From a virus: a DNA stretch of 47,244 nt. The notes below the pieces were generated by a model. It ran no database searches. It had not been told where the DNA came from and saw only the letters and a program-made list of their open reading frames with translations. Positions 1-47,244 of this stretch are shown piece after piece. The DNA is taken from the IMG/VR virus record IMGVR_UViG_3300048588_000078, positions 1 to 47,244 of that record; one strand, written 5' to 3'. Each line of letters opens with the position of its first letter. Within the stretch, counting starts at the first letter, position 1. The position numbers and the translations under genes are program-made.

Positions 1-118
1 ACAGCCGCTCCGCTCTACGGATCGCTTTCCTCACCGCTCGCTGACTGGCGCTCTTGTTGACCCACCCGTGCCACAAGCCCTCCCATGCGTACACGGCGCG
101 TTGTTGTGAGTCCTCCAT
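1..118 (-). CDS. Partial conserved phage protein (5' end only)
   Basis: An ORF reading off the left edge starts at an ATG at 118-116 and stays open for 39 codons (begins MEDSQQRAVYAWEGLW). It lies 24 nt beyond the lysozyme stop, on the same strand and in the same frame, so it is probably the next late gene. The N-terminus is charged and Trp-rich (WEGLWHGW), followed by a Lys/Arg-rich stretch. I see no clear Shine-Dalgarno, and too little is present to assign a family. Confidence 0.5.
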   Translation of the reverse strand, partial: MEDSQQRAVYAWEGLWHGWVNKSASQRAVRKAIRRAERL

Positions 119-142
119 CAGTACGACATCGAGCAGGCGTGA

Positions 143-580
143 TTACCGCCAGATGCCCGACCGCACTTGATCCGCTAGCCGTCTCGCCCTGGCCGGCGTC
201 TGGCTCGCCCAGCGTGAGGCGAGCATCTGGTCGGCGGCGGCCGGATAGTTGCCGGCCTTGACCGCCGCCAGTGTCTGCGCGAACCCCAGCAGACCGGCGA
301 CGCCCATCTGGAAGCCCATGTTGACCAGCACACCACGGCGGACAGGATCGAGTGTCGTCGCCCACGGCAGCGCGCGGTCAATCGCCGCCTCTACCCGCTC
401 GATGTCGTGCTGGAGCAGCAGCGCAGATTCGGCCCGGCTGATACCCCCACCCTTGCGCGCATCAATCAGCCGCCCTACACCTATGGTCCAGTAGCCGAGG
501 TGATCCTGGTACGCACTCAGCCGCTCGCCCTCGTCTAGACGCAGTTGGTCCTCGATGCAGGTGATGACGCGGTTAGCCAC
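143..580 (-). CDS. Endolysin, T4-lysozyme-type muramidase (GH24)
   Basis: 145-aa cytoplasmic lysozyme that would cleave the MurNAc-GlcNAc bond of peptidoglycan at lysis. The GH24 catalytic triad is visible: E17 in DEGERLSAY, D26 in YQDHLGY and T32 in WTIGVG, spaced as in T4 lysozyme E11/D20/T26. The length suits the compact, single-domain family; there is no signal or SAR segment, so export must depend on a holin. The start is a GTG whose first base overlaps the upstream TAG (TAGTG junction), implying translational coupling to the i-spanin gene. It is the last complete gene of the lysis cassette. Confidence 0.93.
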   Translation of the reverse strand: MANRVITCIEDQLRLDEGERLSAYQDHLGYWTIGVGRLIDARKGGGISRAESALLLQHDIERVEAAIDRALPWATTLDPVRRGVLVNMGFQMGVAGLLGFAQTLAAVKAGNYPAAADQMLASRWASQTPARARRLADQVRSGIWR

Positions 581-996
581 TACTTGCTTACCTCAATCAG
601 CGCATTGCACCGGATCAGCGCGTCTCTGGCTGCTCGTAGCTCAAATCCGTAATCGCGTCGATCACTGACTGGGGCACCGGGACCATCAGTTCCGCTGGCG
701 GTTTCGGACAGACAATCGGGCGGATCACGGTACACGCTTCGAGGCTTGCGGCTATTGGCAGCAAGCAGATCAGCGCGGTATTTCTCAAGTATCGGTTTTG
801 TCGCAGCATCTCGTTTCCTCACCACTTCCGCCCCAGCGTCCTGCATCTTCCGCAGCTCGGTAGCGTGTTCGTTCTTCAGTTTCTCGATGTCGCCGCGCAT
901 CATCTTGTAGGTCACAAACGAGCCGACACCGCAGGCAAGGCTCAGGGCTGCGGCACTTAAAACCATCCGGCTCGATACACTTGGGAAGGGCCACAT
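580..996 (-). CDS. Rz: i-spanin (Rz-like inner-membrane subunit)
   Basis: 138-aa protein whose ATG at 996 overlaps the upstream stop in a TGATG junction; a longer frame to 1098 runs inside the upstream gene and is not used. An N-terminal membrane anchor (about residues 8-27, MVLSAAALSLACGVGSFVTY) is followed by a charged coiled-coil-like stretch (about 30-75, GDIEKLKNEHATELRKMQDA) and a C-terminal tail with three Cys. This is the architecture of Rz-type i-spanins, which bridge to a lipoprotein partner and fuse inner and outer membranes in the last step of lysis. The o-spanin is nested inside in another frame, which strongly supports the call. Confidence 0.85.
   Translation of the reverse strand: MWPFPSVSSRMVLSAAALSLACGVGSFVTYKMMRGDIEKLKNEHATELRKMQDAGAEVVRKRDAATKPILEKYRADLLAANSRKPRSVYRDPPDCLSETASGTDGPGAPVSDRRDYGFELRAARDALIRCNALIEVSK
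615..809 (-). CDS. Rz1: o-spanin (Rz1-like outer-membrane lipoprotein), nested in Rz
   Basis: 64-aa protein entirely embedded in the Rz gene in a different reading frame, like lambda Rz1. It has a type II signal peptide: basic n-region (MLRQNRYLRN), hydrophobic core (TALICLLPIAASL) and lipobox LEAC with the lipidated Cys at residue 26. The mature part is short and Pro-containing (CPKPPAELMVPVPQ). It is expected to be lipidated, sorted to the outer membrane and to pair with the i-spanin. ATG start at 809-807. Confidence 0.85.
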   Translation of the reverse strand: MLRQNRYLRNTALICLLPIAASLEACTVIRPIVCPKPPAELMVPVPQSVIDAITDLSYEQPETR

Positions 997-1316
997 CACT
1001 TCACCGCTGTACGCTGGCCGAGCAGCGCGTCGAGTATCGAATTGCCCATGTAACCGGCAGCGGCACCGGCGATCGCGTCGCGAATGTTGTACTCCCACAT
1101 CAGCAGGCCGACGAGCAGCGTGCCGAGGATGCTGATCGCGGTGCGGAACGGGAACTCACGGAAGTAGCCGGTGAAGCACGGGGCAGTCCTGTTTGCCTTG
1201 TCCGGCTTGTACCAGGCGTCCATCTTCAGCAGGACGTGCAGCAGCAGGCCGAGGAACATGCACAGGTAGAACATCCACAGTGACGTGGGATGCAGCACGA
1301 TGTCAGATATGTTCAT
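996..1316 (-). CDS. Small membrane protein, candidate holin
   Basis: 106-aa protein with two clear hydrophobic segments (about 10-30, SLWMFYLCMFLGLLLHVLL; and about 58-76, TAISILGTLLVGLLMW) and a Gly/Ala-rich amphipathic segment (about 80-98, DAIAGAAAGYMGN). It lies directly upstream of the spanin and lysozyme genes and overlaps Rz by one base. Position, size and topology fit a holin or other lysis membrane protein. A second holin-like candidate lies at 2050-2265, so I cannot say which one triggers lysis. Confidence 0.55.
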   Translation of the reverse strand: MNISDIVLHPTSLWMFYLCMFLGLLLHVLLKMDAWYKPDKANRTAPCFTGYFREFPFRTAISILGTLLVGLLMWEYNIRDAIAGAAAGYMGNSILDALLGQRTAVK

Positions 1317-1479
1317 TCGCTTTCCTCGCCTTTCTCTGCTCGCTCAGCTTGGCTGTCGCCAAAGTCGCGCCCTTTCTGCGTAGCTTGTTGTTGACCCTCA
1401 ACACATCAGGCACCCGCTTACCGGTCAGATCCTCCCAGCGGAACCACCACCGGGGAACGAAGTGGTCAGGACGGGCCAC
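1303..1479 (-). CDS. Small basic protein of the lysis region
   Basis: 58-aa ORF filling the space between the exported Fn3 protein and the candidate holin. The likely start is GTG at 1479; the stop TGA (1305-1303) overlaps the next gene by 14 nt. The protein begins MARPDHFVPRWWFRWEDLTG and ends in a strongly basic, helix-prone tail (LRRKGATLATAKLSEQRKAR). Support is the tight packing (8 nt from the upstream stop), even composition and the absence of any other use for this stretch. No family is recognised and the Shine-Dalgarno is weak. Confidence 0.6.
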   Translation of the reverse strand: MARPDHFVPRWWFRWEDLTGKRVPDVLRVNNKLRRKGATLATAKLSEQRKARKANEHI

Positions 1480-1487
1480 GGATGCAG

Positions 1488-2048
1488 TTAGTGCCCACAG
1501 ATCGCAATGACCCCTTCAGACAGGCCGAAGCCATACACCTCGGTCAGCCCAGGTATTGCCAGACATGGCGCGCCGTAGCGTGCCGACCCGCCCGTTTCGT
1601 ATGGCAGGAAGATCCGTCCGTTCGGCATGACTCGAACCTTAAACGCCCCGCCCCAAATCACACGCAGGACTTGCGGCGGTTCAGGCGGATTGGTCAGGCG
1701 GACATAGCTAAATACGTTTGACGAATCAGACCGCAGACCGCCCTTGTCCACCGTGAACAGCCGCGTACATATCGTGCCGTATGGCAGCGCCTGCTCGAAT
1801 ACCGTCGCCGGTGCAGGTGCCTGTGCGCTGCCGAGCATGTCGCCGAACGCCAGACCGTTGCAGGTGCCCCACTGGATGTCGGTGTAGTCGAGCTGGCTGG
1901 CGGGCAATGGCGAACCGTCCACGCGCTTCGTCGGGTGCGTCCACGTGATCGTCGCCGCACTGGCGCACATCGAGACGCCGAGCAGGGCCACGACCAGCAT
2001 GAGAATGACGAGGAATACAGGTGATAACTTTGTATTGCGAGTTCTCAT
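1488..2048 (-). CDS. Exported protein with fibronectin type III-like domain
   Basis: I choose the ATG at 2048, one base after the upstream stop, rather than the in-frame TTG/ATG at 2072/2069. It gives a clean Sec signal peptide: MRTRNTKL, then a long hydrophobic core (SPVFLVILMLVVALLGVSMC) and a probable cleavage after ASA (SMCASA/ATITW). The mature part (about residues 30-125) looks like one Fn3/Ig-like beta-sandwich (ATITWTHPT ... VFSYVRLTNPPEPPQV), then a Cys-containing tail. Fn3 domains occur in many phage surface proteins, but a signal peptide points to the periplasm or envelope of the host. It lies in the lysis cassette; the function is unknown. Confidence 0.7.
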   Translation of the reverse strand: MRTRNTKLSPVFLVILMLVVALLGVSMCASAATITWTHPTKRVDGSPLPASQLDYTDIQWGTCNGLAFGDMLGSAQAPAPATVFEQALPYGTICTRLFTVDKGGLRSDSSNVFSYVRLTNPPEPPQVLRVIWGGAFKVRVMPNGRIFLPYETGGSARYGAPCLAIPGLTEVYGFGLSEGVIAICGH

Positions 2049-2049
2049 A

Positions 2050-2265
2050 TCAGTGCCCCGTTTTGCCATCAACCACTTGAGTCCAGACCAGTTGCAGGAA
2101 AGCCCACACCGCCGTAATCACGAACATGACGCCGCCGGCGAAACCCTTGTACTTGTTCATCGTGTCATTCAGCTTTGTCACCTGCGCTTTCAGCGATTCG
2201 ATGTCGTGCTTCAACTCATCAACTTTTTGCTCGATGTCAGCCAGCTCGCTCATATCACTCGCCAT
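2050..2265 (-). CDS. Coiled-coil/one-TM protein, XhlA-like holin-associated candidate
   Basis: 71-aa protein with an N-terminal heptad-rich coiled coil (about residues 5-40, ELADIEQKVDELKHDIESL) and a single C-terminal transmembrane segment (about 43-63, FAGGVMFVITAVWAFLQLVW). This helix-then-TM plan is that of XhlA-type haemolysin/holin-associated proteins and some phage holins. ATG at 2265 is used; an in-frame ATG four codons later is possible. It lies between the conserved 114-aa protein and the exported Fn3 protein, upstream of the lysozyme. Confidence 0.6.
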   Translation of the reverse strand: MASDMSELADIEQKVDELKHDIESLKAQVTKLNDTMNKYKGFAGGVMFVITAVWAFLQLVWTQVVDGKTGH

Positions 2266-2298
2266 CAGCCCGCCCTGTTGTTGCTCTTACGATCGTCA

Positions 2299-2643
2299 TT
2301 ACTGCAGCACCATCAGCAGGATCGCTGCGGTCGCGACCATGCGCACGCGCCAACTGCAATCGACGGTTCCCCACAGCGCCGGGCCAGCGGATCGCCCGTG
2401 GCCGTCCTCGAAATGGTTTAGCAAGCGGTCAAAGAAGTTGGCGACCCGGTACTTCTCGCGGTTGTCGTAGAACCAGCGCGACCAGGACACGACCGCACCG
2501 CCGCAGATCGTGTGGCTGCCATAGTCGAATGTGTACAAAAGCCACCAGCGCAGCGAGTCAGCCGACCAGCCAGCCTGGAACGTCAGCTCGCCGAATCGGC
2601 GGAAGCCTGTGATAAAGGCGCGAATGTTGGTGAAGTAGGTCAT
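2299..2643 (-). CDS. Conserved hypothetical protein with C-terminal membrane segment
   Basis: 114-aa protein, ATG at 2643 overlapping the stop of the lectin-like gene by 4 nt (ATGA), so probably translationally coupled to it. It is rich in Trp and aromatics (WWLLYTFDYGSHTICGGAVV, WSRWFYDNREKYRVANFFDR) and ends in a hydrophobic stretch (about 101-114, MVATAAILLMVLQ) that could be a C-terminal membrane anchor. The conserved look of the central part suggests a real family of T7-like phages, but I do not know its function. Its place between the receptor-binding and lysis genes fits either role. Confidence 0.6.
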   Translation of the reverse strand: MTYFTNIRAFITGFRRFGELTFQAGWSADSLRWWLLYTFDYGSHTICGGAVVSWSRWFYDNREKYRVANFFDRLLNHFEDGHGRSAGPALWGTVDCSWRVRMVATAAILLMVLQ

Positions 2644-4151
2644 GCCACCTCAACCTCAATGCCATCAGAAGCCGTGCCATCAGCGCCCACCACGAACAGG
2701 TACGCAGTCCCGGTCGGGATAGCACCCTTCTGGCACAGCGCGGTTATGCTGGTATCAGACCACGCGGTAGACGGCTGGACTTCGCGGCGTGTGCAGCTCG
2801 CGTATACGGGGTTGTCGCCGAGTTCCAGCCGCTGCCGGGTGGTGTCAACGTAGACGCTGCTGAGTTGTATGTCAGACCACGCGAGGTTCGACGGCCCCCC
2901 GACAAATTCTTCCGTCGCGCAATAGGAACCGATCCACAGATTCTGCCAATAGTCAGAGTCCGTGCGGGTGGTAGCTGTGTTGCGCGGCGCGAGTATGCTG
3001 CTGTTGATACTGGGCGTCCCAGACCGATGCAGCCCACAGTGCATCGCGCCGTTCGCGGTATTAGGTGCCGACTGTTTCAGCCACACCTCCCAGCGAACCC
3101 ATTCGCTGTCAAGTTCTTCTACCGTAGTCGGGTCTGACCACCCTGACATTGAGTCTCCGCCGGAATAGTTCCAGCGCAGCCCGCCGTCACCATCCGGGTT
3201 CCCCATGCCGACGTAGGCGAACGGGACCAAGTAATCAACATCAAACAGGTCGAACGGCTTCGTGTTGCGTGAATGAGCCTGAGTGCCGCTGTTTGCGAAC
3301 GACGTATCTACCTTCCTCCACCAGAAGGTAAGGTAAATCTCATCTCCAGTGTTCGGCCTAGCGTGGTCAACCTCAAGCGTGCATTTGTAAGAATCCCCAC
3401 TTGATGACCCGAACTTCAGCAGGCAATTCCGTGTCGAGTTTGCCCGCAGATTGGTTGCTGCGTACCGGGGGTACTCATGCCCATCGCTCACAACCCCCCA
3501 AGTCCACGCACCGCTGTCTTTACTGGTAAGAGTTGGGCCTTGCCCGTCTACTTGGTTCCCCGCCGTCCCGCTCTCAAAGTTGTCATACACCAGCGGCTTT
3601 GCTGCCCGCGTACCGAAGCTCAGGCCAGTGCCAGCCGTGGTGATCGTGAACTCTGAGCCGTGGGTCAGGTTGATACCCGCCGGATCTGCAATAGTCGTAG
3701 ACGAGAACGTCGCTGAGACAGACCCAGACGTGAACGTGATCGTGCCGCTGACCGTCTGCGAATAGCCGGTGCCTGCGGTGTGGCGAAGCTGTAGCGTGTC
3801 CCCGTCAACGCACGAGCCGCTGCCGGTCGTCACCCAAGTGCCAGCATTCTTCCGCCACTCGCACGAGCCATCAGTGCCCGAGAACGTGAACGCTGACGCA
3901 GCGGTAATCCCCGTGATTGTGGCGGCATCAGATGTCTGCGTTCCGGCGCCGAGCGCAAGCCCTGTCGGGTTCGTGCCGAAGCTGAATGCATCCGGCGTCG
4001 TGTCAGGACTCCCGCCCCCCGGATCAGGGTACGTCCCAGCAGGGCTGTGACTGAGCAGCACGGTATTCCCAGACGTGTTCACCGGGAAGCCGTGCGAAGT
4101 CAGCAGCGCATTGGGGCTGGCGTATTGCGAGTCTAGGATGGTGTTGGACAT
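2640..4151 (-). CDS. Receptor-binding/tail protein with lectin-like C-terminus
   Basis: 503-aa Gly/Ser/Thr-rich protein. Residues about 50-160 form an Ig-like/BACON-like beta module (DAFSFGTNPTGLALGAGTQ ... GTITFTSGSVSATFSSTT) of a type seen in bacterial and phage surface proteins. Residues about 185-450 look like a concanavalin-like jelly-roll (DNFESGTAG, then WWRKV, WVRWEVWLKQ and LWIGSY strands), as in carbohydrate-binding or lyase domains. A short Cys-containing domain ends the protein. There is no T7 fibre docking domain, so it must attach through another spike or act free. It lies in the receptor-binding array. Fold assignments are by eye. Confidence 0.6.
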   Translation of the reverse strand: MSNTILDSQYASPNALLTSHGFPVNTSGNTVLLSHSPAGTYPDPGGGSPDTTPDAFSFGTNPTGLALGAGTQTSDAATITGITAASAFTFSGTDGSCEWRKNAGTWVTTGSGSCVDGDTLQLRHTAGTGYSQTVSGTITFTSGSVSATFSSTTIADPAGINLTHGSEFTITTAGTGLSFGTRAAKPLVYDNFESGTAGNQVDGQGPTLTSKDSGAWTWGVVSDGHEYPRYAATNLRANSTRNCLLKFGSSSGDSYKCTLEVDHARPNTGDEIYLTFWWRKVDTSFANSGTQAHSRNTKPFDLFDVDYLVPFAYVGMGNPDGDGGLRWNYSGGDSMSGWSDPTTVEELDSEWVRWEVWLKQSAPNTANGAMHCGLHRSGTPSINSSILAPRNTATTRTDSDYWQNLWIGSYCATEEFVGGPSNLAWSDIQLSSVYVDTTRQRLELGDNPVYASCTRREVQPSTAWSDTSITALCQKGAIPTGTAYLFVVGADGTASDGIEVEVA

Positions 4152-4414
4152 TACGGGGCTTCGATCACGCCAGCTTCATAGAACAGGGCCGTGCCGCCAC
4201 CAGCACCCGCCGTGGTGCAGACGGTGCAGAGGTTGCCACCTGGAAGCGGGTCTGTATATTCCATGCGCTCGCCAACAACGAAGGTCTTTCCAGAGTCCGC
4301 AATCAACGCCGCAGCAGCAGACCGCGTGACCCACCAGACAGGCGGCTTGCTACCGCTTGGCACATACTCTTGTGCCTGCGGAAACCCTGCGACCAGATCC
4401 TCGATATTCGCCAT
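4151..4414 (-). CDS. Small tail-region protein of unknown function
   Basis: 87-aa protein (MANIEDLVAGFPQAQEYVPS), ATG at 4414. Its stop overlaps the next start by one base, and it begins three bases after the beta-helix gene ends. The sequence is compact and beta-rich with two Cys (GGNLCTVCTTAG). Being sandwiched between two receptor-binding genes suggests a virion accessory, adaptor or chaperone role, but nothing in the sequence proves it. No family recognised. Confidence 0.55.
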   Translation of the reverse strand: MANIEDLVAGFPQAQEYVPSGSKPPVWWVTRSAAAALIADSGKTFVVGERMEYTDPLPGGNLCTVCTTAGAGGGTALFYEAGVIEAP

Positions 4415-4417
4415 CGT

Positions 4418-5989
4418 TTATGTCTCCACGCTACGTTTGCCGGTGACCTCTATCGTCACAACGGCGCTCGCCCCCAGCCTGTTTCTCACCACCATCTGCT
4501 GGTACATCGGGCTTGCGCCGTTGCAAAACACGCACAGGTTGGCGTCAATGTCTGTCGATGCGGTGTTGGTCGAGCCGCTGGCCTTCACGACACCGTTTGT
4601 CAGCCCGGTTATTGGTGAGATGTACCATATGCCGTATTCGAGGATGTTCGATCCCGCGATTGTCGCGATGACCTTTACCTCAGCGTGGACCCATGAATTG
4701 ATGTCTGAGTTGCAAGGGATAAGAGTGGCGCTGCCGTCCCCGGTAGCGCCATTAGACACACCATCAGCCAGCGTGCCAGACCAGTACCACTTGTGTGCCG
4801 ACATCTCGCGGCTTGGGCGCTCGTTGTAGGTCGATGCCGTTGTCCGCTTGACCCATGTCGCATTGGTTGGCAGCACCTGCCCCTGCCAGTGCGGGGCGGC
4901 TTCTGCGAGATACAGGTTAGAGTCAGTGATAATCGCACTCGTTGATGCCGTGCTGCTCGTGGATACGCCCTTCCATGTGACGCTGCGAGCGGTGCCAACG
5001 TCCATGACTGTGCGCGGCGACGGGTGCTTGGCTAGGATGCTGGTCCATACCTGATCGATGACATTCCGCGTATAGACGCCCTCGCGACCAACATCGAACT
5101 CGCAGTTCGTCATCGTCAGGTTGTAGAGCGGATATGTCGCGTGCATGTTCACATACACGCTATACCCAGTTGCGCTTGTGCCCTGCTCGCTGCGCATATT
5201 GGCAATGGATAGGTTCGTTGGCGCTGCGTAAGGCGCAACGGTCTGATTCCAGTACAACCCATGTACTCCGCCGACCCATGCCTGATAGCCGTCGAATTCA
5301 AGCTGACTACAATGCACCCCGTCCTCAACCAGTACGGCCGCGCTGACCAGTGTTGACGGTGTGCCTACGACGCTCAGATAGCAGTCGCTAAAGTGGAAGT
5401 GATCCGCTGACAGCCAGCCATCTGTAAGGTCGGGGTTCTTGCCTATGTATATCGGCACACAGGCGGTTATGTGTAGGCCGGTAGCCGAACAACTCTCTCG
5501 GCCCTGCGTGTGCAGCCCGACAGCGTTCTTTGCGGTGCCGGTGTATCCGTAGATATTTACATCCCGCAGCACCGTCTGCCCACAGTCAACCAGCTTCACG
5601 CCCGTCTTGTGGTAGCTGGTATCGTCAGTGCGGAAGGTCAGCCGTTCAATCGTCACACCGCTGTAGTTATCATTCGCAATCGCCCCGCCCGCCAAGCGGT
5701 CTACAGTAAACCCTACCTGATTATCCGCAGTTGGCACGAATGTCAAACGCGAAGCGATTTTGCTCTCGCCATACAGACGCAAGCCGCCCGTGTAGGTCGC
5801 AGGTACGGTCAGCGCGTTGTGGCTGAAGCCCCCCGAAGGGACGTAAACCGCGCCACCGTAATACTGTAACCCTGCGGCTATGGCAGCGTTGATTGCGGTT
5901 GTGTTGGTTGCCGCTGATGCGGAAGGGCTGGCCCCGAAGTCTACGATGTTAGCCCCGATAACGTGATCTGCTATCGCTTTCAGTCTCAT
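4418..5989 (-). CDS. Beta-helix tailspike (pectate-lyase-like fold)
   Basis: 523-aa protein. The start (IVDFGASPSASAATNTTAIN) has the 'DFGA... AINAAI' pattern that opens many right-handed beta-helix tailspikes, followed by GGAVYVPSGGF and rungs such as NYSGVTIERLTFR and TVLRDVNIYGYTG. The last ~180 residues are beta-rich without rungs, probably a trimerisation or receptor module. It would bind or cleave host surface polysaccharide. It lacks a T7-fibre N-terminal anchor, unlike the 803-aa fibre in the same array. ATG start; the 64 nt upstream hold no gene. Confidence 0.75.
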   Translation of the reverse strand: MRLKAIADHVIGANIVDFGASPSASAATNTTAINAAIAAGLQYYGGAVYVPSGGFSHNALTVPATYTGGLRLYGESKIASRLTFVPTADNQVGFTVDRLAGGAIANDNYSGVTIERLTFRTDDTSYHKTGVKLVDCGQTVLRDVNIYGYTGTAKNAVGLHTQGRESCSATGLHITACVPIYIGKNPDLTDGWLSADHFHFSDCYLSVVGTPSTLVSAAVLVEDGVHCSQLEFDGYQAWVGGVHGLYWNQTVAPYAAPTNLSIANMRSEQGTSATGYSVYVNMHATYPLYNLTMTNCEFDVGREGVYTRNVIDQVWTSILAKHPSPRTVMDVGTARSVTWKGVSTSSTASTSAIITDSNLYLAEAAPHWQGQVLPTNATWVKRTTASTYNERPSREMSAHKWYWSGTLADGVSNGATGDGSATLIPCNSDINSWVHAEVKVIATIAGSNILEYGIWYISPITGLTNGVVKASGSTNTASTDIDANLCVFCNGASPMYQQMVVRNRLGASAVVTIEVTGKRSVET

Positions 5990-6053
5990 GTCAAACCCTC
6001 AAAAACAGTGGAGACGGGCGCGTCATACCTCAACCGCCCCAAGCCATTGCCGA

Positions 6054-6425
6054 TCATGGCTCAAAGTTCCACAAGGCCGAGTCGTTGGTAATCACCCACG
6101 CGCCGGCACGGATGTACTTGAACGTCAGCACCCCGGCAGCAGTTAATTCAACGTACTTGTCAGCCGTGCCGCCGTTGACCGTATGACCCGATCCAGGCTT
6201 GAACCGGAAGGCGTAGTTAGCAACACGCTCAAGGGTGTAAATGTCGTCGATAACCGGACTGGCAGGGGCGGTCAGCATCACGGTGACGGTTGCGCCGATG
6301 TTCGTGCAGTGCTTGCCAGACTCCGCCGTGGTCAGCGTGTCACTGGCCGTGAAGTTCTCAGTGACACCGAAGCTATCACCGGGATCAACCCTGCCGTATA
6401 TGCCCGTGTTCATTGCGTTTGTCAT
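6054..6425 (-). CDS. Small beta-rich virion-associated protein
   Basis: 123-aa protein starting MTNAMNTGIYGRVDPG. The pattern GKHCTNIGATVTVMLTAP ... YTLERVANYAFRFKPGSG ... HTVNG resembles the short beta-prism repeat module that sits in phage tail proteins near fibres ('...G..y.ltn.gatv..tLP'). It lies between two beta-helix spikes and is probably a structural accessory or spike adaptor; family not identified. ATG start, 13 nt after the upstream gene. Confidence 0.55.
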   Translation of the reverse strand: MTNAMNTGIYGRVDPGDSFGVTENFTASDTLTTAESGKHCTNIGATVTVMLTAPASPVIDDIYTLERVANYAFRFKPGSGHTVNGGTADKYVELTAAGVLTFKYIRAGAWVITNDSALWNFEP

Positions 6426-6438
6426 GCTATGTCGATCC

Positions 6439-8073
6439 TCAATTTGCTACATCCGCGGCTGACCGGGTTGCCTCCACCCAGTTCGTGCCGTTGTACTCAA
6501 AGTCAATACTGCGGCTGTAGCCGTTTGCTGGGCTGGTCCACGCAGCGCCCAGCTTGAATGCTGTATCCCATGTAACTGCCCCCAGCGCCCCGCCGCTCGT
6601 GTTCTTGATGCGTATGCGGATCTGCTGGCCAGATGTGGGATTGGTTGGATTGGCAACCGTAAATATGGCGTTGTTTGTCGCCACAATCAGGAAGGTGCTA
6701 CCAGCAGCCGCGTCGATGTCGATAGAGGCGTCGTAGTTCGGTGCGACAAGAGGCGTCACAACCGCAACACCGGGTTTCATCGACCCATTACCTACCGAGA
6801 CAGTCGTGCAGCCGCTTTCCACAACATCCGAAATACTGCACCGCGTAGCCGTGCCGACGTTGTAGGCATTGCGTCCCGTGCTGTTGCCGACCACCCGCAG
6901 CCCGTTGATGTGCAGGTTCTCATAGGTACCGCTGGAATCAGTAACGACGGCGCTGTAGGTTCCAGACGATGATTTGCTGAAGTCGAACACGCGAATGGCA
7001 GAGACATACATATCGCGGAATGTGGCCCCGGCAGCAGCGATGAACGTAATTGCGCCGAGCTGCAAATCACTAAACTCGATGTCATCAATTCGGATATGGT
7101 CATAGACCGCTGTATTGGATGCGGTGATGTTGATAGCCGCACCGTTCAGGCTGGTTGTTGACCGCTGGTTTCTGATCGTGTTTCCGACAATGCGCAGTTT
7201 TGGCAACCGAATGCTGCCAGTGATCGAAACGAAAATAGGCAGTGCGTTCGCTTCACACTGGTTGTCCTCAATGGCCCACAGCCCAAGCGTGCCGGAATCC
7301 CCCGCTATCTCCGTAACCATCTTCACCGCGCACAGTGACTCCGTAGCGCCAGTATTTTTCAGCCGGTTATTACGCACATAGTTATTGAAGTTGCGGATCA
7401 GGTAGAGGTTGTGGTCTCCCATGTCCTGATTGTCGATCTCGTTATCCTCTGCGGTCGCTTGACGACACCCGGACAAGAACGACGACCCCATGCTCGATCC
7501 GCCACTGGCAGCCCCTGACGTGCGCAGCGTGCAGCCCTTGATTACGCCATGGGCAATGTTGAACGCATTCCCACTTGCGCCACGGCCGTCAGCGAACACA
7601 GGGAAGTTGAAGTCCAGAATGGAGCATCGCTCAACGATCACGCTGACGCCGGTATTGGTTGTGATGTCTGCGCGTATACCGCACGCCGCCAAATAGGTCG
7701 TCGGAGGGGTCTGCGTCGATATGGTCAGGTCGTAGGCATACAACGAATTGCTGGTCTGAAAGCAATCAACACCTGACCCATTGGTGGTAAGTACCACTCT
7801 GCTGCTGCTCAGATGCTCCCCTTGCAGCACCACTGGTTTTGTGAACACCGTTTCAGCGGCCACAATGTAGTCGTCTGTGCTACCCGGTACGAATATGGTC
7901 CCGCCCGTAGTGGGGAGCGAGTCATGGGCTTTCTGGAAACACAGCGGGTCACTTGGGCCGCCATACCGCCGCACATCCCCAGCAGGGTAACTTGTATCAG
8001 TCGGCGTAACGCCCGCAGCTATCTCGGCAGCGGTGCGCTTGTAGATTCGTGAGATGTCTCTAGCTCTGGTCAT
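6439..8073 (-). CDS. Beta-helix tailspike sharing a docking motif with the T7-type fibre
   Basis: 544-aa protein. Residues 13-37 (RTAAEIAAGVTPTDTSY then PAGDVRRYG) repeat almost exactly the linker found at about residue 332 of the 803-aa fibre, where it joins the particle-binding part to the beta-helix. Here it sits at the extreme N-terminus, so the protein is like the fibre's distal half without the particle anchor. The rest is right-handed beta-helix (TGGTIFVPGSTDDYIV, VIVERCSILDFNFPV) with a C-terminal beta module (about 445-535, DASIDIDAAAGSTFLIVATN) typical of spike tips. Probably a second receptor-binding spike. Confidence 0.78.
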   Translation of the reverse strand: MTRARDISRIYKRTAAEIAAGVTPTDTSYPAGDVRRYGGPSDPLCFQKAHDSLPTTGGTIFVPGSTDDYIVAAETVFTKPVVLQGEHLSSSRVVLTTNGSGVDCFQTSNSLYAYDLTISTQTPPTTYLAACGIRADITTNTGVSVIVERCSILDFNFPVFADGRGASGNAFNIAHGVIKGCTLRTSGAASGGSSMGSSFLSGCRQATAEDNEIDNQDMGDHNLYLIRNFNNYVRNNRLKNTGATESLCAVKMVTEIAGDSGTLGLWAIEDNQCEANALPIFVSITGSIRLPKLRIVGNTIRNQRSTTSLNGAAINITASNTAVYDHIRIDDIEFSDLQLGAITFIAAAGATFRDMYVSAIRVFDFSKSSSGTYSAVVTDSSGTYENLHINGLRVVGNSTGRNAYNVGTATRCSISDVVESGCTTVSVGNGSMKPGVAVVTPLVAPNYDASIDIDAAAGSTFLIVATNNAIFTVANPTNPTSGQQIRIRIKNTSGGALGAVTWDTAFKLGAAWTSPANGYSRSIDFEYNGTNWVEATRSAADVAN

Positions 8074-8104
8074 TTAGTTGGCGCTCCTGCTGACTTCGTG
8101 CGGG

Positions 8105-10516
8105 TCATGTCAACCTCGTTATCTTGGCGTAATTGACAAATGTAGTAGCTGCGCGGGTAACGCTGACGGTGACGGTGATGTTCCCGCTCGACCGCGCTAC
8201 GGTGTCAGTGGCGAATACAGACGTGCCATCGGTCGCGTTGACGATCTGCGTGCCTTCAACGAATGTCCCGGAAGATGTCTCAAAGAAGATGCTGGCACGG
8301 TGCGCGTAGGATGTGCCCGCTGCGTTGTTCCCGCCGCGAGTGACGAGGTACATGCTCGGCCCGTGGGTGTTGTAATCAGCGGCAAAGGTGAACGTCGAGG
8401 CCGATCCGCCTGATGAACTGGTTTCCTCTTGCGCCGATAGCCACAGGGTTTTTGATGTCGGGACACGCATCCCATAGAAAGCATCAACCTCGACAAAACC
8501 GTTAACCAACCCCGGCCACTGCCCGTTGAGGATGTAACTCAGTCCCTGAATCCGCTGCGGGACGCCTGATGCTGAGTATCCGCCAACCGAGATCAGCGGT
8601 AACTCGGTCCATACCGACGTGCCGATGAACGTGCAGCCATAGAGTTCCGTCTGGTTGTTCTCATTCTCAACATCGCGTGTGCAGTTCTCCGCTGTGCAGC
8701 CAAAGAACTGATTACTCTCAGCAAGCACGCCCTGGATGACGAGTGCGGTTGGCGTGGCGTTTGGGGCGGTGCCTGTAACAATGCCCTCCATGTTGCAGGC
8801 GTAGAACTTATTTGTCGCGCAACTGTTGGTGATCTGGATGCCGGTATTCATCGACGCCTGACCGAACCGGCAACCAAAGAAGTTATTGCGGTTGACGCCA
8901 GACCCGCCCGCATTCGTCGGCTGCGCCATGTACAGCCCACGGATAGCACCCTGAACGTGGACGCTGGTGAAATCGTTGTACCAGCAGCCAGAGTCCGCAG
9001 CGGCCACGTCAGGACCAGCCTGCATGTAGATGCCTTCGTCAAACGCGCCCTTGATCCAGATGAACTCAAACGAATTCCAGTTCTGATGCACAACTGTCGT
9101 CGTCTGCGTGTTGTCCTCCGGCATGACGCCGAGACCGATGCAGCCGGTGTGCCCATTCACATCAAGGATCAGCCCGCCCTCGATACGGCAATTCGATGCT
9201 GAGTGACGCCACAGCACCATGTTGTTAGAGCCGCACAGCAGCCGTACCGACCGCGACCCCTTAAACGTCTTGTTGCCGGTCACGCTGTCTTGACTGGTGT
9301 ACGGAACAACCACGCCATTCAGATAGGCGTCGGCTGACGATGCGCCAGTAATCAGGTAATCCCCATCAGGGAATGTAATCACCTCGTTGGAAGCGATAGC
9401 GTTCTGGATGGCTGTCCGTGCATCAGTTGCGCCTGTCAGGTCAGCCCCATACCGCCGCACGTCACCCGGCGCATACCCGTAGTCCGTAGGTGTTACGCCA
9501 GCGGCAATCTCGGCGGCGGTCTGCGGGTACAGCGCCGCCCCGACTTGGCTCCGGCTGACGTTCGTGACATTGACCGCACGACCGACGATGACCCTGAACT
9601 GGTCAGAGGCTACCGGCGTGAAGCCAAGCGTGATCGTGGTCGAGTTGGTCTCTGTATAGTCGGCAGTCGCCAGTAGCGCCCCGTTGAAGAACACATCGAC
9701 TTCGTGGGCGCCGGGTGTATACGACGCCGTGGTCAGGGTGATGGTTGGGGTGGTCAGGCCGGTGAATGACTGTTCCTCCCTGCCGGTACGAACCAACGTG
9801 ACATCGAATACCTCGCCAATCGAGAACTCGATGACATCGCCACTCGTGGCCGGGGTCGTCAATGTAATGCTGGTGATGCTGGTCTCAGCGTAATCCACGC
9901 CGACGACTTGCTTCACGCCGTTGAGGTAGACCGACAAGTCGTAAGAGCTTGGGGTGTAGGCGGCAGGGACGGTGATAACCGTCTGCCCGTTTGTCGGGTA
10001 GACCAGATAAACGCTGTGGGTCAGCGGCTGTGCCGCATCGCCGGTAACAACCGTGGGGTCGCCGCTGGCGTTGAACCAAAGGTACTTGCTGGCCCGGTCT
10101 GCAGCGGAGGGCATTTCCGCCACCGTGTTGCCGAGAATAGACCCACGGATAGCCCGTGAAATCTTCGCTCGGAGTTCCTGCGAGATGACCATGAACTTGT
10201 CAAGTTCGCTGTTCAGCCTTGCGGAAGTCCACGGACCGTTCTGCTGGTAATCCGTATCCCGGTCAATCGCGGTGTCAGAATAGATCGTGACAATAGCGCC
10301 AGCCGACAACCCGGTCGTGAAGATGACCGACCCGCCGAGGTCGTTGTCTACGCCCGTTACCGAATACATCGTGCCGAGGGTGTACTGTACGTCGCCGACG
10401 TACACATCGAGATCCCCCTCGTCGAAGATGCGGAACGGGTACGTGAACGTCGTCTGCCCCGCGCCGGAGGTATACTGGACGCGACGAGAGAGGTCGCTTA
10501 CATCATCTATTGCCAT
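8105..10516 (-). CDS. Tail fibre/spike with T7 gp17-like N-terminal domain
   Basis: 803-aa protein. Residues 1-160 match the T7 tail-fibre N-terminal domain that docks on the tail (RRVQYTSGAGQTTFTYPF, FRIFDEGDLDVYV, DTDYQQNGPWTSARLNSELD). Two tandem beta modules follow (about 180-250 and 255-320: SSYDLSVYLNGVKQVVGVDY and AHEVDVFFNGALLATADY), then the linker TAAEIAAGVTPTD / GDVRRYGA (about 332-355), then a beta-helix with depolymerase-like rungs and a C-terminal tip. It is the only array protein with an obvious particle anchor, so it probably forms the base for the others. ATG start. Confidence 0.88.
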   Translation of the reverse strand: MAIDDVSDLSRRVQYTSGAGQTTFTYPFRIFDEGDLDVYVGDVQYTLGTMYSVTGVDNDLGGSVIFTTGLSAGAIVTIYSDTAIDRDTDYQQNGPWTSARLNSELDKFMVISQELRAKISRAIRGSILGNTVAEMPSAADRASKYLWFNASGDPTVVTGDAAQPLTHSVYLVYPTNGQTVITVPAAYTPSSYDLSVYLNGVKQVVGVDYAETSITSITLTTPATSGDVIEFSIGEVFDVTLVRTGREEQSFTGLTTPTITLTTASYTPGAHEVDVFFNGALLATADYTETNSTTITLGFTPVASDQFRVIVGRAVNVTNVSRSQVGAALYPQTAAEIAAGVTPTDYGYAPGDVRRYGADLTGATDARTAIQNAIASNEVITFPDGDYLITGASSADAYLNGVVVPYTSQDSVTGNKTFKGSRSVRLLCGSNNMVLWRHSASNCRIEGGLILDVNGHTGCIGLGVMPEDNTQTTTVVHQNWNSFEFIWIKGAFDEGIYMQAGPDVAAADSGCWYNDFTSVHVQGAIRGLYMAQPTNAGGSGVNRNNFFGCRFGQASMNTGIQITNSCATNKFYACNMEGIVTGTAPNATPTALVIQGVLAESNQFFGCTAENCTRDVENENNQTELYGCTFIGTSVWTELPLISVGGYSASGVPQRIQGLSYILNGQWPGLVNGFVEVDAFYGMRVPTSKTLWLSAQEETSSSGGSASTFTFAADYNTHGPSMYLVTRGGNNAAGTSYAHRASIFFETSSGTFVEGTQIVNATDGTSVFATDTVARSSGNITVTVSVTRAATTFVNYAKITRLT

Positions 10517-10527
10517 TCTGTGCCCTG

Positions 10528-13500
10528 CTATTTAGCCGGTTTTGACTCTGTTAATCGGTCGCCGAACGTGTCGTAAGTGGCCCCCTCGGCGTCAATGCTG
10601 TCTGCGAACTCGCCCTCAAGTGCGTTCACGATCCGGTAGATGTACGCGAGGTTCTGCAAAGGCAGGAGTCGTCGTGTGCGGTGTACGTCTGAAGCAGACA
10701 CTTCCGGCGCCCACGACTCCTCGTCGGCTGGCTTCATCAGCCCCGACCAAGCGGTTATGAAGTCCGATGCAGTGCCGAACGACGGCCCCATCAGCGTGTC
10801 GAGAGGGCTGCTGTCTTTAAATCGCGAGAGCTTCAATTTCCGGAGAGGCCCCGGCATGAATACCGTCGCGGGGTCCCACACGTCGGGGATGTACCCGAGG
10901 GCGCCAGACCACAGCAACGCTGAGGACACGATGCTGGCCGGGTCAGTCTCCGGCTCTCTGCCTGCGATAATATCCTTCGTGTACTGCGACAACGTGCCGA
11001 GGCCAAGCATTACGCCGAGGCCGTTTGCCGCCATCATGTCCCCGTGAGCCAGCCCCTGCGCCACGGGTATCATCAGCCGGTTGACAGAGACTACGCCGAA
11101 GGTCTTGAACTGCAGCAGGGTCTTTACCAGCTCCTTGTCCATCAGAAGCGGGGTGTCGCCAACCCCCTTCGAGATAGACATTATCTCGCCGGCTTGGATA
11201 ATCGCTGACTCCAGCTTCCTCGCCACGCCGAGAGCTTCCTTGTCCCACAGCTCCGTGGATGCGCGAAGCATCCCGTCCGTGGTCTCGCCGTGCTTGGCGA
11301 ACTGCTCCGCGATGACTTTGAGGTCTGACTCGCCGAGGCCAAGCTGCGCGATCTTCGCCCGTTGTATCTTTGAGAGACTTGACGGGTTCGCGGCGCCACG
11401 CAATATCGCATCCTGCTCAAGAATAGATGTCAGATTCTTGAGGGTACTGTTCCACGTCGCCATCAACGACAAGCGAGTAAACTGCTGAGTCGCCCGCTGT
11501 CCAACCCTTTCCAGGTTGGCCGCGAAGCCGCGTTGCCCGCCGCTCAGATCCTCGGCGATGTCCGCCAGCGTTCCTGAACGGGTGTCGAGCACCCAATCAA
11601 GTGCAACGTGCATCCGCCGGCTGTCGGCGCGAGTCAGCTTGTTGAACTTCACGTTGGTAACGAACTTGGCAAGCGCCTTGCCGGTGTTTCTCAGGCCGTA
11701 CTTGGATACGATGTGGCCCAAGTCCGCCATCGACGAGACGGTCTGGGTGCCGAGCATACGCAGCATATTGAACTGCCGGAGGATGCGCCCAGCGCGGACC
11801 CACCCTATCGCCTCGTTGCCCTTCGGCCCGACTTGGTTCAGCAGCCGGAGCCGCATACCCTCGATGTCGTTCAGCACGTCGCTGTGCTCGGAGGTTAGAC
11901 GATCTACCTCTTTCTTGTTGCGTGCGTCAATGGCCCCTTTCAGTTTATCCACAGCATCTGTGTCATTTCGCGCTTTAGCCGCGGCAAGTAACTCTTTTTC
12001 CTCTTTCGTCATCGCAGAGCCTGCGGCTATTTTCTTCGCTCGATACACTTCGGATATTTCTTCTGTCTGCTTCTTCAAGTCGATGTTGCCGAACGCTTTA
12101 CGCATTTCAATGTTCGGCGCAACGGAGCGGATATACCCGCTCATTACCTGATCGAGATCAGAAACAAGGTACGGCTCAAGAATGTGGTCTGGCACATCCA
12201 GCGCCCGTTCTTTCGTAACCTTCGGGTTGGATATACGCCCCAAGTCGGCGTTCGCTCGTGTAGTTCCGAGGATATTCTCTATCACTTTTTGCACACGATC
12301 CGCAATTTCCGCTGGATCTTGATACGCCGTTTTTGCTCTTAAAACATCTCCGTCGAAGTCGCGCACCGCCTTGGCATCCGCTTTTGCTTCGTCCGCCGCC
12401 TTCTTGGCTTTCTTGGCCGCTAAGCGGGCTTCTTTCGCTGCCGCTCGCTGCGCCGCGACTCCGTGCGAAACGTCATCCTCGCCTTTACGCGCAGCGGCTA
12501 CAGCTTCCTCTGCCTTGGCCTTCTTTTCACGCCAGCGGTCAACCGCCTCTGCGGTTCTCGCGTCTTTCTTGCGAACGGCGTTCACTTCGTCCAATTCTTT
12601 CTCTGCCGTTCTCGAAGCCTCGGTCGCGTCTTTGCGCGCTTTACGAAGGGCGTCCATCCCTTGCTCTATTTCAATCGCCTCGTCTCTCAGCGTCTGCAGC
12701 TTCTCGCTGTGAGCTATACCTTTTACGGTTGTCTTTTCTATCTCACGGGTAAGCCGCCGTTGCGCCCTCGCGAGTTGCTGTGGCGTCGCCCCTGACGCCT
12801 CCTCCGGCAGATACTCCCGCTGCGCTTCCAGCTCATTCAGCGTCTGCTGCAGGCTGTCTACTTCTCGTTCGACCTTACGAATAGCGGCGTTGTGTTCTGA
12901 CAGCTTCTTCTTCGCGGAAGCAACTTCCGCCTCAGCCGACGCAACCGTTTCCTTAGCGTTATCGTATGCCTTCTTCTTTTCCGCAAAGGCAGCCGCGTTC
13001 CCTTCCGCGCGCCCCCACGCTTCCTCAATTTTAATAAGCTTTTTGTCGGCCTCCGCCAAAGCTGCTTCCGCTCGGCTAATATCGCTCCGAGCGGCTGTTC
13101 GCTGGCGACGAATACTCTCCAGGGCGGCCACAGACTCTTTCGCAGCCGCCTTCGCCGCATCGCTCTTGGCAAGCGTCTCCTCGACGTTTGCAAACGACGC
13201 ACCTACCGCGTCACCAACCCGGCCACGGGCCTCCTTTACCTCCTTCGATTCCTTCGGCAGCTTTGGATTATACCGAAACCAATTGAACAGCCGGTCAGTG
13301 AACCCTGGGAGGTCCGCTTGGATCGCATTGTGGTCATACACGCGGGGGAAGTACGACTCAGCCCCGAGAGTGCCGATGTCCTCCGGCAGTACCTCAAGGT
13401 CCTCGAATGCTTTACGGTCAGCCTCGAACTGCTTGCGGAGCGTCCGCGCCAGGCCGCTGACCTCGGTGATGTCGCTCTTGTCTCCCCGCCGCATCGCGCC

Positions 13501-14628
13501 CGCGACATTGATGCCGAACTCACGTCGAGACATCGCCCCGCTGCCGACACGCTCCACGTACTTCGCGTACTCCGCGTCGAAGTTGGTCACGACCATCATC
13601 CGACTTTCAAGCGAACGCTGCCTTACCGCGGATTCTACGGAGTTGGCCGTCGGGACGCCCTTCAGGTTCTTGTTCAGCATAAACGGAATGTCCGCCATAC
13701 GCTGAAGAAGAACCCGCGCCTTGTTCGTGGAGGAAGTCAGCACCCGGTTAAGCGGGTTTATCTTGCCAGCGGTACGCGCAATCGCCTCGCCACCCTTGGC
13801 GATGGTGTTGTCGTCCAAATTGCCGAACAGCTCCACTTCAGCCGCGCCCGCCGTGGAGCCCTGTGGTACGCCCTTCCCTTTGTTGGCCGCGTCGAACCCT
13901 TTTTGGAGATCTCCCGCGATCTTCTCGAACTCAGAGCGGGGCACACGGCTTACCCACGTCCCGAGGGCAGCGCCCAAGAACACGCCAGCGCCCACGTTCT
14001 TCATCGACTCTTCGAGGGTGCGCAGATACTGGTTGCGGTGCAACGCGACTTCTGCAGCCGTGTCAACCGCCGCAACCGCGCCTGTGGCAGCGGCTACCCG
14101 CGTCAACCGAGAGCCCCATGCGACAGGCGCAGCCGCCGGTACAAGCATCGCTGCCATCGCAGGGGCGTCTGTAATAAAGAACGCGGCCGTCATAAGCTGT
14201 CCGGGGATGCCGCCTTTGGCCACAGTTTCGAGGTCGCGCTGCTCCTGGTGGATGCCGCGTATCGCGTACTTCAGCTCATCCGGTGAGTTCACATGCGACA
14301 CGAGCTTGTACTGATCCGGCGACAATCCTGACAGCGCCTCCGGGTCGGAGTACGGCGACCACCCTTTAACGTCCTCGAAGTCAGGCGCGTACAACGCCCG
14401 ATTCGTGCCGTCGCTGTACCCGCCGCCAAATATCGCCATCATGTCTGAGGCGCGGGCGATGACATTGTTCGTAGACGCGAACACGCTCGAAAGCCGCGCC
14501 GCCGAGGCCGCCACATCCATGAGGTCGGGCGATTCTTCGTCGGGCTCAGGCATTACCGTGCGCTGGCTATCCGCCCGCTGCATGAGGTTTGGCAGAACTC
14601 TTGATGCGTCCCACGGGATCGCCGGCAT
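10528..14628 (-). CDS. Large internal virion protein (T7 gp16-like ejection protein)
   Basis: 1366-aa protein, by far the largest here. After a ~150-residue lead, about 145-190 is hydrophobic (MTAAFFITDAPAMAAMLVPA), then a mixed region, then a very long Ala/Lys/Glu coiled coil (about 490-780, e.g. AEAALAEADKKLIKIEEAWG), then a helical C-terminal third containing another hydrophobic block. Position after the gp14/gp15-like genes and size fit the inner-core protein D that is ejected to form the trans-envelope channel. I do not see a clear lytic transglycosylase domain at its N-terminus, unlike T7 gp16. The start overlaps the upstream stop (TAATG). Long antisense ORFs here are shadows. Confidence 0.82.
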   Translation of the reverse strand: MPAIPWDASRVLPNLMQRADSQRTVMPEPDEESPDLMDVAASAARLSSVFASTNNVIARASDMMAIFGGGYSDGTNRALYAPDFEDVKGWSPYSDPEALSGLSPDQYKLVSHVNSPDELKYAIRGIHQEQRDLETVAKGGIPGQLMTAAFFITDAPAMAAMLVPAAAPVAWGSRLTRVAAATGAVAAVDTAAEVALHRNQYLRTLEESMKNVGAGVFLGAALGTWVSRVPRSEFEKIAGDLQKGFDAANKGKGVPQGSTAGAAEVELFGNLDDNTIAKGGEAIARTAGKINPLNRVLTSSTNKARVLLQRMADIPFMLNKNLKGVPTANSVESAVRQRSLESRMMVVTNFDAEYAKYVERVGSGAMSRREFGINVAGAMRRGDKSDITEVSGLARTLRKQFEADRKAFEDLEVLPEDIGTLGAESYFPRVYDHNAIQADLPGFTDRLFNWFRYNPKLPKESKEVKEARGRVGDAVGASFANVEETLAKSDAAKAAAKESVAALESIRRQRTAARSDISRAEAALAEADKKLIKIEEAWGRAEGNAAAFAEKKKAYDNAKETVASAEAEVASAKKKLSEHNAAIRKVEREVDSLQQTLNELEAQREYLPEEASGATPQQLARAQRRLTREIEKTTVKGIAHSEKLQTLRDEAIEIEQGMDALRKARKDATEASRTAEKELDEVNAVRKKDARTAEAVDRWREKKAKAEEAVAAARKGEDDVSHGVAAQRAAAKEARLAAKKAKKAADEAKADAKAVRDFDGDVLRAKTAYQDPAEIADRVQKVIENILGTTRANADLGRISNPKVTKERALDVPDHILEPYLVSDLDQVMSGYIRSVAPNIEMRKAFGNIDLKKQTEEISEVYRAKKIAAGSAMTKEEKELLAAAKARNDTDAVDKLKGAIDARNKKEVDRLTSEHSDVLNDIEGMRLRLLNQVGPKGNEAIGWVRAGRILRQFNMLRMLGTQTVSSMADLGHIVSKYGLRNTGKALAKFVTNVKFNKLTRADSRRMHVALDWVLDTRSGTLADIAEDLSGGQRGFAANLERVGQRATQQFTRLSLMATWNSTLKNLTSILEQDAILRGAANPSSLSKIQRAKIAQLGLGESDLKVIAEQFAKHGETTDGMLRASTELWDKEALGVARKLESAIIQAGEIMSISKGVGDTPLLMDKELVKTLLQFKTFGVVSVNRLMIPVAQGLAHGDMMAANGLGVMLGLGTLSQYTKDIIAGREPETDPASIVSSALLWSGALGYIPDVWDPATVFMPGPLRKLKLSRFKDSSPLDTLMGPSFGTASDFITAWSGLMKPADEESWAPEVSASDVHRTRRLLPLQNLAYIYRIVNALEGEFADSIDAEGATYDTFGDRLTESKPAK

Positions 14629-16772
14629 TACTGCAACATCCTCGGGTTCGGGTTAGAGAAAAGCTGGTCCGTCGCCTGCTCTACTATCTGCTCGTTCTCG
14701 CGTATCTGCTGCGCCTCTGCAAGTTTGTCAGCCCTGACTTTCTCCTCGGCGCGGTCGTATGCGTCTGCACCGGGGATCTGGTACCTTATCGGGTACCCTG
14801 TCCTCGGATCGCGTATGCGGTCAAGCAGGAGACCGTCCTCGTTTACAGCCACTAGATCCCACCGCAGCCCCATAGATGGGTCTGTCTCGCTCGAAGGCGA
14901 GAGAGCGACCTTGGTGCCTGCCGGGTACCCCGCGGCAAGCACCGTCTCGTCGATATCTTTCCTGAGAATGTCTGTTCGCAACTGCGGCGCCCACTTAATG
15001 ATCTCCGGAGACCCGTTTACGTCTGACACTCGGTAAATACTGGTTACGTGCTTGGCCTCCTTCTCCTGGGCCTCAGCCAATTTGCCCCCGTTGTATACGA
15101 ATTCGGAGCGAACCAACCGCTCGTAATCATCAATCATCTCGCCGGTTGGCGGCAGCGGGGAACTGAAGATAAGCCCTTCTGTGTCGAACTTACCGCCGCG
15201 CATACGCTCCGCCAGCGCGAGCCGGTTCTTGATCGGGGCCTTCTGCTTGGCGTACTCGTCGCGGAGCCGTTCTTCCTTCTCTTTCGAGGTGTTATAGACG
15301 AGGTCGTTCACCCGCTCTACGGCTGAAATGTAGTTACCGCCCGCGCTCACAATCGCGTCTATCTGCATCAAGTATGAGTCCAGCTTCGCGTCGTATCCTT
15401 CTTGCCGCATGGCTGTCGGTTTCGCCTTGTACGCCTCCGCGTAAAACGACGCAGCGAGCGCCGCCGATTCTGGGTTCGCGCTTGACGAGGTCGCCCGGAT
15501 AAACGCCTGCGCGGATTCAGGAAAAATGCCGCTCTTGCGAAGCGTGTCTACCGCCAGCGTTTTCCATTCGTTAGATCCACGGGCATACCCGGAGGCTGCC
15601 GCCTGGTCACGAAACAAGGTGTCAACCGCCTTTTTGTGCTTCGGGTTGCCGGGGTCCATGACCCCACCTTCCGACTGCACAATCTCCAACGCGGAAAGTT
15701 CTATTTCCTTGCCGACCTTCTCTTTCTCGTTCCGGGCAACGGCCGCCATCTTGTCGGCGTATCCGCTCGGCGTCAGCGCGTTGTTGCGTCGAAGGGCCTT
15801 CAGCTCGGCGCGTATCTGGCCTCCCGTCTCACCGGAAGCGATACGCTGCCCGACATTGGCCACCTCGTCCGCGAACAGCACGGCATTCTTGGAGTGCTCC
15901 GCCGAGTTTGCCTTCTGCCAGTTGGAGGCCACCTGCGCCTTCTGTGGCTCCGTCAGTTCATCGGAGTCCATCGCGGCCTGCAGCATGGCGGCGCCCTTCT
16001 CGGCGTCCTCTCGCGTTGCTGTGGCAATCGCGTCACTCGCCAAAGTGACCCGCGTATCTGATATACCCCTATCGACGGCTTCCCGGAACGCCGCGTCGTA
16101 CTTGACGACATCGGTGGCCTTGATAAGCCCCTCTTTAGCCATGACCTCAAGGCGCCGACGGTTCTCGACGACATACCCCAAGACGAGTTCGTCACCTTCC
16201 TCGCCGGGGATATGTACGCCCGCCTCGATGGCGGCTGCCGCGGCGCTGTTGCTGCCTTCAAACGCAGCCGCAAGCGTCTCGTTCTCGGTACGAACACGGA
16301 GTTGCTCATTCGCCTTGCTAACGGCAACTCGCGTCTTGCCCTTGAGCATCGCGCCGACCCAAGGCCGATACTGCTCTGGCACTCCGTCGTACATCTGCAC
16401 GGCAACAGCGTCGATAGCCGCCTGCATCCCTTCCGGGTCGGCTTCGTGCTTCGCTGCCAGCTCGTCTATCGTCGCTGCAACGTCGGTCTGCACCTTGGCG
16501 GAGTATGCCGCTTCTGCTGCCGAGTTGTAGCCCTTGCCCCAAGGCGTGAGCGCCGCCAGCCCGGATACCGGTTTCGGCTTACCCGCGAACCCGTCCTTCT
16601 GCCCTTGGGCCGCCGCCTCGTTCATGCGCAGCTCGCTGCCCACGGCAACGGCTTGGCTCTGTATGCCTTTCGCTGCGCGTGAAAGCAGCTCACCGAGTTC
16701 CGCAGAACCGGAACTCGGCATCCTCGTTTCAACCCCAACCGGGGCGACGGCCTGCCTGTACCGTTGGGCCAT
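14628..16772 (-). CDS. Internal virion protein (T7 gp15-like)
   Basis: 714-aa protein using the ATG at 16772, two bases after the upstream stop; a 17-codon longer frame starts inside the preceding gene. It is soluble, mostly helical and Ala/Glu/Lys-rich throughout (AAEAAYSAKVQTDVAATIDE, EHSKNAVLFADEVANVGQRI). Order (14-like, 15-like, 16-like) and size match the second inner-core protein of T7-like phages, which is ejected with the gp16-type protein to make the DNA-transfer conduit. No enzymatic motif seen. Confidence 0.78.
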   Translation of the reverse strand: MAQRYRQAVAPVGVETRMPSSGSAELGELLSRAAKGIQSQAVAVGSELRMNEAAAQGQKDGFAGKPKPVSGLAALTPWGKGYNSAAEAAYSAKVQTDVAATIDELAAKHEADPEGMQAAIDAVAVQMYDGVPEQYRPWVGAMLKGKTRVAVSKANEQLRVRTENETLAAAFEGSNSAAAAAIEAGVHIPGEEGDELVLGYVVENRRRLEVMAKEGLIKATDVVKYDAAFREAVDRGISDTRVTLASDAIATATREDAEKGAAMLQAAMDSDELTEPQKAQVASNWQKANSAEHSKNAVLFADEVANVGQRIASGETGGQIRAELKALRRNNALTPSGYADKMAAVARNEKEKVGKEIELSALEIVQSEGGVMDPGNPKHKKAVDTLFRDQAAASGYARGSNEWKTLAVDTLRKSGIFPESAQAFIRATSSSANPESAALAASFYAEAYKAKPTAMRQEGYDAKLDSYLMQIDAIVSAGGNYISAVERVNDLVYNTSKEKEERLRDEYAKQKAPIKNRLALAERMRGGKFDTEGLIFSSPLPPTGEMIDDYERLVRSEFVYNGGKLAEAQEKEAKHVTSIYRVSDVNGSPEIIKWAPQLRTDILRKDIDETVLAAGYPAGTKVALSPSSETDPSMGLRWDLVAVNEDGLLLDRIRDPRTGYPIRYQIPGADAYDRAEEKVRADKLAEAQQIRENEQIVEQATDQLFSNPNPRMLQ

Positions 16773-16773
16773 A

Positions 16774-17196
16774 CTACTTCTTCGGTTTATACGACAAAGC
16801 GGCGGTGCTGCCAGCCGTGTCAAGCAACGTGGTAAACGCGCCCACTTTGCCGGCGCGCTTGGCGTTGGACCCTTGGAGCCGCAGAAGTGACTGCGTTTGC
16901 AACGTGTTGGAGCGGTCCGCCATCAGATCGTCGGTCGCGTACATCAGATCGGCCCCGAGAGTTGCCGCGTTCACCGCCACGCCGCCTGCGCCTGCTGCAG
17001 CGTTCTGCGAAGCTATGGCCCGCAGCAATGCCCTTCGGCGCTCGATCTCTCGCCCCCTCGCCGCGTCACCTTCACGATTCGCGGCGATCTGCGCTTCCGC
17101 GTTGGCGGCTTTACCGGCGGCCTTCTGCTGCTGCGCGGAGTAGACACCTGACGCGGCAGTAGTGGCTATGAGTAGCGGTACTGCTAATTCGCCCAT
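16774..17196 (-). CDS. Internal virion protein (T7 gp14-like)
   Basis: 140-aa protein with an N-terminal hydrophobic Ala/Gly segment (about 5-20, AVPLLIATTAASGVYSAQ), a charged helical middle (AQIAANREGDAARGREIERR) and Gly/Ala-rich C-terminal half (SQNAAAGAGGVAVNAATLGA). This is the usual pattern of gp14-type core proteins, which insert in the outer membrane on ejection. It is the first gene of the three internal-protein genes and overlaps nothing, being 1 nt from tail tubular B. Confidence 0.78.
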   Translation of the reverse strand: MGELAVPLLIATTAASGVYSAQQQKAAGKAANAEAQIAANREGDAARGREIERRRALLRAIASQNAAAGAGGVAVNAATLGADLMYATDDLMADRSNTLQTQSLLRLQGSNAKRAGKVGAFTTLLDTAGSTAALSYKPKK

Positions 17197-17197
17197 G

Positions 17198-19684
17198 CTA
17201 CTGTGAACTTTCCATTTGAATGTCTATCCCGAGTATGTTCATGGGCAGAGGATCTACCTGGCTGAATACAACCAGCTTGTCCTCGGCTTGATCGTAGTTG
17301 GTTGACTCCTCCAACTCGAAATTGCCGGAGAACGGCGTGGCGACTGCAGCGTCAAGAAACCCAATGTCGAACTTGCGGTCCTCAAGAACGCGCCCGTTTA
17401 CCAGCAGCCCGAGGGTGTCCTTGACTTTAACCCGCACCTTCACGACGCGCTTCTTGCGGATCAGGTTCGTCGTGCCGGTTCCGGCGAGGTTCATCGTGTT
17501 GAGCGGCATCGGCGTCAGGGTCGGTGTGTAGTTCAGACCGATCTCGATGGTTGCGCTGGCACGCTCTATCGTAGCTGCGCCAGCGGAAGGCGTTACATTC
17601 GTCAACGAGAAACCGTCAGCCCTGACACGGCACTCCTTTCCGTTGAGGTGTGACAGCCCCGTAACTGCCGTGCGCAGCGCGCCTGTGCTTATCACGGCGC
17701 AGTCTGTGTATGCTTCCGCCGACATCTGCTCAAGAAACAGGTAATCAGCCCCGGCTATCGTGCGGCGTACCGCGAACAACACATCTTCGAGGACCGCAGC
17801 CCCTGACTTGAAAAGCCCATCTGTCGTCCATCGCACCCACGCCTGGACGTTGGCCTCCCTGCGAGAGTTCAACACCGCCAGCGTGCCGTCTCCGTTGACT
17901 GCGAACACGAGGCTTATCTCGTCCTCGCGGGAGCCGTTCCACACGAACAGTTGCTTGATGTCGTTGACAAGATGTGGGGCGATAGACGATACCCCCAACG
18001 AATCGAACGAATCTTCCTCGTAGTTGTACTTGAAATCACGAACCGACTTACGGTTACGCTGGACGTACAGCGTCGAGCCGTCTATGGCCACTGGCCGCAC
18101 TTTCGCGGCCCCGTACTGCGTCTGGTTCACAGGCGCGTCGGCCGGCGTAACCGGAGTGCCTTGCTGCTTCGCGTATCTGAACTCGCCGCCGCTCGTGAAC
18201 ATCTGCAGCGACCGGCCAGCGAACAAGCCGTTTACCGCATTCAGGTTCTGCCCACGGAGCGTCGTGAAGATCGCCTCGTCGTCCAGCCCCTCGTCAACCT
18301 CGAAGGCTAATGGCGCCCCTACGATGCTTCCGAAAAGGGACTGCTGCAGGCTCTTTGTTCCGCCGAAGTACGCCCGCCCCTCGAAGAACGTAACTGTCCT
18401 CGGGTAGCCTCTCGTCGCGCTCCACGCCGGTTCTCTGCGGCTGGAGCCTGTCGTTGTCTTGGCCACGGTCACGGTGCCAGATGAACTTACAACCGTGATG
18501 CTCATCACCTCGTAGTCGTCAGCCGAATCACCGCCAAGTACGACCGTGTGCTCCCCGATGCCTGTGCGTACACACGCCACGCCGGTCGTTCCGCGCACGA
18601 TGTACAGCTTCTGCACCGCTCTCGCGATATTCTCGGAGGACGACGTGCGCTCGTCGGCGGTCGCGTCACCAGCGTACACGACGACACCGCTACGGGCGCC
18701 CTGCAATTCGATCTGGAAAGTGTCGCCCTGCTTCCACGCGCCCGCAAAGGTTATTACGTGCGTGTCGTTCGTCGGCGTCGGGGAAAGGGTGTCGTTGTAG
18801 TCGTAGCTCGGAACGCTCTCGAAGATAATCGGCGTCCGCTGGAAGTTCGTGGCGCTCTCGCGCAACAGAAACTGCGGCGGATAGTCCTCGTGGACGAGAA
18901 GCATGTTCTCCGCGTCGTTGGATGCGTCAACGCTGTCCAGATCCGCCGACAGAAAAGGCGTGGCCGTTTGGTCTACCAACACGCCGTCTTTGTATATCTG
19001 CGCCGTTCTGTCGGTCAGCGCCACGACATACCGATCCTCGGTGCTGACCTCAAACGGGATCAGCTTTACTTCCGACACAGTGCTGGTCACGTTCCACAGA
19101 TTGAATCCGTCAATCGAGATCACTGCAGCGCCCATGTCGGTTCCGCCGATCTTGGCCACCCGCCAATACCGAGCCGCCACAGGGCCTTCTCTGCGATAGG
19201 TACGCTTGTCTTGGTAGTCCACCGCCGGGAACGCGGTGCCGAGCGTCACCCACGTAATGTCGTCTGTGCTGTATTGAATGGCGAACTGCGTGCTCGTGCC
19301 GAGGTCACTGACGATTCCAACCACATCGGCGTACTGAACTGTCAGTGCGCTGGCGAGGTCGTAGTGAACCACAACATATGGGTCCGTCGTACTTACGCCC
19401 GTTGTCGTCGTGAATACCGTCGATTCGTCAACATCCTTCGCGTTGGCGGTCGTGCCACCGTTCGGCGCCGTTACCGTTGCAGATGCCGACACGTTCGAGA
19501 GTATGTTCGGCAGCGTGTCGATGTACTCAGTGCCGGGGCGGCGAGTAGCCCCTCCGAGATGGTGCAGCCGGATATTCTCGCCAACCAGCAAGCCGTTGTT
19601 GTACGCCTCTGTCTCCGTCCGCGCAGACGCCCGTGGGTCTATGACACCCGTGAGGAACGAGGACTGTACAACGTGTGACCGCAA
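17198..19684 (-). CDS. Tail tubular protein B (T7 gp12-like nozzle)
   Basis: 828-aa nozzle protein. The N-terminus (VQSSFLTGVIDPRASARTET, then NIRLHHLGGATRRPGTEYI) is the characteristic start of the family, followed by long beta-rich propeller-like sequence. Conserved late motifs are seen (NPxx-type RNRKSVRDFKYNYEEDSFDS; AWVRWTTDGLFKSGAAV). It forms the hexameric distal tail tube through which DNA leaves. The only available start is TTG immediately after the TAG of tail tubular A, consistent with coupled translation. Confidence 0.9.
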   Translation of the reverse strand: MRSHVVQSSFLTGVIDPRASARTETEAYNNGLLVGENIRLHHLGGATRRPGTEYIDTLPNILSNVSASATVTAPNGGTTANAKDVDESTVFTTTTGVSTTDPYVVVHYDLASALTVQYADVVGIVSDLGTSTQFAIQYSTDDITWVTLGTAFPAVDYQDKRTYRREGPVAARYWRVAKIGGTDMGAAVISIDGFNLWNVTSTVSEVKLIPFEVSTEDRYVVALTDRTAQIYKDGVLVDQTATPFLSADLDSVDASNDAENMLLVHEDYPPQFLLRESATNFQRTPIIFESVPSYDYNDTLSPTPTNDTHVITFAGAWKQGDTFQIELQGARSGVVVYAGDATADERTSSSENIARAVQKLYIVRGTTGVACVRTGIGEHTVVLGGDSADDYEVMSITVVSSSGTVTVAKTTTGSSRREPAWSATRGYPRTVTFFEGRAYFGGTKSLQQSLFGSIVGAPLAFEVDEGLDDEAIFTTLRGQNLNAVNGLFAGRSLQMFTSGGEFRYAKQQGTPVTPADAPVNQTQYGAAKVRPVAIDGSTLYVQRNRKSVRDFKYNYEEDSFDSLGVSSIAPHLVNDIKQLFVWNGSREDEISLVFAVNGDGTLAVLNSRREANVQAWVRWTTDGLFKSGAAVLEDVLFAVRRTIAGADYLFLEQMSAEAYTDCAVISTGALRTAVTGLSHLNGKECRVRADGFSLTNVTPSAGAATIERASATIEIGLNYTPTLTPMPLNTMNLAGTGTTNLIRKKRVVKVRVKVKDTLGLLVNGRVLEDRKFDIGFLDAAVATPFSGNFELEESTNYDQAEDKLVVFSQVDPLPMNILGIDIQMESSQ

Positions 19685-20248
19685 CTACCGAACGCCTGTG
19701 AACGGAGAGTGCTGTACCGGTGTGGCCGGCCGCCCCTGGGCGTCAGCGTACATCGCCCTGTCCCGCTGCGGCTTGTACTTCTCTTTGTTGAAGATCAGCA
19801 CCGCCTCCTTGTCCTCGGTTATCGGCTTGCACATGTCACGGGCAAGCGCGTAGACGAGGAGGATCGCGAAGTACGCGGGGACCTGGCTTATCTCTGGCTT
19901 GAACGTGTAGTCGAGTTCCACCGAGGTCATATCGGTGTACAGATGCGCCCCGTAAATCTCGTAGAGTCCAATGGGGAAAACGTACCTTGGCGCCAGCATG
20001 TCCGCGGGGAGCTGATAGGCATACGTCCACTGGTTCAACGGAACGTCAACGAGCCGAGACAATACAGCCTTCTTGGAGGCGAACCGCCACGGGTTGCTCG
20101 TCAACTCATTCTCGTAGATCAGCTCAAACAGGTTAGCGCCAACTGTCGCGCCGTAGCGGTCGTCGTCGAGGCCCTGCAGTGGCTTCTCACCAAGCAGGAT
20201 CAGCGCCTTGCTTATCAATCCTATTTTGGTGTTGACTTCGATAGCCAT
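19685..20248 (-). CDS. Tail tubular protein A (T7 gp11-like gatekeeper/adaptor)
   Basis: 187-aa protein. The family's start is clear: KIGLISKALILLGEKPLQGL then AVLSRLVDVPLNQWTYAYQL and FPIGLYEIYGAHLYTD, helices and beta strands of the ring that joins portal to nozzle. Length is typical (about 190-200 aa). ATG preceded by AGGA seven bases upstream. It lies one base after the glycosyltransferase-like gene and directly precedes tail tubular B. Confidence 0.9.
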   Translation of the reverse strand: MAIEVNTKIGLISKALILLGEKPLQGLDDDRYGATVGANLFELIYENELTSNPWRFASKKAVLSRLVDVPLNQWTYAYQLPADMLAPRYVFPIGLYEIYGAHLYTDMTSVELDYTFKPEISQVPAYFAILLVYALARDMCKPITEDKEAVLIFNKEKYKPQRDRAMYADAQGRPATPVQHSPFTGVR

Positions 20249-20875
20249 TTAATATCCTGCAACAGCGTGAAGGTAATGCTCTTTGGAGAGATCCCAAGGC
20301 CGCGGCTTCCCGTGGAAAGCGATAACGCTTGCCTCTTTCGGTACAACCTCTCCGGCTTTACGCACGTCCGCTTTGTAGCTCACGATCTTGCCGGGGAGAA
20401 CGTCCTGCCACCGATCTGCCTTTCCGTGCCAGAAGCGTTCGAGGAATCCCTGATCCCCGTGTCGTTGATGGGCTATCGCGCTCTCCGGGGAGCGCATCCA
20501 GTTCTCCCATATCTCGCTTCGGTCTTTCTCTGGGATAAGCATGGCCCCGGAGCCAATAGCGTGTGGCCGATAGAAGTCTCGCAATACTGTCAGCTTCTGT
20601 ACCGCGGCGATCTCGTCAAGCGGTCCGACGACGATGGTGTCCAGGTCCATGAACAGCAAGTCGCCTTCGATGTCTGGCCGGAAAAGCTCCATCTTCGCCC
20701 ACCACCCCGGCCAGTTGTACTGCAGCGGTATCGTATCCTCTCCGGCGATACTTTCTTCGTTGGTCAGGCAGACCGTCTCAGCGCCTGGCAGCCACTTCCG
20801 AACTTGCCGGTGCAGCGCCTGTACGTGCGCTGGCTTGAACCCTTTGCCGGTGCGGAGAACCGTTATTACCCTCAC
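20249..20875 (-). CDS. Glycosyltransferase-like protein (GT-A fold, DxD motif)
   Basis: 208-aa protein using the GTG at 20875, which has a GGAG six bases upstream; this gives the sensible N-terminus MRVITVLRTGKGFKPAHVQA. The first half looks like a nucleotide-sugar-binding GT-A fold, with WWAKMELF (about 58-65) and FMDLDTIVVG (75-84) holding the metal-binding DxD (D77, D79); then GSGAMLIPEK and GDQGFLERFW match the acceptor side of GT8/capsular-type transferases. Predicted to transfer a sugar from UDP-sugar; the acceptor is unknown. Odd location inside the virion operon, before tail tubular A. Confidence 0.68.
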   Translation of the reverse strand: MRVITVLRTGKGFKPAHVQALHRQVRKWLPGAETVCLTNEESIAGEDTIPLQYNWPGWWAKMELFRPDIEGDLLFMDLDTIVVGPLDEIAAVQKLTVLRDFYRPHAIGSGAMLIPEKDRSEIWENWMRSPESAIAHQRHGDQGFLERFWHGKADRWQDVLPGKIVSYKADVRKAGEVVPKEASVIAFHGKPRPWDLSKEHYLHAVAGY

Positions 20876-20927
20876 GACAGTCTCCACAACGCGATATGTG
20901 CCTTCGCTATCGCGTTCTCGCCCCAGC

Positions 20928-21524
20928 CTATAGCCACGGAGGGGGCTCCCCGAGAAGATCCCGGGTGTAGCCGCTCATTGAGAATACGCGGCCGTTAAAT
21001 TCCTTTGCCGCCAAACGGGCGAACTTGTCCCTATATCCCACGATCGTCCGATGCTCCTGCCTCGCCGGGTCGCCGACTCGGTGGCAGTTATGACTGATCT
21101 TGGCCCCGTTGACTGACTCGCCGGGAAAGTACCCTGATCCATCCATCGGCGCACCGCACAGAATGATCGGGTCATACCCCATCGCAAGGCCAATTCGTAC
21201 CCCCTTTCCGGCGCTTGTCGCGCCCGTTGAAACTTCAGAGCCCCACCAATCGGTGACTGATGGCGTCTCTGCTTTCCGTGAGTCGTCCATCTTGTGCCCG
21301 CTGGCGTGTAACCGCCAGGGAGGGGCGTCAGGGAAGTACCGCCTTCGCGCTCTCGCGAAGTATTCCGCCTTCTCGCGATGCCCCGCCAAAACGTGCTCCG
21401 CCTTCTCTATCGCCACACAAGCCCCGTTGACCAGCATGACGTGCGCGTCAGGGTATATTTTAAGCGCCCTCTCCACGTCGTCATGCAGGCACGGCGCGCT
21501 CCCCACAACCAGTAAAGCCCGCAT
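20928..21524 (-). CDS. DUF115/sialyltransferase-like sugar-related protein
   Basis: 198-aa protein starting at ATG 21524 with a near-perfect GGAGGG Shine-Dalgarno four bases upstream; a longer frame to 21608 crosses the terminator and is not used. The N-terminus RALLVVGSAPCLHDDVE has the 'GxGPSL'-like loop of DUF115/GT29/GT42 Rossmann proteins; later GLAMGYDPIILCGAPMDGSG and ISHNCHRVGD look like active-site loops. Together with the next glycosyltransferase-like gene it forms a two-gene sugar module. Catalytic activity is inference. Confidence 0.5.
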   Translation of the reverse strand: MRALLVVGSAPCLHDDVERALKIYPDAHVMLVNGACVAIEKAEHVLAGHREKAEYFARARRRYFPDAPPWRLHASGHKMDDSRKAETPSVTDWWGSEVSTGATSAGKGVRIGLAMGYDPIILCGAPMDGSGYFPGESVNGAKISHNCHRVGDPARQEHRTIVGYRDKFARLAAKEFNGRVFSMSGYTRDLLGEPPPWL

Positions 21525-21533
21525 CTGCCCTCC

Positions 21534-21561
21534 GTAAAGAAGGTGGGGCCGAAGCCCCACC
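21534..21561 (-). terminator. Rho-independent terminator after the small head protein gene
   Basis: On the minus strand an 8-bp GC stem (GGTGGGGC / GCCCCACC) with a TTCG tetraloop is followed by TTCTTT. It lies 16 nt beyond the stop of the 99-aa gene and just before the Shine-Dalgarno of the sugar-related gene, so it should reduce capsid-level transcription into the tail genes. Confidence 0.8.
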
Positions 21562-21576
21562 AGGTAGTCTCGACGA

Positions 21577-21876
21577 TTATTGAGAGTCGATAACCGTGAT
21601 AGATGCAAGCAAGTTGTTCGTCACGTCAACCACGCCTTCAACAGGCGGGGATGCCGTCATGTCACGCGAGTTAGCATTCACCGCGAAGATACACGGAACC
21701 CCGTTCGCCCACGCGAAGATGAAGTCGCCAACCTGCAGCTTGGCTGCGTCTTGATTAAAATAACCTTCGTCGTCGATAACCGACGCAGCATCGCCGTCCG
21801 CATACGTCCAAAGCGTAGGACCGTTGGTGTTCTGCGGGCCAACCCGTCGAATCGGATTACTCAGTTCATAAGGCAT
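21577..21876 (-). CDS. Small head protein, possible capsid decoration or fibre
   Basis: 99-aa protein just downstream of the major capsid gene and enclosed by two terminators, which suggests separately tuned, high expression. The sequence (VGPQNTNGPTLWTYADGDAA, EGYFNQDAAKLQVGDFIFA) includes a 'GYFN-AA--L-VGDFI' pattern I associate with small beta-rich proteins next to capsid genes of podoviruses. Probably a virion surface or decoration protein. ATG preceded by AGGA. Confidence 0.6.
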   Translation of the reverse strand: MPYELSNPIRRVGPQNTNGPTLWTYADGDAASVIDDEGYFNQDAAKLQVGDFIFAWANGVPCIFAVNANSRDMTASPPVEGVVDVTNNLLASITVIDSQ

Positions 21877-21899
21877 GTGTCAATTCCTCGAAAGAAGTA

Positions 21900-21930
21900 A
21901 AAAGAAGAAGCAGGCGGGCCGAAGCCCGCC
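21900..21930 (-). terminator. Rho-independent terminator after the major capsid gene
   Basis: On the minus strand a 7-bp stem (GGCGGGC / GCCCGCC) closed by TTCG is followed by TGCTTCTTCTTTTT. It begins 11 nt after the capsid stop. Capsid genes commonly carry such a partial terminator to raise capsid mRNA relative to distal genes. Confidence 0.85.
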
Positions 21931-21941
21931 CACTGGTAGGA

Positions 21942-22814
21942 TTACTCCGCGTAGTTCTGAACCTCTACGACGCCCTTGCTGTCGATGACAGCGGCGCCAG
22001 CCTTCAGAACGCCCTGCGACAGCCACGAGTACCGTTCCGGGATGAAGTCAACCCGAGTGGTGGGCTCGATAGCCGTGGCGAGGCCGACCGCGCTACGGTC
22101 GAACGCGAAGCACTGCTGGATGTTGGTGGAGATGGACGGCAGACCGCCTTCGAGCCGATCCTCAAGCACCACGAAGGTAAAGCCAAACGCCTTCTTGTTG
22201 TTGAGGTCCGCATCGACGAGGGCGCGCATGGTCTGGTAATCGGCCGAAGTAATTTCGGTCTCCGCCAGAGCGCCTTCGAGGCCAGCCGCGTTAATCAGCA
22301 TCGTGTGGTCGGCACCGATCACCTGCTGCTGCAGGAGAAGCCGCTTGGCCCGACGCAGCTTCTCAGCGTTGATCGGGCTGTTGGTGCCGCCGAGATCCTC
22401 GTCAACGGTGCCGGCAAGCGAAGTGGCTGCATCGAGGGCGTCGATAATTAGCTGATCTTCCGCACGGCCAAGGGCCATTGCGTTCGACTTCGCCAGTTCG
22501 GCGCGCTCGTCAATCGACGTTTCGGCCTGGTCGAACAGGTCGGTGTACTCGCCGATGCGCCAGTTCGACAGCGTGGCCGGGATCTTGGTGTGGGTGTAGT
22601 CCTGCGGAGTGATCTGTTCAGCAGTCGTGTGCTGGAGGGCAACGCCCTGGCCCATTTTGCGGAACTGATGCGTCTGGCCGGTAACACCACTCTTGACCTT
22701 GACCCGGCTCTTGAGAGAGCTGGAACCCTGATATGCGAGTTTGACCTCGCTGTCGTAAGATGCGATAGCCGCATTAGTAGTGGCGGAATAAGTACCGCCA
22801 AGATTGATAGACAT
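21942..22814 (-). CDS. Major capsid protein (HK97 fold)
   Basis: 290-aa protein positioned after scaffold and before the tail genes. Sequence shows the short, T7-gp10-distant podovirus capsid type: SSSLKSRVKVKSGVTGQTHQ (N-arm/E-loop area), then an a-helical spine (FDQAETSIDERAELAKSNAM, AEDQLIIDALDAATS), YQTMRALVDADLN and a C-terminal RVDFIPERYSWLSQGVLKAG typical of capsid P-domains. The ATG follows AAGGA. Strong terminator downstream fits high expression. I see no frameshift signal for a minor capsid form. Confidence 0.9.
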   Translation of the reverse strand: MSINLGGTYSATTNAAIASYDSEVKLAYQGSSSLKSRVKVKSGVTGQTHQFRKMGQGVALQHTTAEQITPQDYTHTKIPATLSNWRIGEYTDLFDQAETSIDERAELAKSNAMALGRAEDQLIIDALDAATSLAGTVDEDLGGTNSPINAEKLRRAKRLLLQQQVIGADHTMLINAAGLEGALAETEITSADYQTMRALVDADLNNKKAFGFTFVVLEDRLEGGLPSISTNIQQCFAFDRSAVGLATAIEPTTRVDFIPERYSWLSQGVLKAGAAVIDSKGVVEVQNYAE

Positions 22815-22858
22815 GTTTTGTATTCCTTAAAAAGTTGAGAGAAAAGTGTTACGGATTT

Positions 22859-23035
22859 TCACCGTCTAAGTTTGATCGGGGTCCCGTTCTTGTAACGGCC
22901 CTCTCTCACCTTCGCCCTGTGCGTAGGACTTACGGCGAAAACGTGATCCGGCTCTTGCGAGGTCCCGGATACGCTTTCGCTAAAATCTTTTACTGGTGTC
23001 CTTTGTTGTCCATGCCTAGACCTCGACCGCGCCAA
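22859..23035 (-). CDS. Small basic protein between spike and capsid genes
   Basis: 58-aa ORF with a C-terminal half that reads like real protein (FSESVSGTSQEPDHVFAVSP, then THRAKVREGRYKNGTPIKLR). No ATG exists in frame; TTG at 23035 is the likeliest start (MARSRSRHGQQRTPVKDF) and lies 20 nt inside the 3' end of the beta-helix gene. No good Shine-Dalgarno is present, so it may depend on coupling, or its 5' part may have been replaced when the beta-helix gene arrived. An ATG at 23013 is in another frame and gives only 7 codons. Confidence 0.5.
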   Translation of the reverse strand: MARSRSRHGQQRTPVKDFSESVSGTSQEPDHVFAVSPTHRAKVREGRYKNGTPIKLRR

Positions 23036-25001
23036 TGTCCGGCGTAGACGTGCTGCGGGGGTTGCCGTTGAAGTCTGTCGTCGGGATATTTGAATCCGTT
23101 GCACTTCCAACACCACTATCGAGCGGCGGGGTAGCAGCCGGGGTCATGTCTACATCGAAGTCGATAAGCTGCGTAACCACCGCCCCGCTTGTGCAGGAGT
23201 TGTAGTTCAACTGCACCGTAGTCGTTATCGTGTTGCCGCTTATAGACGCAATCCGCGCCACGAATATGCGCGGCGTCAGCGTCATCGGAATCATGATCCT
23301 GTCACCGACCGAGAAGCCGGAGGCGTCTGCCACGTTGAATGTATAGGTATCTGATGTGGATGTTGCCGAAAGCGTCGTCGTTACGCCTGTCGTGCCGAGC
23401 ATACTGGTCAGTAGCGGGTTGGCTTCGGAGCTGTTTGCATCTGGGCTGCCAGACTGCGCCTGCCACGCCGCAAGGCCGACCGTGCCAACCGCGTTGATGT
23501 ACCCCATGTTTGCCCCAGATGGGGTCGCATGGTGATAGGTATAGAACTGGTTGTAGTCACTGACTATCTCGTTACTGGCACCAGTCAACGAAGGAACAAA
23601 CACCCAACCGGAGTCAAGCGTCTGGATTCGATAGCCAGCCCCAGACGCACTGCCCGCAGTGTCTATAAAGACGTTGTTCTTGATCGTGACTGTGTTGGTG
23701 CAGGACGGGTTCGTCCCTTTCTCAAGACGGATCACGTTGGCAGCGTTGGTAATCACCGTGTTGTGGTACAGGCTGGTGTTGCTGCTCGCCTGTATTCTGG
23801 CAAACATCCGACCGCCGCCATTCGATGCATGGTCCGACGTATATGTGCCGAGAATGACCGCTATGTTGTTGTCGATCTGGTTGTTGCGGTGATCCGACGA
23901 ACTTGTGTTTGCCGCCCAATACGCGCTGTTGCCCATGTCGAAGAACCGATTACGGGTTACCCGCGTGTTCTTCATGGTCTGCCAATACTCGATCCCATTG
24001 CCGAGAATCCGCTGGAACAGACAGTCCTCAACCGTCATTCCGTCAATGAACTCCACCTCAAGTCCATTGTTGTTGCCTCCCCCGTAGTTGTCCGAGAACT
24101 CGGAGTTGCGGATATACACCTCGGTTGCGGGCACGCCAGCAGATACGCCTGCCACCTTCATGCAGTTCTGGCCGGTCGCCCCCTTCCCAACCTGTCTCGA
24201 CAACAACCCGTCTGCCGTAAACCCTGCGCCATGACTATAGAAAAGCACGTTCCCCGAATGGCTCCGCTGGACCTGAATATCTCGCAGCGTCACACCAGAA
24301 CAACCATCACCACGCAGGCAGTATTCAATACTCGTCGTCCTGACCCGGTTGGCGGCTTCCTCGGCGTTCATGTCCATCCCTGCCGGGGCGTGGACCCACA
24401 GCAGGTTGCCGCCGCCATGCACAGAATGAGTGCCCCACCAGAACGTCGCCTCGCAACGATCCATGACCGACTGCACCGGATTTGTCTGCCCATTGTTGGC
24501 CCGCTCAAAGGCAAGGTCGCCAACCCACACGGCTTGCTCTACGCCAGCACCCGGCGTTGACCAGATGTCGCCCGTCACATTCGTCCACGTCCAGCCAGAC
24601 AGCACAGACCCGTCAATGATCGCCTTCGTTGACCCCCCGTAAGTCTCTATCGACCAATTACTAGCATTGGCAATCCGCATGGCATCGTAGATCGTCTGAC
24701 CCGACTTCAGCCGAATGATCCGCCCGCCCAGATCGCCCGTCAGCGCGTTGACTTCCGTGAAGTCGTCCCACGGAGAGGCATAAGAGCCGTCACCGCCAGC
24801 GCCGAAGGACGGGTCGATGTAGTAGGCAAGACCACCACCCCCGCTATACTGCCACTGATCCGGGCCGCCGCCTGGGTCGGCCACATACGCGCCAGTGAAC
24901 TCCTGGTCCTCGTAAGTATTCTGCCACTGCGGGGGAGAGGGGGCGCCGAGCCCACCTGCGCCAACATAGGCGCCCCCTGTCTTTACCCGCCGAGTTACCA
25001 C
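23016..25001 (-). CDS. Beta-helix protein inserted between scaffold and capsid genes
   Basis: 661-aa protein starting at GTG 25001. After a Gly-rich lead (about 1-65, GGGPDQWQYSGGGGLAYYID), about 66-480 is right-handed beta-helix of the secreted pectate-lyase type (DGSYASPWDDFTEVNALTG, GGRIIRLKSGQTIYDA, VYIRNSEFSDNYGGG). The end (NIPTTDFNGNPRSTSTPDIG) matches the 'D-xG-xRxxx-xDIGAxE' end of bacterial secreted parallel-beta-helix proteins. It is out of place: T7-like phages run scaffold straight into capsid. Possibly a virion surface enzyme or recent acquisition. Confidence 0.72.
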   Translation of the reverse strand: MVTRRVKTGGAYVGAGGLGAPSPPQWQNTYEDQEFTGAYVADPGGGPDQWQYSGGGGLAYYIDPSFGAGGDGSYASPWDDFTEVNALTGDLGGRIIRLKSGQTIYDAMRIANASNWSIETYGGSTKAIIDGSVLSGWTWTNVTGDIWSTPGAGVEQAVWVGDLAFERANNGQTNPVQSVMDRCEATFWWGTHSVHGGGNLLWVHAPAGMDMNAEEAANRVRTTSIEYCLRGDGCSGVTLRDIQVQRSHSGNVLFYSHGAGFTADGLLSRQVGKGATGQNCMKVAGVSAGVPATEVYIRNSEFSDNYGGGNNNGLEVEFIDGMTVEDCLFQRILGNGIEYWQTMKNTRVTRNRFFDMGNSAYWAANTSSSDHRNNQIDNNIAVILGTYTSDHASNGGGRMFARIQASSNTSLYHNTVITNAANVIRLEKGTNPSCTNTVTIKNNVFIDTAGSASGAGYRIQTLDSGWVFVPSLTGASNEIVSDYNQFYTYHHATPSGANMGYINAVGTVGLAAWQAQSGSPDANSSEANPLLTSMLGTTGVTTTLSATSTSDTYTFNVADASGFSVGDRIMIPMTLTPRIFVARIASISGNTITTTVQLNYNSCTSGAVVTQLIDFDVDMTPAATPPLDSGVGSATDSNIPTTDFNGNPRSTSTPDIGAVEV

Positions 25002-25004
25002 TCT

Positions 25005-25898
25005 TTAAGCCGCCCGTTGAGCTGAGTTGTAGTAGTCCATACGCATCTTTTCCACCTTCGCACGATACGCTGCATCGGTCTCAAACAGCCGCTTGCCATC
25101 GGGGCCAATCTTGGCTTGCGCGGCGTTGATAGCCGCCTCGCCGCCTGGCTGTGCGGCGACTACATCTTCGCCCGGTTTCGGTAAGCGCACTTGACGCGAC
25201 TTGGCCACGACCGCTTCAATCGTCTTGAACACTGCGGCGGCGTTGGCCCCAGACGTTGCCAGCCGAAGCGTCTCGAATTCGTCTGGCTTCAGATTCGCCT
25301 TGCCCCAACTCGCGACCGCCGAGATACGCGCGTCAGCGTTCTCGCCAACCTCAGCTTTGATGACGCTGATGTCCGGGACGAGACTCGCCTCGTACTCGGC
25401 CAGCATCGTAATCGCCTCACTGAACCCTTCCTGGCTCATCTGCTTCTCGGCCGCCCACGTCTGCAGCCCCTTCAACAGCGGGTGTTCGACATCAAGCGTA
25501 CCGTCCAGATTCTCAGGCAACTTGATCTCGTACACGCCGTTCTCAGGGGCGCCAGTGAAGGCGCCGAACCGCTTCTCAAGATCGGTGTGCGCCTTGGCCT
25601 GCGCTGCAACCGTCTTGTACTTGTCGGCCTTGTACCACTCAGGGGGCTTGCCAACGCCCTTCACGCCTTCATACAGGAACCACTCGGGCTCGTCCTGGTT
25701 CGCGGCAGTGTCTGGCTTCGGTGCTTCAGGCGTCTCCACTTTCTCGGCGACTACGCCATCCGAAGCGGGGATAAGCGAGTCGGCAACCTTCTCTGCTGCA
25801 GGCGCTACTTTTTCAGCAGCAACGACAGGGGCTTTGTCATCTGTGGCTGCTGGCGTGTCCGGTACAACCGGGGCGGCAGGTGTCACTGTTTCAGTCAT
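25005..25898 (-). CDS. Capsid assembly scaffolding protein (T7 gp9-like)
   Basis: 297-aa acidic protein between portal and capsid genes. The first ~75 residues are low-complexity Ala/Pro/Val/Glu (APVVPDTPAATDDKAPVVAA), followed by EPEWFLYEGVKGVGKPPEWY, AQAKAHTDLEKRFGAFTGAP and a helical C-terminus ending KVEKMRMDYYNSAQ, as in podovirus scaffolds where the C-terminal helices contact the capsid. ATG with GAGGAAG upstream. It would be expelled or degraded on maturation. Confidence 0.88.
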   Translation of the reverse strand: MTETVTPAAPVVPDTPAATDDKAPVVAAEKVAPAAEKVADSLIPASDGVVAEKVETPEAPKPDTAANQDEPEWFLYEGVKGVGKPPEWYKADKYKTVAAQAKAHTDLEKRFGAFTGAPENGVYEIKLPENLDGTLDVEHPLLKGLQTWAAEKQMSQEGFSEAITMLAEYEASLVPDISVIKAEVGENADARISAVASWGKANLKPDEFETLRLATSGANAAAVFKTIEAVVAKSRQVRLPKPGEDVVAAQPGGEAAINAAQAKIGPDGKRLFETDAAYRAKVEKMRMDYYNSAQRAA

Positions 25899-25907
25899 AT
25901 CTTCCTC

Positions 25908-26171
25908 TTATCGTGCTGTGGTCTTTGCGAGGCGTAGCTGCTCGTGGATACCGTCCACAAACGCCCGCAGTGCCTCGTTGGCTGCGTATTCAGTGTGGGG
26001 GGCGTTGACGCTCGTTCGTCTGCGTAGCAACGTCGTGTCCCATATCTTCAATATCTCGCGTGCCCGCTCGTCTGTCTCGAACACGGTGTAAAGCTGCGCG
26101 ATCCTGAAGCCTTCAGCTCTCTGCTCACGGGCGGCATCCGCCGCCGCTTGTTCCCCAAGCCAGTCATCCAT
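25908..26171 (-). CDS. Bbp19-like small phage protein
   Basis: 87-aa protein between scaffold and portal. The pattern AQLYTVFETDERAREILKIW ... RRTSVNAPHTEYAANEALR resembles the Bbp19 family of small helical phage proteins, which usually occur next to the portal gene; their function is not known to me. ATG at 26171, four bases after the portal stop. Confidence 0.6.
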   Translation of the reverse strand: MDDWLGEQAAADAAREQRAEGFRIAQLYTVFETDERAREILKIWDTTLLRRRTSVNAPHTEYAANEALRAFVDGIHEQLRLAKTTAR

Positions 26172-26175
26172 CCCT

Positions 26176-27750
26176 CTACCCCTGTGGCATCTGCCCTTCT
26201 GCTTGTGCCGCCTGCATTTTCGCGGCGTTCTCCTGCGCCCGCTGCATCAACTCTTGCTTCTCCGGCTCTGTGCGGACGAGGCCCATATCGGCGCCGTACT
26301 TCTCCATGAAGAACGCCGGCAGCTTCTCGACACGAAGTTCCTGCGCAATCAACTGCGCAGCGGCGTCCCCGAAAGGTATCATCGCTGATATGGCGTGCTG
26401 CACCGCCAACGCTTCCTCGGCGTCCTGCGACTTGGCAAACGGCGAAGTGTATTTGACCGCGACCTGCCGACCGTCGATGTTGAACTTCTCGATGAGCCCA
26501 CGCCGCTGCAGGATAAACACTCCGCGAGCGACGATCTTCTCCAACAACTCGGCCTGGATACGCCCCAGTTCACCGTTCATCGCCCACAACCGGTTACGGT
26601 CATTGACGCTGACCTCGGTTGCGCTGCGTACAGCGCCTTCAGTCGGCTCTGGCCCCAGCATCGTGCGCCGTACCCGCTGACGCAGATCAGACATGATGAC
26701 TTCCGTGATCTGGAAGTTGCCGCCGATGTCCATAACCCGCAACGAGGGGTTGCCGCTGTCGTTCGACGCCACGGGGATAACCGCGCCGGGGGCTAGAACT
26801 GCTGTGTACGGATTCAACACGCCATCGGAAACACCGGTCATCACGCCGCTGACACTCAGCGCCGCGTGCCGCAGAACGAACTCCTGCATCTTGTCCAGCG
26901 TGCGTGCATCGCTCAGTGCAAGCAGCACACGCCCGCGGCCGTAAAGCTCGCCGGCCATCTTGGTCGCGCGAGCCACAATCGTCGGGCAACTCGTGCCGTA
27001 GTCGAAGCGCCAGATGATCGCCTTGTCGGCAACCGTCATCACGACGCCGTAATACTTCTTCGTGTCTGGGTGGTAGATCTCTGCCTGGATGATTTCTACT
27101 TCGGCATCCGGTTCAAGCTCTATCTTCGCAGCGAGGTTCTCCGGCAAATCGAAAACAGACATGCCGTCGTACATGCGCGTCAGGTTGCGTACCAACGGCT
27201 TACGCAGCATGAAGGTCGTCTCAACCGTGCCGTTCGGACCTTCTTCAAGCTCAAGCGCACTTAACGGAATCGACGAAAACACAAACGGATTCTTGTCGTC
27301 GCCTTCGTCAAAGCACAACGCGCCTGTACCGACCATCAGGTCCAGCGCGGTCTCATTGATGACCTGCGGGAAGTTACTGTGGTTCAGGAAATCGAAGAAC
27401 GTGTCTGTGGCCGCCGAGAGTTTGGCGAGAATCTCGGGCGTGATCTTCGACTTGTCGATGTCGCCACCTGGCGCGAGGTTGGCCCACTTCGTCCAACCGG
27501 GAAACAGCAACGCGCAAAGTGTGTTGGCCGCCGTGTAGGTCGTCTCCTGCAGCGTTGAGTCGTACAGGATGTTGTTCCTGAACTGCCCTTCGGTTGTCCA
27601 GTTGAACGACTCACGGGCCGGCATGGCGAACCGGTAAGCGTCGGAGTATACCGACCGCCACAACTCTTTCCGTGAAGCGGCCTTGGCTCTGCGCTTGGCG
27701 AGTGCCGCGCCGTCCTCAAGGTCCGGAGGTAGCCGTTCTATGAGTGGCAC
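26176..27750 (-). CDS. Portal protein (podovirus head-tail connector)
   Basis: 524-aa portal, length typical for T7 gp8-like connectors. Recognisable parts are the opening SRKELWRSVYSDAYRFAMPA, LQETTYTAANTLCALLFPGW (clip/stem entrance), then FLNHSNFPQVINETALDLMV and AATEVSVNDRN-type late motif (RSATEVSVNDRNRLWAMNGE). The C-terminal Ala/Gln-rich helix (NAAKMQAAQAEGQ) suits a crown/barrel. Start is GTG overlapping the upstream TAG by one base. It forms the dodecameric DNA channel that docks terminase and tail tubular A. Confidence 0.92.
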   Translation of the reverse strand: MPLIERLPPDLEDGAALAKRRAKAASRKELWRSVYSDAYRFAMPARESFNWTTEGQFRNNILYDSTLQETTYTAANTLCALLFPGWTKWANLAPGGDIDKSKITPEILAKLSAATDTFFDFLNHSNFPQVINETALDLMVGTGALCFDEGDDKNPFVFSSIPLSALELEEGPNGTVETTFMLRKPLVRNLTRMYDGMSVFDLPENLAAKIELEPDAEVEIIQAEIYHPDTKKYYGVVMTVADKAIIWRFDYGTSCPTIVARATKMAGELYGRGRVLLALSDARTLDKMQEFVLRHAALSVSGVMTGVSDGVLNPYTAVLAPGAVIPVASNDSGNPSLRVMDIGGNFQITEVIMSDLRQRVRRTMLGPEPTEGAVRSATEVSVNDRNRLWAMNGELGRIQAELLEKIVARGVFILQRRGLIEKFNIDGRQVAVKYTSPFAKSQDAEEALAVQHAISAMIPFGDAAAQLIAQELRVEKLPAFFMEKYGADMGLVRTEPEKQELMQRAQENAAKMQAAQAEGQMPQG

Positions 27751-28046
27751 TATTTTGTGTCTTTATTTTTCAAAAAACCAAACTTCCTGGCAAACTTCCC
27801 GGGGGACCTGACTTTGTTGGATTGCACCATCCCGTAGTTGCCCGTACCTGGGGATGCCGCTGAATCCCCACTCGGCAACCGCGTATCCGAAGCTCCCCTG
27901 AAAGACCGCATACCTGTAGAGGCGTTGTACATACGCCGGACACGGACATTCTGCTCATCATCAAGCTCAAGCAGTTGCTCCGTCTGCCGCTTGCGCAATG
28001 CAATCGACGCGGGATCTTCTTTCGGCGTTTTAGGCTTGCTGCCCAT
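27750..28046 (-). CDS. Small basic protein upstream of portal
   Basis: 98-aa protein, start MGSKPKTPKEDPASIALRKR, with a charged helical segment (LRKRQTEQLLELDDEQNVRV) and a basic, Gly/Lys-rich C-terminus (KVRSPGKFARKFGFLKNKDT). Small proteins of this plan sit next to portal genes in several podoviruses, but no function is established that I can cite. It is packed directly between the portal and the papain-fold candidate; ATG start. Confidence 0.6.
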   Translation of the reverse strand: MGSKPKTPKEDPASIALRKRQTEQLLELDDEQNVRVRRMYNASTGMRSFRGASDTRLPSGDSAASPGTGNYGMVQSNKVRSPGKFARKFGFLKNKDTK

Positions 28047-28457
28047 TCAGGCCCCTCTCGTCTTTTTGAGGTAGTTGTATAGCTGATACGGCGTCTTTAT
28101 CCACGCCTTCCGGATACAGAGGACCAGCTTCACGGCCTCTACGCATGTTATTGGCCCGTGAACCCACGGGGCCTTCAAGCCGCCTGTCTTTATGGACTTC
28201 CTCACACGGAAAAACGTAGGCTTGAACTCGACGCCTACCGCCCCCAAAGGCTCCTGCAAGTACGCTTCGAGGGTAGGTATCTCGTAGCAAGGATTGAGCC
28301 GAACCCAAACGCCCCTGTCACGGACCCAGACTTCAACATGCTTGAAGCCGTCGCGAAGCGGTTTGATGTACCACTTCGCTTCCCCCTCCGGCAAGTTCCG
28401 GAACACTACCCACGCATCGAGCGGGTAGTGATCCGCGAGGTCTACCACACTTATCAT
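28047..28457 (-). CDS. Possible permuted NlpC/P60 (papain-fold) protein
   Basis: 136-aa protein whose start overlaps the terminase stop by 4 nt. I see a His on a predicted strand (H40 in DGFKHVEVW) followed by a Cys at the start of a helix (C105 in HGPITCVEAVKLVLCI), then TPYQLYNYLKK. His-before-Cys order with the Cys opening a helix is that of circularly permuted papain folds (LRAT/YiiX type) rather than ordinary NlpC/P60. If active it could be a virion peptidase or acyl-hydrolase used at entry or maturation; it could also be inactive. The fold is inferred from spacing alone. Confidence 0.42.
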   Translation of the reverse strand: MISVVDLADHYPLDAWVVFRNLPEGEAKWYIKPLRDGFKHVEVWVRDRGVWVRLNPCYEIPTLEAYLQEPLGAVGVEFKPTFFRVRKSIKTGGLKAPWVHGPITCVEAVKLVLCIRKAWIKTPYQLYNYLKKTRGA

Positions 28458-29920
28458 GCGTCAAACGGAGACCACGATGCTCTCGGCATCACCGCCCTTT
28501 GCGGGGCTGGCCTTTCTGATGGCCCGGCGTTGACAATGCTGTGTTCCCCCGCGTCCATCAGCCCGTACTCTGCCGCTTCCGCAACGTGCGAAAACATATC
28601 CTTCACCGGCACGTCGCGGTAGCGCGAATCGTCGGTCAGCAGTTTGACCCGTGCGTAGTGATAGCCCCCCGCCAGCGCCTTGCGCAAGTGCTTCATCTTC
28701 GGCGACAGCAGCAGCCCTGGCTTGCCGCCCACCGTGCGGGTCAACGGCCGATCCAGCGCCGCACGCCGGATCTCCGGGTCGTTGGTCGTACACGGCAGCG
28801 CCGGCACGCCATGCGCCCGCAGCACACGAAACGCCGTGTCGCTGTCGGTCTGCGCCCGAATGTCGCCAGACGGATCACCACGAAAGACGAAAGTTATCGC
28901 CCCCGCACACTTGGCCTGCATCTCGGCACAGCGAACCTTCAGCTCGTTGGCCAGCAGTTTCGCGTCACCGTCCTCGATGACGATCTCCTCAAGGCCGTAC
29001 CACTGATTGTTGACCTGCCGCTGCCAGAACACCGCAGCGGGGGTAAGCCCGAAGTCGAGCCCCACGTAGCAGATCCCTGCCACCGGCTCCAGAATCTCCT
29101 TGGCCAAATGAATCGACTCAGAGTAGTCCGGATGGACCGGCTTGCCGTCAAAGCTCAAACCGATCTGATTGGCCAGGTTAACCTTGATCCAATCTTCCTT
29201 GCGGCCCTGCATCTGCTTCTGGTAGTAGCTCTCACGGATGCTGGGGACGCCTTCGCACTCCGGGTTCACCACCCACTTGTCGTCAACCTTGATGACGCCC
29301 GGTGGCTGGGTGAAGAACTCCCAATCCGGCATGTCGCCCAGCTCCCACAGATCCTGCATACTCTGCAGCCAGTGGTCGCCATCCCATGCGTTTGTGTCTG
29401 CCATGATGCCGGACCAGTTGTGCCACCCGAAGCCCTTGAATCGCCCCGTGCGTGAATGCAGGGTGTCGATCACGGACTTGGGTTGCTGCTTGATCTCGTT
29501 GGCCCACGCACCGGTCAGGTTCGCACCGCGAATACGCTCGGCAGCCTTCTCGGAGTCCAGCGCGATGAACATGACGTTGGATACTACGCGAGTGCCGTCG
29601 TCAAGGTCGAAGTCGAGTCGGTGCTCCGGCGGCGGGCCAAACGTGAAGCTGCCACAACCTTTAGGCACCACGGACATCCAGTCGCGGATCGTCGTAGACT
29701 TCAACTGCGGCAACGTGCCGCGAGTCACCATCCAGTTCGATTCGCGGATGCCCTGCTTGTTGGGCACCTCGCTACACAGTAACTTGAACAGTTTGACCGC
29801 CGTGGCAATCGTCTTGCCGGCGCCCAGCGGCCCCCGCAAAATCTGCACATTCTTCGACGACTCGCCAAACCGCTCCAGCGTCGGCCCCTGCGCCTTGTAA
29901 ACCAACTGAGCCTTGCTCAA
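28454..29920 (-). CDS. Terminase large subunit
   Basis: 488-aa packaging motor. ATPase: Walker A GPLGAGKT at 30-37, Walker B region GAWANE with catalytic E142, adenine/Q-like lead NVQILRG. Nuclease (RNase H-like): first Asp D289 in YVGLDFGLTPA, further acidics in FRGDPSGDIRAQTD and the C-terminal MFSHVAEAAEYGLM. Start is TTG overlapping the small-subunit stop (TTGA) with GAGG seven bases upstream. It cuts concatemers and drives DNA through the portal. Confidence 0.95.
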   Translation of the reverse strand: MSKAQLVYKAQGPTLERFGESSKNVQILRGPLGAGKTIATAVKLFKLLCSEVPNKQGIRESNWMVTRGTLPQLKSTTIRDWMSVVPKGCGSFTFGPPPEHRLDFDLDDGTRVVSNVMFIALDSEKAAERIRGANLTGAWANEIKQQPKSVIDTLHSRTGRFKGFGWHNWSGIMADTNAWDGDHWLQSMQDLWELGDMPDWEFFTQPPGVIKVDDKWVVNPECEGVPSIRESYYQKQMQGRKEDWIKVNLANQIGLSFDGKPVHPDYSESIHLAKEILEPVAGICYVGLDFGLTPAAVFWQRQVNNQWYGLEEIVIEDGDAKLLANELKVRCAEMQAKCAGAITFVFRGDPSGDIRAQTDSDTAFRVLRAHGVPALPCTTNDPEIRRAALDRPLTRTVGGKPGLLLSPKMKHLRKALAGGYHYARVKLLTDDSRYRDVPVKDMFSHVAEAAEYGLMDAGEHSIVNAGPSERPAPQRAVMPRASWSPFDA

Positions 29921-30561
29921 TTGTCGTCCTCTGGTACCGCGGTGAACTCGCCGTCCATGATCGGTGTGGCCTGCTGGTCGCCGGCCAGGTTAACGATCTG
30001 AACCGTTACTCTGGTCTGCTCCTCGTCAGTTCCCCACAGCCGCTTGTTCTTGCCCAGCAACTCAGCCGCCTTCAGCGCCAGCTCCGGGTTGCGCAACGCT
30101 TCGAGCGCGCCGCCTTCAGGAGTGGTCAGCAACTTCCCGTCGCGGCCTCGAAGCTGGATCACGTCCATGCCGTAGTCGTGGATCTCCTTGACCCGCGCCA
30201 ACACACCGTCGCCACTCAAGCCCAGCATGGACTCGGAGTACCGCTTGGCCGTCTCTATCGCGCCGCCCACATCCTTGCGTTGGCGCCAGCGAGTGTACGT
30301 GCTCTTGTCGAGCCGGTACCCAAGCCCGTACATGATCTGCTGGGCGTTGGTCAGGTGGAAGTTGGTCTGCACCAGCGCGTCCAGGTAATGCCGGTGCTGC
30401 AGCCCCAACGCTTTCTTCTGGAGAAGGTACTTCTTGCGAAGGCTGGTCGCTTCGCCGGGCTCCACCGGCTTCGGAACCGGCTTCGGCTTGCGCGGGTGCT
30501 TCGTGAAGTGCCAGTCCGGCACATTCGACGGCTCGTCGAGGGCAAGCCAATCCCCGCTCAA
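29917..30561 (-). CDS. Terminase small subunit (probable)
   Basis: 214-aa protein immediately upstream of the large subunit. A central helix-turn-helix-like segment (about 55-100: RHYLDALVQTNFHLTNAQQI then GLGYRLDKSTYTRWRQRKDV) could bind pac/cos DNA; MDVIQLRGRDGKLLTTPEGG and an acidic tail follow. TTG start overlaps the upstream stop (TTGA). Size and position fit a TerS; direct sequence hallmarks are weaker than for TerL. Its N-terminus MSGDWLALDEP shares DWLAL with the upstream gene. Confidence 0.75.
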   Translation of the reverse strand: MSGDWLALDEPSNVPDWHFTKHPRKPKPVPKPVEPGEATSLRKKYLLQKKALGLQHRHYLDALVQTNFHLTNAQQIMYGLGYRLDKSTYTRWRQRKDVGGAIETAKRYSESMLGLSGDGVLARVKEIHDYGMDVIQLRGRDGKLLTTPEGGALEALRNPELALKAAELLGKNKRLWGTDEEQTRVTVQIVNLAGDQQATPIMDGEFTAVPEDDN

Positions 30562-31196
30562 GACGCCTTCCCTGCCGGAAGCAGGATCAGTTTACCTGAA
30601 CCAACACCGCGCCGTTTCCGCACGCCCGCCAACCCGGCAGCCCGCTCAGCCGCGACAGGGCCGCCCCGCATTCCGATCAGAATGTCGATGTACTGCAGAT
30701 AGTCGTTATACACTCGCGCCGCCATACCGGTGTCGTAGCGCCCTTTCAAACGGCTCGACATCTCCTCAAGGCAGTCTGTGTACGCGATCCAATCCCGCTT
30801 GCAGGCATTGAGCATCGCCTGCCGCCGTACATCCGCATCAGACAGCTCGCCCAAAAACATACCCTTGCGGGCAAACGGGGAACTCTCTGTTACCTTGTAT
30901 ATCTCAACATCGTCCTGCGTCTCGACGTAGGTGTACTGCCCCTCGCTGATGAAACGCCTGTGACGCTCCAGCGTGGTCGGGTTAGCCACCGTCACCTTCT
31001 CGCCGTTCACAACGCGAGTCGGCCGGAAGTAAACGTACTCCCCGTCGCAGAGCCACATACGCGAATTGCCGGAAAGCGACTTCACCATCGCCTTCGCCCG
31101 CTTATGCTCGTGCGGCAGCTTCTTCGCCGCCTCTACCGAGGCCCCCCGCTTCTTCTTACCTGGCAACGCCAGCCAATCCGTACTCCCCGCGCTCAT
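30558..31196 (-). CDS. Conserved hypothetical protein upstream of terminase
   Basis: 212-aa basic protein using ATG 31196, which has a GGAG six bases upstream; the adjacent TTG at 31199 is too close. N-terminal MSAGSTDWLALPGKKKRGAS, then KAMVKSLSGNSRMWLCDGEY and VTVANPTTLERHRRFISEG (beta-rich), then helices (ADVRRQAMLNACKRDWIAYT). No enzyme motif seen. As first protein of the packaging block it may assist terminase or be an early-late regulator; not known. Confidence 0.6.
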   Translation of the reverse strand: MSAGSTDWLALPGKKKRGASVEAAKKLPHEHKRAKAMVKSLSGNSRMWLCDGEYVYFRPTRVVNGEKVTVANPTTLERHRRFISEGQYTYVETQDDVEIYKVTESSPFARKGMFLGELSDADVRRQAMLNACKRDWIAYTDCLEEMSSRLKGRYDTGMAARVYNDYLQYIDILIGMRGGPVAAERAAGLAGVRKRRGVGSGKLILLPAGKAS

Positions 31197-31261
31197 CAAC
31201 TTCTCCTTCGATTGGGTGTCGCGTTACCGCGGCCAATAGGCACTTCAGCTATTCAAAACTC

Positions 31262-31290
31262 TCGCGTTTACGCGAAATTCCGTATACGGA
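31262..31290. other. Two adjacent perfect palindromes (operator candidates)
   Basis: TCGCGTTTACGCGA (6-bp arms, 31262-31275) and the perfect 12-bp TCCGTATACGGA (31279-31290) stand side by side in the 94-nt non-coding gap between the 28-aa peptide and the 212-aa gene. They could be protein-binding sites or a small transcript structure. Nothing else is seen in the gap apart from the Shine-Dalgarno of the downstream gene. Confidence 0.45.
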
Positions 31291-31377
31291 TCAGCCGACG
31301 AAGGATAACGCCCCGAGGCTGACGATAAACACCGCCGCGAAACTGACAATCGCGCGCTTGACGACTTCTCGAAGCAT
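31291..31377 (-). CDS. 28-aa membrane micro-protein at the head of the late operon
   Basis: ATG at 31377 with AAGGA five bases upstream opens a 28-codon ORF (MLREVVKRAIVSFAAVFIVS then LGALSFVG): a basic start, then one hydrophobic segment of about 17 residues. It is the first coding sequence of the leftward transcript. Such peptides can be superinfection-exclusion or leader peptides; I cannot choose. A longer in-frame extension to 31545 runs through the promoter and is not credible. Confidence 0.6.
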   Translation of the reverse strand: MLREVVKRAIVSFAAVFIVSLGALSFVG

Positions 31378-31396
31378 ACAAATCCTTGCAAAAGGT

Positions 31397-31477
31397 CCGG
31401 CCGCCAAGCCAACCCCTGATGCGCGCCGGGAGAAACAGCGGGGGAGGGTCAGGGTGTTCAAGGGGCCTGGCGGCCGG
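31397..31477 (-). other. Long-range inverted repeat in the late leader
   Basis: CCGGCCGCCA at 31397-31406 is perfectly complementary to TGGCGGCCGG at 31468-31477, and the match extends with one mismatch through a further GCC. It encloses about 60 nt in the untranslated leader between the leftward promoter and the micro-protein. It may fold the 5' leader and affect translation or mRNA stability. No gene lies in 31378-31515. Confidence 0.5.
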
Positions 31478-31515
31478 GTTATACCGAAGTGGGCGTAAAA
31501 AGGTCCATTGATTAA

Positions 31516-31545
31516 AGTATAAGCCTTTTTCGGAATGAATTGCAA
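31516..31545 (-). promoter_or_regulatory. Sigma70-like promoter for the leftward late operon
   Basis: On the minus strand -35 TTGCAA (31545-31540), 18-bp spacer, -10 TATACT (31521-31516). It is AT-rich against a GC-rich background and lies just upstream of the leader and the 28-aa gene, facing left into the whole virion block. Confidence 0.6.
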
Positions 31546-31707
31546 GTTTTCTGGAAAATTTTTCGCAAGTGCTTGATTTTGCTCACCGTGTGGAAGGGGG
31601 TGTGGCTTCGCCGCTATGCCGTTTTGCGCAAGTGCTTTTTAATGGGCGCACTTGACGTGAGCGATTGGGTGCGATTGGGTGCGATGCCGCGTAGGCGTAA
31701 TGCCGCT

Positions 31708-31787
31708 GACCCTCAATGCCACCGACCCTCAATGCCACCGACCCTCAATGCCACCGACCCTCAATGCCGCCGACCCTCAATGCCGCA
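31708..31787 (-). repeat. Iteron cluster A: five 16-bp tandem units
   Basis: Five head-to-tail copies of GACCCTCAATGCCRCC at 31708, 31724, 31740, 31756 and 31772, without spacers; only the last few bases vary. Read on the minus strand the unit is GGYGGCATTGAGGGTC, so the cluster has the GGCATTG core of clusters B and C in the opposite orientation. Confidence 0.9.
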
Positions 31788-31983
31788 ATGCGGTAATGCG
31801 ACTTGAAATTTGGAAAATTCCGTGTGCGGGTAGTGATAACGCGCGCGAAACCGAATTCGGGGATGGGGGTCGCGCGTACACGCTGCCACACGCGCGCCTG
31901 CAATAGGGCGAAAAGGCATTGCCGCTTCCCCGCTATGAGGCATCGCCGCTATGAGGCAATGCCGCCCTACCGCAGATCCTGCC

Positions 31984-32090
31984 CAGCATTGCGACCTGGC
32001 GGCATTGCGACCTCCCGGCATTGCGACCTGGCGGCATTGCGACCTGGCAGCATTGCGACCTGATGGCATTGCGACCTTGCGGCATTACCG
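31984..32090 (+). repeat. Iteron cluster B: six 16-bp units plus a partial
   Basis: Units of CGGCATTGCGACCTGG start at 31984, 32000, 32016, 32032, 32048 and 32064, followed by a decayed copy (CGGCATTACCG). The core GCATTGCGACCT is invariant in the six full copies; the variable bases are the first two and last two of each unit. Confidence 0.92.
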
Positions 32091-32120
32091 TTAGCTATCG
32101 GCGGGCTCGATTACCGCCGG

Positions 32121-32129
32121 TTATCCGCA
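32121..32129 (+). promoter_or_regulatory. Weak DnaA-box-like site
   Basis: TTATCCGCA differs by one base from the DnaA box TTATNCACA. It lies between iteron clusters B and C, next to the first ATGGTGC-type elements. Confidence 0.35.
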
Positions 32130-32186
32130 TTGCCGATCACCCGGCACCATCCAGCACCATGCTGGCACCATCCGGGGATGGTGCAG

Positions 32187-32313
32187 GCGGCATTGCGACC
32201 AGGTGGCATTGCGACCTGGTGGCATTGCGGCCTGGTGGCATTGCGACCATGAGGCATTGCGACCCTGCCGCATATCCTGCCCGGCATTGCGACCTGGAGG
32301 CATTGCGGCCATG
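32187..32313 (+). repeat. Iteron cluster C: about seven 16-bp units
   Basis: Five regular units (GTGGCATTGCGACCTG type) start at 32187, 32203, 32219, 32235 and 32251; one unit has decayed (32267-32282) and two more follow slightly out of phase (32282 and 32298). Same strand and core as cluster B. Confidence 0.9.
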
Positions 32314-32378
32314 CGATAGCCGGCATTGCCGCTATGCCGAGAGGCGGCCATGCGATAGCCGGCATTGCCGCTATGCCG
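32305..32378 (+). repeat. 35-bp direct repeat, two copies
   Basis: A 35-bp sequence beginning GCGGCCATGCGATAGCCGGC occurs at 32305-32339 and 32344-32378 (39-bp period) at the right end of cluster C. Each copy contains one GGCATTGC core flanked by imperfect inverted arms (CATGCGATAGCCGGCAT), so it is a higher-order duplication of an iteron. Confidence 0.9.
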
Positions 32379-32579
32379 GGATGCTGCTAGGGCTTCACAC
32401 GATCGCGCTAGATGTACGATCGAGCCGGAGGCAAGGCATAGGGATGGCGGAGTGTGGGATAACGGGATATCGGCCTGCAGGCATTGCGGGATAGGTGAGT
32501 GCGGGAGCACGACCAGGCGAGACGCGGAACTAAATTATTTTCACTTTCCGTTGTTCCAGATAGTGGGCACGCTCAGCGG

Positions 32580-32623
32580 CACCATCTCACCATACCCTTC
32601 TAGGGTTATGGTGAGAGATGGTG
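32580..32623. repeat. Long hairpin built from CACCAT elements
   Basis: CACCATCTCACCATA pairs with TATGGTGAGAGATGGTG (2-nt bulge), with CCCT/AGGG extending the stem toward a short loop. There is no T tract on either strand, so it is unlikely to be a terminator; a cruciform or protein-binding role at the origin is possible. Confidence 0.7.
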
Positions 32624-32846
32624 AGCCGCATCGCGGCATTGCCGGCTGCACCATTGAGGCATGGTGCAGAAACCCTAAACCCAGCCCAAACAAGGCAAAA
32701 TCCATATAATAAACAATGAGTTAACCCTGCACCAACTAAAACATGGTGCAGCATGGTGCTGCATGGTGCAACCCATTCTAAATGAGAATGACTCTCAACA
32801 ACCTGCACCATCCGATGATGGTGAGCCGCATTGCGGCATGGTGCAG

Positions 32847-32855
32847 TTATCCACA
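32847..32855 (+). promoter_or_regulatory. Consensus DnaA box
   Basis: TTATCCACA, a perfect high-affinity DnaA site, placed directly after an ATGGTGCAG element and about 10 bp before the rightward promoter. A chance match of nine bases is possible, but the setting among iterons favours function. Confidence 0.6.
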
Positions 32856-32864
32856 GGCAGTGAC

Positions 32865-32893
32865 TTAAAAATAGTTGTTGCATTGTCTATAAA
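32865..32893 (+). promoter_or_regulatory. Sigma70-like promoter for the rightward early genes
   Basis: -35-like TTAAAA (32865-32870), 17-bp spacer and -10 TATAAA (32888-32893), about 50 nt upstream of the first early ATG. The -35 is weak but the -10 is good and the local DNA is AT-rich. Confidence 0.5.
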
Positions 32894-32946
32894 ACGCTGG
32901 TACAAGTATTTCCGTAGATTCAATAACCGACTAGGAGCAACCAAAC

Positions 32947-33192
32947 ATGAACTACGGATTGCATATCATCAAAGCGCCGAGCGGCCGATACGTCTATGTC
33001 GGATCAGTACCTGCGGCATTGTGCGCAATCGTTCCGGCCTCCAAGGCTGACGTAATTGGCGGCCGGGCATACGAATCGGTAGACGGGGATCTAGTGACCG
33101 CCAAGCCTCTATCCTTTGCCAGCTATGGCGAAGCCTGGGACGCGGCAATTTATGCCGGGTTTGATCCGGCCGGCAATGGGGAACTGTCATGA
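32947..33192 (+). CDS. First early gene, small hypothetical protein
   Basis: 81-aa protein with AGGAG nine bases before the ATG. Sequence MNYGLHIIKAPSGRYVYVGS then SYGEAWDAAIYAGFDPAGNG suggests a small a/b fold. As the first gene behind the early promoter it is a candidate host-takeover or anti-defence protein; no family is recognised. The stop overlaps the next ATG by 4 nt. Confidence 0.7.
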   Translation: MNYGLHIIKAPSGRYVYVGSVPAALCAIVPASKADVIGGRAYESVDGDLVTAKPLSFASYGEAWDAAIYAGFDPAGNGELS

Positions 33193-33365
33193 CCGTCCGC
33201 CCGTCATTCTGGGCTGCACTGTTTGTTACCTGCTGGCTGGCGCTCTGCGTGGCCAGCACGGATAGCGACGGGGAAACCGGCATGGAGCAGCCCGCTTGCC
33301 CGGATGGCCGCGAATGGACCGAATGGTGCGGCTGCGATACGCCGATCTACGGCGACGACTGCTAA
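33189..33365 (+). CDS. Small exported Cys-rich protein
   Basis: 58-aa ORF coupled by an ATGA overlap. Basic start and hydrophobic stretch (MTVRPSFWAALFVTCWLALC) look like a signal peptide with possible cleavage after VAS, leaving a ~35-residue acidic peptide with four Cys (PACPDGREWTEWCGCD ... DDC). If exported, the Cys could form disulfides in the periplasm. Function unknown. Confidence 0.62.
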   Translation: MTVRPSFWAALFVTCWLALCVASTDSDGETGMEQPACPDGREWTEWCGCDTPIYGDDC

Positions 33366-33393
33366 ACGCTCACACAACAGAAGGAACCACAAA

Positions 33394-33705
33394 ATGACCA
33401 TGGCCATAAAGACCAACGGGCACAGGATAGACATGGTTTGCTTTTCCGAACTGCCGCCCGCAGCAGCAGCAGACTTCGACTATGTAGAAGAATGCGACAA
33501 ATACAGCCCGCGTTTTTTCAGGTATCGCGGCTGCTGGTATGACTCGAATGAGTTTATGCGCGTCCCAAAGGATAGCGCCGCGCCAGATGGTATTGGCGCG
33601 CTAGCGGGTTTTGACGGCTATCAGTCTGACAGTTACTTTTCCGGAATTGCCATCAAATACACAGACAACTTTGAGCGAGTAATAGCCGCAACGTATTACT
33701 GCTAA
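33394..33705 (+). CDS. Early hypothetical protein
   Basis: 103-aa acidic protein from ATG 33394, preceded by AAGGA; the longer frame from 33223 lies over the previous gene. MTMAIKTNGHRIDMVCFSEL, a Tyr/Phe-rich middle (DYVEECDKYSPRFFRYRGCW) and GYQSDSYFSGIAIKYT. No motif recognised. Its leader (ACAGAAGGAACCACA) is repeated almost exactly before the next gene. Confidence 0.65.
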   Translation: MTMAIKTNGHRIDMVCFSELPPAAAADFDYVEECDKYSPRFFRYRGCWYDSNEFMRVPKDSAAPDGIGALAGFDGYQSDSYFSGIAIKYTDNFERVIAATYYC

Positions 33706-33734
33706 CCATCAACCGACAGAAGGAACCACAGACC

Positions 33735-34007
33735 ATGACAGCAGCAGAAGCAGACCGGATTAAATTGCAGCTTGACCACGCCATGACTGACCACACTGCG
33801 ACGCGTAAGAAAACCACCGTAGAGCTGCCGATACTTGCATGGATTTCAGAAAGCTGCGATTCATGGCGAGTTGAAACAGATGGGCAAGTGCACGCGATCC
33901 CATTTAACCATGATAAATGGGGCGCATACCGCGAAGCGTGGACGAGGGCGCTGGGGGTTGCTGGATTGCCGGCACAAGTGCAGCTTATATCCGCCGCACA
34001 TCTTTGA
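33735..34007 (+). CDS. Early hypothetical protein
   Basis: 90-aa protein; ATG preceded by the same AGAAGGAACCACA leader as its neighbour. A short helical start (MTAAEADRIKLQLDHAMTDH) is followed by a compact a/b part (PILAWISESCDSWRVETDGQ, KWGAYREAWTRALGVAGLP). The end resembles the 'YGEAWDAAIYAGF' end of the first early protein, so the two may be distant relatives. Confidence 0.65.
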   Translation: MTAAEADRIKLQLDHAMTDHTATRKKTTVELPILAWISESCDSWRVETDGQVHAIPFNHDKWGAYREAWTRALGVAGLPAQVQLISAAHL

Positions 34008-34021
34008 AAGGAAACGAAACC

Positions 34022-34588
34022 ATGACCGACTATTCAGAAATTGACCAAGCCTTGACCGCCACCGGCTTGACCATGACGGCCGTATTTGTTCCACAATCGA
34101 AGTCCCGGCACGCTATCACGATCGGCCCGGACGGCAAGCGATCCGGCGGATACTGCGGCAAGGGCGAGCCGTGCATAAATTGGAAGTGCACAATCAGCGT
34201 GAACGGCCTAGAAGCCTGGACAGGCGATTACTCGCAAGGGTCCGGGCATTTGCCGGGAATGCTTGGCCGCGGCCAAAATCGCAGAACAATTTATGAGGAG
34301 CAATATCGCGCTGAAGCATGTGAAACCGGCAAGGCTATCCAGCCTGGAACGGTTCGGGGCCAAGCCCTTGTGCCGCCAGAACTGCGGGACGTGCTCTATA
34401 GCTTGCTGATGGACTCCGAAGCCTATTCGATGGACTTCGAGGAGTGGGCAGATACCTTCGGATATGACCGGGACAGCCGCAAAGCGGAAGCCACGTACAA
34501 CGAATGCGCCGCAATCGGCAGGGCATTGGCCGCTAGGCTGTCACCGGCTGAAATTGACCGGCTACGGGAGGTATTTCAGGAATATTAG
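34022..34588 (+). CDS. Conserved phage early protein of unknown function
   Basis: 188-aa protein from ATG 34022 with AAGGAAAC upstream. The pattern VFVPQSKSRHA, then LNWKxT-like NWKCTISVNGLEAWTGDYSQ, and LYSLLMDSEAYSMDFEEWAD / FGYDRDSRKAEATY looks like a family I have seen only as hypothetical in phages and prophages of Proteobacteria. The C-terminal half is helical and acidic. No catalytic motif; function unknown. Confidence 0.72.
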   Translation: MTDYSEIDQALTATGLTMTAVFVPQSKSRHAITIGPDGKRSGGYCGKGEPCINWKCTISVNGLEAWTGDYSQGSGHLPGMLGRGQNRRTIYEEQYRAEACETGKAIQPGTVRGQALVPPELRDVLYSLLMDSEAYSMDFEEWADTFGYDRDSRKAEATYNECAAIGRALAARLSPAEIDRLREVFQEY

Positions 34589-34644
34589 CGGTTAGCGGGT
34601 AGCCGGTTAGGATTCTAGCCGGCTACACGATACCCGACTAAATT
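34588..34644 (+). repeat. 57-bp intergenic repeat, copy 1
   Basis: Begins GCGGTTAGCGGGTAGCCGG. Identical over 57 bp to copy 2 at 35047. It folds: an inner stem (GTAGCCGG / CCGGCTAC) and an outer pair (TTAGCGGGTA / TACCCGACTAA, one bulge). No T tract follows. It starts at the stop codon of one gene and ends ~30 nt before the next. Confidence 0.9.
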
Positions 34645-34656
34645 GGCACACTTGAC
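34645..34656 (+). promoter_or_regulatory. GGCRCACTTGAC motif, copy 2 of 4
   Basis: GGCACACTTGAC between the hairpin repeat and the ATG at 34675. Other copies are at 31645, 36167 and 36215. It contains a -35-like TTGACA, but no -10 fits before the start codon, so an operator or phage-specific signal is more likely than a sigma70 promoter. Confidence 0.45.
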
Positions 34657-34674
34657 AATCAGGAGAATAGAACC

Positions 34675-35046
34675 ATGAGCACCGTTGACAAATATCAGGA
34701 CATTCTCGACAGCCGGGACGTTGACAGCCGGATTGAAGAACTCGAAGCGGAACGGGACGCGGCCGTAGAAGCCGGGACCGATTTTGTTGACTGCCAGGAG
34801 CTGGCCGCCCTGGTAGCTTTCCGGAATGAGGCAGAAGGGTACTGCAGCGATTGGCGGTACGGCGAGACCCTGATCCGGGACAGTTACTTTAAGGATTACG
34901 CTCAGGAGCTGGCCGAGGAAGTGGGCGCGATTGAGCGGGACGTGAAATGGCCTTATACCTGCATCGACTGGGACAAGGCCGCGCGGGAGTTGCAGATGGA
35001 CTATTCATCGGCTGAACTTGACGGCGTGAATTACTGGTTCCGCTAG
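34675..35046 (+). CDS. ArdA-like early protein (possible antirestriction)
   Basis: 123-aa acidic protein, AGGAG upstream of the ATG. A helical N-terminus (SRIEELEAERDAAVEAGTDF) precedes a C-terminal part (DSYFKDYAQELAEEVGAI, WPYTCIDWDKAARELQMDY) that resembles the end of ArdA-type antirestriction proteins ('F..YA..LAEE.G', 'IDW..AA.EL..DY'). The strongly acidic character fits a DNA mimic. Similarity is from memory of the motif only; most homologues I know are annotated hypothetical. Confidence 0.5.
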   Translation: MSTVDKYQDILDSRDVDSRIEELEAERDAAVEAGTDFVDCQELAALVAFRNEAEGYCSDWRYGETLIRDSYFKDYAQELAEEVGAIERDVKWPYTCIDWDKAARELQMDYSSAELDGVNYWFR

Positions 35047-35103
35047 GCGGTTAGCGGGTAGCCGGTTAGGATTCTAGCCGGCTACACGATACCCGACTAA
35101 ATT
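35047..35103 (+). repeat. 57-bp intergenic repeat, copy 2
   Basis: Exact copy of 34588-34644, placed at the end of the ArdA-like gene and before the next gene's Shine-Dalgarno (CAGGAGAATC). The GGCACACTTGAC motif that follows copy 1 is missing here. Confidence 0.9.
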
Positions 35104-35122
35104 CAAAACAGGAGAATCAAAC

Positions 35123-35773
35123 ATGCTTGCTTGGCATTTCCTAAAAGCAGATCGCAAACTGGCATACTCGCCGCACACGCCAGTATTTACCGGCCAGATG
35201 CTTACCGTTGACCCTGACCGGCTGGAACTCTGCGCGTATGGGCTGCACGCCTCAGAACGCGCACTTGACGCGCTGAAGTACGCGCCGGGTCCAATCGTTT
35301 GCCGTGTGCAGCTTGGTGGCCGTATTTTAACCGGCGAGGATAAATTGTGCGCATCAGAACGCACGGTCATCGCGATGGCTGACGCGACTGGAACGCTACG
35401 CGCATTCGCGCGGGCATGTGCGCTTGACGTGATCGACAACTGGAACGCGCCTGCCGTGGTTCGGGAATACCTGGAAACGGGAAACGAAGATTTGCGGATA
35501 GTAGCGTGGTCGGCGGCGTCGGCGGCGGAGTCGGCGGCGAGGTCGGTGGCGTCGGAGTCGGCGGCGCGGTCGGCGGCGGGGGCGGCGGCGGCGGCGGAGG
35601 CGTCGGAGTCGGCGGCGTGGTCGGCGGCGAGGTCGGTGGCGTGGTTGGCGGCGGAGTCGGCGGCGAGGTCGGTGGCGGAGTCGGCGGAGTCGGCGGCGAG
35701 GTCGGTGGCGGAGTCGAAACAGAATAAGCAGTTTGAGGCAATGCTTTTCGACCTTTTACAGCTACAGGGGTAA
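35123..35773 (+). CDS. DUF7666-like protein with Ala-rich repeat tail
   Basis: 216-aa protein. Residues 1-110 match a common phage/bacterial family (MLAWHFLKADRKLAYSPHTP, LELCAYGLHASERALDALKY, PGPIVCRVQLGG), which I believe is DUF7666; function unknown. From about 128 to 200 the protein is a degenerate Ala/Ser/Glu/Arg repeat (SAARSVAESAESAARSVAES) encoded by GTCGGCGGCG-type DNA. Alanine-rich repeat tails are usual in the family. A short normal C-terminus (EAMLFDLLQLQG) closes it, so the frame is intact. ATG with AGGAG. Confidence 0.72.
   Translation: MLAWHFLKADRKLAYSPHTPVFTGQMLTVDPDRLELCAYGLHASERALDALKYAPGPIVCRVQLGGRILTGEDKLCASERTVIAMADATGTLRAFARACALDVIDNWNAPAVVREYLETGNEDLRIVAWSAASAAESAARSVASESAARSAAGAAAAAEASESAAWSAARSVAWLAAESAARSVAESAESAARSVAESKQNKQFEAMLFDLLQLQG
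35505..35715 (+). repeat. Low-complexity GTCGGCGGCG tract inside the DUF7666-like gene
   Basis: About 210 bp of imperfect GTCGGCGGCG(G)AG units, in steps of three. All six frames stay open and give simple repeats (Gly/Val, Pro/Thr, Ala/Ser). The strand is very G-rich, with a run GGGGGCGGCGGCGG at 35578-35600. Length is probably unstable by slippage. Confidence 0.85.
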
Positions 35774-35779
35774 TTGGAT

Positions 35780-36109
35780 ATGTTTTATACCCTCTTGACA
35801 GAAGCGGAAGTGGGATTGTTGCGCGCATTGGTAGGCGATTACCAGCGCCGGATGATTCTGGATATGCGGGAGACCGGCTTGACGGATGATGTTAAATCCA
35901 GATACCGGGGAGACATTGACGAAGCCGGCCGGGTCGCGGCAAGCCTGGCCGACTACAAGCAGGACATACGGCCGGACGTTTCAGTGCTGATCCAAGCCAC
36001 GGAGCGGCTTGCCGAACTGCTGCAGAACGACCTGGCGCCGATATCGAAGGACAGAGTACACGCCGCGCGTAGCGCCATAAGGGCATTGCGGGATCGCGGC
36101 ATTGACTAG
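35780..36109 (+). CDS. Early hypothetical helical protein
   Basis: 109-aa protein from ATG 35780 with GGGG nine bases upstream; a TTG two codons earlier is less likely. Fully helical and charged (MFYTLLTEAEVGLLRALVGD, PISKDRVHAARSAIRALRD). It is followed by a strong terminator, so it ends the first early transcription unit. Its last codons contain two GGCATTGC iteron-core copies (36083-36104). Confidence 0.65.
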   Translation: MFYTLLTEAEVGLLRALVGDYQRRMILDMRETGLTDDVKSRYRGDIDEAGRVAASLADYKQDIRPDVSVLIQATERLAELLQNDLAPISKDRVHAARSAIRALRDRGID

Positions 36110-36133
36110 GATTTTGTCGCGTGTGTGCTTTTG

Positions 36134-36163
36134 CCCCGATCGGGAGGTCGGGGTGTTTTTTTT
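36134..36163 (+). terminator. Rho-independent terminator of the first early block
   Basis: CCCCGA/TCGGGG stem (36134-36139 and 36148-36153) with an 8-nt loop, then TG and eight T. It stands 24 nt after the stop of the preceding gene. The stretch from here to 36239 holds no gene, only the two operator-like motifs. Confidence 0.88.
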
Positions 36164-36166
36164 AAC

Positions 36167-36227
36167 GGCGCACTTGACGACCTTGGCATTTAGGAATAAC
36201 GTCGGCATGAACTTGGCACACTTGACG
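36167..36227 (+). promoter_or_regulatory. Two GGCRCACTTGACG motifs downstream of the terminator (copies 3 and 4)
   Basis: GGCGCACTTGACG at 36167-36179 and GGCACACTTGACG at 36215-36227, 48 bp apart, in the gap between the terminator and the next gene. For the first, AATAAC at 36195-36200 could serve as a poor -10 (15-bp spacer), so a restart promoter is possible here. Confidence 0.45.
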
Positions 36228-36239
36228 GGAGAAACGGCA

Positions 36240-36401
36240 ATGCTTGACCGGGTAGATTTATCAACGGAGACCGAGCGCGCCCGCTATCTGCAGCTACTCG
36301 CAGAAGCGCAAAGCCGGCTGCGAGACCACAACGCGGCGAAGGCTGAACGGGAAGCGGCACGGCGGCGACAGGCACACGCCTGGATGAGAGGGCAGTCATG
36401 A
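36240..36401 (+). CDS. Small helical protein
   Basis: 53-aa protein. I choose ATG 36240 with GGGAG eight bases upstream; an in-frame ATG at 36207 would include the operator-like motif. MLDRVDLSTETERARYLQLL then AEAQSRLRDHNAAKAEREAA: one long charged helix, basic C-terminus. Overlaps the next gene by ATGA. Confidence 0.6.
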   Translation: MLDRVDLSTETERARYLQLLAEAQSRLRDHNAAKAEREAARRRQAHAWMRGQS

Positions 36402-36514
36402 GGTTCTCAGAATTCAAGGAACTGGCGCAGGTTACCGGCGGCACGATCATGGTACTGGCCGCGCTGCTGTCGCTGTGCTTTATCATCATCGCGTTGTGGC
36501 GGATACTGACATGA
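36398..36514 (+). CDS. 38-aa single-pass membrane micro-protein
   Basis: ATGA-coupled to the preceding gene and overlapping the next by 4 nt. MRFSEFKELAQVTGGTIM is followed by one strong transmembrane segment (VLAALLSLCFIIIALWRIL). Too small for a family call; the tight coupling on both sides supports it as a real gene. Confidence 0.6.
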   Translation: MRFSEFKELAQVTGGTIMVLAALLSLCFIIIALWRILT

Positions 36515-36696
36515 CCGGCTGGAACCTCCCGCCCGGCTGTACTGACAGGGACATCGAGATCGCGCAAGGCGGCATTGCGTTCTGCTCGCAATGCGGGCAG
36601 GAGGTTGAAGCAAGCGCCCTTGACGACGACGAGCCGCTTTGCGCTGCTTGCGCGTTAGGGGATGACCCTTATGATAGAGCGAGGGAGGAATCGTGA
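36511..36696 (+). CDS. Small zinc-ribbon protein
   Basis: 61-aa protein from ATG 36511. Two CxxC pairs (FCSQCG and LCAACA) spaced by about 17 acidic residues form a probable four-Cys zinc ribbon. Acidic C-terminus (LGDDPYDRAREES). Such micro-proteins often modify host RNA polymerase or nucleic-acid enzymes, but no target can be told. DNA contains the iteron core GGCGGCATTGCG at 36568-36579. Confidence 0.65.
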   Translation: MTGWNLPPGCTDRDIEIAQGGIAFCSQCGQEVEASALDDDEPLCAACALGDDPYDRAREES

Positions 36697-36941
36697 AACG
36701 CACGACAGCACAACGAGTAATCGAAGCGATAGAACGACTTGCAGGCCTTCCGGGAACGCCAGTAGCAGAACTGGGCTACGGCGGAGATTGGTACGTCTGC
36801 CAGTACGTGCCGGAAGTTGATAACGGCCCGCAAATATACGGTCCTCTCCGCGATGACGAGCGATCCGCAATCCGAGCTTGGAACGCGATGGTGCGGCGGA
36901 TCAGGAAGGCGAATGCGCAGGGTCTTGAGGGAACGAAATGA
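36693..36941 (+). CDS. Small Lar-like protein
   Basis: 82-aa protein, GTG start overlapping the preceding stop, with GGGAGGA upstream. RTTAQRVIEAIERLAGL, then WYVCQYVPE and DDERSAIRAWNAMVRRIRK. The 'AIRAWN' end recalls Lar-type restriction-alleviation proteins, but their N-terminal CxxC zinc knuckle is absent, so the relation is weak. Confidence 0.5.
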   Translation: MKRTTAQRVIEAIERLAGLPGTPVAELGYGGDWYVCQYVPEVDNGPQIYGPLRDDERSAIRAWNAMVRRIRKANAQGLEGTK

Positions 36942-37063
36942 AGCCCTTACCAAAGCCCCTGTCGTGCGTCGTGTGCGGTGACGATTGGCTGCGCGGCGAG
37001 CCGGAGCAGCATATGCCGGAGTGTGCGCTTGTGGCCTTTCGCAAAGAGGAGGAAGGGGAATGA
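36938..37063 (+). CDS. 41-aa zinc-finger micro-protein
   Basis: ATGA-coupled on both sides. C10-x2-C13 (SCVVCGDDW) and H25-x3-C29 (QHMPEC) make a CCHC zinc-binding set. The remainder is short and charged. No function known. Confidence 0.6.
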   Translation: MKPLPKPLSCVVCGDDWLRGEPEQHMPECALVAFRKEEEGE

Positions 37064-37293
37064 ACATCACCCTCACCATAGCGGAACTCGTCGACCTGGC
37101 TGAGTTAGCCGGGCTTGTCATCGACTCCGTGTCCGACACCGACTCGGAGCTGGTCATTACAGAGTGCCCGCCGGAAGGCGTGCTTGACGATGACGACCCG
37201 TCTCCAAAGCACTACAGGTACATCGCGTACTACGCCGAATACCCGGACGAAGGCGTGCTGCCGCTGGGCGAGCCACTGGAGCAGAAGCCGTGA
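37060..37293 (+). CDS. Small acidic early protein
   Basis: 77-aa protein from ATG 37060 (GAGGAAGGGGA upstream). Very acidic: MNITLTIAELVDLAELAGLV, CPPEGVLDDDDPSPKHYRYI. Negative charge would suit a DNA mimic, though nothing more supports that. Its last 18 bp (CTGGAGCAGAAGCCGTGA) are repeated exactly at the end of the next gene. Confidence 0.6.
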   Translation: MNITLTIAELVDLAELAGLVIDSVSDTDSELVITECPPEGVLDDDDPSPKHYRYIAYYAEYPDEGVLPLGEPLEQKP

Positions 37294-37409
37294 GCAAACC
37301 AAAGGAACCCAAGGCGTTTACGTTGAAAGTGGCAATAGCGGCTGCGAAGAAGAACCGCGCCCAACGACCGCGCTGGATGAAGCCAGTAACGCTGGAGCAG
37401 AAGCCGTGA
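37290..37409 (+). CDS. 39-aa basic micro-protein
   Basis: GTG start overlaps the preceding TGA (GTGA). MSKPKEPKAFTLKVAIAAAK then KNRAQRPRWMKPVTLEQKP: highly basic, potentially nucleic-acid binding. It ends in the same LEQKP and the same 18 nt as the preceding gene, so the 3' end and the next GTG start arose by a local duplication. Confidence 0.55.
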   Translation: MSKPKEPKAFTLKVAIAAAKKNRAQRPRWMKPVTLEQKP

Positions 37410-37603
37410 CTACAGCACAGTGGTTCCTGTCTCTAGACACTTATTGCCCAAAATGCGAGTCAGAATTTGACCTGCTTGATGACTCGGATTTTTGGCACAA
37501 CAGCGGGTTGCAGGCCTGTGAAAACCATACGGATAAGAGCCGTGATGTAGAGGTGGTGTGCCCGCGCTGTGAGCACGAGTTCAAAGTTGATCTGGAGTAT
37601 TGA
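37406..37603 (+). CDS. Small zinc-ribbon protein
   Basis: 65-aa protein, GTG start inside the preceding stop (GTGA). CxxC at 14-17 (YCPKCES) and at 52-55 (VCPRCEHEFKV) bracket an acidic loop with His (DSDFWHNSG, CENHTDKS): a zinc ribbon of the kind found in many phage small proteins. Function unknown. Confidence 0.65.
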   Translation: MTTAQWFLSLDTYCPKCESEFDLLDDSDFWHNSGLQACENHTDKSRDVEVVCPRCEHEFKVDLEY

Positions 37604-37607
37604 AGTC

Positions 37608-37784
37608 ATGACCGAACTTATCCAGAAAGCCCGCAAGGAGTGGTGCGAATTGCAGAGCCTCGGGGAAGAGTACGTCGGCGGCTTTCCAGAAAGTATCTGC
37701 CCGCCCGAAGTCGTGGCCGCGCTGCTGGATGTGCTGGATGAGGTCATGCGCGCCGATTCCTGCGTTCGGGCACAGGGTCTATAA
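37608..37784 (+). CDS. Small hypothetical helical protein
   Basis: 58-aa protein from ATG 37608, just after the preceding stop. MTELIQKARKEWCELQSLGE then PPEVVAALLDVLDEVMRADS: two helices. No family recognised. Confidence 0.55.
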   Translation: MTELIQKARKEWCELQSLGEEYVGGFPESICPPEVVAALLDVLDEVMRADSCVRAQGL

Positions 37785-37850
37785 ACACAGGCCCGGTTGC
37801 ATCGTCGAAGCCGCTCAAAAGACCATCACCCGCGCACTGGAGGGGAGACA

Positions 37851-38195
37851 ATGAACATACACTCATGCAGCCCCTACTGTCTGGAGTACAACTGCGTTGT
37901 CGAGCAGCGGGACGCTTTACGCGATGAGGTTTTCTCGTTTCAACGGAAGATCCGAAAATTGGAATCGCAACTGCGCATATTCCGTAAAGCAAATCGGGGC
38001 AAGTGCCTCCCCGCCAAAGGGAAAACCGGCAAGCACGCAACCCGCCTGGCGCTAGTTCAGTCCGTGATGGCGGCCGGCATGGCGGGGCGCACGCCCCGGC
38101 GGATTGCTGCTGACGAAGGCGTTTCGACAGCAGTGATCTACAACATTCTCGCCCAGTACGGCGGCGCTATTGCGCTGCGGAAAAGAAAGGCGTAG
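37851..38195 (+). CDS. HTH DNA-binding protein, possible early regulator
   Basis: 114-aa protein from ATG 37851 with GGAGGGGAG upstream. N-terminus has three Cys (CSPYCLEYNC), followed by a coiled coil (about 17-45, VEQRDALRDEVFSFQRKIRK) and a C-terminal helix-turn-helix (about 80-105, GRTPRRIAADEGVSTAVIYN). The HTH resembles those of recombinase or Mor-like/NUMOD modules. Basic overall. It precedes the replication genes and could be a regulator or origin-binding protein; the latter would fit the iterons, but this is a guess. Confidence 0.55.
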   Translation: MNIHSCSPYCLEYNCVVEQRDALRDEVFSFQRKIRKLESQLRIFRKANRGKCLPAKGKTGKHATRLALVQSVMAAGMAGRTPRRIAADEGVSTAVIYNILAQYGGAIALRKRKA

Positions 38196-38224
38196 TGTCC
38201 GGTAAAAGGTAAAGGGGCGGCGCA

Positions 38225-38941
38225 TTGACACCTCAACTCACAATCAGCTTCGGCGGCGAGCACCAAGCCCGCATTACCGAAACACGGCAGATGACATGGC
38301 CCCGGTACTGCGCGCTGTTCCTGCCACAAGCGCCAGAAGCGATAGACAAGGCCAGCAAGGGCTGGTCGATACCCGCCTCGTTCAATCCTAGCTACCGGGA
38401 CAGCACGAACCTCGTCGCTCGGTACGCCCTGACCTTCGACTACGACAACATCAAGCGGTCCGATGTATCCGTCATCGAGAAAGCATTCGCTGATCTTGAA
38501 TACCTGATATACACCACCGCCTCGCACACGCCGGCCGCGCCCCGGCTTCGGGTTCTGCTGCCGACCGACAGGCCGATGCGCCCGGATGAGTTCTGCGCGG
38601 TATCCCGCAAAGTGGCAGCGCGGGCGGGCATCGAACTCGCCAGCCGGGAGAGCCACGTCCCCGCGCAGATGATGTACCTCCCGACTCGCAAGCCTGGTGG
38701 GCCGTTCAAGGCGGCCCGCCACCAAGGCCAGTGGGTCAGCGTTGACGCCGTGTTGGCAGAGTACGCCAACTGGGAAGATCGGAACGAGTGGCCGCGCAGG
38801 GCTGATGGGGACTCAACGCACACAGCGACGACGGGTACTCCGCCAGCGGAGAAGCCAGGGATCGTCGGCGACTTCTGCCGTGCCTTTGACATTTACGCGG
38901 CGATCGAGCGATTCGAGTTGCCTTACGAGAGGGTTCGGTAG
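38225..38941 (+). CDS. AEP-type primase domain protein (N-terminal part of a split primase-helicase)
   Basis: 238-aa protein, TTG start with GGGGCGG upstream. Archaeo-eukaryotic primase hallmarks: FDYDN with D72 and D74 (catalytic DxD), TTASHT with S100/H101 (sxH), then PRLRVLLPTDRPMRPDEFCA and VPAQMMYLPTRKPGG, typical of phage prim-pols. It ends GIVGDFCRAFDIYAAIERFE LPYERVR, which in fused phage proteins is the linker just before the helicase half. The natural continuation (SRWTFTGG...) opens the helicase gene 557 nt downstream, after an HNH gene. Stop TAG overlaps the HNH GTG by one base. Confidence 0.8.
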   Translation: MTPQLTISFGGEHQARITETRQMTWPRYCALFLPQAPEAIDKASKGWSIPASFNPSYRDSTNLVARYALTFDYDNIKRSDVSVIEKAFADLEYLIYTTASHTPAAPRLRVLLPTDRPMRPDEFCAVSRKVAARAGIELASRESHVPAQMMYLPTRKPGGPFKAARHQGQWVSVDAVLAEYANWEDRNEWPRRADGDSTHTATTGTPPAEKPGIVGDFCRAFDIYAAIERFELPYERVR

Positions 38942-39501
38942 TGCCTTACGCAAACAAGGCGGACCATAACAAGCGCGCGCGCGAGCGGTACGCCAGCCGG
39001 GTTCCCGCCGAGCGGGCGAAACGCGCAGCTTGGCGGGCAGCGAATAAAGACGAACGCAACGCATACTCTCGTGCGTGGTACGCTGCGAACAAAGAGCGGA
39101 TGCAGGACTACGCTAAGACCTGGTACGCCGCCAATCTGGCGAAGCTGAAGGGGCAGCGCCGCGTCAGGTACCTCGCTAACAGCGAAGCCATACTGGAAAA
39201 ATGTCGGCGCGAGTACGCTCGTAGGGCGGACGCAGGAGCCCGCTACGGGCGCGGGTACCCGCAACCCACGAGACCGCCTAGCGCTCAATGCGAGTGCTGC
39301 GGCCGAACGCAGAAGCGCAGATTGGCTCTCGACCATTGCCATGAAACACTTGTGTTCCGTGGCTGGCTTTGCAGTCTGTGCAACCTGGGGATCGGGAAGC
39401 TCGGAGACTCTGTCCAAGGAGTTGAGCAGGCTCTGGCGTATCTGAAACGAGCGGCAGCCTCAAATGTAGGTGACACGACATTGAAAGTAGGTAGCAAGTG
39501 A
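38941..39501 (+). CDS. Endonuclease VII-type HNH homing endonuclease
   Basis: 186-aa protein. Residues 1-95 are basic with repeated 'YAANKER' units (WYAANKERMQDYAKTWYAAN), a probable DNA-binding arm. The C-terminal half is the Recombination endonuclease VII domain: C117/C120 (CECCG), DHCH at 131-134, GWLCSLCN with C144/C147 and N148, then LAYLKRA. GTG start and TGA stop overlap both flanking genes by 1-4 nt, so it fits flush between the primase and helicase halves. Such free-standing nucleases spread by cutting uninvaded alleles. Confidence 0.88.
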   Translation: MPYANKADHNKRARERYASRVPAERAKRAAWRAANKDERNAYSRAWYAANKERMQDYAKTWYAANLAKLKGQRRVRYLANSEAILEKCRREYARRADAGARYGRGYPQPTRPPSAQCECCGRTQKRRLALDHCHETLVFRGWLCSLCNLGIGKLGDSVQGVEQALAYLKRAAASNVGDTTLKVGSK

Positions 39502-40937
39502 GCCGCGAGTCGAGTCGGTGGACTTTCACCGGAGGGTCGCGACCGGAAGGCGTAATTGTCTATGATGGCGGGCAGAAAATTCACGTCCACCATGACACTG
39601 ATGTAGCTCGCGGCCAGCACAATGCCTTCGACTTGGTCCGCCTACACAAGTACGGCAATCTCGACGCGGGCGTCGCCCCAGGCACACCGATCACCGAGAT
39701 GCCGAGCTTCAAGGCGATGGCTGAGTTCGCAGCCAGCCTCCCCGAAGTCCGCGCAGTACAGGCGGTAGAGGAGTTCGAGGAACTGCCGCCGCGCACGCCC
39801 GACGAGATCGCGATGGGGGCGAAGCGGGCTGCCAAGAACCCGGCCGCGCAGAAAGCGGCGGAGCCGCCCAAGGACCCGACCCGGTTCAAGGTTATCGCGG
39901 CCACGGAGTTCGCCAAAGGGAAACCGCTGGAATGGATTGTCAAGGGGGTGCTACCGAGAGCCGGGCTCGCCGTTATCTACGGGGAGTCCGGCTCGGGCAA
40001 GTCTTTCTGGGTGTTGGACCTTGTGGCGTGCATCCAACAGGGGGCGCCGTGGCGAGGGCACAAGACCCGCAAGGGGCGGGGGATCATGGTGGTGGCTGAG
40101 GGCGTTGGCGGGTTCCGCCAGCGGCTTAACGCTTACGCCAAGCAGAACGAGGTCTCGCTGTCTGTCATGCCGGGGGTGATCCCTGACGCCCCTAACCTGC
40201 TGGACCTCGAGGACACTGACGCGCTGATTAATCAGGTACTGGCATGGGGGCAGACAGACCTGGTCGTGGTGGACACCCTGAGCGCCACCACGCCAGGCGC
40301 GAACGAGAACGCTGGCGAGGACATGGGTAAAGTCCTGAGCCACTGCCAGCGGCTCCACAAGGCCACTGAGAAGGTGTGGGGTGAGGGTAAGGGGGCGATG
40401 GTGGTGCTAATCCACCACAGCGGCAAGGACGCCTCTAGGGGGGCTCGTGGCTGGTCAGGGCTGAAGGCCGCCGCCGACGTGGAGATCGAGGTCTCCCGCA
40501 ACGGGGAGTTCCGGCGGGCCTGCTTGACGAAGCTGAAGGACGGCGAGGACGGCGCGGAGTGGAACTTCAAGCTGGTCTCGGTGCCTTTGGGCTTCGACGA
40601 GGACGATGAACTGATATCGTCATGCGTCATAGAGCACACCGACGCCGCGCCCATGCGCGGGAAGAAACCGCCAACCGGGTTGAAGCTCACCGTGTTCATG
40701 GCCGCCCAGGAGCTGATGGCTCCGGGGGATGTCAAGCCTGTCTTTGAGCTGCTGGATAAAGCGATCCTGCAGATGCCCCACGAGGAGGGCAAGCGGGATA
40801 TTCGTAGACAACATGCCAACCGTGCGTTACAACGACTGATAACAGAGGGCTACTTGTTTTTGCCCACTCCCGACACCGTGTCGCTCATCAGCGCAACGGC
40901 TGTCTCCCCTGCGACGTTTGAAGGACAAGGGACATGA
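39498..40937 (+). CDS. RepA/DnaB-like replicative helicase (C-terminal part of a split primase-helicase)
   Basis: 479-aa protein starting at GTG overlapping the HNH stop. Residues 7-57 (RWTFTGGSRPEGVIVYDGG, HHDTDVARGQHNAFDLVRLH) are the linker domain that in related phages sits inside one primase-helicase chain. The ATPase follows: Walker A GESGSGKS (162-169), VVAEG with E201, Walker B LVVVDT with D259, sensor-like VVLIHHSGKDASRGARGWSG, as in hexameric RepA-like (AAA_25) helicases. C-terminal winged-helix-like part (about 410-470). No separate start context exists, consistent with a gene cut in two. Confidence 0.85.
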   Translation: MSRESSRWTFTGGSRPEGVIVYDGGQKIHVHHDTDVARGQHNAFDLVRLHKYGNLDAGVAPGTPITEMPSFKAMAEFAASLPEVRAVQAVEEFEELPPRTPDEIAMGAKRAAKNPAAQKAAEPPKDPTRFKVIAATEFAKGKPLEWIVKGVLPRAGLAVIYGESGSGKSFWVLDLVACIQQGAPWRGHKTRKGRGIMVVAEGVGGFRQRLNAYAKQNEVSLSVMPGVIPDAPNLLDLEDTDALINQVLAWGQTDLVVVDTLSATTPGANENAGEDMGKVLSHCQRLHKATEKVWGEGKGAMVVLIHHSGKDASRGARGWSGLKAAADVEIEVSRNGEFRRACLTKLKDGEDGAEWNFKLVSVPLGFDEDDELISSCVIEHTDAAPMRGKKPPTGLKLTVFMAAQELMAPGDVKPVFELLDKAILQMPHEEGKRDIRRQHANRALQRLITEGYLFLPTPDTVSLISATAVSPATFEGQGT

Positions 40938-41689
40938 GGCTGATAAACGACGACTGCCTGAACGCGATGGCGAGTATCCCTAGCGAGTCGGTCGATATGG
41001 TGCTTTGCGACCTGCCTTACGGCACTACGGCGTGCAAGTGGGACGCGGTAATCCCTTTTGAGCCTTTGTGGAGGGAGTATAGAAGAGTTTGTAAGCCGAA
41101 TGCAGCGGTCGTGCTGACCGCCAGTCAGCCTTTTACGTCGGCGTTGGGGGCTTCTAACCTGAGGGGGCTTAAATACCAGTGGTACTGGCGCAAAACTCGT
41201 GCGAGTGGGCATCTAAACGCCAAGAAGATGCCGATGAAAGACGTTGAGGATGTTCTGGTTTTTTACGACAACCCGCCGACGTACACCCCTCAAGGAGTCG
41301 TAAAGACTTTCCTCCGGCAACGAAACTCCGCGAGCGATATGGCTCGCGGAGTTTCGTCTGGCCCAACGAGCGTTGTTTCGGGGGGTATAACGCGCAAAAT
41401 GTACGTTCAAGAGGCCACGAACTACCCAAGACAGGTGCTCGATATTCCAAGCGAGGGGAAAACCGTTCACCCTACGCAGAAGCCAGTCGCGTTGATGGAG
41501 TATCTGATCCGAACATACACCAAAGAACACGAGACCGTTTTGGACAACACTATGGGGTCAGGGACAACGGGGGTAGCCTGCGTTCGCACGTTTCGCAAAT
41601 TTATCGGCATCGAAAGAGATAGTAACTATTTTGAGATCGCGAGAGAGCGTATTCGCGCTGAGGCTGCGAATTTGGAGTGGCTGATATGA
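40934..41689 (+). CDS. DNA adenine/cytosine-N4 methyltransferase, beta class
   Basis: 251-aa enzyme, ATGA-coupled to the helicase gene. Catalytic motif IV DLPY at 26-29 (in VDMVLCDLPYGTTACKWDAV) lies before the SAM-binding motif I DNTMGSGTTG at 204-213, the beta-class order; HPTQKPVALMEYLIRTYT and RKFIGIERDSNYFEIARERI complete the fold. It methylates exocyclic amino groups in phage DNA, probably to block restriction; recognition sequence unknown. No cognate nuclease is present. A perfect 15-bp inverted repeat lies in the gene. Confidence 0.9.
   Translation: MRLINDDCLNAMASIPSESVDMVLCDLPYGTTACKWDAVIPFEPLWREYRRVCKPNAAVVLTASQPFTSALGASNLRGLKYQWYWRKTRASGHLNAKKMPMKDVEDVLVFYDNPPTYTPQGVVKTFLRQRNSASDMARGVSSGPTSVVSGGITRKMYVQEATNYPRQVLDIPSEGKTVHPTQKPVALMEYLIRTYTKEHETVLDNTMGSGTTGVACVRTFRKFIGIERDSNYFEIARERIRAEAANLEWLI
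41321..41356 (+). repeat. Perfect 15-bp inverted repeat inside the methyltransferase gene
   Basis: CGAAACTCCGCGAGC (41321-41335) and GCTCGCGGAGTTTCG (41342-41356) pair perfectly around the 6-nt loop GATATG. It encodes RNSASDMARGVS, a variable-looking part of the enzyme. No T tract follows, and the reading frame is intact. Confidence 0.92.
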
Positions 41690-42432
41690 CCCCTGAGAAA
41701 GAGATGCAGGCTTTCTGCGAGTTGGTACGGATCAACACGGCGCGGATACATGAGCGGTTAGATAACACGCCGAGAAGCGGCGGGCGGCCAGAGGGGCCGG
41801 TCCTGCGTTGTGCGCTGGCGATGGCTTGGAGGCATCGTGGATTGTACGAACCGACAGGAGCGTGGATCTCCTGGTTCGGGTCGATGCTGAACATGGTGGC
41901 GGAAGATCGCGCCGTGAACCCTTCGACGGCCGAGTTCTTTATCGACGAGGAAATGTTGCTGCTGCGGATAGAGAAAGAGACGCTGCTGCTTGAGCCGTTC
42001 ACCAAGAAACCGAAAGTGAAAGGCGTTGGGCCTCGCGTCGAGTTCGCTTACGGCTGTTCGGGGGTGTCCGTGCTGACGAAAGTTATTCCGGTCGAGCAGC
42101 ACACTATCAAGGGCGCCCCGTCAAAGAGCGATCTACAGCCACCTGAATCCACGATGCCGCTACACCGGTACACGAAAGACTGCCCGCCGTGCTGGCGCTG
42201 CAGGTATTTCGACGGCTGGCTGCCGGTCAACGAAGCGGCTATCTTTATCCACGCCAAGGCCGCGCTTGAGCCGGAGATCGCGGCGTCGTTACTACGGATT
42301 GATACGAACAAGGTACGCATCGCCAAGTGGGTGCGTAGCGGAGGGCACGAACTGCACGAGCGTGACGATCAGCCCGTGTTTGACAGAGGCTCAGAGGCTT
42401 GCTTCCTCAGAGAAATGGATGATGGAGATTAG
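41686..42432 (+). CDS. Hypothetical protein with Cys cluster
   Basis: 248-aa protein from ATG 41686 (GGAG eight bases upstream), overlapping the methyltransferase stop. N-terminal half helical (EKEMQAFCELVRINTARIHE, LNTPRSGGRPEGPVLR); middle FTKKPKVKGVGPRVEFAYGC; then a CxxCxxC cluster (CPPCWRCRYFDG) and a possible HTH-like end (AASLLRIDTNKVRIAKWVRS). Zinc binding and DNA binding are plausible. No family recognised. Confidence 0.6.
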   Translation: MTPEKEMQAFCELVRINTARIHERLDNTPRSGGRPEGPVLRCALAMAWRHRGLYEPTGAWISWFGSMLNMVAEDRAVNPSTAEFFIDEEMLLLRIEKETLLLEPFTKKPKVKGVGPRVEFAYGCSGVSVLTKVIPVEQHTIKGAPSKSDLQPPESTMPLHRYTKDCPPCWRCRYFDGWLPVNEAAIFIHAKAALEPEIAASLLRIDTNKVRIAKWVRSGGHELHERDDQPVFDRGSEACFLREMDDGD

Positions 42433-42436
42433 CCCA

Positions 42437-42559
42437 ATGACACTTCTATTGATGTTCTTCGGCGGCGTGTACGTTGCGCTCGGAGCCGGCAGCACCACCG
42501 CCTTCGGGGTATGGATGATCGGCATGAGTATCCTGATAGAACTGGGGAGCAAACGATGA
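42437..42559 (+). CDS. 40-aa membrane micro-protein
   Basis: MTLLLMFFGGVYVALGAGST then TAFGVWMIGMSILIELGSKR: essentially all hydrophobic with a basic end, one long or two short membrane helices. It is ATGA-coupled to the A1-like gene downstream, so it is likely translated with it. Confidence 0.55.
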   Translation: MTLLLMFFGGVYVALGAGSTTAFGVWMIGMSILIELGSKR

Positions 42560-44133
42560 GCTATCCTTGCCCGAAATGCGGGAAAGCCATGATGCGTAAC
42601 GGCACGGCGCCTTCGGGGCGGACGCGATGGGGGTGCATCCGTACTTCAGAGGGCCATCGCACTTTCTGCTACACGACAACGACACCTGGCAAGGCATACG
42701 TAATGACGCAATCCGGCAACAAGAAGCAAGGGCAGCGGGCGCCGAAGCATCGCCGCAAGCTGAAGGGAGCGCAGCGTTTCATCATTACCGCCGCGCAGAA
42801 CGCGACGCCAGTACATAAAGGCTTCATGGCAGCGCTCACCACGGCCTGCCAGAAGATGAACGCCGAGCTGTTGATCGTACCGATACGCTACAAGAACCCA
42901 ACGAGCCGGTGGACGGAGAGCCAGACCAACGCCGAGGAGTGGGCGCCTGAGACAACGCCGTATCTGTTCAACGTGCGCAAGAAGCTCGGCAAGAACCTCG
43001 TGCTGATGGGGGATGTCAAGACGCAGCCGACTGCCTCATCGCCGCTGACCGGCTTCGACGCACTGACGCATGGCGAGTCAGGGATACTTGCGCACACCAA
43101 GCTGCAGTTGCGTACCGTCCCGACGCCGCAGAACCGGATGGCGAAGATCCTCACCACGACCGGCGCGTGTACCGTGCCCAACTACACGGACAGCAAGGCC
43201 GGGGCGCTTGGTGCGTTTCACCATACGCTCGGCGCGTGTGTGGCTGAGATCGACGGCGGCCGGTTTCATCTGCGGCAGATCAACGCCAACACAGAGACCG
43301 GCGCGTTTACAGACCTCGACAAGAACTACTCTGCCGACGGCGTGAGTAACGCGGAGCGGGCGAAGGCGCTGATTATGGGCGACACGCACGTTGACTTTAT
43401 AGACCCTGCCGTGGAGCAAGCGACGTTCGGGGCTGGCGGGATCGCGGCGGTGCTCGATCCGGCGTTGCTGGTATGGCACGACTTGCTGGATAACTATGCC
43501 GTCAACCCGCACCATATCGGTAATCCGTTTAACGCCATCGCCAAGCAGCGTACCGGTCGGGATGACGCCTACCAAGAAGTCTCGCGGGCGCTGCAGTTCC
43601 TGCAGGAGCATACGGTTGCTGGGCGGAACTCGATTGTCGTACCGAGTAACCACAACGACTTCCTGACCCGGTGGATCATGGGTACCGACTGGCGGAGTGC
43701 GCCGATCAACGCCGAGTTCTACCTGGAGACCGCCCTTGCGATGGCGAGAGGCACCAAGCTGGATGGCAGCGGCGTGTATTACCCTGATCCGTTCGCGTAT
43801 TGGGGCGCGAAGCTCGGCGCGGCTGAGATCAAGTTCCTGCGCCGGGATGAGAGCTTCACGGTCAGCGGCATCGAGCTTGGGATGCACGGCGACAAGGGCC
43901 CGAACGGGGCTCGCGGCAGTATCCGTAACTTGCGGCGCATCGGCATCCGCTCGGTTGTCGGGCACACCCATAGCCCCGGCATCGACGAGGGGTGTTACCA
44001 GGTTGGTACTTCGACCCGGCTACGGTTGGAGTACACGAGCGGCCCGTCTGGCTGGCTGAATACACATTGCGTGGTGTATGCTTCCGGCAAGCGGGCTTTA
44101 CTTTCAGTTGTTGATGGTAAATGGAGAATATAG
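42556..44133 (+). CDS. T5 A1-like metallophosphoesterase/DNase with zinc ribbon
   Basis: 525-aa protein from ATG 42556. Residues 1-45 are a transposase-like zinc ribbon (CPKCGKAMMRNGTAPSGRTR then CIRTSEGHRTFC). The rest resembles the pre-early A1 protein of phage T5, needed for host DNA degradation: FIITAAQNATPVHKGFMAAL, NLVLMGDVKTQPTASSPLTG, VPNYTDSKAGALGAFHHTLG, and calcineurin-type metal motifs MGDTHVDFIDP, VWHDLLDNY, VPSNHNDF, GMHGDKGPNG and VGHTHSP. The metal-binding D/H pattern is complete. It probably degrades or nicks host DNA. It ends DGKWRI*, and the codons DGKWR are duplicated 0.9 kb downstream. Confidence 0.72.
   Translation: MSYPCPKCGKAMMRNGTAPSGRTRWGCIRTSEGHRTFCYTTTTPGKAYVMTQSGNKKQGQRAPKHRRKLKGAQRFIITAAQNATPVHKGFMAALTTACQKMNAELLIVPIRYKNPTSRWTESQTNAEEWAPETTPYLFNVRKKLGKNLVLMGDVKTQPTASSPLTGFDALTHGESGILAHTKLQLRTVPTPQNRMAKILTTTGACTVPNYTDSKAGALGAFHHTLGACVAEIDGGRFHLRQINANTETGAFTDLDKNYSADGVSNAERAKALIMGDTHVDFIDPAVEQATFGAGGIAAVLDPALLVWHDLLDNYAVNPHHIGNPFNAIAKQRTGRDDAYQEVSRALQFLQEHTVAGRNSIVVPSNHNDFLTRWIMGTDWRSAPINAEFYLETALAMARGTKLDGSGVYYPDPFAYWGAKLGAAEIKFLRRDESFTVSGIELGMHGDKGPNGARGSIRNLRRIGIRSVVGHTHSPGIDEGCYQVGTSTRLRLEYTSGPSGWLNTHCVVYASGKRALLSVVDGKWRI
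44108..44127 (+). repeat. 20-bp direct repeat, left copy
   Basis: TTGTTGATGGTAAATGGAGA, the last coding bases of the A1-like gene (V-D-G-K-W-R). The same 20 bp recur at 45017-45036 and flank the PAPS-reductase-like gene. Confidence 0.95.
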
Positions 44134-44157
44134 CCTTTCGAGGGCTGGAGGAAAGAA

Positions 44158-44997
44158 ATGCGGAAGTTGAGGAAGAAAGAAGTGCTCGCGCGGAGGCTAT
44201 CGGAAGAACTAGAGGACGCCTCGCCCGAGGAGATTGTTCGCACCGCGCAGAAAATGTTTTCGCCTTCCGCGGTATTTGTCGGGTATTCCGGCGGGTTCGA
44301 TAGCCTCGTAACGACTCATTGGGCGATGAATAACGTGGAGGGGTGCAAGGTATTTCACGCAAACACGGGGATAGGCATAGAGCGGACAAGGGAGTTCGTC
44401 CGGGGTACTTGCAGAGAAAACGGCTGGCCGCTCACAGAGATACGGGCGAAGGAGGATTGCGGCCAAGATTACGATGCCCTTGTTCTTGAAAGAGGCTTTC
44501 CTGGCCCAGGGCACCACTACAAGATGTTCCAGAGACTTAAAGAGCGGCCGATAATGAAGCTCTTGAGGGACAACAAGCTCCGCCGCACGGACAACGTGAT
44601 GCTGCTTACAGGAATTCGGAAGGATGAAAGTGCCCGCAGAGGGGGGTATAAGTATACTGTTCTTGATTTTACAGGCAATTTGCTATGGGTAAATCCTTTT
44701 TATTACCGAGGGCGCGAATGGTTTGAGGAATACCTAGCCCTCAATAAGATCGAGAGGAACCCCGTGTCCGCCACACTCGGCATGAGCGGGGAATGTCTCT
44801 GTGGGGCCTACGCACATAAAGGGGAGTTGTCTTTGATAAAGATAGTCTGCCCGGAGACGCACGCGCGTATAGTGGCTCTTGAGGAGAAAGTCAGGCAGAC
44901 ACACGGGTGGGGGTGGGAGGATAGGCCCCCCAAGAATCGAAAAACAGCAGAAAAGGCCGAGAAGTTCATGCCTTTTTGCGTAGGCTGTGAAAAGTGA
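44158..44997 (+). CDS. PAPS reductase/DndC-like PP-loop protein
   Basis: 279-aa protein, GGAGGAAAG before the ATG. The PP-loop YSGGFDS is at 43-49 in AVFVGYSGGFDSLVTTHWAM; then VFHANTGIGIERTREFVRGT and LLTGIRKDESARRGGYKYTV, as in phosphoadenosine-phosphosulfate reductase-family ATP pyrophosphatases. Four C-terminal Cys (C213, C215 in GECLCGAY; C274, C277 in FCVGC) could hold an iron-sulfur cluster, as in APS reductases and DndC. Reductive sulfur transfer or a DNA/tRNA modification is possible. Base composition looks more AT-rich than its neighbours, and 20-bp repeats flank the gene. Confidence 0.7.
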   Translation: MRKLRKKEVLARRLSEELEDASPEEIVRTAQKMFSPSAVFVGYSGGFDSLVTTHWAMNNVEGCKVFHANTGIGIERTREFVRGTCRENGWPLTEIRAKEDCGQDYDALVLERGFPGPGHHYKMFQRLKERPIMKLLRDNKLRRTDNVMLLTGIRKDESARRGGYKYTVLDFTGNLLWVNPFYYRGREWFEEYLALNKIERNPVSATLGMSGECLCGAYAHKGELSLIKIVCPETHARIVALEEKVRQTHGWGWEDRPPKNRKTAEKAEKFMPFCVGCEK

Positions 44998-45016
44998 TCC
45001 ACTGAGATTATTTTTT

Positions 45017-45036
45017 TTGTTGATGGTAAATGGAGA
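45017..45036 (+). repeat. 20-bp direct repeat, right copy
   Basis: Same 20 bp as at 44108. Followed by GTGTGATGG, it would read DGKWRV* with the TGA overlapping the ATG of the next gene, the expected ancestral junction. It now supplies that gene's Shine-Dalgarno (GGAGA). Confidence 0.95.
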
Positions 45037-45041
45037 GTGTG

Positions 45042-45503
45042 ATGGCTGAAGATCAATATCTGTCTGCGGGTAAGTGGCATGTCGTCGCCGATAGGCCGCG
45101 GGCAGACGCAGGGTCCAACCCGAAAACGCTGATGGGCCGGCTGAAGGTGCCGATGCTCTCGGTTATTCCGCCTGCCGCGCTTGCGTACTTCGGTGTCGCT
45201 ATGCGGTATGGCGCTTACGAGGCGCCCCGCAAGGACGGCAGCCACGGTTACGGCCCGTATAACTGGCGCGATCAGCCTGTCGAGGCCAGCACGTATGTTG
45301 ATGCCACGATCCGGCACATCATGCAGTTCTGGGACGGTGAGGACATTGATCCGGGTAGCAAGGTGCCGCACCTCGCCGCGGCTATTGCGTCGCTCGGTAT
45401 CCTGATCGACGCTATCGAGAACGAGACGTGCAAGGACGACCGGCCTGCTATTAAAAAGGCAGCGGTCTCGAAAGTGATTGACAGGTTTACTCGCAAGATT
45501 TAA
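45042..45503 (+). CDS. dATP/dGTP diphosphohydrolase-like protein
   Basis: 153-aa protein from ATG 45042 (GGAGA upstream); a longer start at 45030 overlaps that Shine-Dalgarno. Pattern LKVPMLSVIPPAALAYFGVA, YGPYNWRDQPVEASTYVDAT, IRHIMQFWDGEDIDPGSKVP and HLAAAIASLGILIDAIENE matches the phage dATP/dGTP diphosphohydrolase N-terminal domain family (MazG-like helical fold), with H/E/D residues for metal. It would hydrolyse a purine dNTP to the monophosphate and shape the nucleotide pool. Confidence 0.72.
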   Translation: MAEDQYLSAGKWHVVADRPRADAGSNPKTLMGRLKVPMLSVIPPAALAYFGVAMRYGAYEAPRKDGSHGYGPYNWRDQPVEASTYVDATIRHIMQFWDGEDIDPGSKVPHLAAAIASLGILIDAIENETCKDDRPAIKKAAVSKVIDRFTRKI

Positions 45504-45511
45504 TATCAGCC

Positions 45512-45547
45512 CACGTTAATTTTCACACAGGAGAAAGACGAATGACT
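45512..45547 (+). promoter_or_regulatory. Duplicated leader with Shine-Dalgarno, copy 1
   Basis: CACGTTAATTTTCACACAGG followed by AGAAAGACGAATGACT. The same leader, with one T less, precedes the gene at 46218 (46189-46223). Both carry a strong CACAGGAG ribosome-binding site. Confidence 0.8.
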
Positions 45548-45712
45548 GAGAAAGTTGCGGCGTATATCACCGTCCGAAGGGCCGCTGATATGACAAAGCG
45601 CGGGCGTAAGCGAGTCGCCGACTGGTTGAGGAAAGCAGCCGACGACTTGGAAAAGAACGGGCACGAGTACAGCGCCCGATTCGTTGCTCGGTATTGGTAC
45701 AAGGGAAACTGA
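45542..45712 (+). CDS. Small basic protein
   Basis: 56-aa protein: MTEKVAAYITVRRAADMTKR then GRKRVADWLRKAADDLEKNG and EYSARFVARYWYKGN. Helical and basic. CACAGGAG Shine-Dalgarno. The sequence looks like a small conserved early protein of siphophages, but no name or function is known to me. Confidence 0.62.
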   Translation: MTEKVAAYITVRRAADMTKRGRKRVADWLRKAADDLEKNGHEYSARFVARYWYKGN

Positions 45713-45713
45713 A

Positions 45714-45962
45714 ATGGACAATCAACACCAGAAAATTACCGGCTACCGCGATCTGTCTCAGCAGGAGATAGATGCCATGAACAGCATCAAGGCGCTGGCT
45801 ATACAGTGCGGGGAATTGGTTGATGGCCTGCGGAAACAGCCGCCCCCCGACACCGATCCCGCAAACAAGCCTGATGGCCGTTGGGTCAGCATCGGAGCGA
45901 CGCATCTGCAAGAAGGCTTTATGGCCCTCGTGCGTAGCGTTGCCAAGCCCAAGACGTTCTGA
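45714..45962 (+). CDS. acb2: Acb2/Tad1-type cyclic-nucleotide sponge (anti-CBASS)
   Basis: 82-aa protein from ATG 45714, two bases after the preceding stop. MDNQHQKITGYRDLSQQEID, MNSIKALAIQCGELVDGLRK (long first helix), then DGRWVSIGATHLQEGFMALV and RSVAKPKTF: the 'GYR-LS--EI', 'RW--I--T-LQ-GFMAL-R-V--P--F' pattern of Acb2/Tad1 hairpin proteins. These assemble and bind cyclic di- and trinucleotide or gcADPR-type signals, shutting off CBASS or Thoeris. Helical-hairpin size is right. Which ligands this one binds cannot be read from the sequence. Confidence 0.82.
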   Translation: MDNQHQKITGYRDLSQQEIDAMNSIKALAIQCGELVDGLRKQPPPDTDPANKPDGRWVSIGATHLQEGFMALVRSVAKPKTF

Positions 45963-45973
45963 GGATAGCGAGC

Positions 45974-46180
45974 ATGGAAACCAGAATGCCAGACGGCGAA
46001 CTGCTTAGAGAACGGTTCGAGACGATGGAGCAGCTAAAGGCACGCAGGAAAGTGCTTGAGGCGCAGGGCGGAATTGTCGAGCGCATCTTCACGGTTGTCG
46101 AGCGTATCCGCCCGAAGGTATCGCAAAGCAAGTACGAGCCGCATCAGGGTAAGAAAGAGATGGCGCGGCGGCGGAAGTAG
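45974..46180 (+). CDS. Small basic hypothetical protein
   Basis: 68-aa protein: METRMPDGELLRERFETMEQ then LKARRKVLEAQGGIVERIFT and a Lys/Arg-rich tail (KKEMARRRK). Helical, probably nucleic-acid binding. The ATG lies 12 nt after the Acb2-like gene, with GAGGA upstream. Confidence 0.58.
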   Translation: METRMPDGELLRERFETMEQLKARRKVLEAQGGIVERIFTVVERIRPKVSQSKYEPHQGKKEMARRRK

Positions 46181-46188
46181 CATATACT

Positions 46189-46223
46189 CACGTTAATTTC
46201 ACACAGGAGAAAGACGAATGACT
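46189..46223 (+). promoter_or_regulatory. Duplicated leader with Shine-Dalgarno, copy 2
   Basis: CACGTTAATTTCACACAGGA then GAAAGACGAATGACT, matching 45512-45547 apart from one T. Its AATTTCACACAGGA also equals 14 bases of the E. coli lacZ leader, most likely by chance. Confidence 0.8.
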
Positions 46224-46706
46224 ATCGAAGCAACACTTGAACGAATCGCCGCTGCGCTGGAGTCGATGGCGCGGTCGGCAAATACACCGGCCGCAGAGCC
46301 GCCGCAAGCGCCTCCATGCCAGCCCGCGCCGGCACCGATCCATGAGACGCCTTGCGAGAACACAGCGCCGCGTCCGCGTGGTCGTCCTCGCAAGACCGCG
46401 GAGCCTGTGCCGGCTGCCCCCGTGGCGTCAACGGAGCCTGAAGCCGATGAGCCGGAAGAACAGGGCGGCCTCGACTTCCTGGACGACGCCGTGGAGGCTG
46501 CAGCATCCGAGCCAGCCGCTGCAGTGACCAAGGAATACACCATCGAGGAAGTCCGCAAGGCGCTCGGGGAACTGCAGACACGGGTAGGCACAACCCGCGC
46601 CCTCGCGCTGTTCAAGGAAGTCAGCGGTGGGGCCGAGCGGCTGCCACAGTTGGCGCCTGAGAAGTTCGCGGCGGTGTTCGAGGCTGCGGAGAAAATGCGG
46701 AAATAA
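46218..46706 (+). CDS. Proline-rich protein with AT-hook and conserved C-terminal domain
   Basis: 162-aa protein. MTIEATLERIAAALESMARS helix, then a Pro/Ala linker with the AT-hook RPRGRPRK (about 53-60), acidic EADEPEEQGGLDFLDDAV, and a conserved C-terminal unit (about 105-160: YTIEEVRKALGELQTRVGTT, LPQLAPEKFAAVFEAAEKM). The C-terminal 'eeVR.al..l....G...a..l......g....l.pe.y..v...a' module is frequent at the end of phage single-strand-binding or recombination accessory proteins. Proximity to the RecB-like nuclease fits DNA metabolism. Confidence 0.6.
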   Translation: MTIEATLERIAAALESMARSANTPAAEPPQAPPCQPAPAPIHETPCENTAPRPRGRPRKTAEPVPAAPVASTEPEADEPEEQGGLDFLDDAVEAAASEPAAAVTKEYTIEEVRKALGELQTRVGTTRALALFKEVSGGAERLPQLAPEKFAAVFEAAEKMRK

Positions 46707-46772
46707 GTCCGCTTCGCCGTCCGGTTCTGGGAGGGACCGGACGGCCACTCACCTACCCACCAGGAGAACATC

Positions 46773-47244
46773 GTGACGCTTGCACACTCGCCCCTTGGAC
46801 CCTCATCGGCAGACCGGTGGATCAACTGCCCCGGCTCGGTCAGCCTGACCGCCGGGTTGCCTGACACAGCGAGCGAATACGCCGCTGAAGGCACAGTCGC
46901 TCATCATCTCACCGAGGTTATGCGGCGGGACGGCATTGCCGCCAGCTCCTTCCTCGGCCAGACGATAGACGAGATCCTCGTCACGCAGGAGATGGTCGAA
47001 GCCGTCGAGATGTTCGTCGAACATGTCGAAGAAACGCCAGGCTTCGCGCTTATCGAGGTTCGGACGCACTTCGGGGAATGGGTACCGGAGGGGTTCGGCA
47101 CCCTCGACGACGCCCGGCTCGCCCCCGGTAAGGCAACCATCACGGATTTCAAATACGGCAAGGGCGTGCAAGTCTTTGCCGAGAACAATTCTCAGTTGAA
47201 GGTGTACGCCCTTGGCGTACTCGCCGAGTGGGACTGGCTCTACG
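46773..47244 (+). CDS. DUF2800 / RecB-Cas4-like PD-(D/E)XK nuclease (partial, 5' part)
   Basis: 157 codons to the window edge from GTG 46773, with CAGGAG upstream. Opening AHSPLGPSSADRWINCPGSV (usual 'SS..RW..CPGS' start), AAEGTVAHHLTEVMRRDGIA, and the nuclease core GTLDDARLAPGKATITDFKY with the D and D-x-K of the PD-(D/E)XK fold, followed by GKGVQVFAENNSQLKVYALG. It is the usual phage DUF2800 exonuclease, probably working with the preceding accessory protein and a recombinase outside the window. Confidence 0.82.
   Translation, partial: MTLAHSPLGPSSADRWINCPGSVSLTAGLPDTASEYAAEGTVAHHLTEVMRRDGIAASSFLGQTIDEILVTQEMVEAVEMFVEHVEETPGFALIEVRTHFGEWVPEGFGTLDDARLAPGKATITDFKYGKGVQVFAENNSQLKVYALGVLAEWDWLY

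Follow-up and report, generated by a model that had tools for sequence, protein, structure and literature searches.

A PAPS-reductase-like phage gene bracketed by a duplicated gene junction points to insertion without a transposase

In IMGVR_UViG_3300048588_000078, a complete IMG/VR virus record of 47,244 bp whose genes are of podovirus type (phrog_332, head-tail adaptor; phrog_342, internal virion protein), a PAPS-reductase-like gene lies between the two copies of an exact 20-bp direct repeat, TTGTTGATGGTAAATGGAGA. The whole record was analyzed and is called the window here. The gene was probably inserted at the junction between an A1-like gene and a hydrolase gene; the bifunctional junction module would have been duplicated by recombination not involving a transposase, and both copies would have been kept by selection. 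We assign this reading a probability of about 75%. The features concerned are as follows.

42556–44133, + strand: A1-like gene (T5 A1 "DNA transfer protein" family; phrog_1745, E 2e-146), 525 aa, ending in VDGKWRI-stop
44108–44127, + strand: left copy of the 20-bp repeat, last complete codons of the A1-like gene
44128–45016, + strand: unique part of the insert, 889 bp, GC 0.524
44147–44157, + strand: region with the insert gene's own Shine-Dalgarno sequence (SD; GGAGG, 6-nt spacing to ATG 44158)
44158–44997, + strand: PAPS-reductase-like gene (PP-loop, CysH-fold), 279 aa (PF01507, 2.2e-10; phrog_424, 2.4e-30; AlphaFold model with pLDDT 90)
45010–45018, + strand: A(T)8 tract just 5' of the right copy, possibly a weak terminator tail, without a strong hairpin
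45017–45036, + strand: right copy of the 20-bp repeat, putatively retained A1 3' end with the SD of the hydrolase gene (GGAG, 45032–45035)
45042–45503, + strand: dATP/dGTP diphosphohydrolase-like gene (PF18909), the putative ancestral neighbour of A1 as found in Paso, RHph_X3_9 and SI01

The two copies lie 909 bp apart, start to start, in agreement with the original prediction of a unit of about 909 bp made up of the gene plus one repeat. Even with three mismatches allowed, the 20-bp sequence occurs only twice in the 47 kb. It was absent from 100 dinucleotide shuffles, and repeats in 40 Markov-simulated genomes reached 17 bp at most. Selection for an SD would favour GGAG in both places, but the identity of 20 out of 20 positions reaches well past the SD. 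Usual assembly k-mers are longer than 20 bp, and the repeat lies below that size. Chance or convergent similarity, or an assembly artefact, is thus extremely improbable. No site differs between the copies (0/20), which sets a 95% upper limit on divergence of about 14%; since 20 sites are too few for more, a recent age is supported yet undated.

In frame, the left copy closes A1 (...SVVDGKWRI-stop, TAG 44131–44133). The right copy reads VDGKWRV-stop, and the final A of its TGA (45040–45042) is shared with the ATG of the hydrolase gene (45042–45044; junction AAATGGAGAGTGTGATGG). Both readings had been proposed for the two copies. An alternative hydrolase start at 45030 is possible, but only the start at 45042 has an SD, with 6-nt spacing. 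Judged from the sequence, the right copy would serve as the SD of the hydrolase gene and the left copy would not be used as one. Among A1 relatives, the C-terminal motif [IV][DN]G[KE]WR is conserved and followed by one or a few residues, and in 18 of 31 distinct relatives the SD (mostly GGAG) of the overlapping or abutting next gene lies inside the last A1 codons. Since these codons carry the SD of the next gene in so many relatives, the repeat is best read as bifunctional, its left copy completing A1 and its right copy starting the hydrolase.

The PAPS-reductase-like gene is the only ORF between the copies, and it differs in composition from its surroundings. The GC content of the insert is 0.524, whereas A1 has 0.612, the hydrolase gene 0.591 and the contig overall 0.590. 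For the gene itself, GC (0.532) and GC3 (0.627) lie below the means (0.595 and 0.705), and only one other gene of the contig has a codon usage more atypical than its own (z = −5.5). Other early genes of the contig are likewise compositionally atypical. The insert had been expected to be more AT-rich, and its composition is indeed mismatched, not matched, to that of the contig. The reading of the PAPS-like gene as an insertion is supported.

Relatives show the same slot empty. Paso, a Rhizobium phage, has a single junction (AAGTGGAGAGCATAATGG, TAATG overlap) at which A1 and the hydrolase gene overlap directly. In Rhizobium phage RHph_X3_9 the overlap is ATGA (AAGTGGAGGGCCAAATGA), and in Stappia phage SI01 a gap of 12 nt separates A1 and the hydrolase gene. 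As predicted for relatives without the gene, each has one junction and not two. The geometry of the Paso junction equals that of the right copy in the window (GGAG at −10 from the stop end, spacing 6, start overlapping stop), and the numbers are identical in the loci L030 and L032. The claim that the right copy preserves the arrangement before insertion is borne out by this comparison. The relatives are distant: the closest A1 shares 63% amino acid identity, that of Paso only about 32%, and the collections searched held no near-identical relative with an empty site. A DNA search of GenBank phages with the insert and junction returned only a weak hydrolase match, in Paso. A hydrolase-protein scan of IMG/VR and a PAPS scan of genome contigs gave no match.

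Elsewhere the slot is filled. A gene of 5'-nucleotidase length occupies it in RHEph02 (annotated as deoxyribonucleoside 5' monophosphate phosphatase), N37 and TM33; I38 has such a gene together with a small ORF, Palo has an unannotated gene of equal length, and different small genes fill the slot in six IMG/VR relatives. In none of these occupied slots was the A1 end duplicated (best alignment score of 6–8, compared with 20 in the window). The slot is a hotspot. Since it is empty or variously filled, without an A1-end repeat, A1 and hydrolase are long-standing partners with a slot for variable genes between them, and in this lineage the PAPS-like gene has come to fill it recently.

The extra gene could also have come from a donor phage with A1 followed by PAPS, a crossover bringing in the donor A1 end with PAPS and leaving a stub of the resident A1 end. 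The right copy does read in frame as IIFFVDGKWRV-stop, like the hydrophobic-VDGKWR end of the family, and a longer A1 stub is conceivable. Yet neither the 31 A1-bearing records nor the roughly 85 PAPS loci include an A1-PAPS neighbour pair; PF01507 was found in one of the 31 records, outside the A1/hydrolase slot. Moreover, synonymous sites are identical across the repeat, and the match upstream of it is a T-run. A donor of this kind is quite unlikely.

Transposition with a 20-bp target-site duplication would likewise leave an exact direct repeat around the gene. However, the insert encodes neither a transposase nor, when examined for homing, a site-specific endonuclease, and it has no terminal inverted repeats. 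Comparable repeats differ in length (20 bp here, 18 bp at 37276 and 26 bp in the phage contig L080), and flanking repeats are missing at most PAPS relatives. This route is very improbable. Since lengths vary and both transposase and terminal inverted repeats are lacking, recombination that duplicated the junction without a transposase is the most likely origin. The original prediction had argued for recombination at a duplicated gene end, not by a transposase. The second part is supported by the lack of a transposase and of terminal inverted repeats in the insert and by the varying repeat lengths; the end, however, was probably duplicated by the insertion and not beforehand, and the route is our inference.

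The preferred reading, insertion with duplication of the junction, would proceed as follows. First, the ancestral A1/hydrolase junction would have been one sequence with two jobs, encoding the A1 codons VDGKWR and carrying the hydrolase SD (TGGAGAG), with the hydrolase ATG overlapping the A1 stop. Second, a one-gene cassette, consisting of the PP-loop/PAPS-reductase-like gene and its own SD, would have entered this junction in a podovirus, and the junction would have been duplicated during entry by illegitimate recombination. A staggered break or a template switch re-entering about 20 nt upstream are candidate routes. Third, selection would have removed outcomes that broke A1 or deprived the hydrolase gene of its SD. 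Because the module serves both the A1 end and the hydrolase SD, both neighbours would survive only with about 20 bp of it on each side of the insert. The DNA-level mechanism, the expression of all three genes and the selection on both copies are what we infer from this arrangement. The right copy could also have arrived with the insert.

The name PAPS reductase should be taken as a fold-level label, and "PAPS-reductase-like" is the proper name. In a Foldseek search with the predicted structure, the top matches were CysH/APS reductase (E 2.5e-9; TM 0.56 by query length), and the PF01507 score exceeded its cut-off. In contrast, the protein scored far below the curated NCBIfam cut-off for CysH (36.7 bits vs. 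154; PRK02090), for APS reductase and for DndC of phosphorothioation (20.2 bits vs. 290). The C-terminal catalytic motif of CysH, ECGLH, was found in none of 74 phage homologues tested. These homologues share SGECxC (73/74), CxxC (74/74) and the ATP-pyrophosphatase loop SGGxDS (68/74). The conserved motifs suggest an ATP-dependent enzyme, possibly with an Fe-S cluster, that may act in sulfur or nucleic-acid modification. Other viral contigs, of varied GC, carry the closest PAPS relatives, at 50–60% identity.

Junction repeats recur in the window. Outside two low-complexity regions (31588–32494 and 35123–35773, tandem repeats within ORFs), every dispersed repeat of at least 18 bp is located at gene junctions, all in the same arm, with one or more entire genes between its copies. 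In the following second example, each copy consists of C-terminal codons, an SD and an overlapping GTG start.

37276–37293, + strand: left copy, CTGGAGCAGAAGCCGTGA, the LEQKP-stop end of gene 37060–37293 with SD GGAG and an overlapping GTG start
37290–37409, + strand: 39-aa ORF enclosed by the 18-bp repeat
37392–37409, + strand: right copy, 18 bp, SD and GTG (37406) start of gene 37406–37603

Two further pairs are of other make. A 57-bp exact repeat with a strong stem-loop (34588–34644 and 35047–35103), whose 30-bp core had no other occurrence in IMG/VR, flanks one 123-aa gene (34675–35046). A near-identical SD-plus-start leader of 36/35 bp with one indel (45512–45547 and 46189–46223) precedes two different genes and encloses three small genes. 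One of these (45714–45962) encodes an Acb2/Tad1 hairpin-domain protein (PF24729, 7.7e-20), likely an anti-CBASS nucleotide sponge. The primase/helicase gene (38225–40937) is interrupted by an HNH gene of endonuclease VII type (38941–39501) and occupies two ORFs, the pieces being joined by overlapping stop and start codons in a gene-in-pieces arrangement; it is a single 687-aa ORF in the relative L022. A 9-bp repeat, TGCCTTACG (38919 and 38942), lies at the left end of the HNH gene. An Rfam search of the split primase gave no match; thus, no intron known to Rfam is present.

In 1.08 Mb of fetched loci, both copies lay at junctions in 7 of 39 such repeats, compared with 1.1 expected (p of about 1e-4), and in 4 of 34 when the window was left out (p = 0.016); both values assume independent repeats and depend on simple gene calling. 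Among the seven is the repeat of L080, an unrelated phage contig in which a 26-bp repeat surrounds a PAPS-like gene and contains the end of the upstream gene (SARKWG-stop), an SD and GTGA starts. The related contig L143 has a homologous upstream gene and a single module copy, with no PAPS gene at that place, and the 27-bp L080 module is a free-standing leader in it. Since it stands apart there from the upstream gene, the L080 case may reflect recombination between start-associated modules and not a fresh duplication. Such a flanking repeat occurs at only 2 of about 83 PAPS loci. At 82 PAPS loci, the flanking repeat had a median of 9 bp, compared with 8 bp (maximum 12) after shuffling; only L080 (26 bp) and L085 (15 bp, palindrome-like intergenic sequence) exceeded 13 bp. 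A mobile PAPS element with characteristic ends was considered and rejected, as flanking repeats at the 82 loci were about as long as in shuffled sequence. In L031, an 18-bp repeat (10646–10663 and 11612–11629, 966 bp apart) forms the ends of two successive genes, both AKISTW plus one residue. In L024, an A1-bearing phage, several genes on the opposite strand (14390–16134) are preceded by repeats of the start-associated sequence GGAACGAGACAATGA.

These repeats bear on a further explanation, exchange at pre-existing junction modules, by which a cassette with an SD/C-terminal module at one end would have recombined with the resident module through short homology, in the manner proposed for gene shuffling by start-associated or early-promoter stem-loop repeats. 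The L080/L143 comparison, with its free-standing leader, leans this way, and so do the SD leaders (36 bp, 45512/46189) and stem-loops (57 bp, 34588/35047) enclosing genes in the contig and the several SD-start repeats in L024. Against it, the genome has just two copies of the 20-mer, the six A1-specific codons are identical, and the core 18-mer is at no A1 or PAPS gene in IMG/VR, where its three matches are unrelated AT-rich contigs. Exchange between such modules is a genuine alternative, if an unlikely one here.

Insertion with junction duplication shares traits with known systems. In Thermus phage Tsatsa, a PAPS-reductase homologue is inserted between IN93 genes 2 and 3 (PMC11437467); as with this single-gene (moron or accessory) insertion, one extra PAPS-like gene stands between genes that are adjacent in relatives (Paso, RHph_X3_9 and SI01), and its composition is atypical. 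Morons carry their own promoter and terminator, whereas a + strand scan of 44108–45036, limited to sigma-70-like promoters, revealed neither promoter nor terminator-like site, only the T-run. In the window, the insertion site is a junction where stop and start overlap, and the insert has one copy of a duplicated gene end on each side. Cluster K mycobacteriophages have Start-Associated Sequences, SD-containing repeats just 5' of gene starts that in some cases overlap the stop codon of the upstream gene and number 11–19 copies genome-wide (PMC3203893). The right copy of the repeat in the window is similarly a short SD-bearing sequence before a gene start, whereas the left copy would not be used as an SD; the repeat has two copies only and also encodes the conserved A1 C-terminus. 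In the accounts of Arbiol et al. (2010) given in PMC4177764 and PMC4503421, boundary repeats of T4-type mobile regulatory cassettes or promoter early stem-loops are tied to small-gene shuffling. As these sources describe them, they share with the window short repeats at gene boundaries; the 20-bp repeat differs in being coding sequence plus SD, without promoter or stem-loop, and the 57-bp repeat is closer to this kind.

The event is of an ordinary kind, and unusually legible. There is little documentation of how accessory genes get into phage genomes that have hardly any intergenic space, as the joints tend to decay. Here, the joint can still be read, named phages show the empty slot, and a definable double function, predicted to be C-terminus and ribosome binding, falls to the duplicated bases. 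This provides a searchable signature, i.e., an exact repeat of 18–30 bp with stop, SD and start that brackets a whole gene, and a simple prediction of reversibility, namely cassette loss by recombination between the repeats. More speculatively, and with the odds somewhat against it, duplicated stop/SD/start modules may be a recurrent transposase-free entry route for single-gene cassettes in packed phage genomes, and the same repeats could also permit these cassettes to be lost.
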